A DNA stretch of 64,000 bases. It comes from Carboxylicivirga linearis (GTDB lineage Bacteria; Bacteroidota; Bacteroidia; Bacteroidales; Marinilabiliaceae). A program made the translations under genes and the position numbers. This document shows positions 1 to 64,000 of this stretch, piece by piece. Within the stretch, counting starts at the first letter, position 1, and every line of letters begins with the position of its first letter. The notes beneath the pieces are model-generated. The model saw only the letters and a program-made list of their open reading frames with translations. It ran no database searches and was not told the DNA's origin. Location: assembly GCF_018271995.1 (NCBI RefSeq), contig NZ_JAGUCO010000019.1, forward strand, positions 1-64,000, written 5' to 3'.

Positions 1-1036
1 ACATACTACTTTGGAAGCAGCTATCGGAGCAGCAGGTTTGGATGAAGCCTTAATGGGAGACGGACCTTTTACCGTATTCGCACCAACCGATGATGTCTTT
101 GCTGCCTTGCCTGAAGGCACTGTAGAAGTATTGCTGGAAGATCCGGAAGGTGCGTTAATACAAATATTACTGTACCATGTAGTTGGATCCAAAGCCATGA
201 GTACCGATCTAAGCGATGGTGATATGATAGTTACCCTTCAAGGCAAAGAAGTTGAGGTGAAAATCATGGATGGTAAAGTATACATCAACGAAGCAATGGT
301 GACCGTAGCTGATATCGAAGCTGATAATGGTGTGGTACATGTGATTGATGCTGTATTGCTACCACCATCAGATGTATGTGATGTGATTGAAGAGAATACT
401 GAATTATCTACTTTGGAGGGCTTGTTGAAACAAACCGGATTATGGGAAGCACTTCAGGAAGGTGGACCTTACACCATTTTTGCACCAACAAACGAAGCAT
501 TTATGCAAATGGAAAAAGAAAATGGAGTTGGTGTTTTGAAAAGCTCCGATGAAGGTTTAAGAGACGTGCTTTTATACCATGTTGTTGCAGCAAAGGCTTT
601 TAGTTATGAATTATTTGATGGGCAACATTTGGAAACATTACTAGGTGAAGATATAAGAGTAACTATAAACCAGTCTGATGTTTATATAAATGATGCGATG
701 GTTACTGGGGCTGATTTTGGTTCAGATAACGGAGTGGTTCATATTATTAACGCAGTCTTGGTTCCTGGTGAAGCAACCAATATTAACTCAGATCAAACGA
801 TAGACTTAAGCATCTTTCCAAATCCTGCAACTGACTTTGTTCAAATACAGTTAGGATCAGCATTTAATAACGAAGCTGAATTGAGAGTGTTTGATATTAA
901 TGGGCAGCAAGTGAAAGTGATAAACTTAGTTTCAACTCAAACATCTATTGATGTTTCAGAATTGAATAACGGAGTTTACTTCTTTACTATAGCAGGCAAT
1001 GGTAATTCAATAATTCAAAAAGTAATTATCAATTAA
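1..1036 (+). CDS. Secreted fasciclin-domain protein with T9SS sorting domain (5' partial)
   Basis: The reading frame is open from the first base of the window, so the start lies to the left; the TTG at position 11 is internal. Two fasciclin (FAS1) domains are visible. Each has the FAPT motif followed by an LLYHVV block and a DNGVVH(V/I)I(D/N)AVL block. The C-terminus (about the last 75 residues, from IFPNPATDFVQI to the end) is a type A type IX secretion sorting domain, so the protein is probably exported across the outer membrane and attached to the cell surface. FAS1 domains usually mediate adhesion; that role is inferred. A strong bidirectional terminator follows. Confidence 0.88.
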   Translation, partial: HTTLEAAIGAAGLDEALMGDGPFTVFAPTDDVFAALPEGTVEVLLEDPEGALIQILLYHVVGSKAMSTDLSDGDMIVTLQGKEVEVKIMDGKVYINEAMVTVADIEADNGVVHVIDAVLLPPSDVCDVIEENTELSTLEGLLKQTGLWEALQEGGPYTIFAPTNEAFMQMEKENGVGVLKSSDEGLRDVLLYHVVAAKAFSYELFDGQHLETLLGEDIRVTINQSDVYINDAMVTGADFGSDNGVVHIINAVLVPGEATNINSDQTIDLSIFPNPATDFVQIQLGSAFNNEAELRVFDINGQQVKVINLVSTQTSIDVSELNNGVYFFTIAGNGNSIIQKVIIN

Positions 1037-1051
1037 ATAAGCTAAATATTT

Positions 1052-1090
1052 ATAAAGCCACTGTAGAAATTACTGCAGTGGCTTTATTAT
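1052..1090. terminator. Bidirectional terminator between convergent genes
   Basis: A 12-bp perfect stem (1052-1063 with 1076-1087) has T-rich sequence on one side and A-rich sequence on the other. It lies between the convergent fasciclin and hydrolase genes and can serve both strands. Confidence 0.8.
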
Positions 1091-2116
1091 TTATTTAAAA
1101 TAAAGTCTAATAATATCCAGGCTTTCATCAGGTTGTTCTTTAATCATATCATGTCCTGCATTTTTAACAATCTTCATTTGGGCATGGGGGAAGTAAGTCA
1201 TATGTTTCTTCTGAATATCTTCTCCAACCAATTGATTGCATTCACTGGTAAGAAAAAGAACTTCGTTATTAAAATTTTGTAAGCCTGAAACTAAATCAAT
1301 TTCAAATTCTCCATTACTGTTTACACCTGTTTTTCTGATGGCTTGAGAGGCCTGCATACTTAGGCGCCAGAATAGTTCGTCAGACGAAGGCATCATGCCA
1401 TTGCAATAATAACCAGCCATTGGATGGTTTTTGATGTCAGTCATACCAATAATTCTGGCCATTAGGTAATCCATTCCTGCTTCTTCATCGGGACCATCTA
1501 CTTTTAATGATTCTAAAAAAGCTTTCGTCATTCTCCAAACTGTTGAAAGCGTCATAGGAGGCATCATGCCATTGGTTCGTTCCATAAAGGTTTGAGCGGT
1601 TTCGGTTGTTAGAAATCCGGGTTCGGCCAATACGGCCTTTAATACTTTTTCGGGATGTTGAGCAATATAACCCGAAGCCAACATCGCTCCCCAGCTATGG
1701 CCAATTAAATAAACAGGTTTATCAGGACTATAATAGTTTATGATGGCATCTAAATCACTCAACGATGATTCAAGGCTTAGCTCACTGGTTGCAACTCTGG
1801 GAGATAAGCCGGTTCCTCTTTGATCGTAAAAAACAACTTTAAATGAATCGGCCAATTCTTTTAATGGCAGCAAGGTTCGGTAATCCTGTCCGGGGCCACC
1901 ATGAATAGCAATTACAACCTGTGCTGTGTCGGGGCCAAATGATTCGGCATGAAAAGTTACTGTGTCGAGGGTGATATGTGGAATGTTTGTATCCTGAGCT
2001 ACAGTCTTAGCTACTTCAAACTTAGGTTTTACAAATAAATAGGTGGCGAACAGAAAAAGTACTAATGCTAAAAATAGAAGACCAATGCTTTTGGCAATTA
2101 GTTTTAAGATTTTCAT
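1091..2116 (-). CDS. Membrane-anchored alpha/beta hydrolase, proline iminopeptidase-like (S33)
   Basis: The 341-residue protein starts with a hydrophobic anchor (about residues 8-29), so the catalytic part probably faces the periplasm or is lipid-anchored. The HGGPG oxyanion motif and the GHSWGAML nucleophile elbow are typical of proline iminopeptidase-like hydrolases of family S33. A C-terminal GHD motif (in NAGHDMI) supplies the catalytic histidine. The substrate cannot be told from sequence; an aminopeptidase or an esterase are both possible. It is a single gene, divergent from the downstream nitroreductase gene. Confidence 0.82.
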   Translation of the reverse strand: MKILKLIAKSIGLLFLALVLFLFATYLFVKPKFEVAKTVAQDTNIPHITLDTVTFHAESFGPDTAQVVIAIHGGPGQDYRTLLPLKELADSFKVVFYDQRGTGLSPRVATSELSLESSLSDLDAIINYYSPDKPVYLIGHSWGAMLASGYIAQHPEKVLKAVLAEPGFLTTETAQTFMERTNGMMPPMTLSTVWRMTKAFLESLKVDGPDEEAGMDYLMARIIGMTDIKNHPMAGYYCNGMMPSSDELFWRLSMQASQAIRKTGVNSNGEFEIDLVSGLQNFNNEVLFLTSECNQLVGEDIQKKHMTYFPHAQMKIVKNAGHDMIKEQPDESLDIIRLYFK

Positions 2117-2219
2117 GGTTAAGCAAATTAATTCGTTTGATTTTAGGATGTGAATATATCATTTTTTTAATTTTGACCTTTCCCTTTAGGCAAGTCAGAA
2201 ACAAAATAAACTCATTGAA

Positions 2220-2969
2220 ATGAATATACTGGATACATTAACGCAGCGTCGTTCTATTAGAAAATATAAAAATCAGGACATCGAACAGGAGCTTCTGAAT
2301 GAAATATTGAAAGCCGGAACAAGAGCTTCAACAACGGGTAATATGCAGGTTTATAGTATTGTGGTTACCCGCGATGAGAAAAAGAAAGAAGAGTTGTCGC
2401 CTTGTCATTTTAATCAGCCAATGATTAAAAATGCACCTGTTACTTTAACTTTCTGTGCCGATTTTAATCGTTTTAATCGTTGGTGCATGCAACGCAATGC
2501 TGAACCCGGCTATGATAATTTCTTATCTTTTATGACAGCTGCCATTGATGCATTATTAGTAGCACAAACTGTTTGTATAGCTGCCGAGGCCAAAGGGTTG
2601 GGCATATGTTATCTGGGCACTGTAACGTACACAGCTGATAAAATTATTGATGTATTGAACTTACCCAAAGGAGTAGTTCCGGTTGCAACCGTTACTTTAG
2701 GATATTCTGATGAAGAGCCAGAACAAGTAGATCGCCTTCCTTTAGAGGCTGTCGTGCATAATGAGTCCTACAATGATTTTACTGAAGATAGTATTAATCA
2801 GCTATATAAAAACAAAGAGTCATTGGCCGAAAATAAGGCATTTGTTGAAGAAAATGGAAAAGAAACATTGGCACAGGTGTTTACAGATGTAAGATATAAG
2901 AAAGCCGACAATGAACATTTCAGTAAAGTATTGTTGGATGTATTGAAAAAACAAGGTTTCTTAGAGTAA
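2220..2969 (+). CDS. Nitroreductase-family FMN oxidoreductase
   Basis: The 249-residue protein begins with the RRSIRKY motif that binds the FMN phosphate in nitroreductases and continues with STGN-like and GLGICYLGT flavin-binding segments. The family reduces nitro compounds, quinones or flavins with NAD(P)H. The arrangement is closest to NfsA/FRP-type enzymes, but an extended C-terminal part (after about residue 170) makes exact subfamily placement uncertain. It is a monocistronic gene with its own terminator at 2994-3026. Confidence 0.85.
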   Translation: MNILDTLTQRRSIRKYKNQDIEQELLNEILKAGTRASTTGNMQVYSIVVTRDEKKKEELSPCHFNQPMIKNAPVTLTFCADFNRFNRWCMQRNAEPGYDNFLSFMTAAIDALLVAQTVCIAAEAKGLGICYLGTVTYTADKIIDVLNLPKGVVPVATVTLGYSDEEPEQVDRLPLEAVVHNESYNDFTEDSINQLYKNKESLAENKAFVEENGKETLAQVFTDVRYKKADNEHFSKVLLDVLKKQGFLE

Positions 2970-2993
2970 GATTAAAATACCTTCAAATCTTTT

Positions 2994-3026
2994 AAGGCAA
3001 ACACAGAAGTGTTTGCCTTTATTTTT
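2994..3026 (+). terminator. Rho-independent terminator after nitroreductase
   Basis: An 11-bp perfect stem (2994-3004 with 3009-3019), a 4-nt loop and a following T-rich run. Confidence 0.8.
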
Positions 3027-3117
3027 GCTGCGTTTATCAAAGTCGCATTGCCTTCTTTCAACTACTGTTATATATTGGCGTTATAAACTAGAGATTCTTA
3101 ATTAAAACCTAAAATAG

Positions 3118-4035
3118 ATGAAGAAGATTACTATAATGCTTTTTGCATTATCGATAGCCGTTTGTATCCAGGCACAGTCGTTGGAGGATTACTTATCGAA
3201 ATACACACAAGAAAACGGTAAGATGTATCTGCAACCATTTGCTGATGCTTTTTCTGCTGATTTTAACAGTGGCTTGTTTCATAATGCACGTATTCATAAA
3301 ATGGGTTTTCAACTGTATATAGGAGTAGTAAGTCAGGTGGCAATGATACCATCAAGTGCCAAAACATTCATGGCTTATACAGATAGTGATTTATTTCCCA
3401 AGGAAGGGCCGTATGAAGTTCCAACTATTTTTGGTCCGACTGAAGGCGTAATTGTACCTATTGAAGCCAGTGGAGGATTATTTGAATATAGCTTTCCGGG
3501 TGGTTTTGATATTGATTATGTACCATTGGCAATGCCTCAGATAACAATTGGGTCTGTTTTTGGAACTGATTTTACAGCTCGCTTTGTTAGTTTAGATATT
3601 GAAGATGCAGGGAAAGTTAAAGTGTTTGGATGGGGATTAAGACACAGTATTGATCAATATCTTGAGAAATTACCATTGGATTTGGCTTTAGGATATTATC
3701 ATCAAACATTTAAAGTAGGTGATTACATGGATGCTTCGGCCAATGTAATTAATCTGCAGGGTAGTTATTCAATACCCATTATTACTTTCTATGGAGGTTT
3801 AGGTTACGAGAACAGTAAGGTTCATGTTGAATATACTTATGAAGGTGCAGATATTTCTGAAGCATCTATCTCACAAGGTGAGAAAATACAATTTGATATG
3901 GAAGGTGCCAATACCATGCGTTTTACCGTAGGGTTAACTTTTAATCTGGGACCCGTAAAATTACATGGAGATTATAATCTGGCCAAGCAAAATACTTTTG
4001 CTGTAGGACTTGGCATAGGAATAAATGAAAAATAA
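3118..4035 (+). CDS. Predicted outer membrane protein (DUF6588-like)
   Basis: The 305-residue protein has a clear Sec signal peptide ending at about VCIQAQ (residue 19). The rest is rich in alternating aromatic and polar strands with short turns. Its last third (ITFYGGLGYEN, then TMRFTVGLTFNLG, then AVGLGIG) looks like C-terminal beta-barrel strands. It resembles a Bacteroidota family I remember as DUF6588; that label was not verified. No function is known. It is followed immediately by a small lipoprotein gene, so the pair is probably co-transcribed. Confidence 0.65.
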   Translation: MKKITIMLFALSIAVCIQAQSLEDYLSKYTQENGKMYLQPFADAFSADFNSGLFHNARIHKMGFQLYIGVVSQVAMIPSSAKTFMAYTDSDLFPKEGPYEVPTIFGPTEGVIVPIEASGGLFEYSFPGGFDIDYVPLAMPQITIGSVFGTDFTARFVSLDIEDAGKVKVFGWGLRHSIDQYLEKLPLDLALGYYHQTFKVGDYMDASANVINLQGSYSIPIITFYGGLGYENSKVHVEYTYEGADISEASISQGEKIQFDMEGANTMRFTVGLTFNLGPVKLHGDYNLAKQNTFAVGLGIGINEK

Positions 4036-4045
4036 TAACTTTAAA

Positions 4046-4612
4046 ATGAACAATATGATTAAAAAAATAGTATTTCCGTTGCTACTGGTTGTAGGACTGG
4101 TTAGCTGTGAAGAAAAGGAAGTGTTTTTATATCCGAACTTTAGTGAAAGTGCCACCTTTAATATTAAAACCGATGGTTTTGAATATGATGCTAGCATAAA
4201 TGCATCAGCTATAAGTGATGAAGTAAATGATGCGGTTGAAGATGAAGGTTCTGTTGATCAGGTTGTGCTAGAAGGATTATGGTTTGAGGTTACTGAAAAT
4301 AGTGGAAATACAGCCGATGAATTAACCATTGATTTAATGATTAAAGAAAGTGGCTCTGATGAGTATCTGTATATTTTGCACGATTATGAGTTTGAAATTA
4401 AGGATGGTAAAGTAGTTTTTCTTAATGAGTTGGTTCCGGAAGGAGTTCTGGCTTTAAAGAAACAGATTAACGATATAGCTTTAGGAATGAGTAGTGGAGA
4501 TGTAGCTTTTAAGGCTGTTGGTGAAACTACACCTGAAGGTAGTGAAGTGGATGTAACAGTTGAAGTATTTGTTAATGCAACTGTTGTATATACCACCGAA
4601 GTAGGAATGTAG
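4046..4612 (+). CDS. Small putative lipoprotein
   Basis: The preferred start is at 4046 or 4055, because the protein from the methionine at 4055 has a perfect lipoprotein signal: a short basic start, a hydrophobic core and the lipobox LVSC. The frame is open from an ATG at 4025, which would overlap the upstream gene and spoil the signal. The mature part (about 170 residues) is acidic and beta-rich with no catalytic motif I recognise. It probably sits in the periplasm or outer membrane as a partner of the upstream predicted barrel protein; this is inferred only from adjacency. Confidence 0.65.
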   Translation: MNNMIKKIVFPLLLVVGLVSCEEKEVFLYPNFSESATFNIKTDGFEYDASINASAISDEVNDAVEDEGSVDQVVLEGLWFEVTENSGNTADELTIDLMIKESGSDEYLYILHDYEFEIKDGKVVFLNELVPEGVLALKKQINDIALGMSSGDVAFKAVGETTPEGSEVDVTVEVFVNATVVYTTEVGM

Positions 4613-4637
4613 AAAGTTATTTAGTGAAAAGAATTAA

Positions 4638-4676
4638 AAGGCGTGATAGGTACAATTCTTATCGCGCCTTTTATTA
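4638..4676. terminator. Bidirectional terminator
   Basis: An 11-bp stem with one G-U pair (4638-4648 with 4660-4670) and a T-rich tail lies between the convergent lipoprotein and SDR genes. Confidence 0.75.
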
Positions 4677-4678
4677 TT

Positions 4679-5437
4679 CTAGTCTCTGTGATTATATACG
4701 GCAGAGGCCTGAGCTGTAGGCATTATTAATACATCGTTAATATTAACATGAGCGGGCCTTGTAACCATAAATTCAATCGTATCTGCAATATCATCTGCAA
4801 AAAGTGGGGTTAATCCTTTATACACATCGTCAGCTTTATTTTTATCACCATGGTAGCGCACAATCGAAAATTCGGTTTCAACCATGCCGGGTGCAACTGA
4901 TCCCACTTTAATGTTGTGAGGTAATAAATCAATGCGCATTCCTTTAGTTAAGGCATCAACAGCATGCTTGGTAGCACAATAAACATTTCCGTTGGCATAC
5001 ACCTCTTTGCCGGCAATAGATGTAATATTAATGATGTGACCTTGTTTGCGCTCAATCATTCCCGGAATAATAAGCTTCGACATATTAAGCAATCCCTTAA
5101 TATTTGTATCTATCATTTGTTCCCAATCGCTCCAGTCTCCTTCCTGAACCGGATCAGCCCCTGCAGCTAGGCCTGCATTGTTAATCAATATATCAACGGA
5201 TTTCCATTCATCATTTAGTGACAGAACAGCCTCGTCGGTGGCTTTCTTATCTCTTATATCAAAGCAAAGAGTCAGTATCTTAACAGAATATTCACTCTCT
5301 AACTTACTTTTTAAATTTTCTAAGCGTTCTTTTCGTCTTCCGGTAAGTATGAGGTTATAGTGTAGTTGAGCTAATTTTACTGATGTAGCTTCTCCTATTC
5401 CTGATGTTGCTCCGGTTATTAATGCTGTTTTTGTCAT
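4679..5437 (-). CDS. SDR-family NAD(P)-dependent oxidoreductase
   Basis: The 252-residue classical short-chain dehydrogenase shows the cofactor motif TGATSGIG at residues 8-15, the NNAG motif, an ITSIAG catalytic serine region and the YCATK catalytic Tyr-x3-Lys. Sequence flow resembles the YdfG-type group (3-hydroxy acid or L-allo-threonine dehydrogenases using NADP), but substrate assignment is uncertain. An arginine-rich TGRRKERL segment after the second strand suggests NADP preference. It is a single gene, divergent from purL. Confidence 0.85.
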   Translation of the reverse strand: MTKTALITGATSGIGEATSVKLAQLHYNLILTGRRKERLENLKSKLESEYSVKILTLCFDIRDKKATDEAVLSLNDEWKSVDILINNAGLAAGADPVQEGDWSDWEQMIDTNIKGLLNMSKLIIPGMIERKQGHIINITSIAGKEVYANGNVYCATKHAVDALTKGMRIDLLPHNIKVGSVAPGMVETEFSIVRYHGDKNKADDVYKGLTPLFADDIADTIEFMVTRPAHVNINDVLIMPTAQASAVYNHRD

Positions 5438-5674
5438 TGTATATACTTTAATCTGTGTTCAGATTTCAATAATTATTCAATATAAACTTAATCATATGCA
5501 AGGTAAAATTTTGCTTATATATCTGCCAATTGAAACTTACTGAATGGCGCTAAATTTAGGACTTTTGTTTGCAATGTGGGTTATTTTATTTACTTTCATC
5601 ATTATCAAACACCATTTTTTTAGATATCAAAAAACAGAGTTTAGTTTTCATTGAGAAAATAAAAATTGACAATT

Positions 5675-7900
5675 ATGGAAACATCTATCCCAACATTAGC
5701 TGAAGCCGAAAAATTGAACCTTACGTCAAATGAATTTGATCGGATTAGAGAAATCTTAAAGCGATCTCCTAATGCATTGGAACTTGAAGTTTTTTCATTG
5801 TTATGGTCTGAGCATGCCAGTTATAAAAACTCTCTTAAATGGTTAAAAACGCTTCCTACTCAAGGCGAAAAAGTGTTGGTTGGAGCTGGTAAAGAAAGTT
5901 CCGGAGCCATTGATCTTGGAAATGGTTTGGCATGTGTGGTAAAAATAGAATCACATAATCATCCTTGTGCTATACAGCCAAGATTGGGTGCTAATACCGG
6001 TTTGCGCATTGTTACACGTGATGTAGCCTCTATGGGAGCCAAACCTGTCGCTATCCTTAATTCATTACGTTTGGGAGATGGAAAAAGGGATACTGCTAGG
6101 TGGTTGTTTGATGAAATTTCTAAAGGGATGTGTGAATTTGAAAAAGGGTATCAGGTACCGATTATTGGTGGGGAGACTTATTTTTCAAAAGGCTATAATT
6201 CCAGTCCTGTTATTAATAATTACGTTGTGGGTGTTGTTGAAAGCAATAAAATTCTTTCCGGTGTAGCTAAAGGAAAAGGCAATGTTGTATTGGTTATTGG
6301 CGCTCCTACAGGTAAAGATGGAATTGATGATGATGTTTTTACTTCCGATAGTTTGGCTGGTGTTGATACCAAGCCTGTGCCTATTGAGCTGCTAATGGAT
6401 GTTAGTGTTGAAAAGCAATTACAGGATGCTATCCTTTTAATGAATAAAGAGAATTTATTATTAGGTGCCGAAAATATTGCTTCTCATGGTATTATAGGTA
6501 CAGCATGTGAAATGGCTGCGCGGGGTGATTCAACTATAAAGCTGCATTTGGAAGAGGTTCCAACTCGTGAAGAAGGCTTAACAGCAAGAGACTTAATGCT
6601 GGCTCAGAGCTGGTCGAGAATGATGGTTTGTGTAGAAGTTGATAAAATAGAAAGAATAAAAGAAATTACAGATAAGCATTCTTTGTCAATGGGAGTGGTA
6701 GGTGAAGTAGATGAAGGTGAAACGGTAGAATGTTTTTATAAAGATGAATTGGTCGCCAGTATTCCGGCCCGATATGTAGGATTAGGTGGAGAAGCTCCGG
6801 TTTACGATCTCGAATATTCATCAGATGGAATGGATACTACAAATATTAATCTTGATCAGTTTGATGAACCGGATCATTATCCGGATGTGGTTAAGAAAAT
6901 GATGAATAATTTGAATGTAGTGTCTAAGAATTGGATGAGTGATAAATTCGATCAGTCACTTTGTTCTGATGGCGATTACTTTAAATATCCTTCAGATGCA
7001 ACCTATGTGGATTTGGAAGGAACAGAGCAAGCCTTAACCATAAGTGTTGATTGTAATCCATCCTATATGACAACTGATCCATTTAAAGGAGCGCAAATAG
7101 CTGTTGCCGAAGCCTGTAGAAATATTGTTTGTGGTGGCGGAATTCCTTTGGGAGTATCAGACTGTTTAAACTTCGGTAATCCTAATGATAAATCAATATA
7201 TGGTACTTTTATCGACTCAATTAAAGGAATTACAAAAGCCTGTAACGACTATGGTGTTTCGGTACTTAGCGGTAATGTTAGTTTCTTTAATCAACGATCC
7301 GAGGAAGGACAATTGAAACCTATTACGCCAACTCCCGTAATTGGCATGGTTGGTTTGCTTGAAAGTAAGCACCATCATTGTACGTTATCGTTTCGTCACA
7401 AAGGAGACATGATCTTTTTGGTTGGAAAATCAAGAAACGACGTTAATTCATCTGAATTTGCTACCAGCATTCTAAATATTAAAAAATCTATTCCGCCATT
7501 TTATTATGTGGATGAAGAAAAAGATTTACAGAATGCTGTATCAGGAATGATTCGAAAAGATCTGGTTCGTTCTGTGCATGATGTTTCAAACGGTGGTTTG
7601 TTTTTTACTTTGCTTGAATGTGGTATTCCATTAGAATTTGGCTTTGATATTACATCCGATGCTGAAATAAGGAAGGAGGCATTTTTATTTGGAGAATCGC
7701 AAAGTAGAGTCGTAGTGTCTGTGTCATCTGAAAAACAAGATGATTTTGTGGATTTTATGATGGAAACAGGAGTTCCTTTTTCAATATTAGGACATGTTAC
7801 CAAGGGTGAAATTAGAATTGACGATGAATCGTACGGCTATATTGATGAATTAAAAAAATCCTTCGAACAAAGATTAGGAAATTGGGTTGAAGGTAAATAA
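5675..7900 (+). CDS. purL: Phosphoribosylformylglycinamidine synthase subunit PurL
   Basis: The 741-residue protein is the ATP-dependent subunit of the FGAM synthase step in purine synthesis, of the small PurL type that works with separate PurQ and PurS proteins. The ESHNHPCAIQP motif, VASMGAKPVA, and the second-half SVHDVSNGGL block are all present. An ATG at 5675 is chosen over the TTG at 5666 because METSIPTLAEAEKL fits the usual PurL start. purQ and purS are not adjacent, so the subunits are encoded elsewhere. The thioredoxin-like gene begins 21 nt after its stop. Confidence 0.95.
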   Translation: METSIPTLAEAEKLNLTSNEFDRIREILKRSPNALELEVFSLLWSEHASYKNSLKWLKTLPTQGEKVLVGAGKESSGAIDLGNGLACVVKIESHNHPCAIQPRLGANTGLRIVTRDVASMGAKPVAILNSLRLGDGKRDTARWLFDEISKGMCEFEKGYQVPIIGGETYFSKGYNSSPVINNYVVGVVESNKILSGVAKGKGNVVLVIGAPTGKDGIDDDVFTSDSLAGVDTKPVPIELLMDVSVEKQLQDAILLMNKENLLLGAENIASHGIIGTACEMAARGDSTIKLHLEEVPTREEGLTARDLMLAQSWSRMMVCVEVDKIERIKEITDKHSLSMGVVGEVDEGETVECFYKDELVASIPARYVGLGGEAPVYDLEYSSDGMDTTNINLDQFDEPDHYPDVVKKMMNNLNVVSKNWMSDKFDQSLCSDGDYFKYPSDATYVDLEGTEQALTISVDCNPSYMTTDPFKGAQIAVAEACRNIVCGGGIPLGVSDCLNFGNPNDKSIYGTFIDSIKGITKACNDYGVSVLSGNVSFFNQRSEEGQLKPITPTPVIGMVGLLESKHHHCTLSFRHKGDMIFLVGKSRNDVNSSEFATSILNIKKSIPPFYYVDEEKDLQNAVSGMIRKDLVRSVHDVSNGGLFFTLLECGIPLEFGFDITSDAEIRKEAFLFGESQSRVVVSVSSEKQDDFVDFMMETGVPFSILGHVTKGEIRIDDESYGYIDELKKSFEQRLGNWVEGK

Positions 7901-7921
7901 ATATTGAATTTGAATAGTATT

Positions 7922-8443
7922 ATGAAGATTGTTTTGAAAGTGATCCTGGCCCTTGCCGTAATTATTGGTGGATATACATCTATTGCGTGGGCTAATTCTG
8001 ATGAAGTAGATTATGTGAAAGTGGGTGATAAAGTTCCGGCTTTTGAGTTAAAAGGTATTGAATCTTCTGTATCTGCCGAAAGTTTGAAAGGGAAAGTGGT
8101 TTTGATTAACTTTTTTGCAACGTGGTGTGGTCCATGTGTAAAAGAATTACCCCATTTGGAGAAGGAAGTATGGAAAGAATTTAAAAATAATGAAGAATTT
8201 GCTTTACTTGTAGTGGGAAGAGAGCATTCGCAAGAGGAAATAGATATTTTTGCTCAAAAGAAAAGTTTGAATTTACCTTTTTATCCGGATCCTGAAAGAG
8301 AGGTGTTTAGTAAATTTGCAAAACAAAATATACCTCGCAATTTTATTGTTGATAAAGATGGTACTATAATTTATAGCGCTGTGGGGTACAGTGATAAAGA
8401 ATTTAATAAGATGATTCAGCTACTTAAGAACAAATTGAAGTAG
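7922..8443 (+). CDS. TlpA-like thiol-disulfide oxidoreductase
   Basis: The 173-residue protein has an N-terminal membrane segment (about residues 5-22) followed by a thioredoxin fold with the active site WCGPC in the context FFATWCGPCVKELP. This is the signature of TlpA/ResA-type periplasmic reductases. The NFIVDKDG segment before the last strand holds the usual region of the cis-proline loop. It is likely to reduce disulfides in the envelope, for example in cytochromes or secreted proteins. The start at 7922 is preferred to a TTG at 7904. It may be co-transcribed with purL. Confidence 0.88.
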   Translation: MKIVLKVILALAVIIGGYTSIAWANSDEVDYVKVGDKVPAFELKGIESSVSAESLKGKVVLINFFATWCGPCVKELPHLEKEVWKEFKNNEEFALLVVGREHSQEEIDIFAQKKSLNLPFYPDPEREVFSKFAKQNIPRNFIVDKDGTIIYSAVGYSDKEFNKMIQLLKNKLK

Positions 8444-8460
8444 TTAATATACAAGCTAAT

Positions 8461-8507
8461 AATAAAGGGGATAAGGCTAAAATGCTTTATTCCCTTTATT
8501 TTTTTGT
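8461..8507 (+). terminator. Rho-independent terminator
   Basis: A 14-bp stem with one G-U pair (8461-8474 with 8487-8500) is followed by a run of seven T. It ends the purL-tlpA unit. Confidence 0.85.
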
Positions 8508-8571
8508 CGTATCATACTTTATTAACAGACAATAGAATGCTAATCTATGTTACATATTTCGCCAACAATTG

Positions 8572-8579
8572 TATTTTTG
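8572..8579 (+). promoter_or_regulatory. Bacteroidota -7 promoter element before ubiE/menG
   Basis: TATTTTTG matches the TAnnTTTG -7 element. It ends 18 nt before the ATG at 8598. No good TTG was seen at -33, so the call rests on half of the consensus. Confidence 0.4.
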
Positions 8580-8597
8580 CCAAAAACAAATTAACGA

Positions 8598-9326
8598 ATG
8601 ACAGTTAAGCCATATCAATCTGAAGCCGGATCTAAAAAGACTCAGGTAGCCGGTATGTTTAATAATATAGCAGCCAAGTACGATTTCTTAAATCACTTTT
8701 TATCAATGGGAATTGATAAGATTTGGAGAAAGAGGGCCATTAATCTTTTAAAAGATATACCCAACCCGTTGGTGTTGGATGTCGCAACCGGAACAGGTGA
8801 TCTTGCCATTGAAGCCAATAAGAGACTGAAATGTAAGGTGACAGGAGTTGATATTTCGGTTGAAATGTTAAAAGTTGCCGATGAGAAATTAAAGAAACGT
8901 GGCCTTACTGATTGGATCTCTGTTGAAGAAGGTGATTCAGAAAATCTTCCGTTTGAAGACAACCGTTTTGATGCGGTAATGGTGGCCTTTGGCGTTCGAA
9001 ATTTTGAGAACTTGGGTAAAGGATTAACTGAAATGTGCAGGGTATTAAAGCCTGGTGGAAAAATGGTGGTGCTCGAATTTTCCAAGCCCGCATATTTCCC
9101 TTTTAAGCAGTTGTATCTGTTTTATTTTAGATATATACTTCCATGGTTGGGTGGCGTTATTTCAAAAGACAAAGCTGCCTATACTTATTTGCCCGAGTCA
9201 GTACTTAGTTTTCCGGATGGAGAACAGTTTGATAAAGAATTGATCAATGCCGGAATGAATCCTGTTAAGAGATATAAGCAAACAATGGGAATCGCAACGA
9301 TTTATTTGTCGGAGAAACAACAATAA
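8598..9326 (+). CDS. ubiE: Demethylmenaquinone methyltransferase
   Basis: The 242-residue SAM-dependent methyltransferase catalyses the last methylation of menaquinone synthesis. The glycine-rich SAM motif VLDVATGTGDLAIEA, the GVDISVEM segment and the family-specific RNFEN and LEFSKP motifs are present. Bacteroidota make menaquinone, so the MenG reaction is the physiological one here. It lies immediately upstream of porT, an arrangement common in this phylum. Confidence 0.95.
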   Translation: MTVKPYQSEAGSKKTQVAGMFNNIAAKYDFLNHFLSMGIDKIWRKRAINLLKDIPNPLVLDVATGTGDLAIEANKRLKCKVTGVDISVEMLKVADEKLKKRGLTDWISVEEGDSENLPFEDNRFDAVMVAFGVRNFENLGKGLTEMCRVLKPGGKMVVLEFSKPAYFPFKQLYLFYFRYILPWLGGVISKDKAAYTYLPESVLSFPDGEQFDKELINAGMNPVKRYKQTMGIATIYLSEKQQ

Positions 9327-9373
9327 AATTTTAATAATTAAGTTTAAACAGTGTACATCAAAATAAATTAGCA

Positions 9374-10099
9374 TTGAAAATTTCAGGATTACTCTTATTA
9401 GCTTTGATTATATCTTTGCCGCTACTGGGGCAAAATAATAAGAAAAAGGTGCCTAATTTGCGTCCTTTTGATGAAAAACCATTGCATTTTGGATTTTTAA
9501 TCGGGATGAATACAATGGATTTTCGCGTTTATAATACCGGAGAAGCTATTGGTGATAATGGAGAGATGCTTTATGCTGATGTTGTTAATCTAAGGCCGGG
9601 ATTAAATATTGGAATTGTTTCCAGTTATCGATTACGTCCAAATTTAAATTTGCGTTTTTTACCCGGAATTAGCTTTGGACAGCGTGATTTGATGTACTAT
9701 ACAGAGAATTTTCCTGAAGATGAAAAAGAAAAAATAGAATCATCTCCTTTACAAATTAAATCTACCTTTCTGGAGTTTCCACTGTTAATTAAATACAGTG
9801 CTTTACGTATGCATAATGCAAAACCTTATTTGGTAGGTGGTTTTAATGCTCGATACGATTTGGCTAAGGATGTACAAGATCGATTGTTATTAAAATCTTT
9901 GGACGGTTATATAGAATTTGGTGCTGGTTTTGACTTTTATATGACTTTTTTCAGACTGTCTGTGGAACTGAAAGCATCCATTGGGTTGGCAAATATCTTA
10001 AATCCGGCTGGAACAGGCGATTTATTGGATCAGCAATATACCGACGCATTGAGTGGGCTTAAGTCTCGTATTTTTCATCTTACCTTTTATTTCGAATAA
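9374..10099 (+). CDS. porT: PorT family outer membrane protein of type IX secretion
   Basis: The 241-residue protein has a signal peptide ending near LPLLGQ and a set of strands typical of an eight-stranded outer membrane barrel: HFGFLIGMNTMDF, then LNIGIVSSYRL, then FLEFPLLIKYSA, ending in HLTFYFE. Length and location directly after ubiE match PorT/SprT, a protein needed for type IX secretion in Porphyromonas and Flavobacterium. The TTG start at 9374 gives a good signal peptide and no ATG fits better. It agrees with the T9SS cargo at the left edge of the window. Confidence 0.85.
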   Translation: MKISGLLLLALIISLPLLGQNNKKKVPNLRPFDEKPLHFGFLIGMNTMDFRVYNTGEAIGDNGEMLYADVVNLRPGLNIGIVSSYRLRPNLNLRFLPGISFGQRDLMYYTENFPEDEKEKIESSPLQIKSTFLEFPLLIKYSALRMHNAKPYLVGGFNARYDLAKDVQDRLLLKSLDGYIEFGAGFDFYMTFFRLSVELKASIGLANILNPAGTGDLLDQQYTDALSGLKSRIFHLTFYFE

Positions 10100-10169
10100 T
10101 TCAACTACTTTTGTGCAATAAATAACCTGGCTTTGAATATTCGAAGCCATATCGAATGATTTGTTGCGA

Positions 10170-11747
10170 ATGAAACGTGAAATTGTACTGCGCTTGTCTC
10201 CCAAAGAGGCTTCTGATGAAAAGTTCTATCGACCTTTGGTAGCTAAGAAACTTAAAGTAGCACCTGAGAAGTTAACCTATATTAAAGTGGTTAAGCGATC
10301 GATTGATGCTCGTAAGAAAATTGTTGTGGTACAATTGCATATTGAAGCATATGCCAATACAAAGCCACCAAAACCGAAAACCATCACTTTTAATTATCCC
10401 GATGTTAGTAATGCCGATGAGGTAATTGTGGTTGGTGCCGGACCAGGAGGTTATTTTGCTGCTTTGCGTTTGATTGAATTGGGCTTAAAGCCTATAGTGC
10501 TGGAAAGAGGAAAAGGTGTTAGTGAGCGCAAAAAAGATTTGGCTTTGTTGAATCGTAACATACAGGTAGATACCGACTCTAATTATGCTTTTGGAGAAGG
10601 TGGTGCTGGTACTTTTTCTGATGGAAAACTATATACCCGTAGTACCAAAAGGGGTGATTTTAGAAAAGTGCTTGAAGTATTTGCTTTTCATGGGGCCAGT
10701 GAAGAAATATTAATTGATTCGCATCCGCACATAGGCACCGATAAGCTTCCCGGGGTTATTAAATCAATGCGTGAGTCTATAATTAAGGCGGGTGGTCAAG
10801 TTTTATTTAATACTAAGGTGACCGATCTTTTAGTGGAGGACACCAAAGTTACTGGTGTTGAAACCGAATCGGGAGAAAAAATACTGGCGAGATCTGTGGT
10901 TTTGGCAACTGGCCATTCTGCAAAAGATGTATATTATTTTTTACATGACCGGGCTATTCAACTCGAAGCCAAAACATGGGCCATGGGTGTTAGGGTGGAG
11001 CATCCGCAGGAACTGATTGATCAAATACAATATCATTCACCGGCCGGAAGAGGACAGTATTTGCCTGCTGCAAGTTATAGCTTATCATGCCAGATTGAAG
11101 AAAGAGGTGTTTACTCATTTTGTATGTGTCCGGGTGGATTTATTGTTCCAGCCATGACTGATGCCGATGAGATGGTTGTAAATGGAATGTCACCATCGAG
11201 GCGAGATTCACCTTTTGCAAATAGTGGTATTGTAGTTGAAATACGACCAGATGATATTGGTGAATACAAAAATAAAGGGGTGTTAGGTGGTTTGGAGTTT
11301 CAAAAAGAATTGGAGCGTCTTGCCTGCATTAATGGAGGTCAGGGAGTAGTAGCTCCCGCTCAGGGACTAGCCGATTTTGTTGCCGGTAAGCTTTCGTTTG
11401 ATTTGCCCGAGTCTTCGTATGTGCCCGGAACCGTTGCTTCTCCTATGCACTTTTGGTTACCCGAGCATATTGGTAAAAGGCTACAGGATGGTTTTGCTTA
11501 CTTTGGTAAGCGGGCAAAAGGATTTGTTACGAACGAAGCATTGATTCTAGGAGTGGAAAGTCGCACATCATCACCGGTTCGAATTCCGCGTGACAGAAAC
11601 ACTTTTCAGCATGTGCAAATCAGTGGTCTGTATCCTTGTGGAGAAGGTGCCGGATATGCCGGAGGAATTGCTTCTTCAGCTATTGATGGAGAGAGGTGTG
11701 CCGAAAAAGCTTTTGAATTCATCACCGGAAAAAATATTGATGAATAA
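10170..11747 (+). CDS. FAD-dependent dehydrogenase, COG2509 family
   Basis: The 525-residue flavoprotein has an N-terminal basic domain of about 85 residues, then the dinucleotide-binding motif VVGAGPGGYFAALRL, a GGAGTFSDGKLYT segment and the late motif LGVESRTSSPVRIPRD. These are typical of the COG2509 family of uncharacterised FAD-dependent dehydrogenases. No substrate is established for the family. The ATG at 10170 is preferred to the TTG at 10161. TACTTTTG at 10106-10113 could be its -7 element. The interspersed repeat array at 11872 begins 124 bp after the stop. Confidence 0.85.
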   Translation: MKREIVLRLSPKEASDEKFYRPLVAKKLKVAPEKLTYIKVVKRSIDARKKIVVVQLHIEAYANTKPPKPKTITFNYPDVSNADEVIVVGAGPGGYFAALRLIELGLKPIVLERGKGVSERKKDLALLNRNIQVDTDSNYAFGEGGAGTFSDGKLYTRSTKRGDFRKVLEVFAFHGASEEILIDSHPHIGTDKLPGVIKSMRESIIKAGGQVLFNTKVTDLLVEDTKVTGVETESGEKILARSVVLATGHSAKDVYYFLHDRAIQLEAKTWAMGVRVEHPQELIDQIQYHSPAGRGQYLPAASYSLSCQIEERGVYSFCMCPGGFIVPAMTDADEMVVNGMSPSRRDSPFANSGIVVEIRPDDIGEYKNKGVLGGLEFQKELERLACINGGQGVVAPAQGLADFVAGKLSFDLPESSYVPGTVASPMHFWLPEHIGKRLQDGFAYFGKRAKGFVTNEALILGVESRTSSPVRIPRDRNTFQHVQISGLYPCGEGAGYAGGIASSAIDGERCAEKAFEFITGKNIDE

Positions 11748-11871
11748 GTAAGGGTGTCTTGATTAAACCTTTAGTCGACTATCATAATTTTGTTTGTCCA
11801 CAATCTTCTAATTTGACTCTTTAGAACATCGTACGATTGGTTTTTGATACAGATTTTATCAAAATGAAATT

Positions 11872-11996
11872 AGATGCGCATCAAAAGGTCGTGAGATGCA
11901 TATCTAAAGGTATGCGAGATGCGTATCTCATATGTGATGAGATGCGTATCTGATACACCATTAGATGCGTATCTCCGGAGAATAAGATGCGCATCA
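11872..11996. repeat. Array of six 12-bp near-palindromes (copy 1 of an interspersed family)
   Basis: Six copies of a unit close to the perfect palindrome AGATGCGCATCT start at 11872, 11894, 11917, 11940, 11963 and 11985, so the spacing is 22, 23, 23, 23 and 22 bp. The variants are AGATGCGCATCA, AGATGCATATCT, AGATGCGTATCT (three times) and AGATGCGCATCA. Neighbouring copies can fold together: 11918-11931 pairs with 11937-11950 over 14 bp with two G-U pairs. The array lies in the 317-bp gap between two convergent genes. A five-copy relative with the same flanks lies at 62792-62893. The rest of the gap shows nothing recognisable. Confidence 0.9.
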
Positions 11997-12064
11997 TTTT
12001 TTAAAAGGCTCTTATTCTGATCAAAAAGTGTATTAAACTGGATTAGAAAAGTTGGATTAAAAAA

Positions 12065-12826
12065 TCAAAAAGCCAATTGTCTTCTGAATTCAGCACAGGT
12101 AATAGCGGTTGCTACTGCCACATTTAATGATTCACTTGTGGCTGATTCGGGTGGGTAATTCGGAATATTTATTTTGGTGCTCACATACTTTTCAACCTCC
12201 TTACTAATGCCATTTCCTTCGTTACCCATTACAATAATACCATTAGCCTTTAAATCGGTTTGGTAAAGATTATCACCTTCCAGAAAAGTTCCATAAATCT
12301 CTACATTGTCAATCGAGTCAAAAAAGTTTGCTGCTTCAATATAATGAACTTTCACTCTTGCAATGGCCCCCATGGTAGATTGAACCGTTTTGGAATTGTA
12401 TATATCAGCGCATCCTTTGGTGCAGAAGACATCTTCTATACCAAACCAGTCAGCCATTCTTACAATAGTACCCAAGTTGCCGGGATCCTGAATATCATCT
12501 AAAAATAAACTTAGCTTTGTTGATAGTTGTTCGTAATCGAAATTAGTTGCAGGTTGCTCAAAAACAGCCATCACAGGAGGGGTGCTTTTGAGAGACGATA
12601 CTTTCTTAATTTCGTTTAAGCTTGCATTTATTATTTCGGTATTATTTAAATAATTCTTATTGCTGTTCAACCACTCATCTGTTGCAATCAGAATTTTACA
12701 TTTTAGTGATGTGGTAAGCAGATCATCTACTAATTTATGTCCTTCGGCAACGAACAATTGTTCCTGATCGCGATGTTTTTTTCGGGCTAATGAAGTAATT
12801 AATTTTTGCTTATTCTTACTCAGCAT
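12065..12826 (-). CDS. SpoU/TrmH-family RNA 2'-O-methyltransferase
   Basis: The 253-residue protein has an N-terminal RNA-binding domain (LARKKHRDQEQLFVAEG) and a C-terminal SPOUT domain. Three SpoU motifs are visible: DPGNLGTIVR, IIVMGNEGNGIS and INIPNYPPESATSESLNVAVA. It probably methylates a ribose in 23S rRNA or tRNA using SAM; the exact nucleotide cannot be deduced. It is divergent from tamL, a pairing I recall as frequent in Bacteroidota. Confidence 0.9.
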   Translation of the reverse strand: MLSKNKQKLITSLARKKHRDQEQLFVAEGHKLVDDLLTTSLKCKILIATDEWLNSNKNYLNNTEIINASLNEIKKVSSLKSTPPVMAVFEQPATNFDYEQLSTKLSLFLDDIQDPGNLGTIVRMADWFGIEDVFCTKGCADIYNSKTVQSTMGAIARVKVHYIEAANFFDSIDNVEIYGTFLEGDNLYQTDLKANGIIVMGNEGNGISKEVEKYVSTKINIPNYPPESATSESLNVAVATAITCAEFRRQLAF

Positions 12827-12947
12827 AACTAAAATTGATGAATGTTGGCCGTAAAGTTAGAGCTTATCAACCGAATTAAATATCTTTATCCAAAGTTTGT
12901 TTCAAACAACCATTTATCTGATGGTTCAATTACCTATTTAAATTATA

Positions 12948-15308
12948 TTGAGAGGAGTGCAAAAAAAATACTGGGCGTTGGTAAGAAATGTCGAAGCAAT
13001 ATATATTAAACTCTGCATAATTTTCGCTTTGGTGTTTATTTGGGGATGTAGTACAACCAAATATGTGCCGGAAGGATCCTATTTACTTAATAAGGTTGAA
13101 ATAGAAAATTCAGCCAAAGATGTATCTAAAGAAGAACTGAAAGGATATTTACGTCAGAAGGGAAATATAAAAATTCTGGGTTTTTGGCGGTTTCATTTAG
13201 GGCTGTATAATCTTTCGGGGCAAGATGGATCAAAAGGTTTTAACCAATGGTTACGAAGAATTGGTGAGGAGCCAGTGTTGTACGATGAGGTACTTAAAAT
13301 GAAATCGAATGAACAGCTGAGCCTTTACCTTCGCAATAAGGGTTATTTTAATGCTCATGTTAGGGATACTGTTATTCAAACATCATCTAAAAAAGTTAAA
13401 GTTAAATATAGCATTGAACCTGGTAACAGGTATAACTTAAATAATGTATCATACCGAATTGACGATCCTAATATTGAAGAACTGGTTTACGAAGATTCGG
13501 TGAAGACCTTGTTGAAAAGGGGTAAGCCTTTTGATGCCAGAATGCATGACAAGGAGCGGGAAAGGATAACTAAAAAGGTACGTAATAATGGCTATTTCGA
13601 CTTTAGGAAGGATTACATTTATTTTTGGGCTGATAGTGCCTTGAATAATTACAGTGTAAACGACTCATTAATTATAGCCAATAATCTTATTAGTCTGAAT
13701 AAAGACAAGGATACCCTTATTAATCATCGCAAGTCGAAAATAAAGGATGTTTATTTTGTGGTTGGATTTGATGCACAAGAGGCATTGGAGCACCAGGAAA
13801 CCTATTTTCAGCAGTTTGATACATTAATGTATGAAGGTTGTCATATCTTATATAACAAAGATCTTCATTTCAGAGCTGATGTGTTGATCAATTCGAATTA
13901 TATTTTTCCGGGACAGTTTTATAAGGAAGAGTTGGTGAATAAAACTCAAAACCTGCTCTCAGATATTCAGTTGTTTAGGTTTATAAATATTCGATTTAAA
14001 GTAGCCGACCAAATGCTGGATGAAGAAGGAAATCAGCAGCTTGATTGTTATATACAATTGTCAGCATCAAAAACACAGAGTTATACCTTTGAAATAGAAG
14101 GTACCAACTCATCGGGTAACCTTGGAGCAGCAGGAAGCTTTAAATATAAACACAAAAATATTGCTCGTGGAGGGGAGGTTTTTGAGTTTGGGATAAGGAC
14201 AGCAACCGAAAGACAAACCCAAGGTGTGGAGAAAATTAGTTTTAATACATTTGAGTTTGGGACTGAAACATCAGTGACCATACCTAAATTTTTAGTGCCA
14301 TTTAAAATTGAAAGTTTTCGAAAAAGATATAATCCTCGTACCGGTATATCGGCTGCCTATAACTATCAGCGTCGTCCGGATTATACGCGAATTATTATCA
14401 ATGGTCGTTTAAGTTATAATTGGAAATCAAATCCATTGGTAACTCATTATCTTTCACCTTTTGAGTTGAGTTTGATAAATGTACCATACATCGATCCCGA
14501 ATTTTATGATAGAATTGAGCCGACATATTTAATATACAGTTATCAGGATCAGCTGATCAGTAGTACTTCTTATTCGTATATCTATAATGAACAGCTTTCT
14601 CCGGGAGAAAAAAATTATTGGTATTTCCAGTCTAATATTGAAGTTGCCGGTAATATTTTAAACGGGTTTACCAATCTGTTTAATTTAGGTGGTAGTGGTG
14701 ACTATAAGGAATTGCTTGGTATTAGATACGCACAATACCTTAAGTCAGATATTGATATCCGTTATCATTTTAATGTAAACCGAATCAATTCTTTTGCTTA
14801 TCGCTTCTTTGCAGGTGTGGCTTATCCTTATGGCAATTCCCAAACTATGCCTTTTGTGAAGCAATACTTCTCAGGTGGAGCTAATAGCGTTAGAGCATGG
14901 CCGGTAAGAGGTTTAGGGCCTGGTTCGCATAAAGAGAGTGTGATCAACTACTATAACATGACAGCTGATATTAAGCTGGAATTCAATGCAGAGTATCGCT
15001 ATAAACTATTTTGGTTGTTGGAAGGGGCTTTATTCCTTGATGTTGGAAATATTTGGGATATTACAAGTACAGGTGACGAGGTGCGTGATGCAAATGGTCT
15101 GTTTAAATTTAACCAGTTTTATAAGCAATTAGCAGTAGGGGTGGGCACCGGATTGCGCCTTGATTTTAATTATTTTGTTTTCAGGTTAGATATGGGGCTG
15201 AAAGCTCGTGATCCATCATTACAAAAAGGTGATAGGTGGATATTAGGAAGAAGAGCATTAACCTGGGATGATACCGCATTTAATTTTGCCATAGGATATC
15301 CGTTTTAA
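12948..15308 (+). CDS. tamL: TamL-type outer membrane lipoprotein of the Omp85 family
   Basis: The 786-residue protein combines a lipobox (FIWGC, Cys34) with POTRA-like N-terminal repeats and a C-terminal Omp85 barrel. The barrel includes the QYFSGGANSVRAWPVRGLGPG lid-loop region and a final strand ending in a phenylalanine. Lipidated TamA relatives (TamL) are characteristic of Bacteroidota and help assemble outer membrane proteins or transport lipids with TamB. No tamB follows; a terminator and an aldolase gene do. The start is uncertain: TTG at 12948, GTG at 12957 or TTG at 12978 are all possible. Confidence 0.87.
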   Translation: MRGVQKKYWALVRNVEAIYIKLCIIFALVFIWGCSTTKYVPEGSYLLNKVEIENSAKDVSKEELKGYLRQKGNIKILGFWRFHLGLYNLSGQDGSKGFNQWLRRIGEEPVLYDEVLKMKSNEQLSLYLRNKGYFNAHVRDTVIQTSSKKVKVKYSIEPGNRYNLNNVSYRIDDPNIEELVYEDSVKTLLKRGKPFDARMHDKERERITKKVRNNGYFDFRKDYIYFWADSALNNYSVNDSLIIANNLISLNKDKDTLINHRKSKIKDVYFVVGFDAQEALEHQETYFQQFDTLMYEGCHILYNKDLHFRADVLINSNYIFPGQFYKEELVNKTQNLLSDIQLFRFINIRFKVADQMLDEEGNQQLDCYIQLSASKTQSYTFEIEGTNSSGNLGAAGSFKYKHKNIARGGEVFEFGIRTATERQTQGVEKISFNTFEFGTETSVTIPKFLVPFKIESFRKRYNPRTGISAAYNYQRRPDYTRIIINGRLSYNWKSNPLVTHYLSPFELSLINVPYIDPEFYDRIEPTYLIYSYQDQLISSTSYSYIYNEQLSPGEKNYWYFQSNIEVAGNILNGFTNLFNLGGSGDYKELLGIRYAQYLKSDIDIRYHFNVNRINSFAYRFFAGVAYPYGNSQTMPFVKQYFSGGANSVRAWPVRGLGPGSHKESVINYYNMTADIKLEFNAEYRYKLFWLLEGALFLDVGNIWDITSTGDEVRDANGLFKFNQFYKQLAVGVGTGLRLDFNYFVFRLDMGLKARDPSLQKGDRWILGRRALTWDDTAFNFAIGYPF

Positions 15309-15324
15309 ACTACAAGAAATAAAG

Positions 15325-15349
15325 AAAGGAGGCCTTTTGAGCCTCCTTT
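15325..15349. terminator. Bidirectional terminator between tamL and fbaB
   Basis: A 9-bp perfect GC-rich stem (15325-15333 with 15341-15349) with a 7-nt loop, flanked by A and T, lies between convergent genes. Confidence 0.8.
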
Positions 15350-15372
15350 GTATTATATAAAAACGTTTACAA

Positions 15373-16368
15373 TTAAGCTTTTTCAGCTGAACCTAAAACG
15401 TTAATGTTTTTCTGCATGTAAAGATCTTTCAATATATCACGAGCAGGACCTAAGTATTTACGAGGATCGAATTCACCTGGGTTTTCAGCCATTACTTTTC
15501 TTACTGCAGCAGTCATTGCTAAACGACCATCAGAGTCGATATTGATTTTACATACAGCTGATTTAGCAGCCTGACGTAATTGATCTTCAGGAATACCAAT
15601 AGCAGCTTTTAATGCACCACCAAATTCGTTAATAGTAGCAACGTGCTCTTGTGGTACTGAAGAAGAACCGTGAAGAACGATAGGGAATCCAGGGATTCTT
15701 TTTTCGATTTCTTCCAAAATATCAAATTTCAATGGAGGAGGAACTAATACTCCGTCTTCGTTTTTAGTACATTGCTCAGGAGTAAATTTGTGAGCACCGT
15801 GAGAAGTACCGATTGAAATAGCCAATGAATCAACACCGGTTCTTTTTACGAAATCTTCTACTTCTTCAGGTCTTGTGTAAGTTGATTCTTCAGCAACTAC
15901 ATCATCCTCAACACCTGCTAATACTCCAAGCTCACCTTCAACAGCTACACCATGAGCATGAGCATATTCTACTACTTTTGAAGTTAAGGCAACATTTTCT
16001 TCGTATGAGTGGTGCGATCCATCAATCATTACTGAAGAGAAACCGTTATCGATACAATCTTTACATAGTTCGAAAGTATCACCGTGGTCAAGGTGAAGAA
16101 CAACAGGAATTTCGTATCCTAGCTCTTTCGCATACTCAACAGCACCTTTAGCCATGTTTCTTAATAAAGTAGCATTAGCATATTTTCTTGCTCCTGCAGA
16201 AACTTGTAAGATAACTGGTGATTTTGTTTCAACACAAGCTTGAATAATTGCCTGCATCTGCTCAAGGTTGTTGAAGTTGTAAGCAGGAATAGCGTATCCG
16301 CCAGCAACCGCTTTTTTGAACAATTCAGGCGTACTTGAAAGCCCTAGTTCTTTGTAATTAATTGCCAT
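15373..16368 (-). CDS. Class II fructose-bisphosphate aldolase, class IIB type
   Basis: The 331-residue zinc aldolase cleaves fructose 1,6-bisphosphate in glycolysis. The LHLDHGDTFELC motif holds the zinc-binding and catalytic residues; SVMIDGSHHSYEEN and the HGSSSVP phosphate-binding motif follow. Length and motif spacing are of the class IIB group, which also includes tagatose-bisphosphate aldolases. The start at 16368 (MAINYKELG) is preferred to an upstream in-frame ATG at 16440 because the extra 24 residues are unlike the family. A good promoter lies upstream at 16511-16481. Confidence 0.9.
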   Translation of the reverse strand: MAINYKELGLSSTPELFKKAVAGGYAIPAYNFNNLEQMQAIIQACVETKSPVILQVSAGARKYANATLLRNMAKGAVEYAKELGYEIPVVLHLDHGDTFELCKDCIDNGFSSVMIDGSHHSYEENVALTSKVVEYAHAHGVAVEGELGVLAGVEDDVVAEESTYTRPEEVEDFVKRTGVDSLAISIGTSHGAHKFTPEQCTKNEDGVLVPPPLKFDILEEIEKRIPGFPIVLHGSSSVPQEHVATINEFGGALKAAIGIPEDQLRQAAKSAVCKINIDSDGRLAMTAAVRKVMAENPGEFDPRKYLGPARDILKDLYMQKNINVLGSAEKA

Positions 16369-16480
16369 TTGTCTGTATTTATAAATTGTAACTAATAATT
16401 TTACAACAAAAACACCTTGTTTGATATTAAATTGAAACAAGCATGTTGTGTATTTATAGTTAAGTGTAAGTTTGAGGCGG

Positions 16481-16511
16481 CAAAAGTAAACATTAGTTTA
16501 TTGTTATCCAA
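16481..16511 (-). promoter_or_regulatory. Promoter of the class IIB aldolase gene
   Basis: On the minus strand TTG (16511-16509), a 20-bp spacer and TACTTTTG (16488-16481) match the Bacteroidota -33/-7 consensus, about 113 nt before the start codon. Confidence 0.65.
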
Positions 16512-16729
16512 TATTTATAGGTGGTTGTTTGGTCTATTTTAGAATATTTAAAGATATTTTTCTTCATTCTAAATAAAGAGGAAAGAAATTCTGATTAGCC
16601 GTAAACATTTAGTAACTTTACCGGTTCAATATTCTTGAGGATCTGGATAGATTATTTTATATGGATTTCCAATAGTATTCTCATTAAATTTGTGATTAAT
16701 TATTTATTCTAAATTTCAATATTTGAATT
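16512..16729. other. Divergent intergenic region between the two aldolase genes
   Basis: Together with 16369-16480 this makes a 361-bp gap. It contains the promoter described for the minus-strand aldolase and, for the plus strand, a TAAATTTG at 16685-16692 that may be a -7 element without a clear -33 partner. No gene, RNA or repeat is seen in it. Confidence 0.5.
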
Positions 16730-17806
16730 ATGGGAAAAGTTTTAGACGTGGTAAAACCAGGTGTAGTAACTGGCGACGACGTAAGTAAATTGTTTGCAGT
16801 AGCAAAAGCTGAAGGTTTTGCAATGCCTGCAGTAAATGTTGTAGGTACCGATTCTATTAATGCTATTTTAGAAGCTGCCAAAGTGGTGAATTCTCCTGTA
16901 ATGATTCAGCTATCAAACGGTGGTGCTGCTTTCTTCGCAGGTAAAGGATTGAAACTTGACGGGCAAGAAGCTCAAATTTTAGGTGCTGTTTCTGCTGCCA
17001 AGCATGTTCACACTATTGCTGAAGCTTATGGTGTACCTGTTATCTTGCACACTGACCACGCTGCTAAAAAATTATTACCTTGGATCGACGGATTGTTAGA
17101 TGCAAGTGAAAAACATTTTGCTGAGACTGGTAAGCCATTGTTCAGCTCACATATGTTAGATCTTTCTGAAGAGCCATTGGAAGAAAATATCGAAATCTGT
17201 AAAGAATACTTAACTCGTATGAGTAAAATGGGTATGACTTTAGAGATTGAATTAGGTATTACTGGTGGTGAAGAAGATGGTGTTGACAACTCTGATGTTG
17301 ACAACGCATTACTTTACACTCAACCTGAAGAAGTTGCTTTCGCATACGAAGAGTTGTTGAAAATTTCTCCTAACTTCACTATTGCTGCTTCATTTGGTAA
17401 TGTACACGGTGTTTACAAGCCAGGTAACGTGGTGTTGAAGCCTTCTATCTTAGATGCTTCTCAAAAGTATATTCAAGACAAATACAATACAGCTGAAAAA
17501 CCAGTAAACTTTGTATTCCACGGTGGATCAGGATCTACTTTGGAAGAAATTCGTGAAGCAATCAGCTATGGTGTTATCAAAATGAATATCGATACTGATA
17601 CTCAGTGGGCTACTTGGGATGGTGTTCGTAAGTTCGAAGCTGAAAACCACGATTATCTTCAAGGTCAGATTGGTAATCCTGATGGTGATGATAAACCAAA
17701 TAAGAAATATTACGATCCTCGCGTATGGTTACGTGCAGGACAAGTAACTTTGGTTGATCGCTTGAAAGTTGCTTTTGAAGATCTTAACTGTATAGATCGT
17801 TTATAA
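16730..17806 (+). CDS. fbaA: Class II fructose-bisphosphate aldolase, class IIA type
   Basis: The 358-residue enzyme has the length and motifs of the Escherichia coli FbaA group: HTDHAAKKLLPWIDG for zinc binding and catalysis, LEIELGITGGEEDG and the phosphate-binding HGGSGS. It cleaves fructose 1,6-bisphosphate into two triose phosphates. It stands head to head with a class IIB aldolase, so the genome has at least two aldolases of different type. Codon use is typical of a highly expressed gene (many GGT, CGT and GAA codons). A strong terminator follows. Confidence 0.95.
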   Translation: MGKVLDVVKPGVVTGDDVSKLFAVAKAEGFAMPAVNVVGTDSINAILEAAKVVNSPVMIQLSNGGAAFFAGKGLKLDGQEAQILGAVSAAKHVHTIAEAYGVPVILHTDHAAKKLLPWIDGLLDASEKHFAETGKPLFSSHMLDLSEEPLEENIEICKEYLTRMSKMGMTLEIELGITGGEEDGVDNSDVDNALLYTQPEEVAFAYEELLKISPNFTIAASFGNVHGVYKPGNVVLKPSILDASQKYIQDKYNTAEKPVNFVFHGGSGSTLEEIREAISYGVIKMNIDTDTQWATWDGVRKFEAENHDYLQGQIGNPDGDDKPNKKYYDPRVWLRAGQVTLVDRLKVAFEDLNCIDRL

Positions 17807-17828
17807 TATTTTAAGAAACTTATACTTA

Positions 17829-17867
17829 AAAGAGGCACGGGTTTTGTATCTTGTGCCTCTTTTTTAT
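17829..17867 (+). terminator. Rho-independent terminator after fbaA
   Basis: A 10-bp perfect stem (17829-17838 with 17853-17862) leads into a run of T. Confidence 0.85.
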
Positions 17868-17899
17868 TGTAGGTATATAATTTCAAAGTATTAAGTAAG

Positions 17900-19216
17900 A
17901 TGAGTATCGATACAAGAGATAGCTTCACCGGAAAATTTGGTGTGATTGCTGCTGCTGCCGGTTCTGCCGTAGGACTGGGTAATATTTGGAGGTTTCCGTA
18001 TGTTGTGGGAGAAAACGGTGGAGGAGCCTTTTTATTAGTTTATTTATTATTCATTCTGGCAATAGGTATTCCGGTAATGTTATCAGAATTACTTATAGGT
18101 AGAAGAGCGCAAAAGAATGTATTTGGTGCTTTTAAATCATTGGCGCCCAATTATCCGGTTTTTATGGTTGTAGGGATTATGGGAGTTGGCGCTGCTTTTA
18201 TGATTTTAGCATTTTACTCTGTTGTGGCCGGTTGGACTCTTGAATATACATACCTAGCGGTAGGTAATAACTTATTGGATATGTCATCTTCCGAATTATC
18301 AACTTTCTTTAAGGAGTTTTCTGAATCAAAAACAGGACCCGTCATCTGGATGGTTGTATTTATGTTGTTGACAGGTGCAATTGTTATTGGTGGCGTTAAA
18401 AAGGGGATTGAGCGCTATACCAAAATATTAATGCCGGTATTATTTGTAATCATTGTTGTTTTAGGTATTAAATCAGCAACTTTAGAAGGAGCAGGGGAAG
18501 GCTTCGCGTTTTTATTTAAACCAGATTTTTCGAAAGTAACCGGTAATGTTATTCTGGAAGCATTGGGGCAGGCCTTTTTCTCATTAAGTATAGGTATGGG
18601 AGTTATTGCTACCTATGGATCTTATATTCAGAAAAAAGAAAATCTTTTAGAGACAGCTGTTTCTGTTTCTATGGCCGATACTTTAATTGCTGTTTTAGCT
18701 GGTGTTGCCATTTTTCCAGCCGTATTTGCCTTTGGAATTGATCCAACAGCAGGACCCGGTTTAGTTTTTGAAACTCTACCTAATGTATTTAAACATATGG
18801 CCGGTGGTTATATATTTTCTGTTGCATTCTTCTTTTTATTAGTGATAGCAGCACTTACTTCATCTGTTTCATTACTTGAAGTGGTGGTGGCATATTTCTC
18901 TGAAGAGTTAGGGATGAAAAGAAGCTGGGCAACCATTGTGGCTACAGTTTCAATTACCTTATTTGGCTTGATGGCCGTTTTTAGTTCAAGTATTTTTAAT
19001 TTCTTCGATTATACTACGGCTAATATTTTATTACCATTAGGTGGAATTTTAATTTCGATTTTTGTTGGCTGGATCTTGGGTAAGCTAAAAGCAAAAGAAG
19101 AACTTTCAGCTCATGGAGGTAAAGTGCGAATGATTGGTGTAATCATGATTATTCTTAAATTTATTGCACCAATTGCTATTGGACTAGTCTTTCTTAATGG
19201 TATTGGCATTTTATAA
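17900..19216 (+). CDS. Sodium-dependent transporter of the NSS (SNF) family
   Basis: The 438-residue membrane protein carries the family's signature first helix, AAAAGSAVGLGNIWRFPY, which lines the sodium and substrate sites, followed by about eleven further hydrophobic segments. Bacterial members import amino acids such as tryptophan, leucine or tyrosine with sodium. The substrate is not deducible here. Sodium coupling suits a marine or salt-tolerant organism. Confidence 0.93.
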   Translation: MSIDTRDSFTGKFGVIAAAAGSAVGLGNIWRFPYVVGENGGGAFLLVYLLFILAIGIPVMLSELLIGRRAQKNVFGAFKSLAPNYPVFMVVGIMGVGAAFMILAFYSVVAGWTLEYTYLAVGNNLLDMSSSELSTFFKEFSESKTGPVIWMVVFMLLTGAIVIGGVKKGIERYTKILMPVLFVIIVVLGIKSATLEGAGEGFAFLFKPDFSKVTGNVILEALGQAFFSLSIGMGVIATYGSYIQKKENLLETAVSVSMADTLIAVLAGVAIFPAVFAFGIDPTAGPGLVFETLPNVFKHMAGGYIFSVAFFFLLVIAALTSSVSLLEVVVAYFSEELGMKRSWATIVATVSITLFGLMAVFSSSIFNFFDYTTANILLPLGGILISIFVGWILGKLKAKEELSAHGGKVRMIGVIMIILKFIAPIAIGLVFLNGIGIL

Positions 19217-19277
19217 TATGACATAAAGCCGTGTGCAGATGAACAGTGGAAGAGGTTAGGCTTTTAAACTGTTTATT

Positions 19278-20333
19278 ATGTGGCGCGAACTTTTAACATT
19301 AACAAAACGAGAGCAGGTTGGAGTATTCAGCCTGTTCTTTATACTTATTGTTCTTACCGGATTTCTTTTTGTTAAACCTTCCTTTCAACCCGAAGAGGTT
19401 GATGAAGAACTGCAGGAATGGATTCACAAAATGAATCAATCAAATGCGGTTATTCAACCTAAAGCAAAAAGTATAGAGTATTTTTCTTTCAACCCTAACT
19501 TGGTTTCAAAAGAGGAGTTAATTCTTTTGGGATTTTCTGATTACGCCTCCAATAACCTAATAAAGTACCGAAAAGCAGGAGGGAAGATAAAAGATTTTGA
19601 AAAGCTCTCTCATATTTATGGAATGGATTCGGCTCATTTGAATGAGATAAAGCCCTACCTCGTTTTTAAGACTAATGAGAAGGAAGTTGCGAAACAATCT
19701 ACGCAAGCATATTCTAACTACGATTATAAAATTGATTTAAATATACAGGATTCAGCAAAGTTGCATCAGCTTAAAATTAACTCACAAATAGGTGGTGATA
19801 TTTTAAGAGTCAAAAAATCCTATTACTTCAATCAAAGAATATCTGTTAATGTATTGCAAAGTTGGAATTTTCAGGATTGGATCAATGCAAAAGATACTTT
19901 ATTGATAAAAAAGCATTCGGAAAAAGTTCTTACAGAGCACTTTCAGATTGAACTAAACGCAGCTGATACAGCTGAACTACGCTTGCTTAGAGGAATAGGT
20001 AAGGTGTTGGCGCGTAGGATTGTTTATTACAGAAAAAAGTTAGGAGGATTTTATAATATTGATCAATTAGGTGAAGTTGAAGGAATTTCTCCCATTGTTA
20101 TTAATGACAATAAGGAGTATATTATAGTTGATACTTTGTTGGTTCAAAAGGTTAATATTAATAGGGCCAGTCTTAAAAGAATGAAAGATCATCCTTATAT
20201 GAACTTTTATCAGGCTAAAGATATTTACGAAGCCAGAAATAAATCATCCGTTGTTTTGGATGATATCATTCAAAATAAATCGTTTGATGCAGCTGATAAA
20301 AACAGGATTCGACAATATTTTACCGATAACTAA
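19278..20333 (+). CDS. Membrane-anchored helix-hairpin-helix protein, ComEA-like
   Basis: The 351-residue protein has one N-terminal membrane helix (about residues 17-34) and at least three helix-hairpin-helix units: around residues 72-125 (FNPN...LILLGFS), 225-285 (IELNAADTAELRLLRGIGKVLARRI) and 290-345 (VNINRAS). The second is a classic ComEA DNA-binding motif. Such proteins bind DNA without sequence specificity, in ComEA during uptake; a transport role here is possible but unproven. The topology would place the DNA-binding part outside the inner membrane or bound to it. Confidence 0.75.
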   Translation: MWRELLTLTKREQVGVFSLFFILIVLTGFLFVKPSFQPEEVDEELQEWIHKMNQSNAVIQPKAKSIEYFSFNPNLVSKEELILLGFSDYASNNLIKYRKAGGKIKDFEKLSHIYGMDSAHLNEIKPYLVFKTNEKEVAKQSTQAYSNYDYKIDLNIQDSAKLHQLKINSQIGGDILRVKKSYYFNQRISVNVLQSWNFQDWINAKDTLLIKKHSEKVLTEHFQIELNAADTAELRLLRGIGKVLARRIVYYRKKLGGFYNIDQLGEVEGISPIVINDNKEYIIVDTLLVQKVNINRASLKRMKDHPYMNFYQAKDIYEARNKSSVVLDDIIQNKSFDAADKNRIRQYFTDN

Positions 20334-20448
20334 TAAAAGTGTATTAAAAACTGCTAAAAAAGGGTCGCAAAATTTGTTGTAATCAGTAAACTTCCTTTTC
20401 TTTGCACCTGCAAAATTTCAAGGTAAATAGTAATTGCTTCCGATAAGA

Positions 20449-20479
20449 TTGATTTTTTGCGATTTAATGGGTACTTTTG
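20449..20479 (+). promoter_or_regulatory. Promoter of rpsU
   Basis: TTG (20449-20451), a 20-bp spacer and TACTTTTG (20472-20479) match the Bacteroidota housekeeping consensus and sit 30 nt before the rpsU ATG. A second, weaker match (TTTCTTTG at 20397-20404) lies further upstream. Confidence 0.65.
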
Positions 20480-20509
20480 CAGCCTAAATAAAAAATTAAA
20501 GAAAGCGTT

Positions 20510-20701
20510 ATGATAGTTATTCCAATTAAAGAAGGCGAAAACATTGAGAGAGCCTTGAAGAAGTTCAAAAGAAAATTTGAAAAGACAGGTACAATGCGTG
20601 AGTTAAGATCTCGTCAAGCATTCACCAAGCCTTCTGTAGTTAGAAGAGAAGAAGTTAAGAAAGCTGCATATATTGAGCAGTTGCAGCGCGAAGCTGAATA
20701 G
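20510..20701 (+). CDS. rpsU: 30S ribosomal protein S21
   Basis: The 63-residue basic protein starts MIVIPIKEGENIERALKKFK and has the S21 core with an arginine/lysine-rich middle. It binds the small ribosomal subunit near the 3' end of 16S rRNA. The length fits the Bacteroidota form. The Xer recombinase gene begins 80 nt downstream. Confidence 0.95.
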   Translation: MIVIPIKEGENIERALKKFKRKFEKTGTMRELRSRQAFTKPSVVRREEVKKAAYIEQLQREAE

Positions 20702-20781
20702 ATATTTTTGCGGAAGAGGGCGTCGGTTTATTGCTGATTTTTTCGTATATTCGTTAGAGCGTAAAAAGGCACCCTCTGTTG

Positions 20782-21666
20782 ATGCAAAATATAAATTCAT
20801 TCTATAAATATCTTGAGTTCGAAAAGCGCAGTTCAGTTCATACGCTGACTGCCTATAAGAACGATGTTGGTCAGTTTTGTGATTATCTTGAAGAAAAGGA
20901 GATAAACAACTGGCAAAAAGTTACTGCAAAAATCATCCGCCAGTGGATGGTTGAAATGCTTGACCAAGGTGTATCTGCCAGAACGGTCACAAGAAAAATC
21001 TCAACACTTAAAGTGTTATTCCGTTTTCTCATCCGGGAAGAAGTGTTAGAGAGTAATCCAACAGATAAAGTTACCACACCAAAAATTCCAAAGCGATTGC
21101 CGATTTTTGTGAAAGAAACCGAAATGGATATTCTATTGGATCAAATCGATTTTGGAGAAGATTATTCGGGGGTGCGCAATAAAACCATAATTGATCTGTT
21201 TTATTTTACCGGAATGCGACTTTCAGAGTTGGTAGAATTAACAATTTCTCAAATTGATTTCTCTAATGAAGTAATTAAAGTTTTAGGTAAGAGAAATAAA
21301 GAAAGAATTGTTCCTGTTACCAAAGAACTAAAGATGGCATTAGTTAGTTATATTAATAAGAGAAAACAAACTTTCCCGGAAGTAAAAAATAAAGTTCTTT
21401 TTCTTACTGATAAAGGAAATCCGGTGTATCAAAAGTTGGTTTATAGGGTAGTAAATCGCTATCTTAGTCAAGTGTCTACGGTCACCAAAAAAAGTCCGCA
21501 TGTTATTAGGCATTCATTTGCAACAGCTTTGCTTAATAAAGGTGCCGACTTAAATGCGATAAAGGAATTGTTGGGGCATGCAAATTTGGCCGCTACGGAG
21601 GTTTATACCCACAATTCTTACGAGAAGTTAAATTCGATTTATAAACAGGCTCATCCGAGAGCCTAA
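20782..21666 (+). CDS. Tyrosine recombinase XerC/XerD family
   Basis: The 294-residue protein has an N-terminal SAM-like core-binding domain (about residues 1-85) and a C-terminal catalytic domain. The catalytic residues are in sight: Arg in FTGMRLSELVEL, HVIRHSFAT (His-x2-Arg), LLGHANLAATEVYTH (His) and the final Tyr. The length and the ending PRA suit chromosome dimer resolution (XerC or XerD). The ATG at 20782 is preferred to the TTG just before it. It sits between rpsU and hpf, not next to any mobile element, so it is probably a housekeeping recombinase. Confidence 0.88.
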   Translation: MQNINSFYKYLEFEKRSSVHTLTAYKNDVGQFCDYLEEKEINNWQKVTAKIIRQWMVEMLDQGVSARTVTRKISTLKVLFRFLIREEVLESNPTDKVTTPKIPKRLPIFVKETEMDILLDQIDFGEDYSGVRNKTIIDLFYFTGMRLSELVELTISQIDFSNEVIKVLGKRNKERIVPVTKELKMALVSYINKRKQTFPEVKNKVLFLTDKGNPVYQKLVYRVVNRYLSQVSTVTKKSPHVIRHSFATALLNKGADLNAIKELLGHANLAATEVYTHNSYEKLNSIYKQAHPRA

Positions 21667-21683
21667 AAGAAGGAGGATTGCAT

Positions 21684-21983
21684 ATGAATGTTACAATTCA
21701 ATCTGTACGCTTTACCGCTTCCGAACAATTGGAAGAGTTCATCCAACAAAAAGTAAATAAGTTGGATCAGTTTTTTGATGGTATTGTATCTGCCGAAGTG
21801 ATTTTAAAAGTAGAAAAGTCAGACTCAACTGAAAATAAAGTTTCAGAAATAAGTTTAAATGTGCCAGGTGGAGATTTGTTTGCCAAAAAGCAAACAAAAA
21901 GTTTTGAAGAAGGTGTAGACTTATGTGTTGATGCTTTACGTAAACAGTTGATAAAATGGAAGGAAAAGGTGCGTGCCAAATAG
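21684..21983 (+). CDS. hpf: Ribosome hibernation/translation inhibitor, HPF/RaiA short form
   Basis: The 99-residue protein has the compact beta-alpha-beta-beta-beta-alpha fold of HPF/RaiA: MNVTIQSVRFTASEQLEEFI, then LDQFFDGIVSAEVILK, then KSFEEGVDLCVDALRKQL. It binds the decoding centre of the 30S subunit in slow growth. A rare strong Shine-Dalgarno sequence, AGGAGG at 21671-21676, lies 7 nt before the ATG at 21684, which decides this start over the TTG at 21678. It lies 17 nt after the Xer gene, so the two are probably one unit. Confidence 0.88.
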   Translation: MNVTIQSVRFTASEQLEEFIQQKVNKLDQFFDGIVSAEVILKVEKSDSTENKVSEISLNVPGGDLFAKKQTKSFEEGVDLCVDALRKQLIKWKEKVRAK

Positions 21984-22003
21984 CCAAAAAAAAAAGCGTT
22001 TTT

Positions 22004-22034
22004 TTTGTGTTGTTGAAAATAAATTATACATTTG
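22004..22034 (+). promoter_or_regulatory. Strong promoter of the tRNA-tuf-secE-nusG-ribosomal operon
   Basis: TTTG (22004-22007), exactly 19 bp, then TACATTTG (22027-22034) is a full match to the Bacteroidota -33/-7 consensus. It lies 145 bp before tRNA-Tyr. The T run at 21999-22006 after an A run may also end the hpf transcript. Confidence 0.8.
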
Positions 22035-22082
22035 CACACCGTTTTTAGGATAGTACAGACTGTGCTGCTTGAAAATGAACTT

Positions 22083-22115
22083 AATAGGCTGATTGACCAA
22101 GGTGATCGGCCTATT
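22083..22115 (+). other. Leader hairpin upstream of tRNA-Tyr
   Basis: An 11-bp stem with one G-U pair (22083-22093 with 22105-22115) lies in the transcribed leader between the promoter and the first tRNA. It has no T run, so it is more likely an RNA structure or processing site than a terminator. Confidence 0.55.
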
Positions 22116-22178
22116 GAAATGAAAAAGAGAAACCAAACGTGGTTTTTAATATTGAAAAACATTTTGATAATATATGTT

Positions 22179-22264
22179 GGGGAGATACCAAAGTGGCCAA
22201 CTGGGGCGGACTGTAACTCCGCTGTCTTACGACTTCGTAGGTTCGAATCCTGCTCTCCCCACCA
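22179..22264 (+). tRNA. tRNA-Tyr (anticodon GTA)
   Basis: The 7-bp acceptor stem GGGGAGA/TCTCCCC, the anticodon GTA in the loop after GGGGCGGACT, a long variable arm typical of class II tRNAs, a GGTTCGAATCC T-arm and an encoded CCA (22262-22264) identify it. Confidence 0.97.
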
Positions 22265-22285
22265 AAGGAATTTTAATTCTTTTTT

Positions 22286-22358
22286 GCGGAAGTAGCTCAG
22301 TTGATAGAGCATCAGCCTTCCAAGCTGAGGGTCGCGGGTTTGAGCCCCGTCTTCCGCT
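22286..22358 (+). tRNA. tRNA-Gly (anticodon TCC)
   Basis: Acceptor stem GCGGAAG/CTTCCGC, D-arm GCTCAGTTGATAGAGC, anticodon loop CTTCCAA (TCC) and T-arm GGGTTTGAGCCCC. The discriminator is T and no CCA is encoded, unlike the preceding tRNA-Tyr. Confidence 0.96.
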
Positions 22359-22474
22359 CACTTTATAAGTGATAAGAATGAAGTTCCCTTTTGTATTGTT
22401 AAAAAATTGACAATGCAAAAAAATAGAGTTAGTTTAAGATTCAATTTATATCTAATTGTCTAATATTTCGAGTT

Positions 22475-23662
22475 ATGGCTAAAGAAACATTTCAAAGGAC
22501 GAAGCCTCACGTTAATATCGGTACCATTGGTCACGTTGACCACGGTAAAACTACTTTAACTGCTGCTATTACAAAAGTTTTAGCAGAAGCTGGATTGAGT
22601 GAAGCAAGAGACTTCGATCAAATTGATAACGCTCCTGAAGAGAAAGAAAGGGGTATTACTATTAACACTGCTCACGTTGAGTATCAAACAGAAAACCGTC
22701 ACTACGCACACGTTGACTGTCCAGGTCACGCGGATTACGTAAAGAACATGGTAACTGGTGCTGCTCAGATGGACGGAGCAATTCTTGTATGTGCTGCTAC
22801 TGATGGTCCTATGCCTCAAACTCGCGAGCACATCCTATTATGTCGTCAGGTAAACGTTCCTAAAATCGTTGTTTTCTTGAACAAAGTTGACATGGTTGAT
22901 GATGAGGAATTGTTAGAGCTTGTTGAAATGGAAGTTCGTGATCTATTAAGCTTTTATGAGTTCGAAGGTGATGATTCTCCAGTAATCATGGGTTCTGCTC
23001 TAGGTGCCTTGAATGGTGAAGCTGAGTGGGTTGCTAAAGTAATGGAATTGATGGCCGCTGTTGATGAGTGGATTCCACTTCCTCCACGTGATGTTGAAAA
23101 AGATTTCTTAATGCCTGTTGAGGACGTATTCTCGATTACTGGTCGTGGTACTGTTGCTACAGGTCGTATCGAAACTGGTGTAATCAACTCTGGTGAAGAA
23201 ATGCAAATCATCGGACTAGGTGCAGAAGGTAAGAAAACTGTTTGTACTGGTGTTGAGATGTTCCGTAAGATTCTTGACCGTGGTGAAGCTGGTGATAACG
23301 TAGGTTTATTACTTCGTGGTATCGACAAGCAAGAAATCAAGCGTGGTATGGTATTGGCTAAGCCAGGATCAATCACTCCTCACTCTAAATTTAAAGGTGA
23401 GATCTACGTATTGAAAAAAGAAGAAGGTGGACGTCACACTCCATTCCATAATAAATACCGTCCTCAGTTCTACTTACGTACATTGGACGTAACTGGTGAG
23501 ATCTCTCTTCCAGAAGGAACTGAAATGGTAATGCCTGGTGATAACGTAACTATCACTGTAGATTTGATCTACCCAGTAGCATTGAACCAAGGTCTTCGTT
23601 TCGCTATCCGCGAAGGAGGTCGTACAGTTGGTGCTGGTCAGGTAACTGAAATTCTTGACTAA
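22475..23662 (+). CDS. tuf: Elongation factor Tu
   Basis: The 395-residue GTPase delivers aminoacyl-tRNA to the ribosome. The P-loop GHVDHGKTT, the switch [10 protein letters not shown] and the NKVDM specificity motif are present, followed by the two beta-barrel domains. It is embedded between tRNA genes, and codon use is strongly biased as expected for a very highly expressed gene. The short spacer before it (22395-22414) contains an inverted repeat reading TTGTTAA, four A, TTGACAA. Confidence 0.99.
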
Positions 23663-23680
23663 TCATTGATTAGCATATAA

Positions 23681-23709
23681 AACCGGAAGCGAAAGTTTCC
23701 GGTTCTTTT
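23681..23709 (+). other. Hairpin between tuf and tRNA-Trp
   Basis: An 8-bp perfect stem (23681-23688 with 23697-23704) followed by CTTTTA lies directly before tRNA-Trp. It may be a weak terminator that lowers downstream expression after tuf, or a processing site. Confidence 0.6.
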
Positions 23710-23782
23710 ACGGGTGTAGCTCAGTTGGTAGAGCACTGGTCTCCAAAACCAGGTGTCGGGCGTTCGAGTCGCTCCTCCCGTG
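23710..23782 (+). tRNA. tRNA-Trp (anticodon CCA)
   Basis: Acceptor ACGGGTG/CTCCCGT with one mismatch, D-arm GCTCAGTTGGTAGAGC, anticodon loop CTCCAAA (CCA) and a T-loop GTTCGAGT. No CCA tail is encoded. It is placed between tuf and secE. Confidence 0.95.
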
Positions 23783-23790
23783 CTTAAAAA

Positions 23791-23823
23791 GCCGGTTTCA
23801 AAACAATAAGTAATGAAACCGGC
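23791..23823 (+). other. Hairpin between tRNA-Trp and secE
   Basis: A 10-bp perfect stem (23791-23800 with 23814-23823) without a T run. With the hairpin before the tRNA it brackets tRNA-Trp, as expected of sites that mark tRNA excision or protect mRNA ends. Confidence 0.6.
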
Positions 23824-23842
23824 ACATTAATGAAACAAGATT

Positions 23843-24037
23843 ATGAGTAAATTAACAGCATATTTTAAGGACGTTCATAACGAGTTAGTAAATAAAACAT
23901 CATGGCCAACATGGCCTGAATTAACTAACAGCGCAATTGTTGTTATGGTAGCCTCATTGATTATTGCTGCAATTATCTTTGGCATGGATTCTGCTTTTGA
24001 TAATGTTATTGATTGGGTTTACAAACGACTTTACTAA
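23843..24037 (+). CDS. secE: Preprotein translocase subunit SecE
   Basis: The 64-residue protein has the short single-helix form of SecE: an amphipathic N-terminal helix (YFKDVHNELVNKTSWPTWPEL) and one membrane helix. It clamps SecY in the inner membrane channel. Its place before nusG is the usual one. Confidence 0.96.
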   Translation: MSKLTAYFKDVHNELVNKTSWPTWPELTNSAIVVMVASLIIAAIIFGMDSAFDNVIDWVYKRLY

Positions 24038-24061
24038 TCACTATATAGAGGACTTTAATAA

Positions 24062-24607
24062 ATGGCCGAAGTCGATAAAAAATGGTATGTACTCCGAGCA
24101 ATCGGTGGAAAAGAAAAAAAGGTAAAAGAATATGTTGAGAGCGAGATTGCTGGCTTGAAACTAACTGACTATGTAAGTCAGGTTCTGATTCCTACTGAGA
24201 AGGTTTATCAAATTCGTAATGGAAAAAAAGTAAGTAAGGAGCGTCCTTATTTGCCAGGTTACGTATTGGTTGAAGCAGCCATGGTAGGAGAGATACCTCA
24301 CATCTTACGCAATATACCAAATGTAATAGGTTTCTTAGGTGACAATGATTCAAATCCGATTCCATTGCGCCAATCAGAAGTTAACCGTATCTTAGGAAAA
24401 GTTGACGAACTGAATGAAACTGATGAAGAAATTAACGTTCCTTACTTTGTTGGTGAAACAGTAAAAGTAATTGACGGACCTTTTAGTGGATTCAACGGAT
24501 TGATTGAAGAAGTAAACGAAGAGAAGAAGAAGCTAAAAGTAATGGTGAAAATTTTTGGAAGAAAAACACCATTAGAATTAAGTTTTATGCAGGTAGAAAA
24601 AGAGTAG
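24062..24607 (+). CDS. nusG: Transcription termination/antitermination factor NusG
   Basis: The 181-residue protein shows the NGN domain ([31 protein letters not shown]) and a C-terminal KOW domain ([20 protein letters not shown]). It binds RNA polymerase and couples transcription to translation. The 103-bp gap to rplK contains no gene. Confidence 0.98.
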
Positions 24608-24710
24608 TTGCTTAGTAGAAACCAGCTTCCATGTAAACATTTTGTTTGCATACTACAAGTGATGATCTTTACTTATCTATATTTATAATTAATAAATACG
24701 AATTGCTACA

Positions 24711-25154
24711 ATGGCTAAAGAAGTAGAAGCTTTTATCAAACTTCAGATAAAAGGTGGTGCAGCGAATCCTTCACCTCCGGTAGGTCCAGCATTGGGTGCC
24801 AAAGGGGTGAACATTATGGAGTTCTGCAAGCAATTCAATGCCAGAACACAGGAAAAAGCCGGTAAGGTTTTACCTGTAGTTATCTCGGTGTATAAAGACA
24901 AATCTTTTGATTTTGTTATTAAAACACCACCGGCAGCTGTTCAAATTATGGAAGCGGCTAAGCTTAAGGGAGGTTCATCAGAACCTAACCGTAAGAAAGT
25001 TGGTTCTGTAACCTGGGATCAGGTGAAAGCTATTGCCGAAGATAAAATGGCTGACTTGAATTGTTTTACAGTTGAATCTGCAATGAGGATGATCGCCGGT
25101 ACCGCCAGAAGTATGGGAGTAACCGTATCGGGTGAATTCCCAGGTAGTAACTAA
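24711..25154 (+). CDS. rplK: 50S ribosomal protein L11
   Basis: The 147-residue protein has the L11 signature near the N-terminus ([20 protein letters not shown]) and the RNA-binding C-terminal domain. It forms the GTPase-associated centre with 23S rRNA. Confidence 0.99.
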
Positions 25155-25173
25155 TTAACACCTTTTTGCGAAA

Positions 25174-25869
25174 ATGACAAAACTAACAAAAAATAAAAAG
25201 TTAGCGTTAGAAAAAATCGATGCCTCTAAACAATACTCTGTTGAGGAAGCTGCGAAATTGGTAAAGGAAGTTACCACTACTAAATTCGACGCATCTATTG
25301 ATATCGATGTTCGCTTGGGTGTTGACCCACGTAAAGCGAATCAGATGGTAAGAGGTGTTGTGACTTTGCCTCACGGAACAGGAAAAGTAACACGTGTTTT
25401 AGTGTTATGTACTCCTGACAAAGAAGAGGAAGCAAAGTCAGCAGGTGCCGATTATGTTGGACTAGACGAATACATTGAGAAAATCAAAGGCGGTTGGACC
25501 GATGTGGACGTGATTATAACCATGCCAAGTGTAATGGCGAAAGTAGGTGCTCTAGGGCGTATTTTAGGTCCTCGTGGCTTAATGCCAAACCCTAAGAGTG
25601 GTACTGTAACCATGGACATTGCTAAGGCGGTTAACGAAGTTAAAGCCGGTAAAATCGACTTTAAAGTAGATCGCTATGGTATTGTACATACATCAGTTGG
25701 TAAGGTATCATTTAGTGAAGATAAAATCGTTGATAACGTAAGAGAATTCATGAGTACAATCATGAAACTTAAGCCAAGTTCGGCTAAAGGAACTTACGTT
25801 AAAAGTATTGGTCTTTCAAGTACTATGAGTCCTGGGCTTCGCATTGAACCTAAATCGGTTGATGCTTAA
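25174..25869 (+). CDS. rplA: 50S ribosomal protein L1
   Basis: The 231-residue protein contains the L1 signature [18 protein letters not shown] and builds the mobile L1 stalk at the ribosomal exit site. It follows rplK by 19 nt. In many bacteria L1 represses its own mRNA; no clear L1-type RNA site was identified here. Confidence 0.99.
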
Positions 25870-25898
25870 TGTTTAATCTTTAAAAAGAAGAAGGAATC

Positions 25899-26417
25899 AT
25901 GAGAAAAGAAGATAAAAATACGGTTATCAATGATTTAGTTGCAAGTATTAACGAGTACAGTCACTTTTACGTAACTGAAGCAGGTGGTTTAAACGCTGAA
26001 AAAAGTAGCGACCTGCGTCGTGAGTGTTTCAAGAAAGAAGTAAAAATGGTGATGGTTAAAAACACCCTTTTACAGAAAGCTTTGGAACAAGTAGAAGGTG
26101 AATTCGGTGATATGTACGCAACATTCAAAGGAACAACTGCTGTTTTATTCTCCAACACAGGTAACGTTCCTGCCAAGTTGATTAAAGAGTTTAGTAAAGC
26201 TAACGCAAAACCAACTCTAAAAAGTGCTTATGTAGAAGAATCTCTTTACATTGGCGAAGATCAACTTGAAGCATTGTGCAACATCAAGTCTAAGGACGAA
26301 GTTCTTGCAGAAGTTGTGGCATTGCTACAGTCTCCGATGAAAAATGTTGTGTCTGCTCTTCAATCAGGCGGATCGACTATTCACGGATTATTACAAACAT
26401 TAGGAGAAAAAGAATAA
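25899..26417 (+). CDS. rplJ: 50S ribosomal protein L10
   Basis: The 172-residue protein anchors the L7/L12 dimers to the stalk base. It begins MRKEDKNTVINDLVASI and has the usual KNTLLQKALE region and C-terminal helix. The leader before it is only 29 nt, so a long L10-type regulatory leader is absent. Confidence 0.98.
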   Translation: MRKEDKNTVINDLVASINEYSHFYVTEAGGLNAEKSSDLRRECFKKEVKMVMVKNTLLQKALEQVEGEFGDMYATFKGTTAVLFSNTGNVPAKLIKEFSKANAKPTLKSAYVEESLYIGEDQLEALCNIKSKDEVLAEVVALLQSPMKNVVSALQSGGSTIHGLLQTLGEKE

Positions 26418-26450
26418 TTAAAGTAGAAACAATATTTAATAGATAGAAAA

Positions 26451-26828
26451 ATGGCTGATATCAAAAAGCTTGCAGAAGAATTAGTAAATTTGACTGTTAA
26501 AGAAGTTAACGAACTAGCTGAAGTATTAAAAGAGGAGTATGGTATCGAACCTGCAGCTGCTGCTGTTGCTGTAGCTGGTCCTGCTGCTGGTGGTGATGCT
26601 GGTGCTGCTGCTGAACAAACTGAGTTTGACGTAATCTTAAAGTCACCAGGTGGTTCAAAATTAGCTATCGTTAAGTTAGTGAAAGAAATGACTGGAGTAG
26701 GTCTTAAAGAAGCTAAAGAATTAGTTGACAAAGCACCAGCTCCATTGAAGGAAAAAGTAACTAAAGAAGAAGCTGAAGCATTAAAATCTCAATTAGAAGA
26801 GGCAGGAGCAGAAGTTGAACTTAAGTAA
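26451..26828 (+). CDS. rplL: 50S ribosomal protein L7/L12
   Basis: The 125-residue acidic stalk protein has the N-terminal dimerisation helix, the alanine/glycine hinge (about residues 35-52) and the C-terminal factor-binding domain with [20 protein letters not shown] strong attenuator-like hairpin follows, before rpoB. Confidence 0.99.
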
Positions 26829-26851
26829 TTTAATTCCTATATAAGGATTAC

Positions 26852-26891
26852 GGTTTAGGAATCCCGCGCAGCGGGGCTCCTAAACCTTTTT
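26852..26891 (+). terminator. Attenuator/terminator hairpin between rplL and rpoB
   Basis: A 9-bp stem (26852-26860 with 26878-26886) with a GC-rich inner hairpin (CCCGC, GCA, GCGGG) ends in TTTTT. In this position partial termination commonly sets the ratio of ribosomal protein to polymerase mRNA. Confidence 0.85.
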
Positions 26892-26929
26892 GTGCTTTAA
26901 TATTTTAGGTTCAATAAATTTGTTGATAG

Positions 26930-29900
26930 ATGACTCCAAATACTACCGAAAGGATTAGTTTTGCTTCCATAAAGAATAAGTTAGATTACCCTGACTTACT
27001 GGAAGTTCAATTAAAATCTTTCCGCGAATTCTTCCAAATGGGTTCTACCCCAGAAGAGCGGAAATTGGAGGGGTTATATCAGGTTTTCAATGAGAATTTC
27101 CCCATTACGGATACAAGAAACAACTTCGTTCTTGAGTTTCTTGATTTCTCAATCGATCCACCACGATATAGCATCTCAGAGTGCATAGAAAGAGGTTTAA
27201 CTTTTAGCGTACCTCTAAAAGCCAAATTAAAGTTGTACTGTACCGATCCTGAGCACGAGGACTTTGATACGGTGGTACAAGATGTATATTTGGGCACAAT
27301 TCCTTACATGACCGATAAAGGTAGCTTTATCATTAATGGAGCGGAGCGTGTTGTTGTAAGTCAGTTACACCGTTCTCCTGGTGTATTCTTTGGCCAAAGT
27401 GTTCATGCGAACGGTACAAAGCTTTACTCAGCCCGTATAATTCCATTTAAAGGTTCATGGATCGAATTTGCTACCGATATTAACAGCGTGATGTATGCTT
27501 ACATCGACCGTAAGAAAAAGCTTCCGGTAACAACGTTGTTGAGAGCAATTGGATATGAAGGTGACAAGGATATTCTTGAAATCTTCGACCTTGCTGATGA
27601 AATTAAAGTCAATAAATCAAGCCTGAAGAAAGTGGTTGGCCGTAAGTTGGCTGCCCGTGTTCTTAAATCATGGATTGAGGATTTCGTAGATGAAGATACT
27701 GGTGAGGTAGTTTCGATCGAACGTAACGAAGTTATTATCGATCGTGAAACTGTTATCACTGACGAGCACGTAGAGGAAATTATTGACTCTGGTACTAAAA
27801 CCATTCTATTGCACAAGGAAAATACTAACCTTTCCGATTTTGCAATTATCTACAATACTCTTCAGAAAGACCCATGTAACTCTGAAAAAGAGGCTGTAGT
27901 CCATATCTATCGACAATTAAGAAATGCCGAGCCGCCTGATGAGGCTACCGCTCGTGATGTCATCGATAAATTGTTCTTCTCTGATAAGCGTTATGACTTA
28001 GGAGATGTAGGACGTTATCGATTGAATAAAAAATTAAATTTGAGTACCGACTGGGAAAATAAAGTACTTACACGCGAAGATATTATCGCTATTATCAAGC
28101 ACCTTATTCAGTTGATTAACTCAAAAACCGACGTAGATGATATTGACCACTTGAGTAACCGTCGTGTAAGAACCGTTGGTGAACAAATGGCTAATCAGTT
28201 TGGCGTTGGTTTAGCGCGTATGGCTCGTACCATTCGTGAGCGTATGAACGTACGCGATAATGAAGTATTTACTCCAATTGACTTGATAAACAGTAAGACT
28301 TTGTCTTCTGTAATTAATAGTTTCTTTGGAACGAATGCTTTGTCTCAGTTTATGGATCAAACAAACCCATTGGCTGAGATTACACACAAACGTCGTATGT
28401 CAGCATTAGGTCCTGGTGGTCTGTCGCGTGAGCGTGCAGGTTTCGAGGTTCGTGACGTACACTATACTCACTATGGTCGTTTGTGTCCGATTGAAACACC
28501 TGAAGGTCCAAACATTGGTTTGATTTCTTCATTATGTGTGTATGCTAAGATTAATGACCTTGGATTTATCGAAACTCCTTACCGTAAGGTAGAACAAGGA
28601 AAAGTTGATTTATCAAACGAAGGAGTATCTTATCTTACTGCAGAGGAAGAAGAAGAAAAAATAATTGCTCAGGCAAATGCTCCTTTACAAGACGATGGTA
28701 ACTTTGTTAATGACAAAGTTAAGGCTCGTGAAGAAGGTGACTTCCCGGTTGTAGAACCGAACGAAGTTCACATGATGGACGTTGCTCCAAACCAGATTGC
28801 ATCTGTTGCGGCATCTTTAATTCCTTTCTTGGAGCATGATGATGCAAACCGTGCATTGATGGGATCTAACATGATGCGTCAGGCTGTACCATTGTTACGT
28901 CCTGAATCACCTATTGTTGGAACCGGATTGGAAGGTAAATTAATTCAGGATTCACGTACTCAGGTTGTTGCCGAAGGTGATGGTGTTGTTGAGTATGTTG
29001 ATGCTGATGAAATTGTTATTCGTTACGATCAAACTGAAGATCAGCGTTTTGTTAGCTTTGAAGGTGAAACTAAACGTTATCGATTAGTTAAATATCAGAA
29101 AACAAACCAGAACACAAGTATCGATGTTAAGCCATTGGTAACAAAGGGTCAGAGAGTAGCAGCTGGTCAGATTTTGTCTGATGGTTACTCAACTGAAAAA
29201 GGTGAACTTGGTTTGGGACGTAACCTTAAAGTAGCGTTTATGCCTTGGAAAGGGTATAACTTTGAGGATGCGATTGTAATTTCTGAAAAAGTAGTTCGCG
29301 ACGATATTTTTACATCTGTTCATATTGATGAATATTCTTTGGAAGTGCGTGACACAAAACGTGGATTGGAAGAATTAACTTCTGACATTCCAAATGTTAG
29401 TGAAGAGGCTACTAAAGATTTAGATGAGAATGGTTTGATCCGAATTGGAGCACACGTTAAGCCAGGTGATATCTTAATTGGTAAGATTACACCAAAAGGT
29501 GAGAGTGATCCAACTCCGGAAGAAAAACTATTGCGTGCCATTTTTGGTGAAAAAGCAGGTGATGTTAAAGATGCATCATTAAAAGCTTCTCCATCATTAA
29601 AAGGTGTTGTAATTGACAAGAAGTTGTTCTCTCGAAATATCAAAGACCGTAAGTCACGTTCTTCAGAAAAGAGCATGATTGCGAAAATTGATGAGGATTT
29701 TGAAAGATCAGCTGAAGAAGTAAAAGGACGATTGATTGATAAATTATTTACTCAATTAAACGGTAAAACTTCTCAGGGAGTTAAGGATTATTTAGAAGTT
29801 GATATTGTATCTAAAGGTACTAAGTTTACTCAAAAAATCCTTAATGACATTGATTATTTGAATGTTAATCCTAACAATTGGACAACAGACAAAGATAAAA

Positions 29901-30739
29901 ATGAACTTATCTCTAAGGTAATTCATAACTATCGTCAAAAGTACAAAGAGTTAGAAGCTGTTGAAAAGCGCCAGAAGTACAATGTTACTATTGGTGATGA
30001 GCTTCCAGCTGGTATTGTACAATTGGCTAAAGTTTACATCGCTAAAAAGCGTAAGATTACAGTGGGTGATAAGATGGCAGGACGTCACGGTAATAAAGGT
30101 ATTGTATCGCGTATTGTACGTGCTGAAGATATGCCTTTCTTGGAAGACGGAACGCCAGTTGATATTGTATTGAACCCATTAGGTGTACCATCAAGGATGA
30201 ACCTTGGACAGATTTACGAAACTGTACTTGGTTGGGCCGGTAAAAACCTTGGAGTTAAGTTTGCTACTCCAATCTTCGACGGTGCTAAAATGGATGATTT
30301 GAACGGTTGGACCGATAAAGCAGGTATTCCTCGTTATGGTCGTACTTATTTGTACGATGGAGGAACAGGTGAGCGTTTCCACCAGCCAGCAACAGTAGGT
30401 GTTATTTACATGCTGAAACTGGGTCACATGGTAGAAGATAAGATGCACGCCAGATCGATTGGTCCTTACTCATTAATTACGCAGCAGCCATTAGGTGGTA
30501 AAGCACAGTTTGGTGGTCAGCGTTTTGGTGAGATGGAGGTATGGGCATTAGAGGCATTTGGTGCTGCTAATATCCTGCAAGAGATCTTAACTGTTAAATC
30601 GGATGATGTAATCGGACGTGCTAAGGCTTACGAAGCAATTGTTAAGGGTGATGGTTTACCTCAGGCAGGTATTCCAGAATCATTAAACGTATTGTTGCAT
30701 GAAATGCGTGGTCTTGGACTAAGCGTAAACTTAGATTAA
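26930..30739 (+). CDS. rpoB: DNA-directed RNA polymerase subunit beta
   Basis: The 1269-residue subunit has the standard beta regions. The rifampicin region ([20 protein letters not shown]), the [11 protein letters not shown] active-site lysine region and the C-terminal [13 protein letters not shown] are intact. The rifampicin-contact residues seen (Gln, Asp, His, Arg) match the sensitive wild-type pattern. Confidence 0.99.
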
Positions 30740-30750
30740 TAGTCTGATCG

Positions 30751-30776
30751 AAGAGGATGGTGTTCGCATCATTCTC
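30751..30776 (+). other. UUCG-capped hairpin between rpoB and rpoC
   Basis: An 11-bp stem with two G-U pairs (30751-30761 with 30766-30776) is closed by a TTCG tetraloop. There is no T run. It lies alone in the 77-bp rpoB-rpoC gap and could be an RNase site or an mRNA end stabiliser. Confidence 0.65.
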
Positions 30777-30816
30777 TTGATATCCATATTTATAATTTTC
30801 AAATACTCTACGCTAT

Positions 30817-33800
30817 ATGGCATTTAGAAGAGATCAGAAAGCAAAGACTAGTTTCAATAAAATCACTATTGGCTTGGCTTCACCAGAAGAAATTCTGGAA
30901 ATGTCGAGTGGGGAAGTGCTTAAACCTGAAACTATCAACTACCGTACATATAAGCCTGAGCGCGATGGATTATTCTGTGAAAGAATTTTCGGTCCGGTAA
31001 AGGATTATGAATGTCACTGTGGTAAATATAAGCGTATCAGGTACCGAGGTATTGTCTGCGACCGTTGTGGTGTGGAAGTAACCGAGAAAAAGGTGCGTCG
31101 TGAGAGAATGGGACATATCTCGTTGGTAGTTCCTGTAGCTCACATTTGGTATTTCAAGTCGTTGCCTAATAAAATTGGTTACTTACTTGGTTTACCAACC
31201 AAAAAATTGGATACTATCATTTATTACGAGCGATATGTTGTTATTAATGCTGGTGTTAAAGCTGAAGATGGTATCAATAAAATGGATTTCTTAACAGAAG
31301 AGGAATATTTAGATATTCTTGAAACTCTTCCAAAAGATAATCAACATTTAGATGATGACGATCCAAACAAGTTTATTGCAAAAATGGGTGCTGAGGCATT
31401 ACATATGTTGCTTGGACGAATTGATTTGGATGCTCTATCATATGATTTACGTCACAAAGCAAATACCGAGACTTCACAGCAACGTAAGAACGAGGCTTTA
31501 AAGCGTCTACAGGTTGTTGAGTCGTTCCGTGATTCACAAGGTATCAATCGTCCGGAATGGATGATTGTAAAAGTAGTACCAGTTATACCACCGGAATTAC
31601 GTCCATTGGTACCATTGGATGGTGGTCGTTTTGCTACTTCCGATTTGAATGATTTGTATCGTCGTGTTATTATCCGTAATAACCGATTGAAGCGATTAAT
31701 CGAAATCAAAGCTCCGGAAGTAATCTTACGTAACGAAAAACGTATGTTACAGGAGTCTGTTGATTCATTATTCGATAACTCACGTAAATCAAATGCTGTT
31801 AAAACCGATTCAAACCGTCCTTTAAAATCATTAAGTGATAGTTTGAAAGGTAAGCAAGGACGTTTCCGTCAGAACTTGTTAGGTAAGCGTGTTGATTACT
31901 CTGCTCGTTCGGTTATTGTGGTAGGTCCTGAATTGAATATGCATGAGTGTGGTATTCCAAAAGATATGGCCGCTGAGCTGTTTAAACCATTTGTTATCCG
32001 TAAGTTGATTGAACGCGGAGTGGTTAAGACTGTAAAATCAGCTAAGAAAATCGTTGACCGTAAAGATCCTGTAGTTTGGGATATTTTGGAAAACGTAATG
32101 AAAGGTCATCCGGTACTGTTAAACCGTGCTCCTACGCTTCACCGTCTAGGTATTCAGGCTTTCCAGCCAAAAATGATTGAAGGTAAAGCGATTCAATTAC
32201 ACCCATTGGCTTGTTCGGCATTTAATGCTGACTTTGATGGTGACCAGATGGCGGTTCACTTGCCATTAGGTAATGCCGCAATTTTGGAAGCTCAAATGTT
32301 GATGTTAGGTTCTCAAAACATTTTGAACCCTGCCAACGGAGCTCCTATTACTGTACCTTCTCAGGATATGGTTTTGGGTCTGTACTACATGACTAAGCCA
32401 CGTGAAGGTGCGAAAGGTGAAGGATTAACTTTCTATTCGCCAGAGGAAACCAAAATTGCATTTAATGAAAAACGTGTAGATCTTCATGCTATCGTTAAGG
32501 TGAAAACCAATGATGTTAACGAGGAAGGTGAAATCTATGAAACTATAATTGAAACCACTGTTGGACGTATCTTATTTAATGAGTTCGTTCCTTCAAAAGC
32601 AGGTTATATCAACACAGTGCTAACTAAAAAAGCATTGCGTGATATTATTGGAAATGTTCACAAAGTATGTGGTGCTCCACGTACGGCTCAGTTCCTTGAT
32701 GCGATTAAAAACTTAGGTTATCGCATGGCCTTCGAAGGTGGATTGTCGTTTAACTTAGGTGATGTTATTATTCCTGCTGAAAAAGAAACTTTAGTGCAGG
32801 AAGGATACGACGAAGTAGAGGAAGTAATGAATAACTATAACATGGGTTTCATTACCAACAACGAACGTTACAACCAGATTATCGATATTTGGACGCATGT
32901 TAACGCTCGATTGACTCAAACTTTGATGAACCAGATTAGTTCAGACAGACAAGGTTTCAACTCAGTATATATGATGCTTGATTCTGGTGCGAGGGGTTCT
33001 AAAGAACAAATTCGTCAGTTATCAGGTATGAGGGGTCTGATGGCTAAACCTCAAAAATCAGGTGCTGAAGGTGGTCAGATTATTGAAAACCCAATTCTTT
33101 CGAACTTTAAAGAAGGACTGTCGGTGTTAGAGTACTTTATCTCTACTCACGGTGCTCGTAAAGGTTTGGCGGATACCGCACTTAAAACTGCGGATGCGGG
33201 ATACCTTACTCGTCGTTTGGTTGACGTATCTCAGGATGTGGTTATTCTGGAAGAAGATTGTGGTACTTTAAGAGGTTTGACTGCAACCGATATTAAGAAT
33301 AACGAAGAAGTAGTTGCTTCCCTATATGAACGTATTTTAGGACGTGTTTCTGTTCACGATATTTATCACCCAAGTACTGGTGAAAAACTAGTAAGTGCTG
33401 GTGAAGAGATTGTAGAAGCACAAGCTCAATTGATTGAAGATTCTCCAATCGAGCGTGTAGAAATTCGTTCAGTATTAACATGTGAGTCTAAGCAAGGTGT
33501 TTGTGCTAAATGTTACGGACGTAACCTGGCAACAGGTCGCATGGTTCAAATGGGTGAATCAGTTGGTGTAATTGCTGCTCAGTCGATTGGTGAGCCGGGT
33601 ACACAGCTTACACTACGTACCTTCCACGTAGGGGGTACCGCAGGTAACATCACATCAGAAAACAGTATCAATGCTAAATACGATGGTGTTGTTGAGATTG
33701 ATGAATTACGTAGTGTGCCAACAACCACTGAAGAAGGAGATGAAGTAGATGTGGTAATTGGTCGTTTGGCAGAATTGCGTATCATCGATAAGAATACGAA

Positions 33801-35091
33801 TATTTCCTTAACAACACACCCAATTCCTTATGGTGCTAAACTTCGCATTAAAAACGGAGCCGATATTAAGAAAGGCGATGTAATTTGTGAATGGGATCCA
33901 TATAATGCCTTGATTATTACAGAAAAAACCGGTAAGGTTTCTTTTGAAAATATGATTGACGGTGTTACTTATAAAGAGGAGTCGGATGAGCAAACTGGTT
34001 TCAAAGAAAAAGTAATTACTGAAACTCGTGATAAAACTAAGAACCCTTCATTACGTGTATTAAGCGATGATGGAGAAATTCTTAAAACATACAACTTACC
34101 TGTAGGTGCTCACATCTCAGTAGAAGAAGGTGAAGCGGTTAAAATGGGTCAGATCCTTGCTAAGATTCCACGTGCTGTTGGTAAAGCAGGTGATATCACA
34201 GGGGGTCTTCCACGTGTTACCGAGTTATTTGAGGCACGTAACCCAAGTAACCCTGCTGTAGTTTCTGAGGTTGATGGAGAGGTGACGTTTGGTAAAATCA
34301 AACGTGGTAACCGCGAAATCATGGTAACCTCTAAGATCGGTGAAGTTAAGAAATACTTAGTGTCACTTTCTAAACAGATCCTTGTTCAGGAGAACGATTA
34401 CGTACGTGCAGGTACACCTCTTTCTGATGGTGCAACTACACCAAACGATATCTTGAGCATTAAAGGTCCTACAGCTGTACAGGAATATATTGTGAACGAA
34501 GTTCAGGATGTATACCGTCTACAAGGTGTAAAAATCAACGATAAGCACTTCGAAATTATTGTGCGTCAGATGATGCGTAAAGTTGACATTGCTGATCCGG
34601 GTGATACTAAATTCCTGGAAAAACAAATCGTTGATAAGATTGAGTTCATGGAAGAGAACGACAATATCTGGGGTAAAAAAGTAGTTGAAGATGCTGGCGA
34701 TTCACAATCGTTGAAACCTGGCATGATCATTACTGCCCGTCGTTTGCGTGATGAAAACTCTCAGTTGAAGCGTCGTGACTTGAAAACTGTTACAGCTCGT
34801 GAAGCTATTCCGGCAACATCAAGTCAGGTACTACAGGGTATTACCCGTGCCGCACTTCAAACTAAGAGCTTTATGTCTGCTGCATCCTTCCAGGAAACGA
34901 CTAAAGTGTTGAACGAAGCTGCAATCCAAGGTAAGATCGATAGATTAGAAGGATTGAAGGAAAATGTGATCTGTGGTCACTTGATTCCTGCCGGTACAGG
35001 TGTGCGTACTTTCAACAAAGTTGTAGTTGGATCCAGAGAAGAATTCGATCGCCTTGTTGGTAAAGAGGTGGTTGAAGAGAATCAGGACTAA
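30817..35091 (+). CDS. rpoC: DNA-directed RNA polymerase subunit beta prime
   Basis: The 1424-residue subunit shows the zinc-binding site [20 protein letters not shown], the magnesium-binding [12 protein letters not shown] and the trigger-loop region ending in [20 protein letters not shown]. Its length fits the Bacteroidota form with its lineage-specific insertions. Confidence 0.99.
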
Positions 35092-35116
35092 ACAAATTAT
35101 TTTGAGATAAGGAGAG

Positions 35117-35147
35117 AGGGGGAGCACGTTAGTGACTTCCCCTTTTT
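35117..35147 (+). terminator. Terminator-like hairpin after rpoC
   Basis: An imperfect GC-rich stem (about 35117-35127 with 35132-35143, loop GTTA) is followed by a run of five T. It lies between rpoC and the DUF3467 gene, so read-through would be partial. Confidence 0.65.
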
Positions 35148-35162
35148 CGAAAAAATATAACT

Positions 35163-35489
35163 ATGGAAGACAAGAAGAATCAAAATCAATTGAATATCGA
35201 GCTGAAAGAGGATGTTGCACAAGGTGTTTACTCAAACCTTGCTGTTATTACTCATTCTCCTTCAGAGTTTGTATTAGACTTTGTGCGTGTAATGCCAGGT
35301 GTACCTAAAGCACAGGTTAAATCGCGTGTAATTATTACACCAGAACATGCCAAACGTTTAATGAATGCATTGATGGATAACATCAAACGATACGAATCAA
35401 TACATGGACCAATTAAAAATTCAGCACCACAAGGTCCCGATGGAGGCCCCGTAATGCCAATGAATTTTGGTCCAACCGGACAAGCATAA
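35163..35489 (+). CDS. DUF3467 family protein
   Basis: The 108-residue acidic protein matches the DUF3467 family: IELKEDVAQGVYSNLAVITHSPSEFVLDF, then VKSRVIITPEHAKRLMNAL. Its last 25 residues are rich in glycine and proline. No function is established. It follows rpoC directly, separated only by a weak hairpin, and I recall this position as common in Bacteroidota. A link with transcription or with the polymerase is an inference from position alone. Confidence 0.88.
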   Translation: MEDKKNQNQLNIELKEDVAQGVYSNLAVITHSPSEFVLDFVRVMPGVPKAQVKSRVIITPEHAKRLMNALMDNIKRYESIHGPIKNSAPQGPDGGPVMPMNFGPTGQA

Positions 35490-35495
35490 AGATAA

Positions 35496-35523
35496 AACGG
35501 GGCAATCTGCTCCGTTTTTTTTA
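35496..35523 (+). terminator. Rho-independent terminator of the rpo operon
   Basis: A 9-bp stem with one G-U pair (35496-35504 with 35508-35516) and a run of eight T (35515-35522) ends the superoperon. Confidence 0.88.
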
Positions 35524-35541
35524 TTTTTATGAAAAAAATAA

Positions 35542-36708
35542 ATGCCCACTCGATTATTATTCTGGATTTTCTTATTACTGACTGTTTCATGTACTTCTGC
35601 TCAAACAAAAAAGGAAGAGATTGTACTTGGAGCAGAACAGTTCGAATCTTATCTACCTCTAGTAAAAGATAAGAAAGTTGGTTTGTTGGTTAATCACACT
35701 TCGCTGGTAGATCAAACTCACTTACTAGATACTCTTTTATCATTAAATATTGATGTTCAAAAAGTATTTGCTCCTGAACATGGTTTCAGGGGGAAGGCTG
35801 ATGCCGGAGAGCCGATAAAAAGCAATGTGGATGTTGAAACGGGTATTCCTATTGTTTCGATGTATGGGAGAAGTAAAAAGCCATCAGCAGAATCGTTACA
35901 AGACATTGATGTGGTAATTTTCGATATTCAGGATGTGGGATGTCGTTTCTATACATATATATCATCGATGCATTACATGATGGAAGCATGTGCCGAGAAT
36001 AGTGTAAAATTCATTGTGTTGGATCGACCAAATCCCAATGGAGACTATTGCGATGGACCTGTTCTGCAAAAAGAATTTCAATCATTTGTTGGAATGCATC
36101 CCATACCTGTTGTGCATGGATGCACGGTTGGAGAATTAGCTCAGATGATCAATCAGGAACATTGGTTAAAGGATAGTGTCATGGTGAATCTGACAGTAAT
36201 ACCAATGAAACATTATACGCATCAAACGCCTTATTCTTTGCCTGTCAAACCTTCGCCTAATCTGCCGAATGATATTTCTATTCGTTTGTATCCTTCACTT
36301 TGCTTTTTTGAAGCAACTACCATTAGTATTGGTCGCGGAACGTATATGCCGTTTCAGGTAATTGGTTATCCCGATTATTGCATGGGAGATTTTACTTTTA
36401 CACCTGTTTCCATAGAAGGGATGTCGAAATATCCGCCTCAGCAAGATCAGCTCTGCTATGGAGTCGATTTACGAAAGGAAGATTTATCACATCGTTTTAC
36501 ATTGCAATATTTCATCGATTTGATGAATAAATGCGTTCCTGCAGATTCATTAATCGATAGAGAAAACTGGTTTAACCTGTTGGCAGGTAATGATACGCTT
36601 TTAAAGAAAATAAAAGAAGGATGGACTGAAGATCGTATCAAGAAAAGCTGGCAGAAGGAATTGGATGATTATACTAAGATGAGGCAGAAATACTTATTAT
36701 ATCCTTAA
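35542..36708 (+). CDS. namZ: Exo-beta-N-acetylmuramidase NamZ (DUF1343, GH171), lipoprotein
   Basis: The 388-residue protein has a lipoprotein signal (LLLTVSC, Cys17). DUF1343 motifs are clear: VFAPEHGFRGKADAGEPI with the probable catalytic acid, SMYGRSKKPS and FDIQDVGCRFYTY. Characterised members release MurNAc from the non-reducing end of peptidoglycan chains. The next gene (12 nt away) fuses a NagZ-like glucosaminidase to a beta-lactamase-fold domain, as in the Bacillus namZ-nagZ-amiE set, which supports a role in cell wall recycling or scavenging. The lipobox points to the periplasm. Confidence 0.88.
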   Translation: MPTRLLFWIFLLLTVSCTSAQTKKEEIVLGAEQFESYLPLVKDKKVGLLVNHTSLVDQTHLLDTLLSLNIDVQKVFAPEHGFRGKADAGEPIKSNVDVETGIPIVSMYGRSKKPSAESLQDIDVVIFDIQDVGCRFYTYISSMHYMMEACAENSVKFIVLDRPNPNGDYCDGPVLQKEFQSFVGMHPIPVVHGCTVGELAQMINQEHWLKDSVMVNLTVIPMKHYTHQTPYSLPVKPSPNLPNDISIRLYPSLCFFEATTISIGRGTYMPFQVIGYPDYCMGDFTFTPVSIEGMSKYPPQQDQLCYGVDLRKEDLSHRFTLQYFIDLMNKCVPADSLIDRENWFNLLAGNDTLLKKIKEGWTEDRIKKSWQKELDDYTKMRQKYLLYP

Positions 36709-36720
36709 GAAGATAATCCT

Positions 36721-39600
36721 ATGAAATATATTTTACTGGTTTTTGCCTTGATGATTACATTGTCTGCATCGGCTCAAACCAACTCGCTATTTAACAATTC
36801 AAAGCAAGCACAATTTTGGGTGGATAGTGTTTATCAGCGTTTATCTGATAATCAGCGAATAGCTCAGTTGTTTTGGATTGCCATTGAAAACACTAATAAT
36901 TCAAAAGTTCAGGCTCAAAATGAAGATTTAATTAGTCGTGTTCAACCCGGAGGTGTTCTTTTTTTTAAAAGTACACAGGATGAAGTTCGTGAATTAATCC
37001 ATCTATTTCAAGGTGTTTCTTCAGTGCCATTAATGGTGGCTATTGATGGAGAATGGGGATTGGGTATGCGTATTAAAGATGGTCTGTCATTTCCTTATCA
37101 AATGACTTTGGGTGCCATTCAGAATGATAGCCTTTTGTATAAGATGGGATATGAGATTGGTTGCCAAATGAAAGATATGGGGATTAATGTTAATATGGCA
37201 CCTGTTGTAGATGTTAATTACAATCCTAATAATCCGGTAATAGGAAAGCGTTCTTTTGGTGAAGATCCGCTAAATGTTGCACAAAAATCGTGGGCTTATG
37301 CCAAGGGATTGCAAGATGCCGGAATAATTGCAGTTGCTAAGCACTTTCCAGGGCATGGTGATACCAATAAAGATTCACATCTTACTTTACCTGTTATTTC
37401 ACACAGCAAAGAGAGATTAGATAGTATTGAGTTAGTACCGTTTCAATATGTAATTGATAAAGGAATAAAAGGTGTGATGACGGCTCATTTAGCGGTTACT
37501 TCGTTGGAGGAAAATAAAAATTTGCCATCAAGCTTATCAAAGAATATTGTTACAAATCTGCTTAAAGAGCAAATGGAGTTTCATGGTTTAGTGATTACAG
37601 ATGCCATGAACATGAAAGGTGTTTCGGATTATGCCGGAGTAGGGCAAAACGAATTGTTAGCACTTCTGGCTGGTAACGATATTATTGAGTTTAGCCCCGA
37701 TATCGAAAAATCAATCACTGTTGTTAAGCAAGCTCTCTTGACAGGTAAACTACCACGAAAATTACTGGAGGAGAAATGTAAAAAGGCATTACTGGCAAAA
37801 TATGAGTGTGGTTTAAAAAGTAACGAAATCACTGAAATAGATTTAGCTAAAGCAGGATATTTAAAAAAGCAACTATACAAGGAAGCAATCACGGTTATTA
37901 AAAATGAAGCTGATATACCATTTAAAAACTTGGAAGAACTCAATTTATCAGTGGTTTGTTTCGAAAATAAGGAAGAATGGAAAGCTAATTTTCGCAGGTA
38001 TTTAGATGTGAAAATAATAGATGGAACTAAGGAATCTTTCATTAGAGAAGATCAATCTACAAAGCTTTTATTGTTACCAAATATTAAAACATACAAAAAG
38101 TATAAGACACAGTATGACAAATATCTATCGTCCAATAATTGTATTTTAGTATTTCAAGGAAATCAATACAAGTTAGCTGATATTGAAAACTTTGATCAGG
38201 CTAATAGTATCATTCTTACCTACGAAAATAATACCATTACACGCGATTGGGTAAACCAATTGATTTTTGGTGCCATACCAGCTACTGGAAAATTACCGGT
38301 ATCAATAAGTGATAAATACAAAGTTGGCTGTGGGATTGATTTACAATCATTGGGGCGGTTGAGTTACACCCAACCGGAAGCGTTACAGCTTAATTCAAGC
38401 TATATCAATACAAAAGTTGATTCTGTTGTAAATGCAGGACTGACAATGAAAGCTTTTCCCGGGTGCCGTGTTTTTGTGGCCATCGATGGAAAGGTAATTT
38501 TCAATAAGTGTTATGGTTATCATACCTATGATAGTATTAAAGCGATTCAAGCCGATGATGTGTATGATTTAGCATCGGTCACCAAAATATCAGGGCCGCT
38601 GCCATTGATAATGAAAGGGGTGGATGGAGGCTTAATTGATTTGGATCAGCCTTTTTCTGCTTATTGGCCCGACTGGCAAAAGAAGCTTTTTCATCCATCT
38701 AACAAGGAGGGTTTGAGCTTTAGAGAAGTCTTGACACACCAGGCCGCTTTAACGCCTTACATTAATTATTATCCTTTTACATTGAAGGATGGTGAATACA
38801 GAAAGAGATACTACGATGATCATTTCTCCGAAAAATATTCATTACAAATAGATGATCACTTGTACTTGAAAACGTCTTTTAAAAAGAAGATCTATAAAGC
38901 AATTCGTAAATCGCCTTTATTGGATGAGCATAAATACAAGTATAGCGGTTTATCGTTTATGATTTATCCCGAGTTGTTAAGCAATCTGTTTCATCAGGAT
39001 TACGAACAGTATTTATACAGTGAGTTCTTTAAACCGTTGGGAGCGTCTTCTTTGAGGTATAATCCTTTAACCAAGGTGGACATAACTCGAATTGTTCCGA
39101 CTGAAATGGATAATAATTTCAGGCATAAACTCAGTAAAGGTCGTGTGCACGATGAAGCTGCGGCTGTAATGGGCGGTATTTCCGGAAATGCTGGCTTATT
39201 TGCTTCAGCTGATGATTTGGCCAAATTGATGCAGATGTATCTTCAAAGAGGTGAATATGGAGGACGAAGATATTTGAGTGAGGAAGTTGTTGAGGAATTT
39301 AGGAAAGTTCAATTTCGAGGGAACGAAAACAGGAGGGGTGTTGGATTTGATAAACCAATATTTGGAAATGATACCTTAACTATCGAGCAATCGTATCCGG
39401 CTCCGGGTGTGAGCCCTGAAAGTTTTGGTCATAGTGGTTTTACCGGCACGTTTGTGTGGATGGACCCGAAATACAATATGTTGTATATCTTTTTATCAAA
39501 CCGGGTACATCCAACGCGCGATAACCGTTTGCTGTATCAAAAGAATATTCGACCTTCAATTCAGCAGGTATTTTACGATGCAATAAAGCAAGCTAATTAG
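36721..39600 (+). CDS. GH3 beta-N-acetylglucosaminidase (NagZ-like) fused to a serine beta-lactamase-fold hydrolase
   Basis: The 959-residue protein has a signal peptide ending at SASAQ (residue 19). Residues about 30-370 are a GH3 domain with the NagZ signature KHFPGHGDTNKDSH at residues 207-220. A GH3 C-terminal part follows to about residue 545. The rest is a class C beta-lactamase/AmiE-like domain with SVTK (nucleophile Ser619, Lys622), a YSG motif and HSGFTG near the end. It would remove GlcNAc and then cut the stem peptide or another ester or amide. It is probably co-transcribed with namZ (12-nt spacing) and its stop overlaps the convergent AlbA-domain gene by 4 nt. Confidence 0.88.
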   Translation: MKYILLVFALMITLSASAQTNSLFNNSKQAQFWVDSVYQRLSDNQRIAQLFWIAIENTNNSKVQAQNEDLISRVQPGGVLFFKSTQDEVRELIHLFQGVSSVPLMVAIDGEWGLGMRIKDGLSFPYQMTLGAIQNDSLLYKMGYEIGCQMKDMGINVNMAPVVDVNYNPNNPVIGKRSFGEDPLNVAQKSWAYAKGLQDAGIIAVAKHFPGHGDTNKDSHLTLPVISHSKERLDSIELVPFQYVIDKGIKGVMTAHLAVTSLEENKNLPSSLSKNIVTNLLKEQMEFHGLVITDAMNMKGVSDYAGVGQNELLALLAGNDIIEFSPDIEKSITVVKQALLTGKLPRKLLEEKCKKALLAKYECGLKSNEITEIDLAKAGYLKKQLYKEAITVIKNEADIPFKNLEELNLSVVCFENKEEWKANFRRYLDVKIIDGTKESFIREDQSTKLLLLPNIKTYKKYKTQYDKYLSSNNCILVFQGNQYKLADIENFDQANSIILTYENNTITRDWVNQLIFGAIPATGKLPVSISDKYKVGCGIDLQSLGRLSYTQPEALQLNSSYINTKVDSVVNAGLTMKAFPGCRVFVAIDGKVIFNKCYGYHTYDSIKAIQADDVYDLASVTKISGPLPLIMKGVDGGLIDLDQPFSAYWPDWQKKLFHPSNKEGLSFREVLTHQAALTPYINYYPFTLKDGEYRKRYYDDHFSEKYSLQIDDHLYLKTSFKKKIYKAIRKSPLLDEHKYKYSGLSFMIYPELLSNLFHQDYEQYLYSEFFKPLGASSLRYNPLTKVDITRIVPTEMDNNFRHKLSKGRVHDEAAAVMGGISGNAGLFASADDLAKLMQMYLQRGEYGGRRYLSEEVVEEFRKVQFRGNENRRGVGFDKPIFGNDTLTIEQSYPAPGVSPESFGHSGFTGTFVWMDPKYNMLYIFLSNRVHPTRDNRLLYQKNIRPSIQQVFYDAIKQAN

Positions 39601-40280
39601 AATCCTTCAGGTAATTCCTGTTCGCCACCTATTATAGGTTCAACAGGATTTGGATTCATCTTATAGAAAATTTGTTTCTCGGTAATATCCATTACCAACA
39701 CCTTCATATGAATCAGGTTAATAAGAATCTTCTCCGCTTTACGTGGACTAATACGTGCCATTCCACAAAACTTCGAAAAAGTGATGTAGCCATTTATTTC
39801 AAGGTATGTAAGAAGCTTACTCTCGGCATATTTTATTTTTAACATACCACCGCTTCCTTCTCTTTCCTTTTTCCACACTTCAATTAAAATGCGGTTGACC
39901 ATAATATTTTGGTCTTTTACACGAACATATGCTTTGGGTTTACCCTCTTTATCCGGCGCACTATGTGGTTTCTTTTTGCTTTTAGGAATGATGATTTCCA
40001 ATACCGTTTTGCCTTCTACTTCCCATTTTCTGGTTTCGAACGGAACATTGGGTTTACAATGAATTTTGGCAGCAGCTTCAATCATGTAATATTCTTCATC
40101 AGATTCCACACCTGCAATTTTGCCATTGTCTTTTACACCCAACAATAGTCTTCCTCCATCGGTATTGGCAAAAGCCGACAATGAACGAGCAATCTTTTTT
40201 GAGTCATTAACTGCAAATTTAAAATCCTGAGTTTGATGCTCGCCTTCGGCAATCATATCTAAAAGTTCCTTCGCTTCCAC
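39597..40280 (-). CDS. AlbA/Schlafen-like ATP-binding domain protein with winged helix
   Basis: The 227-residue protein starts with an AlbA_2 (Schlafen-type) domain: QDFKFAVNDSKKIARSLSAFANTDGG, then RLLLGVKDNG. A C-terminal segment (about residues 150-215) looks like a winged helix. Family members are putative transcription regulators or nucleic acid-binding proteins; the function is mostly unknown. It is transcribed away from the hydrogenase locus and shares its 263-bp upstream region with hydC1, so a regulatory link to that locus is possible but only positional. Confidence 0.78.
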   Translation of the reverse strand: MEAKELLDMIAEGEHQTQDFKFAVNDSKKIARSLSAFANTDGGRLLLGVKDNGKIAGVESDEEYYMIEAAAKIHCKPNVPFETRKWEVEGKTVLEIIIPKSKKKPHSAPDKEGKPKAYVRVKDQNIMVNRILIEVWKKEREGSGGMLKIKYAESKLLTYLEINGYITFSKFCGMARISPRKAEKILINLIHMKVLVMDITEKQIFYKMNPNPVEPIIGGEQELPEGF

Positions 40281-40446
40281 AACAAAAATATTTTGTGCAA
40301 AGGTCGTAAAAAAGTTCTCATAAGCGAAATATTGCTGTATTAGAGGTTTTACAGCCTTAGCAGGTCGATAAAATACCTAATAGTTACTAATGTATTGAAA
40401 AGTAGTTATTAAGAATAAGTCTTTATAATACTTAAATAGGCCAAAA

Positions 40447-40460
40447 ATGATATTTATCAT
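40447..40460. promoter_or_regulatory. FNR-like palindrome upstream of hydC1
   Basis: The perfect inverted repeat ATGATA-TT-TATCAT contains the TGAT-N4-ATCA core of Crp/Fnr-type sites. It lies about 84 bp before the hydC1 start codon in the region shared with the AlbA-domain gene. Confidence 0.5.
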
Positions 40461-40501
40461 GCTGTAAAATCGTTAAAAAATATTAAATTACTGAAAAATA
40501 T

Positions 40502-40517
40502 CTCTAATAAATTAGAG
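40502..40517. promoter_or_regulatory. Perfect 16-bp palindrome just upstream of hydC1
   Basis: CTCTAAT-AA-ATTAGAG is a perfect palindrome ending 26 nt before the hydC1 ATG, a suitable place for an operator. The bound protein is unknown. Confidence 0.45.
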
Positions 40518-40543
40518 TAGTGATCACCTTTAAATCCTCAACA

Positions 40544-41023
40544 ATGACCGAAGTAAAACAACTGGTACAGGACTTGGCTGATCAATTTGGACGAAGCCAG
40601 GAAAGTCTGTTACCGATTCTGCAAGGAATTGTCACCAAAGAGCAACACATCTCCGAAGATGCGATGATTGAAGTAGCCAGGGAATTGAATATTTCGGCAG
40701 CTCATGTTTACGGAACTGCAACCTTTTATTCATTCTTAAACACCAAACCACTCGGCAAGTATGTTATTCGTGTTTGCAAAACCATCACCTGTATGATGCA
40801 TGGTAAAAACCAAATAATAAAAGAGCTGGAAGCGGTTTTAAAAGTCAATTTAGGGGAGACAACTCATGATGGCAAGTTCACCCTACTTGAAACCAATTGC
40901 CTGGGACAATGCCATAAGGGACCGGCAATGCTGATAAATGACACACCGTATACTGAGCTTACTCCTGATAAGGTGAGAGAGATTATAATGATGTATCGTG
41001 ACAAGGAGTTACGAGTTAATTAA
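40544..41023 (+). CDS. hydC: HydC1: NuoE-like [2Fe-2S] subunit of NADH-dependent [FeFe] hydrogenase
   Basis: The 159-residue thioredoxin-like ferredoxin has four cluster cysteines, Cys78, Cys83, Cys119 and Cys123 (C-x4-C and C-x3-C), and the family's HVYGTATFYSFL segment. It passes electrons between the flavoprotein HydB and the hydrogenase subunit HydA in the cytoplasm. The ATG at 40544 is preferred to the GTG at 40520. It heads a tight operon with hydB1 (19-nt gap) and hydA1. Two palindromes lie upstream. Confidence 0.9.
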   Translation: MTEVKQLVQDLADQFGRSQESLLPILQGIVTKEQHISEDAMIEVARELNISAAHVYGTATFYSFLNTKPLGKYVIRVCKTITCMMHGKNQIIKELEAVLKVNLGETTHDGKFTLLETNCLGQCHKGPAMLINDTPYTELTPDKVREIIMMYRDKELRVN

Positions 41024-41042
41024 CCATTAAAATCTTTCAGCT

Positions 41043-42224
41043 ATGACAAAGAAACAGTTGCAACGTTTAGATCTCATATTTAAAAATGAGCATGATATAG
41101 AAGAAATTCTAACCAAAACCTTCAGTAAAAGTAACGAAGAAATAATTAATGACCTTATTAGCTCCGGCCTTAAAGGACGCGGAGGAGCAGGGTTTCCGAC
41201 CGGATTAAAATGGAAGTTGGCTTCAGAGGAAGAAACCGACTCTAAGTATATAATTTGTAATGCCGATGAAGGAGAACCAGGTACTTTTAAAGATCGTGAG
41301 ATTTTATCAAGGGTTCCACATAAAGTTTTAGCCGGTATGGCTGTATGTGCCCGTTTAATTGGAGCTCGTCAGGGGTATATTTATCTGAGAGGTGAATATG
41401 TGTTTTTGCGACCACAATTGTTAGAAGTAATTAACGAATTTCATCAGTTATTAGATAAGATAGGATTAGACTTTAGAGTTGAAATTTTCCTTGGTAGCGG
41501 AGCTTATATATGCGGTGAGGAAAGCGCCTTGTTCGAAAGTATGGAAGGTAAAAGGGGAGAACCTCGTAATAAACCACCTTTTCCTACACAACAGGGATAT
41601 AAAAGTAAACCTACAGTTATTAATAATGTGGAAACACTGGCCCATACATATTCAATATTTAAATATGGGGCCGATAAATTCAAGGATTTAGGAGTACAGG
41701 ATTCCAGAGGATCTAAAGTGTTTTCTGTTTCAGGTGATACTCCAATACCGGGCATATATGAGTTAGAATTTGGTATGTCGTTACAAAAGTTTGTTGATGA
41801 TTTTGCCGACGGCGATGCTAAAGCTGTGCAGGTTGGAGGAGCTTCGGGCTTTTGTGTGCCGCGAAAAAAATTTGAAAAGACAGTGATTGGTTATCAGGGA
41901 AAATTAAGAGGTACTTCTTTGCCAACCGGAGGATCTATGATGATCTTTAACTCCTCCCGGTCGATGTACAACGTACTTCATAATTATCTCGACTTTTTTG
42001 TTGAAGAATCCTGTGGCCAATGCACTCCCTGTAGGGTTGGAACGCAACAATTGTTGTTAGGTATTGAAGCTGTTAAAAAGGGAGATCAACCCTCTTCGTA
42101 CCTCGATAAATTAATGGAGTTGGCTGAAGCTATGCGTATAACTGCCAAATGTGGATTAGGTCAGTCAGTAGCCAATTCATTCTCTTCAATTGTGGAGAAT
42201 TTTAAAGAAGAAATGATCTACTAA
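41043..42224 (+). CDS. hydB: HydB1: short NuoF-like flavoprotein subunit
   Basis: The 393-residue protein contains the NuoF core: GLKGRGGAGFPTGLKW for FMN, NADEGEPGTFKDRE for NADH/FMN and CGEESALFESMEG. The N3-type [4Fe-4S] ligands are Cys324, Cys327, Cys330 and Cys370. It has neither the N-terminal thioredoxin-like [2Fe-2S] domain nor the C-terminal two-cluster ferredoxin domain that HydB2 (52074-53867) has. Those extra clusters are linked to electron bifurcation in characterised HydABC enzymes, so this subunit may serve a plain NADH-dependent enzyme. This is an inference. Confidence 0.92.
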   Translation: MTKKQLQRLDLIFKNEHDIEEILTKTFSKSNEEIINDLISSGLKGRGGAGFPTGLKWKLASEEETDSKYIICNADEGEPGTFKDREILSRVPHKVLAGMAVCARLIGARQGYIYLRGEYVFLRPQLLEVINEFHQLLDKIGLDFRVEIFLGSGAYICGEESALFESMEGKRGEPRNKPPFPTQQGYKSKPTVINNVETLAHTYSIFKYGADKFKDLGVQDSRGSKVFSVSGDTPIPGIYELEFGMSLQKFVDDFADGDAKAVQVGGASGFCVPRKKFEKTVIGYQGKLRGTSLPTGGSMMIFNSSRSMYNVLHNYLDFFVEESCGQCTPCRVGTQQLLLGIEAVKKGDQPSSYLDKLMELAEAMRITAKCGLGQSVANSFSSIVENFKEEMIY

Positions 42225-42241
42225 CCCTAAAAGTGAATATC

Positions 42242-44032
42242 ATGTCAGATAAAGTTAATTTACGTATCGATAATATAGCTGTAAGTGTTGAAGAAGGTAC
42301 AACAATATTGGAAGCAGCCCGAAAAGTAAATATTCGAATACCTACCTTATGTCATCACGAGGATTTATGTGTGGCTGGTAATTGTCGAGTTTGTATGGTA
42401 GAGCAAAAAGGATCGGATCGTTTACTCCCATCCTGTGCAATGCCTGTTTCCGAAGGAATGGAAATACAAACCAATAGTTTAAAGGTTCGGAGTGCTCGAA
42501 AGCAAATTATAGAGTTGTTGGTGAGCGAACATCGTGCTGATTGTACCCGCTGTTACAAAAACGGAAAGTGTGAATTGCAGGAGCTTGCATCTGAATATAT
42601 CATTGGTGAAAATGGGTTTATTGATTTGGTTCCATTGAAGGTGCTGACCATTGATAATTTTTCGCCGTCAATTATAAAAGATGATAGTAAATGCATCAGA
42701 TGTCAACGCTGTGTTCGAACCTGCGATCAACTGCAAAATATAGGCGCTTTAACGGTGGCTTACAAAGGAAAAGATATGAAAATATCCTCTTTTTATGAAA
42801 AGCCGATGTATGAAGTGGTTTGTACTAACTGTGGACAGTGTGTTAACCGATGTCCTACCGGTGCTTTAACAGAAAAGACTTATCTGGAACAAGTTTGGAG
42901 TGCTATCAATCATGAAAAGAAACATGTAGTAGTTCAAACCGCACCTGCTGTTCGTATTGCTTTGGGTGAAGCCCTGGGGATGCCGGCCGGTGAGATTGTT
43001 ACCGGTAAAATGGTATCTGCCTTACGCAGATTAGGTTTTGATTCTGTATTGGATACTGATTTTACAGCAGATCTTACCATTATTGAAGAAGGAAACGAAT
43101 TACTTCAACGACTCAAAAAAGTATTGGTAGATGGGGACAAATCGGTTAAGATACCTATGACAACATCATGCTCGCCAGGTTGGGTTAAATTTATCGAGCA
43201 TACATTTCCCGAATATCTCGATAATGTGTCAACTGCGAAATCACCTCAGCAGATGTTTGGCTCACTGGCCAAAACCTATTATGCTAAAAAGATTGAAGTC
43301 GAAGCTGATGATATTGTAAGTGTATCTGTAATGCCGTGTACTGCTAAAAAATATGAAGCCGATAGACCCGAGATGCGGAGCAGTGGATATAAAGATGTGG
43401 ATTTTGTACTAACCACACGCGAATTAGCTTTGATGATTAAACAGGCAGGTATTGACTTTGCTTCACTGCCAGAGGATGAATATGACAGCTTTATGGGAGA
43501 ATCGTCCGGAGCGGCTGTAATCTTCGGTGCAACAGGTGGAGTGATGGAGGCTGCTTTAAGAACGGCTTATGAAGTAGTTACAGGCAGAGAAGTTCCATTT
43601 GATGATTTAAATATTACACCTGTCAGAGGAATGGAGGAAATTAAGGAAGCAGCTGTTAAGATTGAAAATCCTTTACCTGAATGGAGTTTTCTTGATGGTG
43701 TTGAATTAAAAACCTGTGTAGCTCATGGATTGAGCAATGCCAAAAAGGTAATGGAGGCTGTTAAGGAAGGTAAGGTAGATTACCATTTTATCGAAATAAT
43801 GGCTTGTCCTGGTGGATGTTTGGGTGGTGGAGGTCAACCGATTCCAACTTCGCCCGCTATCAGAGAAAAACGAAGTCAGGCTATTTATCGCGAGGATAGT
43901 ATGAAACCAATTCGTAAGTCACACGAGAATCCTGAGGTATTACAAATTTATGAGGAATTCCTTAAAAAGCCTTTGGGTGAAAAATCGCACGAACTGTTGC
44001 ATACTCATTATACCGAAAGAAACAGATACTAA
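42242..44032 (+). CDS. hydA: HydA1: [FeFe] hydrogenase catalytic subunit, group A, with atypical TSCSPGW motif
   Basis: The 596-residue protein has an N-terminal [2Fe-2S] domain, a His-Cys3 [4Fe-4S] site (HRADCTRCYKNGKC), a two-cluster ferredoxin domain (CIRCQRCVRTC, CTNCGQCVNRCP) and the H-cluster domain. H-cluster motifs are TSCSPGW (Cys310, Ser311), MPCTAKKYE (Cys366) and MACPGGCLGGGGQP (Cys522, Cys526). At residue 311, where HydA2 has the cysteine that ligates the [4Fe-4S] part in characterised enzymes, there is serine. The start at 42242 is preferred to the GTG at 42233. It is third in the hydCBA operon and is followed by a strong terminator. Confidence 0.93.
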   Translation: MSDKVNLRIDNIAVSVEEGTTILEAARKVNIRIPTLCHHEDLCVAGNCRVCMVEQKGSDRLLPSCAMPVSEGMEIQTNSLKVRSARKQIIELLVSEHRADCTRCYKNGKCELQELASEYIIGENGFIDLVPLKVLTIDNFSPSIIKDDSKCIRCQRCVRTCDQLQNIGALTVAYKGKDMKISSFYEKPMYEVVCTNCGQCVNRCPTGALTEKTYLEQVWSAINHEKKHVVVQTAPAVRIALGEALGMPAGEIVTGKMVSALRRLGFDSVLDTDFTADLTIIEEGNELLQRLKKVLVDGDKSVKIPMTTSCSPGWVKFIEHTFPEYLDNVSTAKSPQQMFGSLAKTYYAKKIEVEADDIVSVSVMPCTAKKYEADRPEMRSSGYKDVDFVLTTRELALMIKQAGIDFASLPEDEYDSFMGESSGAAVIFGATGGVMEAALRTAYEVVTGREVPFDDLNITPVRGMEEIKEAAVKIENPLPEWSFLDGVELKTCVAHGLSNAKKVMEAVKEGKVDYHFIEIMACPGGCLGGGGQPIPTSPAIREKRSQAIYREDSMKPIRKSHENPEVLQIYEEFLKKPLGEKSHELLHTHYTERNRY

Positions 44033-44098
44033 ATCGCACTATGGTTCATTAACTTGGTCGTTTCAATAAGCAATTGTTAAGGGTTACAATTGCAATTT

Positions 44099-44124
44099 AA
44101 CCGGGACGAGTTCCCGGTTTTTTT
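44099..44124 (+). terminator. Rho-independent terminator of hydC1B1A1
   Basis: An 8-bp perfect GC-rich stem (44099-44106 with 44112-44119) ends in a run of T to 44124. It separates set 1 from the signalling genes. Confidence 0.88.
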
Positions 44125-44164
44125 ATGAATTAAACCAGCTTTAATGGTTTTCAGCTATTTAGTT

Positions 44165-44181
44165 TTGATATAAATTATCAA
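44165..44181. promoter_or_regulatory. FNR-like inverted repeat upstream of the signalling block
   Basis: TTGATA-TAAAT-TATCAA is a perfect inverted repeat with a longer spacer than the FNR consensus. It lies about 70 bp before the small ferredoxin gene at 44252, between the terminator and the start. Confidence 0.4.
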
Positions 44182-44251
44182 CTGAAAAGAGAGAACCATA
44201 TTAATTAAGGATAAAATTATCTATTTTGAGATTAAATAATATTGCTAAGTC

Positions 44252-44512
44252 ATGGATAGCAAAAGTGAAATTACTATTTGTTTAGGAAGTTCTTGTTTTT
44301 CGAGAGGAAATAAAGAAGTTCTTCAGGTAATTAAAAAGTTTCTGGAAGAACATAATCTCGTTGATCAAGTGTTTTTTCATGGCGATTTATGCGGTGGGCG
44401 GTGTGCAGAAGGACCTGTATTGAAAATAGATAATACTCTGTATTCAAAGGTTAGTGTTGATAATGTTTACGAAATCCTTCGCAGCTATTTTGATATTAAC
44501 GATAATTTGTAG
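44252..44512 (+). CDS. Small thioredoxin-like [2Fe-2S] ferredoxin (HfsA-like)
   Basis: The 86-residue protein is a stand-alone NuoE-type thioredoxin-like ferredoxin domain with C-x4-C (CLGSSC) and C-x3-C (CGGRC). It lacks the N-terminal helical domain of HydC. It lies 12 nt before the PAS-containing hydrogenase-like gene and is probably its electron partner. The order ferredoxin, PAS hydrogenase, phosphatase recalls the hfsABC genes described in Thermoanaerobacterium; that comparison is from memory. Confidence 0.85.
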   Translation: MDSKSEITICLGSSCFSRGNKEVLQVIKKFLEEHNLVDQVFFHGDLCGGRCAEGPVLKIDNTLYSKVSVDNVYEILRSYFDINDNL

Positions 44513-44524
44513 AAAATACATTCC

Positions 44525-46384
44525 ATGGCTCAATTGATTGTTGCTGATAAAGATAAATGTAACCTGAGTTATACTTGTGTTAGAGTTTGTCCGTCAAAAG
44601 CTATTAAAATTGCAAACCGACATGCACAAATTTTGCCAGATCGTTGTATAGGTTGTGGCCATTGTGTTGCAATGTGTGCGCAAGAGGCTATTAGTTATCG
44701 CGATGAACAAACAATTGCACTGGAGTTATTGAGGTCGAAACAAAAAGTTGCTGCTATTTGCGATCCTGCTATTTCGGGCGAATTCAATGATGTATCTGAT
44801 TACAGAAAATTTGTGGCAATGATAAGGGCCTTAGGCTTCGATCTGGTAACAGATATGTCCTTTGCTGTTGATTTGGTGGCCTATCGTTACAAGGATTTAG
44901 TTGATAACTTTCAGGGCAAGCACTTTATTTCCAGTAAATGTCCGGCAACAGTAAAATATATCGAAAGACATGAGCCTGATTTAGTTGAGAATCTCGCAAC
45001 AATTGTACCGCCATATATTGCTATGAGTAAACTGGTGCATAAAAGATACGGACAGGATACAAAGATTATCTATATCAGTGCTTGCACGGCAGCTAAAGAT
45101 GACACAAGGCGTTTTCACGGCACTGACGGAGCAATTGATGTTGTTTTGACCTTTCTTGAGTTGAGAAAATTATTCAAAAAAGAGCGAATCACAGAGAATA
45201 CAGTTGAATATAGTGAATTTGATCCACCACTAGGACGAAAAGGTGGGTTATTTCCCATTTCACATGGTTTATTTCAGGCAGTTGACATCAATCAAGGCTT
45301 ATTGGAAGGTAATATTCTTATAACCGAGGGTAGAACCAATTTTTTACAATCCATCAAGGAATTCAAGGAAGAAAAAGAAATGAATCAGCACCTTGATCTG
45401 TTTTATTGTAAAGGGTGTATTATGGGGCCGGGAATGTCGCCGGGTGGAAAGAAATTTACCCGTAGGTCGCAGGTAATTGATTATGTTGATAAAAGAATGA
45501 AAGCAATTGATGTGTATCAATGGCGATTAGATATTGAAGAGTTTAAGTCACTGGATTTGACAAGGTCATTTAAACAGGTTGATTTGCGTTTGTTGCAACC
45601 AAAAGAAGAAGAGATTGATAAGGTTTTAGTGGAGATGGGGAAAGGCAAGCGGGAAGATCAGTTGGGGTGTGGAGCTTGTGGTTACCCTACTTGCCGCGAA
45701 TTTGCTGTTGCTCATCTGCAGGGCTTAACTAATTATGAGCAGTGTTATACATATTCAATCAATTCACTTCGTAGTTATGTGAATAAACTAAATGCTTCAA
45801 AAGAAAAATACAAGCAATCGCAGGATGCGCTAATGAAGAGCGAAGAGAAAGCGCGAAATGAAGAGAAAGCTGCGCGCGAGGCTGCAGAAACAACAACTGC
45901 CATGCTTAATAAGTTAAGGGCAGGAGTGGTAATGGTTGATACTAATTTAAAAGTAGTGGAAGCCAATCGGCGTTTTATCGAAATGTTGGGGGATGATGCC
46001 AGAGATATTGCAGAATTGATACCCGGACTGAAAGGAGCAGAATTAACCAAGTTGATTGATTTTCATAAAGTGTTTACCACCGTTCTCCAATCGGGGCAGG
46101 ATGTTTTAGACAGAGATGTCACCTATGGTAATTCTATATTAAATGTTTCAGTATTTACCATCAAAAAAAATGAGGTTGTCGGAGGTATTATCCGCGATTT
46201 GGTAACTCCTGAAGTGAGAAAAGAAGAGGTGATAAAACGTGCCCGCGATGTGATTAAGGAAAATCTGCAAACGGTTCAGCAAATAGCCTTTTTATTGGGT
46301 GAAAGTGCTTCCAAAACCGAAAAAACACTCAATAGTATTATAGAAGCTCAGCAGCTGGGAGAGGCCAATGAATCAGGAAAATAA
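44525..46384 (+). CDS. Divergent [FeFe]-hydrogenase-like sensor with Fe-S and PAS domains (HfsB-like)
   Basis: The 619-residue protein has an N-terminal ferredoxin domain, whose first site (CNLSYTCVRVC) lacks one of four cysteines while the second (CIGCGHCVAMC) is complete. A divergent H-cluster-like domain follows (about residues 60-375) with SSKCPAT (Cys139), SACTAAK and YCKGCIMGPG instead of the catalytic motifs. A four-cysteine Fe-S domain begins at LGCGACGYPTC (Cys382, 385, 390). After a coiled coil comes a PAS domain (about residues 470-580) and a helical tail. No kinase or DNA-binding domain is present. It is likely a hydrogen or redox sensor, not an efficient enzyme. The phosphatase gene overlaps its end by 17 nt. 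Confidence 0.85.
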   Translation: MAQLIVADKDKCNLSYTCVRVCPSKAIKIANRHAQILPDRCIGCGHCVAMCAQEAISYRDEQTIALELLRSKQKVAAICDPAISGEFNDVSDYRKFVAMIRALGFDLVTDMSFAVDLVAYRYKDLVDNFQGKHFISSKCPATVKYIERHEPDLVENLATIVPPYIAMSKLVHKRYGQDTKIIYISACTAAKDDTRRFHGTDGAIDVVLTFLELRKLFKKERITENTVEYSEFDPPLGRKGGLFPISHGLFQAVDINQGLLEGNILITEGRTNFLQSIKEFKEEKEMNQHLDLFYCKGCIMGPGMSPGGKKFTRRSQVIDYVDKRMKAIDVYQWRLDIEEFKSLDLTRSFKQVDLRLLQPKEEEIDKVLVEMGKGKREDQLGCGACGYPTCREFAVAHLQGLTNYEQCYTYSINSLRSYVNKLNASKEKYKQSQDALMKSEEKARNEEKAAREAAETTTAMLNKLRAGVVMVDTNLKVVEANRRFIEMLGDDARDIAELIPGLKGAELTKLIDFHKVFTTVLQSGQDVLDRDVTYGNSILNVSVFTIKKNEVVGGIIRDLVTPEVRKEEVIKRARDVIKENLQTVQQIAFLLGESASKTEKTLNSIIEAQQLGEANESGK

Positions 46385-47558
46385 ATTCTACATTGATATT
46401 GAATGTCGCCAAAATAACCACATAGGTGAGTTAATCTGTGGCGATGTTTTTCTCTCTAAAAGAATTAAGGAGGAGGGAAGAACTATTGCTGTGCTTTCCG
46501 ATGGAATGGGTAGTGGTGTAAAAGCCAATGTATTGGCAACTTTAACAGCATCTATGGCTTTAAATTTTACGGTTGAGCATCGTGAAGTTCGAAAGACGGC
46601 AGAAATTATTATGAATACGCTACCGGTTTGTAGTGTACGCAAAGTAAGCTACAGCACATTCACCATTATTGACATTGAAGATGATGGCACAACAACCATT
46701 GTAGAATACGATAATCCAACTTGTACTATTACCAGAGGAGCAGATTTATACGATCCAAAATGGCATTTTATAGAATTGGAAAGTGAGCAAAACAAAGGAA
46801 AGAAAATTAGAACCTGTAAGTTTATTGCCCGTCGTGAAGACCGTATTTTCTTTTGGTCAGATGGCATTATGCAATCAGGCATGGGTACTAAAGCTTTTCC
46901 GTTTGGCTGGGGTGAAGAAGGTATGTGCGATTATGTAAAGAGTTTAGTGCGATACACTCCCTTCGCATCATCAGGGAAATTGGCTCAAAAGGTTCTAAAT
47001 ATTGCTTTAATGCATGATGGAGACAAGCCAAAGGATGATTCTTCATGTGGAGTAATTTATTTTCGGGAGCCGCGCAAGTTATTATTGGTTACCGGACCTC
47101 CATTTGAAGATAGTAAGGATTTTGATTTTGCATTAAAGGTTCAACATTTTAAAGGTAAGAAGATAATTGCCGGAGGTACTACAGCCGAAGTTATCTCCAG
47201 AGAGCTGGCCTTAAAATTTGATGCTGGTCTGGAATCTGACGATCCGGATTTACCACCCATCTCATTTATGCAGGAAATAAATCTGGTTACCGAAGGTATT
47301 CTTACTTTGGGTAAAGTAGCTCGTTTACTTGAAAAATACAATATGGATTCGAGATTGGGGAAAGGTCCGGCTGATCAGATCATTAAAATGCTGTTCGAGA
47401 GCGATAAAATTCATATTATTAATGGAACAAGGATAAATGTTGCGCATCAGGATCCGAATTTGCCGGTGGAACTGGAAATTCGCAGAACGGTGGTTAAACG
47501 CATTGTTCGTTTATTGGAAGAAAAATTCCTTAAAGAAGTGGATGTTGAGTATATGTAG
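46368..47558 (+). CDS. SpoIIE-type PP2C serine/threonine phosphatase (HfsC-like)
   Basis: The 396-residue protein has a PP2C/SpoIIE catalytic domain in its first 230 residues: AVLSDGMGSGVKAN is the metal-binding motif, and FFWSDGIMQSGMG and KDDSSCGVIYF are later acidic motifs. The last 150 residues (from LLLVTGPPFEDSKDFDF) are a separate domain I do not recognise. SpoIIE enzymes dephosphorylate anti-anti-sigma factors that RsbW-type kinases phosphorylate; two such kinases are encoded nearby. Translational overlap with the PAS-hydrogenase gene suggests the two proteins act together. Confidence 0.88.
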   Translation: MNQENKFYIDIECRQNNHIGELICGDVFLSKRIKEEGRTIAVLSDGMGSGVKANVLATLTASMALNFTVEHREVRKTAEIIMNTLPVCSVRKVSYSTFTIIDIEDDGTTTIVEYDNPTCTITRGADLYDPKWHFIELESEQNKGKKIRTCKFIARREDRIFFWSDGIMQSGMGTKAFPFGWGEEGMCDYVKSLVRYTPFASSGKLAQKVLNIALMHDGDKPKDDSSCGVIYFREPRKLLLVTGPPFEDSKDFDFALKVQHFKGKKIIAGGTTAEVISRELALKFDAGLESDDPDLPPISFMQEINLVTEGILTLGKVARLLEKYNMDSRLGKGPADQIIKMLFESDKIHIINGTRINVAHQDPNLPVELEIRRTVVKRIVRLLEEKFLKEVDVEYM

Positions 47559-47572
47559 TTGATATAAATCAT
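47559..47572. promoter_or_regulatory. FNR-like site after the phosphatase gene
   Basis: TTGAT-ATAA-ATCAT differs from the FNR consensus TTGAT-N4-ATCAA at one position. It begins right after the phosphatase stop codon, 238 bp before the first DRTGG gene, in a 252-bp gap with no gene. A T-rich stretch (47708-47720) is the only other notable part of that gap. Confidence 0.45.
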
Positions 47573-47810
47573 AGATGCATAATTGTATTAAATCAATATT
47601 ATTGAGCTGTCTATGCATATATTTTATAAGCGATTAAGGCTGTTGTAATAATGTATTAATAAATGTTAATTTAGATTTGATATGTATTACATAAAATCAA
47701 GATCTTCCCTTTTTTTTTTCATATTATTAGTCTTCATTTGTTAAAGAATCAGGAATTTTTTCTTTAATCAATTTGGTTATTTCTGAATGTAATTTAACAG
47801 GTAATCAAGA

Positions 47811-48155
47811 ATGAAAATAAAAGAGATAGCAGAAATTATAGACGCCAAAATAGTCTGTGGCGAAAGCGACATTGACAAAGAGATATGTTGTGGTTTTGCC
47901 AGTGATCTGATGAGCGATGTTTTAACCCTCGATTCAGAGCAGCTGGTTTTGATTACCGGTTTAGCCAATATGCAAGTAATCAGAACTGCAGAAATGGCTG
48001 ATGTGAACTGCATTGTTTTTGTGCGCGATAAGCATGTGACTGAGCAAATGATTGAGGTTGCCAAAGAAAATGATATGGTTCTGGTAGAGTGTAAGTATTC
48101 GATGTTTAATGCAATAGGAAAATTGTTCCAGGCTGGATTAAATCCAGTGTACTGA
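47811..48155 (+). CDS. DRTGG domain protein 1
   Basis: The 114-residue protein consists of one DRTGG-type domain (about residues 1-110) with the ICCGFASDLMSDVL segment. DRTGG domains occur beside CBS and phosphotransacetylase domains and are thought to bind a small ligand; none is known for certain. It begins a tight run of six genes with gaps from 9 nt down to overlaps, 6 nt before the first ATPase. A related protein is encoded at 49957-50292. Confidence 0.82.
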   Translation: MKIKEIAEIIDAKIVCGESDIDKEICCGFASDLMSDVLTLDSEQLVLITGLANMQVIRTAEMADVNCIVFVRDKHVTEQMIEVAKENDMVLVECKYSMFNAIGKLFQAGLNPVY

Positions 48156-48161
48156 TAAGGT

Positions 48162-48578
48162 ATGGATTTTAACTACGAAGTGGAAGGCGGGAATTTCGCA
48201 AAGGCAGGTTATGCAGCAAGTAATGTTAAAAAGGTGCTGAAGCAGCTGAATGTGGATCCCAAGGTAATAAAACGCGTGGTAGTAGCCTTGTACGAAGGTG
48301 AAGTTAATGTAGTGGCCCATGCTTATAAAGGTAATATCAGGGTAGATATTGACACCGAACGAATTATTATTGAAATAAAAGATGAAGGTCCCGGAATACC
48401 TGATATTGATTTAGCGATGCAGGTTGGTTATTCAACAGCATCAGCTATGGTGAGAGAAATGGGATTTGGTGCCGGAATGGGACTTCCTAATATGAAACGA
48501 AACGCTGACTCTTTAAATATTTCAAGTACAGTAGGCAAAGGTACAGTGGTGGAATTAACCACTTATTTGCAGAAATAA
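48162..48578 (+). CDS. Anti-sigma-factor-like GHKL ATPase/kinase (RsbW-like) 1
   Basis: The 138-residue protein is a free HATPase_c domain: N-box around EGEVNVVAHAY, G1 box DEGPGIPD and G2 box GFGAGMGLPNMKR. This is the layout of RsbW/SpoIIAB serine kinases, not of full histidine kinases, as there is no phosphoacceptor histidine domain. It could phosphorylate a target that the SpoIIE phosphatase upstream reverses. No STAS-domain antagonist is present in the locus, so the partner is unknown. Confidence 0.87.
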   Translation: MDFNYEVEGGNFAKAGYAASNVKKVLKQLNVDPKVIKRVVVALYEGEVNVVAHAYKGNIRVDIDTERIIIEIKDEGPGIPDIDLAMQVGYSTASAMVREMGFGAGMGLPNMKRNADSLNISSTVGKGTVVELTTYLQK

Positions 48579-48587
48579 AACAATGGT

Positions 48588-49970
48588 ATGAGCGAACAAC
48601 AGTTTTATCATGCTTTAAAAGTCGATAAAGACAAGTGCTTTGGATGCGTTCATTGTATGAATGAATGTCCAACAGATGCAATCCGCATAAGGGATGGTGT
48701 GGCTACTATTCGAAAGGATTGGTGCATTGATTGTGGCGAATGTATGAAGGCGTGCCCGGTAGATGCTATCTATGTAGAGCAGGATGACTTTGATGATATC
48801 TTCAATTATAAATTTAGGGTAGCTATATTACCTTCAGTTTTTATTGGGCAGTTTTCAAAACAGATAAACGTTGAAGAAATAATAGAAGTGTTGCATGGTT
48901 TAGGTTTTACACATATCATTCCGGCCGAGGCAACCGTTGATGTCATTAATCAGGCTATGTTGGAAGCCTATGATTCAGAAGTAGAAAAACCTTTGATTAC
49001 GACTTTTTGTCCATCTATCGTTCGGTTGATACAAATAAGATTTCCCGGATTGGTGAACAATATTCTTCCCATATCGCCACCCATTGATAGCACGGCTACC
49101 TATTATCGTAAAAGACTAATTGATGAAGGAAAAAATCCGGATGAGATTGGAATATTTTATGTAACACCATGCGCATCTAAAATTGCAACGGTAAAGTCAC
49201 CTGAAGGTCAGGATAATTCATCGGTTGATGGTGTAATTAATATGGATTTTCTTTACAATAAAGTATTCCATATTTTAAATAACCGAAATAAAGACATTAA
49301 GGATAATGATAACTATAACCTTGAATTTATTAGCCCCAAAGCATTAAAATGGAGCTTGACGGAAGGAGAATCGACCAATATGAAAGGGAGATGTCTGGCT
49401 ATCGACGAAATTCATAATGTTATCAAGTTTCTTAATAAAGTAGAGAACGATGAAATAATCAATGTTGATTTTTTGGAATTACGAGCTTGCGATCAGAGTT
49501 GTGCTGGAGGAGTTTTGCTTAGTGAAAACCGATTTCTTACGGTGGAACGGATGAAAAAGCGTGCAGAACATTTGGAAGAATTGCAGCTTGTGCCCAATGA
49601 AATAAGTTTTGATCATCAGCAATTTATCAAAGAAAAGTTGACTATTAATTCCATTAAGCCGCGATCGATGATGGGGCTGGATAATGATATGGCTACCGCT
49701 ATTAAAAAAATGGAGCGTGTTCGTCGTATCATGTGCTTTTTGCCGGGTATTGACTGTGGAGCTTGTGGTTCGCCTAGTTGCGAGGGCTTGGCACGCGATA
49801 TTGTGCTAAAAGATGCCAACCTATCAAACTGTGTGTTTATGCAACGCATGATGGAAAAAAGTAAGAAGCTCGATCCACAGCATTCGATCCGTATTATCGA
49901 AAAGACATGGGGCAAAGACCGACTGGATAAGGATTGTTATAAAAAAGGAGCAAAAAATGAAGGTATCTGA
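48588..49970 (+). CDS. Second divergent [FeFe]-hydrogenase-like protein (HfsD-like)
   Basis: The 460-residue protein has an N-terminal two-cluster ferredoxin domain (CFGCVHCMNECP and CIDCGECMKACP, both complete), then a divergent H-cluster-like domain and a C-terminal Fe-S domain (GIDCGACGSPSC). H-cluster positions read TTFCPSI, TPCASKIA and LRACDQSCAGG. The four ligand cysteines are kept but the proton-relay cysteine of TSCCP is phenylalanine. It lacks a PAS domain. It may be a second sensor or an electron-transfer partner. The following DRTGG gene overlaps it by 14 nt. Confidence 0.85.
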   Translation: MSEQQFYHALKVDKDKCFGCVHCMNECPTDAIRIRDGVATIRKDWCIDCGECMKACPVDAIYVEQDDFDDIFNYKFRVAILPSVFIGQFSKQINVEEIIEVLHGLGFTHIIPAEATVDVINQAMLEAYDSEVEKPLITTFCPSIVRLIQIRFPGLVNNILPISPPIDSTATYYRKRLIDEGKNPDEIGIFYVTPCASKIATVKSPEGQDNSSVDGVINMDFLYNKVFHILNNRNKDIKDNDNYNLEFISPKALKWSLTEGESTNMKGRCLAIDEIHNVIKFLNKVENDEIINVDFLELRACDQSCAGGVLLSENRFLTVERMKKRAEHLEELQLVPNEISFDHQQFIKEKLTINSIKPRSMMGLDNDMATAIKKMERVRRIMCFLPGIDCGACGSPSCEGLARDIVLKDANLSNCVFMQRMMEKSKKLDPQHSIRIIEKTWGKDRLDKDCYKKGAKNEGI

Positions 49971-50292
49971 TATAATCAAAAAATTGAATTTAAAAGTAAT
50001 CGCCGGAGAGGAAGGCTTAAATAACGAGGTCACAGGAGGCTATACTTCAGACTTGTTAAGTGATGTGATGGGGAATGCCGATGAAGGTCAGGTATGGATT
50101 ACTTTACAAACACACCGAAATGTAATGGCTGTGGCATCGTTGAAAGAGGTAGCAGCCGTAATTATTGTAAAGGGTTTGGAGGCTGAAGAGAGTACCATCA
50201 GTCAAAGTAACGATGAAGGCATTCCGCTGTTAAGTTCTGATCTTGAAACGTTCGAGTTATCAGGACAGCTATATCAGATATTACACGAGTAA
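49957..50292 (+). CDS. DRTGG domain protein 2
   Basis: The 111-residue protein is a second single DRTGG domain, with VTGGYTSDLLSDVMG near residue 30. It is only moderately similar to the first copy and starts inside the end of the hydrogenase-like gene (14-nt overlap), a sign of coupled translation. It may bind a small ligand and inform the neighbouring kinase; this is speculative. Confidence 0.82.
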   Translation: MKVSDIIKKLNLKVIAGEEGLNNEVTGGYTSDLLSDVMGNADEGQVWITLQTHRNVMAVASLKEVAAVIIVKGLEAEESTISQSNDEGIPLLSSDLETFELSGQLYQILHE

Positions 50293-50293
50293 T

Positions 50294-51037
50294 ATGAAAC
50301 TGTTCAAAGCCGATCTGCATATTCATACGGTTTTGTCTCCTTGTGGAAGTCTGGAGATGAGTCCAAAGGTGATTGTGGAAAGTGCTTTGAGTAAAGGCAT
50401 TGATATCATTGGTATAACAGATCATAACTCTACATTACAATGTACAGAAGTGGTGAGGTTAGCCAATAAAAATGGTCTGGCAGTGCTTTGTGGAGCAGAA
50501 GTTACTACAAAAGAAGAGGTGCATTGCCTAACGTTCTTTGAAAATTTTGAAAAACTTGAAACCTTTCAACATTATTTAGATCAATTTCTGCCGAATATTC
50601 CTAATGATACTGAGATGTTTGGCCATCAGGTATGGGTGGACGAGGATGAAAATATTTTGGGTGAAGAAAAGCGCTTGTTGATTAGTGCCATCGATCAGAG
50701 CATTGATGAGGTAGAAGCGAAAGTAAGAAGCCTTGATGGATTATTTATACCGGCTCATGTTGATAGGGGACGTTTCAGTCTTTATAGTCAATTGGGATTT
50801 ATGCCATTTGATTTAAAACCTGATGCCGTAGGTATGACTTATAGAGCTGAAGTGGATAAGATGATTGATTTGCATCCTGAACTAAAAGAGCTAACTATTC
50901 TTCGTTCATCTGATGCACATTTCCCGAATGCGATTGGTGAACATTACACTGTTTTTGAACTGGAAGAAGGTTCTTTTCAGGAAGTGAGAATGGCTCTTCA
51001 TCAGAAGAATAATAGAAAAGTAATAGAGTTGGTATGA
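50294..51037 (+). CDS. PHP-domain metal-dependent phosphoesterase
   Basis: The 247-residue protein starts at 50294 with KADLHIHTVLSPCG, the first metal-binding motif of the PHP family, followed by IGITDHNS, CGAEVTTKEEVH, PAHVDRGRFS and RSSDAHFPNAIGEHY. Relatives hydrolyse phosphoesters such as 3',5'-nucleotide products or histidinol phosphate. In this locus a signalling nucleotide or a phosphoprotein is possible as substrate but not shown. Its last codons overlap the next ATPase start by 4 nt. Confidence 0.87.
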   Translation: MKLFKADLHIHTVLSPCGSLEMSPKVIVESALSKGIDIIGITDHNSTLQCTEVVRLANKNGLAVLCGAEVTTKEEVHCLTFFENFEKLETFQHYLDQFLPNIPNDTEMFGHQVWVDEDENILGEEKRLLISAIDQSIDEVEAKVRSLDGLFIPAHVDRGRFSLYSQLGFMPFDLKPDAVGMTYRAEVDKMIDLHPELKELTILRSSDAHFPNAIGEHYTVFELEEGSFQEVRMALHQKNNRKVIELV

Positions 51038-51576
51038 GAGATTTATCAATGCATATCACTGATATTGTTCAGAACTCAGTTAGAGCGCAAGCCAAATTGG
51101 TTCAGCTAACCATTGAAGAGAAAGAGGATTGGCTCATTTTTACTTTTGAGGATGATGGAACCGGAATGGATGAAGAAACGGTTAAAAAGGTTACAGATCC
51201 TTTTTTTACCTCACGAACAACTCGGAAAGTTGGGCTTGGATTACCCTTATTCAAGCAAAATGCCGAAATGACCGGAGGTTCTTTAGTTATCTTTTCAGAG
51301 CTGGGCAAAGGAACAGAAGTAAAGGTTGTGATGGGATTAAATCATATCGATCGTCCGCCCATGGGAGATTTACCTTCTACAGTGGCTATGATCATAACAG
51401 GCAATCCGGATGTGGATATGGTATTTAAATATATTAAAAGTGATAGTGAATTTTCTCTCGATAGCAGAGAAGTAAAAGAGGCGTTGGATGGTATGGATAT
51501 CAGGATGCCACAGGTAACAAGTTTTTTAAAAGAAATGATTGATGAAAATTTAAAAGAGATAAAAGTAAACTTATAA
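51034..51576 (+). CDS. GHKL ATPase/kinase 2
   Basis: The 180-residue protein has a histidine-kinase-type ATPase domain in the first 105 residues: HITDIVQNSVRA (N-box), DDGTGMDEE (G1), DPFFTSR (F-box) and KVGLGLPLFKQNAEM (G2). The F-box makes it closer to histidine kinases than kinase 1 is. No phosphoacceptor histidine domain is visible; the C-terminal 75 residues are not recognised. It ends the signalling block; 77 bp follow before hydD, with a TAGCT-N4-AGCTA palindrome at 51588-51601. Confidence 0.85.
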   Translation: MRDLSMHITDIVQNSVRAQAKLVQLTIEEKEDWLIFTFEDDGTGMDEETVKKVTDPFFTSRTTRKVGLGLPLFKQNAEMTGGSLVIFSELGKGTEVKVVMGLNHIDRPPMGDLPSTVAMIITGNPDVDMVFKYIKSDSEFSLDSREVKEALDGMDIRMPQVTSFLKEMIDENLKEIKVNL

Positions 51577-51653
51577 AGTGTATTCTGTAGCTAATGAGCT
51601 ATTTAAATACATGTCAGCTAAACAAAAATGTGTAATAATAATATCCAGTTGCT

Positions 51654-52061
51654 ATGACTAAAGTGAAATCCCTTGCCGATCTTCGAAAAATGAAGGAGGA
51701 GATGGCAAACAAAGTCCAGCTAAGAGAAAAAGGCGATCATCCTGATCAACTTGTTCAGGTAAAAGTGTCGATGGCCACCTGTGGAATTGCATCAGGAGCC
51801 AAAGAAGTGATGAACCATCTGATTGACCAATTGGATCAACAGGCTATTGAAGCAGTGGTTACCCAAACCGGATGCATGGGCTATTGCTATGCCGAGCCTA
51901 CTATTGAAGTAACATTGCCTAACTCCAGTCCGGTTGTTTTTGGTTATGTTGATACCAAAAAAGCCAGTGAAATAATCTCAAGATACATAATCAGAGGTGA
52001 ACTGGTGGACGGTATCATACCCGTAAATTACGAGACAGTTAACGAAAAAAAGAAAGACTAG
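51654..52061 (+). CDS. hydD: HydD: thioredoxin-like [2Fe-2S] domain protein of the hydrogenase operon
   Basis: The 135-residue protein has a thioredoxin-like ferredoxin fold with ATCGIASGAKEV and TGCMGYCYAEP motifs. Only three of four usual cluster cysteines are seen, since the partner of the cysteine in ATCGIAS is missing, which I recall as usual for this subfamily. An N-terminal helical extension (LADLRKMKEEMANK) is present. Proteins like this lie next to hydB in HydABCD operons of Acetobacterium type. It is followed by hydB2 after 12 nt. Confidence 0.83.
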   Translation: MTKVKSLADLRKMKEEMANKVQLREKGDHPDQLVQVKVSMATCGIASGAKEVMNHLIDQLDQQAIEAVVTQTGCMGYCYAEPTIEVTLPNSSPVVFGYVDTKKASEIISRYIIRGELVDGIIPVNYETVNEKKKD

Positions 52062-52073
52062 GATTAATACGTT

Positions 52074-53867
52074 ATGGCAAAATATAAAAATCATGTTCTT
52101 GTGTGTGGTGGTACAGGATGCCGCGCCTCACAAGGAGAAGAGATTGTATACAATCTGAATCGTGTCATCGAGGAAAATGGCCTCGAACAGGAAGTTCAGG
52201 TGGTGAGAACAGGATGTTTCGGATTCTGCGAGAAAGGTCCTGTAGTAAAAATGGTTCCCGACAATACGTTTTACGTACAGGTTAGTCCTGATGATGCCGA
52301 GGAGATAGTGAAAGAGCACTTGGTAAAAGGTCGGCAGGTAGAAAGATTATTATACACCGATCCGGAAACGAAGAAACACGTATCGGAGTCGAAAAATATG
52401 GGTTTTTATAAAAAGCAGATTCGAATTGCATTACGAAACTGTGGTTTTATCAACCCCGAAAATATTGATGAATACATAGCTCGTGATGGATACGCATCGT
52501 TAGGTATGGCTATTACTGAGATGAAGCCTGAAGAGGTTATCAGAATCATTATTGATTCAGGATTACGTGGTCGTGGTGGAGGAGGATTCCCTACCGGCTT
52601 AAAGTGGGATATTACCCGAAAGGTAGAATCTGACCAGAAATATGTGGTTTGTAATGCTGATGAAGGTGATCCGGGTGCTTTTATGGACCGGTCTATTCTT
52701 GAAGGTGATCCTCATTCAGTTCTTGAAGCTATGGCTATCAATGGATATTGTACAGGTGCCAATCAAGGATTAATTTATATACGTGCCGAATACCCATTGG
52801 CAATTTCACGATTGAAGATTGCTATTCAGCAGGCTCGTGAATATGGTCTGCTAGGTAAAGATATATTTGGTACTGGGTTTGATTTTGATGTTGAGTTACG
52901 CTATGGAGCTGGTGCTTTTGTATGTGGTGAAGAAACATCATTGATACACTCGATGGAAGGTTTACGAGGCGAACCAACGGTTAAACCTCCATTCCCTTCG
53001 GAAAGTGGATACAAAGGAAAGCCTACCAATGTAAATAACGTGGAAACCTATGCCAATATTCCGGTTATTTTAATGAAAGGTGCCAAGTGGTTCAGCAGCA
53101 TTGGAACCGAAAAAAGTAAAGGAACTAAAGTATTTGCTTTAGCCGGTAAGGTTAATAATGTGGGACTGATTGAAGTACCTATGGGTACTACTCTTCGCGA
53201 AGTAATTTTTGATATTGGCGGAGGTATTAAAGACGGTAAAAAATTTAAAGCTGTTCAAACTGGTGGACCGTCAGGCGGATGTTTAACAGAAAAGCATCTG
53301 GATATTCCAATCGACTATGATAACCTGATTGCCAGCGGATCTATGATGGGGTCTGGTGGTATGATTGTAATGGATGAAGACGATTGTATGGTGTCTATGG
53401 CTAAGTTCTATCTCGATTTTACAGTGGAAGAGTCATGTGGTAAATGTGCTCCTTGTAGAATCGGTAACAAGCGTTTGTATGAAATGCTTCATAAGATAAC
53501 AGAAGGCAAAGGAACCGAAGAAGATTTAAGTAATTTGCGTAACCTGAGTAATGTAATTAAAGATACATCGCTTTGCGGTTTGGGGCAGACTTCTCCTAAT
53601 CCGGTTTTATCTACCATGGAAAATTTCTGGGATGAATACATGGCACACGTTAAAGAAGATAAGTGTCCGGCCGGACAGTGTAAATCGTTGATGCAATACA
53701 TAATCAGCGAAGAAAAATGTGTGGGCTGTACATTGTGTTCTCGTGTTTGTCCGGTTGATGCAATTACAGGTGATAAAAAAGCACCTCATGTTATCAACCC
53801 TACAACATGTATTAAATGTGGAGCGTGTTTTGAGAAATGTAAGTTTGGAGCTATTAGCATCCAATAA
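52074..53867 (+). CDS. hydB: HydB2: full-length NuoF-like flavoprotein subunit with extra Fe-S domains
   Basis: The 597-residue subunit has three parts. The N-terminal thioredoxin-like domain (about residues 1-95) carries CGGTGC and TGCFGFC. The NuoF core has the FMN motif GLRGRGGGGFPTGLKW, NADEGDPGAFMDRS, CGEETSLIHSMEG and the SCGKCAPCRIG cluster site. The C-terminal two-cluster ferredoxin domain reads CVGCTLCSRVCP and CIKCGACFEKCK. This is the layout of HydB from electron-bifurcating hydrogenases, which couple NADH and reduced ferredoxin to hydrogen formation. The contrast with HydB1 suggests that the two sets differ in mechanism. Confidence 0.94.
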   Translation: MAKYKNHVLVCGGTGCRASQGEEIVYNLNRVIEENGLEQEVQVVRTGCFGFCEKGPVVKMVPDNTFYVQVSPDDAEEIVKEHLVKGRQVERLLYTDPETKKHVSESKNMGFYKKQIRIALRNCGFINPENIDEYIARDGYASLGMAITEMKPEEVIRIIIDSGLRGRGGGGFPTGLKWDITRKVESDQKYVVCNADEGDPGAFMDRSILEGDPHSVLEAMAINGYCTGANQGLIYIRAEYPLAISRLKIAIQQAREYGLLGKDIFGTGFDFDVELRYGAGAFVCGEETSLIHSMEGLRGEPTVKPPFPSESGYKGKPTNVNNVETYANIPVILMKGAKWFSSIGTEKSKGTKVFALAGKVNNVGLIEVPMGTTLREVIFDIGGGIKDGKKFKAVQTGGPSGGCLTEKHLDIPIDYDNLIASGSMMGSGGMIVMDEDDCMVSMAKFYLDFTVEESCGKCAPCRIGNKRLYEMLHKITEGKGTEEDLSNLRNLSNVIKDTSLCGLGQTSPNPVLSTMENFWDEYMAHVKEDKCPAGQCKSLMQYIISEEKCVGCTLCSRVCPVDAITGDKKAPHVINPTTCIKCGACFEKCKFGAISIQ

Positions 53868-53903
53868 TTTACACAATTAGTTTTGAACAGAAAAAGATAA
53901 GAA

Positions 53904-55670
53904 ATGGATATCGTTCAATTAACCATAGATAATAAAAAGGTAGTTGTTGAGAAAGGCACTACCATCTTAGAAGCGGCAAAGACAATAGGGGTGGATGTGC
54001 CTACGCTTTGTCATATGAAGCTGGAAGACACCAATTTTGAGAATAAGCCCGGAGGATGTCGTGTGTGTGTTGTAGAGGTCGAAGGACGTCGTAATCTGGC
54101 TCCGGCATGTAAAACCGAATGTACCGAGGGTATGATGGTGAATACTCACTCGGTGAGAGTGGTAAATGCTCGTCGTACCGTAATGGAATTGATACTTTCT
54201 GATCACCCATTTGATTGTTTGGTATGCGCTAAGTCGGGTGATTGTGAATTGCAGAGTTTGGCTCAGAATTTGGGTATTCGTGAGATTAAATATACCGGTG
54301 CTAAAAGTACTTACAAAGGTGATGAGTCTCCTGCTATTATTCGCGACATGGATAAATGTATAATGTGTCGTCGTTGCGAAACAGCCTGTAATGAAGTGCA
54401 GACTGTAGGTGTGTTGTCAGCAATTAATCGAGGATTTGAATCGGTTGTGGCACCAGCCTTCGAGATGGATCTCGATCACTCAACTTGTACTTTCTGCGGT
54501 CAGTGTGTAGCAGTTTGTCCTACCGGTGCTTTAACCGAGCGCGATAGTTCATCGAAAGTGATGGACGCCATTGTAAATCCTAAGAAAAAAGTGATAGTTC
54601 AGACTGCGCCAGCTGTTAGAGCTGCTTTAGGTGAAGAGTTTGGAATGGAAGCTGGCACTTTGGTTACTGGTAAAATGGTTTCAGCATTGCGTAAGCTTGG
54701 GTTCGACTATGTGTTTGATACCGATTTTGCTGCCGATCTTACCATTATGGAAGAAGGTACTGAATTATTAGACCGTTTAAGTAAGCATCTGGCTGGAGAT
54801 AAAGAAGTGAAATTACCTATCCTTACATCATGCTGTCCGGGCTGGGTGAATTTCTTCGAGCACCAGTTCCCTGAAATGATTGATATACCTTCAACGGCTA
54901 AATCACCTCAACAGATGTTTGGTGCTATTGCTAAAACGTATTTTGCTGATCAGTTAAAGGAAAAACGTGAAGATGTAGTGGTGGTTTCGGTAATGCCGTG
55001 TCTGGCTAAGAAATATGAGTGTTCGCGCGATGAGTTTGCTGTTGATGGCGATCCGGATGTGAATATTTCTATCTCAACAAGAGAGTTGGCACAAATGATT
55101 CGCAATGCCAACCTTAATTTTGAGGCCTTAGAAGAAGATGATTTTGACAATCCACTGGGTGAATCAACCGGCGCTGCGGTTATTTTTGGTACAACGGGTG
55201 GTGTGATCGAAGCTGCTGTTCGTACTGCCTATGAGGTGCATACTAAAAAGCCATTGGAACGCCTTGATTTTGAAGAGTTGCGCGGTATGGAAGGTATTCG
55301 TTCTGCAACGATTGATTTTGATGGTCTTCCAATCAATATTGGAATAGCACATGGTTTGGGTAATGCTCGCAAACTGCTTGAAGACATCAAGGCAGGTAAA
55401 TCACAATTTCATGCTATTGAAATAATGGCTTGCCCAGGTGGATGTATTGGTGGTGGTGGTCAGCCATATCATCACGGTAATATGGAAATTCTGAAAAAAC
55501 GTCAGAAAGCTATTTATGAAGAGGATAAAGGAAAGACCTTGCGTAAGTCACATGAGAATCCGTTTATACAAAAATTGTATGCTGAGTTCTTAGGTGAGCC
55601 TTGTGGACATAAATCGCATGAGTTACTGCATACGCATTATTACGATAAAAAAAAGAAGGTTGAAATCTGA
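53904..55670 (+). CDS. hydA: HydA2: [FeFe] hydrogenase catalytic subunit, group A, canonical
   Basis: The 588-residue protein has the same domain order as HydA1: [2Fe-2S], His-Cys3 site (HPFDCLVCAKSGDC), two-cluster ferredoxin domain and H-cluster domain. All H-cluster motifs are canonical: TSCCPGW (Cys310, Cys311), MPCLAKKYE (Cys366) and MACPGGCIGGGGQP (Cys510, Cys514). A catalytic, probably bifurcating enzyme with HydB2 and HydC2 is the best reading. The maturases HydE, HydF and HydG are not in the window. Confidence 0.95.
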   Translation: MDIVQLTIDNKKVVVEKGTTILEAAKTIGVDVPTLCHMKLEDTNFENKPGGCRVCVVEVEGRRNLAPACKTECTEGMMVNTHSVRVVNARRTVMELILSDHPFDCLVCAKSGDCELQSLAQNLGIREIKYTGAKSTYKGDESPAIIRDMDKCIMCRRCETACNEVQTVGVLSAINRGFESVVAPAFEMDLDHSTCTFCGQCVAVCPTGALTERDSSSKVMDAIVNPKKKVIVQTAPAVRAALGEEFGMEAGTLVTGKMVSALRKLGFDYVFDTDFAADLTIMEEGTELLDRLSKHLAGDKEVKLPILTSCCPGWVNFFEHQFPEMIDIPSTAKSPQQMFGAIAKTYFADQLKEKREDVVVVSVMPCLAKKYECSRDEFAVDGDPDVNISISTRELAQMIRNANLNFEALEEDDFDNPLGESTGAAVIFGTTGGVIEAAVRTAYEVHTKKPLERLDFEELRGMEGIRSATIDFDGLPINIGIAHGLGNARKLLEDIKAGKSQFHAIEIMACPGGCIGGGGQPYHHGNMEILKKRQKAIYEEDKGKTLRKSHENPFIQKLYAEFLGEPCGHKSHELLHTHYYDKKKKVEI

Positions 55671-55723
55671 TTAGTACAAAGTATTGAGTACGTAGTAATG
55701 AGTATATATTGCAAAGACAATTG

Positions 55724-55763
55724 TACTCACTACTGACTACTCACTACTGACTACTCACTACTA
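55724..55763. repeat. Tandem repeat of 14 bp between hydA2 and hydC2
   Basis: The unit TACTCACTACTGAC occurs twice and then 12 bp more with a last-base change (55724-55763). The preceding segment 55686-55705 is an imperfect inverted copy, so a hairpin of about 20 bp is possible between the two genes. Confidence 0.8.
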
Positions 55764-55774
55764 AAAAAACAAAA

Positions 55775-56251
55775 ATGGCAAATATAAAATTACCCGCTGC
55801 AAAAGTTGATGAACTAAAGGAAGTATGTAAAAAGTTCGATAATGATGGAGGAGAACTTATTAATGTACTTCATGCAGCACAGGAAATGTTTGGTTACCTG
55901 CCTGCCGAAGTTCAGGAATTGGTGGCTAATGAGCTGAACGTATCAGTAGCTCATGTTTATGGTGTGGTTACGTTCTATTCGTTCTTTTCGATGATACCTA
56001 AAGGAAAGCATCCTATTTCCATTTGTATGGGAACTGCTTGTTATGTGCGTGGTGCCGAAAAGGTATTGGATGAGTTTAAAAAACACCTGGATGTAAAAGT
56101 TGGTGAAACTACCGATGATGGTAAATTCTCGATCAGTTGCTTGCGTTGTGTTGGTGCCTGTGGATTGGCACCAGTGGTGACGGTTGGTGAGCGCGTTTAC
56201 GGACGTGTTGCTCCAGAGGATGTAAAAGGAATTATTGAAGAATACTTGTAA
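55775..56251 (+). CDS. hydC: HydC2: NuoE-like [2Fe-2S] subunit
   Basis: The 158-residue thioredoxin-like ferredoxin carries C-x4-C (CMGTAC) and C-x3-C (CVGAC) cluster sites and the HVYGVVTFYSFF segment. It is the third subunit of set 2. It is separated from hydA2 by 104 bp with a repeat hairpin, so its expression may differ from that of hydB2 and hydA2. A strong terminator follows at 56348-56379. Confidence 0.93.
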   Translation: MANIKLPAAKVDELKEVCKKFDNDGGELINVLHAAQEMFGYLPAEVQELVANELNVSVAHVYGVVTFYSFFSMIPKGKHPISICMGTACYVRGAEKVLDEFKKHLDVKVGETTDDGKFSISCLRCVGACGLAPVVTVGERVYGRVAPEDVKGIIEEYL

Positions 56252-56347
56252 TCGTTAGTTATTGGTCAGTAGTTTTGATTACACGATTACTAATGTTCCT
56301 ATTTGTCGATTATTAGATAAAATAAGACTGTTAAAAATAGAAGAGAA

Positions 56348-56379
56348 AAGCCGCTTTCTTACCTTGGGAGCGGTTTTTT
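56348..56379 (+). terminator. Rho-independent terminator of the hydrogenase locus
   Basis: An 8-bp stem with one G-U pair (56348-56355 with 56369-56376) is followed by a T run ending at 56379. Confidence 0.82.
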
Positions 56380-56439
56380 GTGTTTGGTAATGAATATATT
56401 AATGTAGTTATGCTCTAATTCTAATATTGTACGCAGATA

Positions 56440-56967
56440 TTAGTTAAAGGAGCCCTTAAAAGTCTTTGATTGATTATATATAGTAATTCCAAAAATATTC
56501 CATTTCAATAAGCCGTTAACATTAAATTCTATTTTGCCACTTGTATTGTTTTTATAAATTTCAGCAGATTTATATTTCCAATCAAAACCAGTTACAAATC
56601 CAGAGATTTCACTATATGAATCAATTGCTTTTATGTTATTTTGATCTCTACAAAAAGTAGCGAACATTTCTATATCAAGAGTTAGATGGTCTTCAAGTTT
56701 TAGTGACTTTGTTTCTACATTACAAATGGAGTCTCGTTCATAGATGAAAACAATTTGGTTCATGGATTTATCTGATATACTTGTAGATATGATTTTAAAA
56801 ATACCAACGATTATTAAAATAATTGAAAATATTTTACTTTGGGTATTAAAGAATTTCTTACCCTTGGTAATAAAACAAATTATCAAATAAAAAAAGTATA
56901 AAAGAATTATCAAATTGATACTTGACCAGATTAAATGTATCATGTTGTTTAGTGTTTTGACTTGCAT
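56440..56967 (-). CDS. Hypothetical membrane protein
   Basis: The 175-residue protein has two hydrophobic segments in the first 65 residues (about 9-31 and 40-62) and a soluble C-terminal part of about 110 residues, likely outside the cytoplasm. I recognise no domain. Its DNA is clearly more AT-rich than the hydrogenase genes before it. The start may be at 56967 or at the methionine 9 codons further in. It has no obvious partner and is separated by 134 bp from the GH28 gene upstream of it. Confidence 0.5.
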   Translation of the reverse strand: MQVKTLNNMIHLIWSSINLIILLYFFYLIICFITKGKKFFNTQSKIFSIILIIVGIFKIISTSISDKSMNQIVFIYERDSICNVETKSLKLEDHLTLDIEMFATFCRDQNNIKAIDSYSEISGFVTGFDWKYKSAEIYKNNTSGKIEFNVNGLLKWNIFGITIYNQSKTFKGSFN

Positions 56968-57101
56968 ATATTAGCATATATGAGAGAAGTTGGAGGTTCC
57001 TTTTTTCTGCATTATCATACTCTAATAATACTTAATGAGGCTACAACTTCTGCCATTTTTATAATCAAGACTGTTTTGGTTATAAAATTATAGTTTGAGT
57101 T

Positions 57102-58493
57102 TTATTGCTTTTTGACAATACTTTCTAATGCTTCTCCACTGATAATTACATTTTTGCAATTAAAATCTTTTACATTATTAATCTTAGATTTTAAATTTTC
57201 TTTTAGTACTAAAAAGTTCTCAAGAAAAACATCATGAATTGGTTGTTCATCCAATCCTTTAATGTTTAATGAATTATCGGTAGCATAATTGCAAATAAGG
57301 TTTTTTATAGTTATGTGATGATAATCAGCAGGGGAATTTCCCCCGGCATAACTATGATAATCATTGGTAAAATACAATGCTATACGAGTAGTATCAATGT
57401 AAACACCATCAATGAATATATTGCGAATATAACCACCCCGGTCTTTATTTGACTTAAACTGAATTGCTTTACCTCTTACATGCTTTAATGCAATATTTTC
57501 AACATAGATACTCTCAATTCCTCCAGACATTTCACTGCCAAATGCAATGCCGTGCAATACTTTTTCAGCAATGCAGTTTCGTACTACAATATTTTTTGAA
57601 GGGCGGTTTACTCTCCATGCATCATTGTCCCTTCCTGATTTTATTGCAATAGCATCATCTCCGGAGTTTATAAATACACAGTTCTCTATAAGAGCATCTT
57701 CGCATGAATCCATGTCAATTCCGTCATTGTTTATTTTTGAACTGTTTATGTTTATATTTCTGATTGTTATGTTTTTACAATATGTTGGGTGAACAACCCA
57801 AAATGGCACATTTTCAATTGTTATATCGCTAATTAGTATGTTTTGGCAATTAAAAAACTGAATAAAAGAAGGTCTTAAATAGTGCCCTTCACCAAATTCT
57901 CGCTCTTGTACAGGAATTTGTTCTTTACCCATTTTTCTGAGTGTGTTTTGTGCTTCTTTTTGTAAGGGCCTCCATGTAGCAATTCCACCTTCGGCATTTC
58001 CATTTAACGTTCCTTTTCCTGTAATAGCAATATCAATTTTATCTTTGGCATAGATATAGGGAGAATAATTATAAACTTCAACTCCTTCCCAACGAACTAA
58101 TTGTAGTGGCAGATAGTCTTTTGAATTTTGACTAAAAAGTAAGGTTGCTCCGTCCTCTAGATGAAGATTAATATGACTTTCCATTTTAATAGGGCCTTTA
58201 CAAAAGAAAACTCCTTTAGGAATAATGAGTTTGCCTCCAGCTCGGGAACTTAATACTTTTATTAAAGAGTCAATAATAGGCTTACAATCTGTTAGGCCAT
58301 CACTAACCGCATTATAATCTGCTAAATTAAAAGTTGTGCTTCCAATATTTGGTAATTTTATTCTATTAATGATTTTTAATTTGTTATTTTCAACTTGTTT
58401 GGTATTACTTTTTTCAAGTATTCCACAGTTGCTCATTAATAAAAGAAGAAAACCAATAGAAGTAACTAACTTAATTTTTGAAGCTAATTTCAT
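57102..58493 (-). CDS. Glycoside hydrolase family 28 (polygalacturonase-like) lipoprotein
   Basis: The 463-residue protein has a lipoprotein signal (LLLMSNC, Cys23) and a right-handed beta-helix. GH28 motifs are NNDGID, SGDDAIAIKSG (the paired catalytic aspartates), HGIAFGSE and a RGKAIQFK segment. It probably cleaves galacturonic acid or rhamnogalacturonan bonds in pectin-like polysaccharides. A Pectate_lyase_3-type N-terminal part (AGGKLIIPKGVFFCKG) fits the family. No SusC/SusD genes are beside it, so it is not part of a full polysaccharide utilisation locus in this window. Confidence 0.88.
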   Translation of the reverse strand: MKLASKIKLVTSIGFLLLLMSNCGILEKSNTKQVENNKLKIINRIKLPNIGSTTFNLADYNAVSDGLTDCKPIIDSLIKVLSSRAGGKLIIPKGVFFCKGPIKMESHINLHLEDGATLLFSQNSKDYLPLQLVRWEGVEVYNYSPYIYAKDKIDIAITGKGTLNGNAEGGIATWRPLQKEAQNTLRKMGKEQIPVQEREFGEGHYLRPSFIQFFNCQNILISDITIENVPFWVVHPTYCKNITIRNININSSKINNDGIDMDSCEDALIENCVFINSGDDAIAIKSGRDNDAWRVNRPSKNIVVRNCIAEKVLHGIAFGSEMSGGIESIYVENIALKHVRGKAIQFKSNKDRGGYIRNIFIDGVYIDTTRIALYFTNDYHSYAGGNSPADYHHITIKNLICNYATDNSLNIKGLDEQPIHDVFLENFLVLKENLKSKINNVKDFNCKNVIISGEALESIVKKQ

Positions 58494-58918
58494 TAGGAAA
58501 ATAATTTTATTTTGACGTCTTGCCTTTCTTTAAAAAAAGGTCTTGTTGATTTTATTATGAACTTCTAGTGTTTATTAAACTAAATACAATTCCAATAAAA
58601 TATTTACTCATATTAACTTCATTAAGATTGTTTCTTAATGGCTTCATTATCATTTCAAACTTGATATCTCATCTTAGTTTATTGCTCGATAAAATAAGTG
58701 GCAAGTATTGAGTGAAATATATGTTGTCATTTAACTGTGAAACAACTTTCTACCGCTGCTGTTAAAGGATTGTATTAAAAAGCAATCGGTTTTCTTTTCA
58801 ATAAAGTATTGGGTAATTAAACATATTGACTTTCTGGATGCAGCGCTACAGATTGTTTGGTTAAAGTCAGAGAATAATGGGTTATTTTCTCAGTTAGTTG
58901 CGAATAATGATAAAGATA
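58494..58918. other. Intergenic region without a recognisable gene
   Basis: These 425 bp are AT-rich. On the plus strand a frame without start codon is open from 58741 to the stop at 58924-58926 (61 codons), which may be chance or the end of a decayed gene. No RNA, repeat or promoter was identified. Confidence 0.5.
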
Positions 58919-59677
58919 CTAATTGAGTATCCTGTTAAATAAATCCATCACAGTACTTTTTCGCTGGCGAGAGACAGGAACGGAAGTGCCGTTATTCATT
59001 TTGAGGTAACCCCCGTCATTTTTCTCAAACGAGCGAATGTATTTCAAGTTAACCAGATGCGATTGATGAGTTCGCACAAATCCTTTATCACATAATAACT
59101 CGTCAAACTCTTTTAAGGTTTTTGAGATTAAAATGCTTTTTCCGTCAGTAAGATGAACATGGGTGTAATTGCTTTCACCAACACATCGCACTATTTCGTG
59201 CAATTCAACAAACAGAATACGTTCGGCGGTAGGTAACCCTATTTTAAGTTTTTCCGCTTCTTGTTGGCGGTTTTCGATCAATTGCTGGGGGGCTTGTTTG
59301 GATGTTGATTCCTGTAGGTTTCGGATAGCTCGTTGCACGGCTTGTTGAAGGTCAAGGATGTCAACCGGCTTCATTAAATAGTCGATCGCACAAAAGCGGA
59401 TGGCACGTATGGCATATTGATCAAAGGCGGTTACAAAAATAACCTGAAAGGTAATGGGAGAGAGGGCTTCTAGCATATCGAATCCGGTTCCTCCGGGCAT
59501 CTGAACATCAAGAAATACTAAATCGGGTTGCGTAGCTTTAATTTTAGCAATACCATCGGCCGCACTTTGTGCCGTATCGCATATTTCTACTTCGGGGCAG
59601 TAGTTCTGCAGTAAGTCTTGCAGATTAGCAATGTTGTTTTCTTCGTCGTCGATAATAAGGGCTCGTATGGTTTTCAT
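58919..59677 (-). CDS. LytTR-type response regulator
   Basis: The 252-residue protein has a receiver domain (residues about 4-120) with the phosphorylation aspartate in LVFLDVQMPGGTGFD and the KPVD lysine motif. A LytTR DNA-binding domain (about 150-250) contains VELHEIVRCVGESNYTHVHL and LVNLKYIRSF. It is encoded 2 nt after the sensor kinase at 59680-62559, its probable partner. A direct repeat with 21-bp spacing upstream of the kinase gene is a candidate binding site. Confidence 0.93.
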   Translation of the reverse strand: MKTIRALIIDDEENNIANLQDLLQNYCPEVEICDTAQSAADGIAKIKATQPDLVFLDVQMPGGTGFDMLEALSPITFQVIFVTAFDQYAIRAIRFCAIDYLMKPVDILDLQQAVQRAIRNLQESTSKQAPQQLIENRQQEAEKLKIGLPTAERILFVELHEIVRCVGESNYTHVHLTDGKSILISKTLKEFDELLCDKGFVRTHQSHLVNLKYIRSFEKNDGGYLKMNNGTSVPVSRQRKSTVMDLFNRILN

Positions 59678-59679
59678 TC

Positions 59680-62559
59680 TTATGCTTCAGTTTCGATGTT
59701 TATATTCACCAATGTACCGTTGGTTGATGAATCCTGTTGCTTGCGGTCATTCACTTCAAAAGTAATTTCCTTCCGGTATTTCTGCATTATCAAATCCATT
59801 CTTTTTTGTGTTAAATACATTCCTTTTCCGTTTGATTGAGTTGATGATTGATTGACTTTATCAGATAAGCCGACTCCATTATCGCTAATACAAATCCTTA
59901 ATTGATTTTGATTGATCTTAGTAATGGAAACATCGATTCTTCCCAATTCTTTTAATTCGGCAATGCCATGCAAAATTGCATTTTCGACAAAGGGCTGAAT
60001 CAGCATCACAGGAATTTCGGTATTATAAAGGTCAATAGCCGGATCAATCTCAATATGGAAGGTGAATTTATGTCGAAGGTGTTCGAGCTCCAGATATTTT
60101 TGAATGGTATCCAGTTCATTCTCCAGTGAAGTAAATTCTTCCTCGGCCTGATACAATACCTTACGCATTAACTTAGCAAAGCTGGATAAAAATAAGTTGG
60201 CCTTCTTGTTTTCGTTATGATTCACCAAGAACTGGATGGAGTTCATAGCATTAAATAAAAAGTGAGGATTCAATTGCGAACGCACAGCACTTATTTGCCA
60301 TTCCAGCTTTTGTCTTTGCATAGCTTCTTTACGTTTGATATTACGCGTAATTGCAATGCTAGCAACTACAATAATTGCAAAAACCAACAAAGCCACCAAA
60401 AGAACACTATACAGTGTTCTTTTAGAAATAGATGCTTCGTAGGCTGAGAAGTCGGTTTGTTGAATGATTTTCTTTACTTCATTTAAGAAGTGATCCAGAC
60501 CACTATCATCAATGGCTCCACTAAATATTATAATACCATCTGGATTAACTAGGAAATAAGGTAAGCCATATTCCATCTTAAATTGGTTTAGTTCATCAAT
60601 GCTCCAATCGGGATTAGAAACTAAAATACCTTTGGGTTGGTGTTCTTTAATGTATTCTTTAATCTTTTCTTCATCGGGTGTTACAAATACAGTAATTAGC
60701 TCAAATTGCTTATCATCCATCTCAGCTTTTAGCTTTTGATAAGCTTCCAGGGTTTTCTGCTCGTCTTCATATTCAATATTTATGAATAGTAATTGTATAT
60801 ATTTTCCTTTTAGATCATTGGTTGATAAATGCTTTCCATCGATTGTAGTAAAAGTTACTTCTGGCAATTTTTGGTTGGCCCCCAAATTAACCCGGTTAGC
60901 ATATAAATCATTTAAAAGGGTATAAAACTCCGATTGCCAATATTGCTTTTTATATTCCTGAAAAAGGTGATTACCAATTTGGGTATCGTTGCTTTTAAGG
61001 GCTTGCCAAACAATATCGGTTTGAGCCAGATATTTAGCTTCTCTTGATAGTAGCATCTCAGCCAGATAGAATTTCTCTTGTTCATGTAGGGTTCTGTTTT
61101 GATAATACCCTTTCATAATCAAGGCTTTTCTATATATATAATCTTTAACAACTGTTCGATTGTAAAAAGAAGTGATACAAGAGTGTATTGTTAAATCTAC
61201 ATCATTAAATAAAATTTCAAAAGAGGCAGGGTTTACATTGCCTTGATTGTGGTAGTAGTAATAATGTATTAGATGATTTAGGTTACCATAATATATATCT
61301 GCTTCTAAATGTTGATGTGCCCATTCGCTAATTTGCCCTTCAAATTTATCAATATAGGCAAGTTGTTCGTTGGTTTTTACCTCACATAATTGTTTTGTTT
61401 TATGTTCATCCCATTCCTTACTGATGTTGAGGTCGTGTTTTATTAGGTAATTCTTCAGTTTGTTTTTTAATGCACCTTTTCCTGTAAAATAGATACTATC
61501 GTTATTGATGTTTATGCTAATGCTATCTCCCGGTTCTAACAATAGATTACAAAAAGATGAATTACTAACAGGGCCGTCTTTTAGAACCATATTAAGGGCT
61601 ATGGGGCGCGACAAGTCTTGAGTGGTTGAATAGGTTTTTCCCTTTTTTAGGTCAATTCTCCATTTAAAAATGTCTCGCTCAATAAAATAGTTATTAATCA
61701 GATAAGCATTCAATTCGTTCCCTTTATAATCATCAGAAACATTTGCTATTAGCGTAACAGTTTTATGGGGTGCATAAGGTTGTATTGTAACAGCCTGATC
61801 CAATTTATATGAATCGGAAACTACTTTGTATGTTGACGAAAGACGGTATGATGTTTCTGAAGGCAGGCCTGTTTTATGAATCAAGGTTAATGTCCCTTTT
61901 ATATCTTCTTTTTCTAAATGACTTCCGTATGGGGTTTCCTCAGTTTTTTTAGAAAGCAAAATGCTGTCTGCTATAAATTGATAGTTTAATTTGTATTGGT
62001 TTTTATGTGAGGTGTTTAGATAGGACAGATTGCTTGTTTTTACATCTGGTACATTCCAGCAGGTAAAAACATTTTCAATCAACTTTTGTAATTTAATTTC
62101 ATGCTGCTGATAATACATTAACAATTGCATTTTTTTCAGCAAATCTTCTGCTGCAAAATCATTGCTTCGCTTTTGAACAATATCTTCCGGAAGATGTAGG
62201 TTAGAAATTTTTCTGTTTTTAGTTATCTGAAATGAAACAGGAATACGCAATAAAGGGGATTCAAACTCATTATAATAACCATATTGAGTGTCAAAATTTT
62301 TAGATGTATTGTTTGTTTTGTGACGATCTATTTGAATTTCCATTGAATACACTTCTTGCTTTAAGTCTTTAACATGAAAGGTGAACCAATAGATTTGCTC
62401 ATTATTAGCATCATCTAAATTCATGTATTTGCATTTATAAGAGAATGTATCTCCTTTTTTTAATCTTAAGGGAGGAAGTTTAGCATTTTGTGCCTGTATG
62501 CAAACAAACAGAGATAGAAAATAAACAAGTAAGCTTGTTTTTAGAATTAGGTTTTTCAT
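59680..62559 (-). CDS. LytS-type sensor histidine kinase with extracytoplasmic thioredoxin-like domain
   Basis: The 959-residue protein starts at 62559 with a signal peptide (ends CIQAQ), then about 530 residues of periplasmic beta-rich and helical sequence. A TlpA/AhpC-like thioredoxin fold follows (about residues 575-715: LPEVTFTTIDGKHLSTNDL, then LPYFLVNPDG). The usual CxxC position reads NIEYED, so it has no redox cysteines. A membrane helix (about 732-755) leads into a cytoplasmic His_kinase domain with LNPHFLFNAMNS (phospho-His), VENAILHG and DNGVGL. It belongs to the LytS family that acts with LytTR regulators. Confidence 0.9.
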   Translation of the reverse strand: MKNLILKTSLLVYFLSLFVCIQAQNAKLPPLRLKKGDTFSYKCKYMNLDDANNEQIYWFTFHVKDLKQEVYSMEIQIDRHKTNNTSKNFDTQYGYYNEFESPLLRIPVSFQITKNRKISNLHLPEDIVQKRSNDFAAEDLLKKMQLLMYYQQHEIKLQKLIENVFTCWNVPDVKTSNLSYLNTSHKNQYKLNYQFIADSILLSKKTEETPYGSHLEKEDIKGTLTLIHKTGLPSETSYRLSSTYKVVSDSYKLDQAVTIQPYAPHKTVTLIANVSDDYKGNELNAYLINNYFIERDIFKWRIDLKKGKTYSTTQDLSRPIALNMVLKDGPVSNSSFCNLLLEPGDSISININNDSIYFTGKGALKNKLKNYLIKHDLNISKEWDEHKTKQLCEVKTNEQLAYIDKFEGQISEWAHQHLEADIYYGNLNHLIHYYYYHNQGNVNPASFEILFNDVDLTIHSCITSFYNRTVVKDYIYRKALIMKGYYQNRTLHEQEKFYLAEMLLSREAKYLAQTDIVWQALKSNDTQIGNHLFQEYKKQYWQSEFYTLLNDLYANRVNLGANQKLPEVTFTTIDGKHLSTNDLKGKYIQLLFINIEYEDEQKTLEAYQKLKAEMDDKQFELITVFVTPDEEKIKEYIKEHQPKGILVSNPDWSIDELNQFKMEYGLPYFLVNPDGIIIFSGAIDDSGLDHFLNEVKKIIQQTDFSAYEASISKRTLYSVLLVALLVFAIIVVASIAITRNIKRKEAMQRQKLEWQISAVRSQLNPHFLFNAMNSIQFLVNHNENKKANLFLSSFAKLMRKVLYQAEEEFTSLENELDTIQKYLELEHLRHKFTFHIEIDPAIDLYNTEIPVMLIQPFVENAILHGIAELKELGRIDVSITKINQNQLRICISDNGVGLSDKVNQSSTQSNGKGMYLTQKRMDLIMQKYRKEITFEVNDRKQQDSSTNGTLVNINIETEA

Positions 62560-62636
62560 AAGTAACAATATTAATGAATAATTAGAATTATCACTTACCA
62601 AGCTGTCTATTTTACTGAATTATATTGGAGGTAAAC

Positions 62637-62668
62637 TAGAATTTGGTTAAGGTAGGTTAGAGTTTGGT
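62637..62668. promoter_or_regulatory. 21-bp-spaced direct repeat upstream of the kinase/LytTR operon
   Basis: TAGAATTTGGT (62637-62647) and TAGAGTTTGGT (62658-62668) are direct copies 21 bp apart, about 80-110 bp before the kinase start. LytTR proteins typically bind 9-bp direct repeats with this phase. Confidence 0.5.
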
Positions 62669-62791
62669 AATACAAGGATAAAAGAACTGGTTGACTCTAT
62701 GTATGGGTTACGATTATTTATGTTACTGGTATTTCAGCACGGTATATCCGAAAAAGAAGATAAAATTGACATAAAAGAGCAAATTCAAATT

Positions 62792-62893
62792 AGATACGCA
62801 TCTAAAGGTCGCGAGATGCATATCTAAAGGTATACCAGATGCGCATCTAATACCCCACGAGATGCGTATCTCATGAGGACGAGATGCGCATCA
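62792..62893. repeat. Array of five 12-bp near-palindromes (copy 2 of the interspersed family)
   Basis: Units close to AGATGCGCATCT start at 62792, 62814, 62837, 62860 and 62882, spaced 22, 23, 23 and 22 bp. Flanks and internal spacers are shared with the array at 11872: AAATTAGAT at the start, CTAAAGGT after copies 1 and 2, and GCGCATCATTTTT at the end. One unit is missing compared with that array. It sits in the 488-bp gap between larE and the kinase gene; the rest of the gap holds only the direct repeat at 62637 and AT-rich sequence. Confidence 0.9.
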
Positions 62894-63047
62894 TTTTTAA
62901 CTTTGATTAAAATCTTACGGAAAAGTATAAAAAAGACAATATCAAAAGGTGTAATCCTCCTACAAATATTTACCTCATTTGATTACACTCAATGCAATGG
63001 GTAAACTTATGTTATGGGGTAATGATTGCAATTAGTGTACAATAAAA

Positions 63048-63869
63048 TTACTCCCTTACCACTTTAAAACCCAAAGCCCGGTTTAGTTTGCCTGATATCA
63101 AACCTTCTTTGTCTATTTCAATATCAGTAAAGCCCCACTCCATAAAACTTGTTTTGAGTTTATTTGATAAGGCTATCAATTTTTCCATTTCTTCAGGTTG
63201 AACTTCCAGTTTGGCAACTCCTTTATAATATCGAACCCGGCAATCAGCAAAGCCATATGAGTTCAATAGGTTTTCACCAACTTCCACCATATTTAGTTTG
63301 TTAATGGTAATGGCTGTTCCGTAAGGAAAACGGCTGCTCAAGCAAGGTGAGGCAGGTTTATTCCATATTTTTAGGTTGTAATGACGGGCGATTGCTCTGA
63401 TGGTTTCTTTATTGATATTGCAATCCATCAACGGACTAAGGGCATTGTTTTCTTTGGCAGCTTCCAAACCCGGACGATAATCACCTTTATCATCGGCATT
63501 GTTACCATTAACCATTGTAAATTCAGGGTATTCCTCATTTCTGAGTTTTATCATGGCTTCGTACAGGAAGGTTTTGCAGAAATAACAACGATTGTCAGGG
63601 TTAGATGCATAATTGTTATCCACTATTGGGTCGGATTTAAGAATATGGTAAGAGATATCATACGACTCACAGAATTCAATAGCTTCCTGAAGGTCTTTTC
63701 GTTTTAAACTGGATGAATCCGAAATAACGGCCAGTACATCTTTTTTGTCTTTAAATAAACGAGCCATGTAGGCGACCAGACTGGAGTCAACACCTCCGGA
63801 AAGGGCAATCATAATCTGTTGATGATTCGAAAACCAGTTTTGTAACTCAGAAATTGATCTGTCTATCAT
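63048..63869 (-). CDS. larE: LarE family ATP-dependent sulfur transferase
   Basis: The 273-residue PP-loop protein has SGGVDSS at residues 24-30, which binds ATP, and family motifs CYFCKTFLY and KPASPCLSSRFPYGT. LarE adds sulfur to the nickel-pincer nucleotide cofactor used by lactate racemase and related enzymes. Three cysteines are conserved here, Cys95, Cys98 and Cys176. I recall that three-cysteine members hold a [4Fe-4S] cluster and so are not consumed, unlike the single-cysteine Lactobacillus type. larB, larC and larA are not in the window, though the left neighbourhood of this gene's promoter (beyond 64000) is unseen. Confidence 0.88.
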   Translation of the reverse strand: MIDRSISELQNWFSNHQQIMIALSGGVDSSLVAYMARLFKDKKDVLAVISDSSSLKRKDLQEAIEFCESYDISYHILKSDPIVDNNYASNPDNRCYFCKTFLYEAMIKLRNEEYPEFTMVNGNNADDKGDYRPGLEAAKENNALSPLMDCNINKETIRAIARHYNLKIWNKPASPCLSSRFPYGTAITINKLNMVEVGENLLNSYGFADCRVRYYKGVAKLEVQPEEMEKLIALSNKLKTSFMEWGFTDIEIDKEGLISGKLNRALGFKVVRE

Positions 63870-64000
63870 ATTAAATATCTCTTGTTTTGAAATAAGGTTT
63901 GTTGGAGCGGTTTGTTCAAAGATGTGATAAATCTCCTGTTTTATGTATAAATTATTGAAGAAATTTATCCTTATTAATTAAGTAGTATGTTGCCTGAATT
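63870..64000. other. Right edge, no gene seen
   Basis: The 131 bp upstream of larE hold no open frame, RNA or clear promoter match; larE control may lie beyond the window. Confidence 0.5.

Follow-up and report, generated by a model that had tools for sequence, protein, structure and literature searches.

The window, that is, the whole 64,000-nucleotide stretch of Carboxylicivirga linearis DNA analysed here, contains nine ORFs between positions 44252 and 51576, all on the forward strand. By Pfam they encode a thioredoxin-like 2Fe-2S protein, two proteins with an Fe_hyd_lg_C domain (one of which also carries a PAS domain), a SpoIIE-type phosphatase, two HATPase_c proteins, two DRTGG proteins and a PHP protein. 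The two DRTGG genes score 23.7 bits (slightly below the Pfam cut-off of 25.2) and 26 bits (slightly above it). The nine ORFs and the hydrogenase genes on either side are arranged as follows:

40520–44032, + strand: upstream HydC-HydB-HydA (167, 393 and 599 aa)
44099–44119, + strand: weak terminator-like hairpin behind the upstream HydA, a pattern-only match
44252–44512, + strand: small thioredoxin-like [2Fe-2S] protein, 86 aa (PF01257, 2e-9)
44525–46384, + strand: HydS-like PAS protein, 619 aa (PF02906, 2e-37; PF04060; PAS_8)
46368–47558, + strand: SpoIIE/PP2C-type phosphatase, 396 aa (PF07228, 27.9 bits, cut-off 25)
47559–47810, no strand: AT-rich gap of 252 bp, with one TAGATTTG at 47672
47811–48155, + strand: D1, DRTGG protein 1, 114 aa (PF07085, 4e-5; Ser35 and Thr49 invariant)
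48162–48578, + strand: K1, predicted SpoIIAB-like GHKL kinase, 138 aa
48588–49970, + strand: Hyd460, hydrogenase-like Fe-S protein without PAS, presumed sensor (C-terminal Cx2Cx4Cx16C)
49957–50292, + strand: D2, DRTGG protein 2, 111 aa
50294–51037, + strand: predicted PHP metal-dependent phosphoesterase, 247 aa (PF02811)
51034–51576, + strand: K2, second GHKL ATPase, 180 aa (PF02518, 3e-16; N-box D10/N14)
51654–56251, + strand: downstream X-HydB-HydA-HydC, NADH-linked [FeFe] hydrogenase, the presumed regulated enzyme

An earlier note on this DNA had described nine tightly packed genes between two complete HydABC sets. The ORFs, their domains and both flanking sets are as it stated, but the single tight block is not, with 219 bp preceding the ferredoxin gene and 252 bp (78% AT) lying between the phosphatase gene and D1. 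Spacing inside each of the two resulting blocks ranges from −17 to 12 bp, and the nine genes form two separable signalling modules, A (44252–47558) and B (47811–51576), parted by the AT-rich gap. The word "complete" also needs correction for the upstream HydA, which has TSCSPGW where the motif name is TSCCPGW (C299/C300 being a name of the same kind). Of 31 upstream-type copies checked, 30 show this change, the window's own among them.

Terminator-like sites in the scanned region numbered 3, against 4.9 expected from shuffles, and the hairpin at 44099–44119 is therefore weak. A promoter scan gave about equal numbers of sites in the sequence and in shuffles (31 and 26.5), and for the Bacteroidetes −7 element there was no enrichment of TANNTTTG in the window (77 versus 83). 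By Pfam, none of the nine genes encodes a STAS, sigma-factor or DNA-binding domain, bearing out the earlier note; five STAS matches lie elsewhere in the genome, whose only DRTGG matches are D1 and D2.

Neighbourhoods of the two modules

We compared loci selected by K1 (n = 102, one locus per Bacteroidales genome) and loci selected by Hyd460 (a first set of 20 and a second of 80, some sharing a genome, for example L045/L059, L047/L061 and L048/L060). The scan of genome contigs confirmed 534 places, of which the 80 best were kept, titled Bacteroidota or unplaced, and so gives a limited view of other phyla.

By sequence and gene order, module A matches the HydS locus of Ruminococcus albus, and we assign it to the type of HydS-phosphatase set published for R. 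albus and hfs. The R. albus 7 record, read directly, has the thioredoxin-like [2Fe-2S] protein, HydS and SpoIIE phosphatase in the same order, and its HydS scores 209 bits against a profile of the window's HydS family. The HydS-like protein is laid out as two [4Fe-4S] clusters, a hydrogenase domain, a C-terminal FeS motif and PAS; its gene is overlapped by 17 bp by that of the phosphatase, whose LSDGMGSG motif is invariant in 24/24 copies. The PAS hydrogenase is thus followed by a SpoIIE phosphatase, as in HydS/hfs sets, whereas HydA2/HfsD, which adjoins in the hfs-type set, is absent beside the window's module A. A second copy of module A in the same genome (contig C93, L140) comes with a HydA2-like gene. 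The comparison with hfsABCD of Thermoanaerobacterium, including the shared PAS domain, follows the portion of PMC11837493 available to us; the hfs resemblance raised in the earlier note fits the first three genes (ferredoxin, HydS and phosphatase).

The stretches read from R. albus and Monoglobus, and the second copy L140, have module A with neither D1 nor K1, and in this the R. albus stretch differs from the window. Conversely, a phosphatase lies within the fetched stretch in 8 of the 102 K1-selected loci. A single cascade, in which the HydS-controlled SpoIIE phosphatase dephosphorylates the K1 substrate, would gain from the two gene sets lying next to each other in the same orientation, both here and in close relatives, where cross-talk could have arisen: the ferredoxin, HydS and phosphatase genes stand upstream of D1 in 16/20 first-set loci (a 17th, L055, shows HydS and phosphatase) and in 6/80 second-set loci (one of them, L063, with a ferredoxin match of no more than 44 bits). 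Given the 8/102 count, the solitary module A copies and the 252-bp gap, we consider such a cascade highly improbable. The neighbourhood comparison rules out the nine genes as a single system; the regulatory genes are conserved together, as the earlier note had asked of them, within module B and not as a nine-gene unit. Its pairing of phosphatase and K1 as one partner-switching core is likewise unsupported, since the phosphatase is so seldom present and has a PAS-protein partner of its own.

K1 and its probable DRTGG partner

Module B has the order DRTGG1-K1-Hyd460-DRTGG2-PHP-K2. Among the K1-selected loci D1 is immediately upstream of K1 in 98 and fused to it in two, and in the other two its place falls beyond the contig end, so that D1 is beside or fused to K1 in 100/100 loci with that side visible. 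The D1-K1-Hyd460 order recurs in 100/100 Hyd460-selected loci (some genomes counted twice), and the arrangement exceeds chance. Both fusions carry DRTGG and HATPase domains by Pfam (the DRTGG of L154, at 24.2 bits, is slightly below the cut-off) and support the kinase-DRTGG partnership suspected in the earlier note.

Read against the N-box pattern of GHKL proteins, K1 residues E45, N49, D74, G103, G105 and G107 (the last three forming the GxGxG box) are invariant in 182/182 unique sequences above 100 bits; this count, like those of 156 and 175 below, refers to unique sequences over score thresholds, with very divergent copies left out. The nearest solved structures are anti-sigma F factors (SpoIIAB), and TIGR01925 matches K1 at 67 bits (1.6e-18), under its cut-off of 135. 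By likeness and residues, K1 is predicted to be a GHKL Ser/Thr kinase of the SpoIIAB/RsbW type.

D1 alone as query gave no match in a PDB sequence search. Its AF2 model (pLDDT 95.6) best matches the DRTGG structure 2ioj (TM 0.85), indicating that D1 folds as DRTGG; a hidden STAS fold was ruled out by the model and the fold search. Ser35 and Thr49 are the only Ser/Thr residues invariant in both D1 (182/182) and D2 (156/156, with residue numbers shifted by 5). Ser35, in a short helix (34–37) of the model, is the most likely candidate phosphosite, although its conservation may have a structural reason. In the mechanism we propose, K1 would bind D1 and probably phosphorylate it, most likely at Ser35 in the conserved SDLMSDVL loop, and D2 would act as a second, parallel partner.

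Module B resembles SpoIIAB/RsbW partner switching in pairing a SpoIIAB-like kinase with a small partner gene. Unlike those systems, it has DRTGG in place of the STAS partner, no STAS anti-anti-sigma substrate in the block and no adjacent sigma factor; PP2C lies outside the module, and the sensor is separate and exchangeable. The likeness of K1 to SpoIIAB would also suit a transcriptional switch in which K1 holds a sigma or DNA-binding protein whose gene lies elsewhere and D1 serves as anti-anti-factor, but with the DRTGG fold of D1 and no sigma or DNA-binding domain in the nine genes we think this quite unlikely. The fold of D1 also matches the DRTGG of the CBS-DRTGG regulatory region of a pyrophosphatase (3l2b), and in two relatives of module B a single operon likewise brings DRTGG and CBS together; unlike in 3l2b, DRTGG in module B is free-standing or fused to the kinase.

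The DRTGG/K1-type kinase pairing, with an exchangeable sensor and often beside NADH-linked redox enzymes, is apparently undescribed in the literature searched. Our literature search for hydrogenase and DRTGG returned PMC10102598 alone, which, in the part available, concerns an AAA-DRTGG gene required on L-lactate.

The presumed sensor position of module B

Hyd460 directly follows K1 in 95 of the 102 K1-selected loci, is divergent in one and is lacking in six. In L149 and L150 K1 itself carries two CBS domains (CBS-CBS-K1) and Hyd460 is gone from the locus. The sensor of module B is thus exchangeable: Hyd460, a CBS pair, or none visible.

The four presumed H-cluster cysteines of Hyd460 are kept in 175/175 copies covering them. 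The residue preceding the first is Phe in 97/101 copies, whereas catalytic enzymes have Cys there. The window's genome encodes HydE and HydG, and in 37 of the 50 genomes with module B a HydG match scores above its cut-off. HydG is missing from three module-B genomes (99% complete by estimate), two of them with Hyd460 (G261 and G269), and Hyd460 is the sole PF02906 protein of G261. Four Parabacteroides with module B likewise lack HydG, and their HydE and HydF are not over cut-off.

With PAS absent and a C-terminal Cx2Cx4Cx16C cluster motif, Hyd460 shows two features of group D hydrogenases. The available text of PMC8163306 describes the group D protein TamHydS, which can bear an H-cluster and is a proposed sensor, with the same absence of PAS, two N-terminal [4Fe-4S] clusters, the same C-terminal motif and, as at Hyd460, a histidine kinase-like ATPase neighbour. 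It also reports an AraC gene near TamHydS, which the window's block lacks; the likeness is one of description rather than of a sequence tree, and the fetched records contained no named M2e sequence.

The TamHydS precedent, the retained cysteines, HydE and HydG in the window's genome and HydG in most module-B genomes would fit Hyd460 as a strict H2 sensor with a full H-cluster, module B then reporting H2. This idea is weakened because Hyd460 is kept without HydG and is missing or replaced by CBS elsewhere, and the Phe before the first cysteine also speaks against it; we regard it as unlikely. Of the H2 or Fe-S redox sensor put forward in the earlier note, the H2 part is accordingly weakened for module B. 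The input read by Hyd460 would probably be Fe-S cluster redox state, or H2 wherever the protein acquires an H-cluster.

A search for loss of the H-cluster cysteines where maturases are missing found none, Parabacteroides, G261 and G269 all retaining them. In one sequence, however, L157, the lysine that follows the second motif is gone, and four (L151–L154) have lost one N-terminal cluster cysteine.

Linked enzymes and the proposed switch

A HydB gene of either type lies within the stretch in 74/102 K1-selected loci (downstream type, 69/102), bearing out the earlier expectation that the regulatory genes are a conserved set linked to hydrogenase operons. The link between module B and HydBC is common and not universal, because 28/102 stretches show no HydB of either type (five of them extend less than 3.5 kb beyond K1 on the downstream side, the others at least 5.7 kb). 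It persists where [FeFe] HydA gives way to a [NiFe] hydrogenase, as in L150, or to a molybdopterin enzyme, as in L154. About 16 kb separate module B from HydX-B-A-C in Parabacteroides gordonii, and L180 and L191 have D1-K1 with no flavoenzyme in view.

Among 295 Bacteroidales genomes sampled from 178 genera, 102 genomes in 66 genera carry K1, and module B is present in gut Parabacteroides. Operons of Moorella and Thermoanaerobacter presumably hold similar genes. For module B, the evidence from Clostridia consists of one record (L144), with the same gene set, and one figure legend, that of the Sporomusa HydABC/Stn region in PMC12003927, which lists spoIIAB, rsxB and hndB; the region, likened here by gene names alone, is not treated as a module in the part of that paper available.

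Following the metal-binding pattern of PHP enzymes, the nine expected residues (HxH, DH, E, H, H, DxH) are invariant in 86/86 copies, or 83/83 toward the C terminus. The nearest structure is endonuclease Q (TM 0.76), which is not a phosphoprotein phosphatase. The PHP enzyme, or K2, would be the likely reset of the switch, a role that is not universal because D2 is unseen in 15/100 Hyd460-selected loci (some stretches cut). In L144, K2 lies inside a HydC-K2-X-B-A order.

K1, K2 and the DRTGG proteins could instead serve the NADH-linked flavoenzyme as ATP-dependent helpers or as allosteric subunits, with no kinase relay. Such a role would account for the frequent linkage to HydB-type genes across enzyme classes, the K2 position in L144 and the regulatory place of DRTGG in 3l2b; as K1 keeps the expected kinase residues, D1-K1 occurs without a flavoenzyme in view, and sensor exchange better fits signalling, we find it improbable, about on a par with strict H2 sensing.

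We give an even chance to module B being a kinase/DRTGG switch with an exchangeable sensor that regulates NADH-linked HydBC-type complexes, module A being separate. The state of D1 and D2 would then set the activity, assembly or expression of the NADH-linked HydB/HydC (NuoF/NuoE-like) complex, whose genes usually lie close by. More tentatively, and with somewhat less confidence, module B may represent a partner-switch-like class in which DRTGG replaces STAS, plug-in sensors (hydrogenase-like Fe-S proteins able to function without the [2Fe] subsite, or CBS domains) supply the input, and electron-bifurcating NADH-linked complexes are the dedicated objects of control.

These findings bear on the way bifurcating hydrogenases are tuned to H2 and redox state in anaerobes. 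For group C and D hydrogenases, the path from sensor to enzyme is termed unproven or untested in the parts of the literature available to us. The D1-K1 fusions and the sensor exchange point to the D1/K1 pair, with Ser35 and Thr49 as the foremost residues, and warn that a hydrogenase-like sensor does not necessarily sense H2.

Two gene blocks between two hydrogenase sets

ORF calling and a domain search of the window recovered all nine genes described in the earlier note, with the domains it assigned, between two HydABC-type sets on contig C92 of the 6.05-Mb C. linearis genome (G000):

40520-44032, upstream set, HydC-HydB-HydA
44252-47558, module A: Trx-like [2Fe-2S] ferredoxin, HydS-like PAS hydrogenase, SpoIIE/PP2C phosphatase
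47811-51576, module B: D1-K1-Hyd460-D2-PHP-K2 (D1 and D2, small DRTGG proteins; K1 and K2, GHKL ATPases; Hyd460, a hydrogenase-like Fe-S protein without PAS; PHP, a phosphoesterase)
51654-56251, downstream set, X-HydB-HydA-HydC

The description of these genes as tightly packed holds within each module (spacings of 12 and -17 bp in module A, and of 6, 9, -14, 1 and -4 bp in module B), but a 252-bp, 78% AT gap between the phosphatase and D1 splits the nine. The maturase gene HydG lies shortly past the window's end (C92:64111-65496), and HydE is on a different contig. The upstream HydA (42233-44032) carries TSCSPGW and the downstream one TSCCPGW; the former motif is common to 30 of 31 upstream-type HydA copies, and L224, classed by score with the downstream type, has it too.

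Module A, the ordinary part of the nine genes, belongs to a type already described. A plasmid record of R. albus 7 holds a row of genes, two with a (2Fe-2S) ferredoxin domain and one each for a HydS-type hydrogenase, a SpoIIE phosphatase and a 4Fe-4S protein of HydA2 type, which match the module A profiles at 209 bits (HydS), 229 bits (phosphatase), and 49 and 55 bits (ferredoxins); Monoglobus has the same row, but with a single ferredoxin gene. One study describes HfsB as carrying PAS and HfsC as homologous to a phosphatase, and gives HydS and HydA2 as the R. albus counterparts of HfsB and HfsD (PMC11837493). A second set of this type, with a HydA2-like gene, occurs in G000 itself (HydS-phosphatase-HydA2-like; L140, C93:752000-771500), near an ORF matching a histidine-kinase-like ATPase and another reading like a response regulator. 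The sensor part also varies, since domain search showed the phosphatase partner in L158 to be a PAS-domain protein without a hydrogenase domain. A phosphatase of module A type adjoining a protein that resembles only the PAS end of HydS was seen in L158 (8964-9890; checked) and, as judged from scores, in L094, L111, L114 and L130, in each case divergently oriented from module B.

Conservation of module B and exchange of its presumed sensor

Using Hyd460 as bait, we compared 100 loci (20 from sampled genomes and the best 80 of 534 confirmed contig places, some genomes appearing twice). The order D1-K1-Hyd460 was kept in all 100 and the complete six-gene order in 67; D2 preceded the core in eight (L096, L099, L103, L108, L113, L116, L124 and L125) and was not seen in 15, some of which are incomplete stretches. 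Because this bait guarantees the presence of Hyd460, the survey was also done with K1 (E<=1e-25), which occurred in 102/295 sampled Bacteroidales genomes, covering 66 of 178 genera, and, when the sample spanned the phylum, in five of 296 genomes, one of them the window's. All 102 Bacteroidales loci were annotated. D1 lay directly upstream of K1 in 98, was fused to it in two and was out of view in two; Hyd460 followed K1 directly in 95, D2 occurred anywhere in the stretch in 89, and the six-gene order was complete in 71. Among the seven loci without a strong Hyd460, L157 has a divergent copy and no Hyd460-like ORF was found in the other six. D1-K1 is the irreducible unit in these data.

The two fusions (L153 and L154), from two different families, join D1 to K1 in a single 282-283-codon frame in which Pfam matches both DRTGG and HATPase. 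Two annotated loci from genomes of other orders, L149 and L150, have no Hyd460 between K1 and D2, and their K1 carries two CBS domains at its N terminus (PF00571; E 4e-27 and 1e-26).

The neighbouring enzyme varies too. The window has [FeFe] HydABC, L150 has genes of a [NiFe] hydrogenase, and in L154 NuoE/F-like genes accompany a molybdopterin subunit. Despite these differences, a HydB/NuoF-type subunit is common to all three neighbourhoods. HydB was of the downstream type in 69/102 K1-bait stretches and of either type in 74/102; what speaks most strongly against a constant link between module B and a HydB enzyme is that 28/102 stretches, five of them short, have no HydB gene.

In Clostridia, a Subdoligranulum record (L144) holds D1-K1-Hyd-D2-PHP together with a divergent HydC-K2-X-B-A, and a figure legend in a Sporomusa study lists spoIIAB, rsxB and hndB among the genes of a HydABC/Stn region (PMC12003927). 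From that gene list, spoIIAB and rsxB are likely candidate relatives of K1 and Hyd460. Module B is therefore not confined to Bacteroidota.

Hyd460 and the maturases

All four presumed H-cluster cysteines of Hyd460 are present in 175/175 copies covering them. Cys20 of its first N-terminal [4Fe-4S] motif is His in L151 and L154, Asp in L152 and Arg in L153. Fifty module-B genomes had matches over the cut-off as follows: HydF 33, HydG 37, group A hydrogenase 47. Single absences carry little weight, because many of the 50 are MAGs. For three genomes that are each 99% complete, G261, G269 and G317, a genome profile search gave no match to HydG. Hyd460 is the sole PF02906 (hydrogenase domain) protein of G261, G269 has a second hydrogenase on C103, and no PF02906 protein was found in G317, a CBS-type genome; G136, the second genome of this type, has a hydrogenase as well as HydG. 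Since Hyd460 is kept in genomes without a HydG match, it may possibly sense redox state through its [4Fe-4S] clusters only, rather than H2, a role that would be more likely in G261.

Four Parabacteroides genomes with module B (G055-G058, L065-L068) gave no HydG match and no HydE or HydF over the cut-off. Two of the four, one of them P. gordonii, were examined more closely, and in both HydABC looks intact. In P. gordonii the motifs are intact in HydX-B-A-C and in an additional hydrogenase, which has TSCCPSYV. In L142 (Parabacteroides) HydA looks intact and shares a single 753-codon frame (5997-8255) with HydC. No paper among those listed by a literature search dealt with how such hydrogenases would be matured.

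Module B and partner switching

K1, whose nearest solved structure is SpoIIAB, is invariant at E45, E47, N49, D74, G76, G78, G103, G105 and G107 in 182/182 copies; the N-box Glu of K1 corresponds to an Asp in K2 (75/75 copies). The D1 model shows a DRTGG fold (pLDDT 95.6; TM 0.85 to 2ioj), and no Ser or Thr other than Ser35 and Thr49 is invariant in both D1 and D2. PHP has the full metal-type residue set and an invariant Cys in LSPC, its nearest solved relatives being endonuclease Q and other PHP phosphoesterases.

The phosphatase and K1 had been proposed as a partner-switching core. This pairing is not supported: a phosphatase occurs anywhere in the stretch in only 8/102 K1-bait loci (HydS-type in 7/102). 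Like partner-switching systems, module B combines a GHKL kinase with a small partner, but it lacks a STAS partner and an integral PP2C, and because these two defining features fail we do not class it as such. What looks new, with no description found in the literature searched, is a pair formed by a DRTGG protein and a kinase, which has exchangeable sensors and frequently lies next to NADH-linked complexes.
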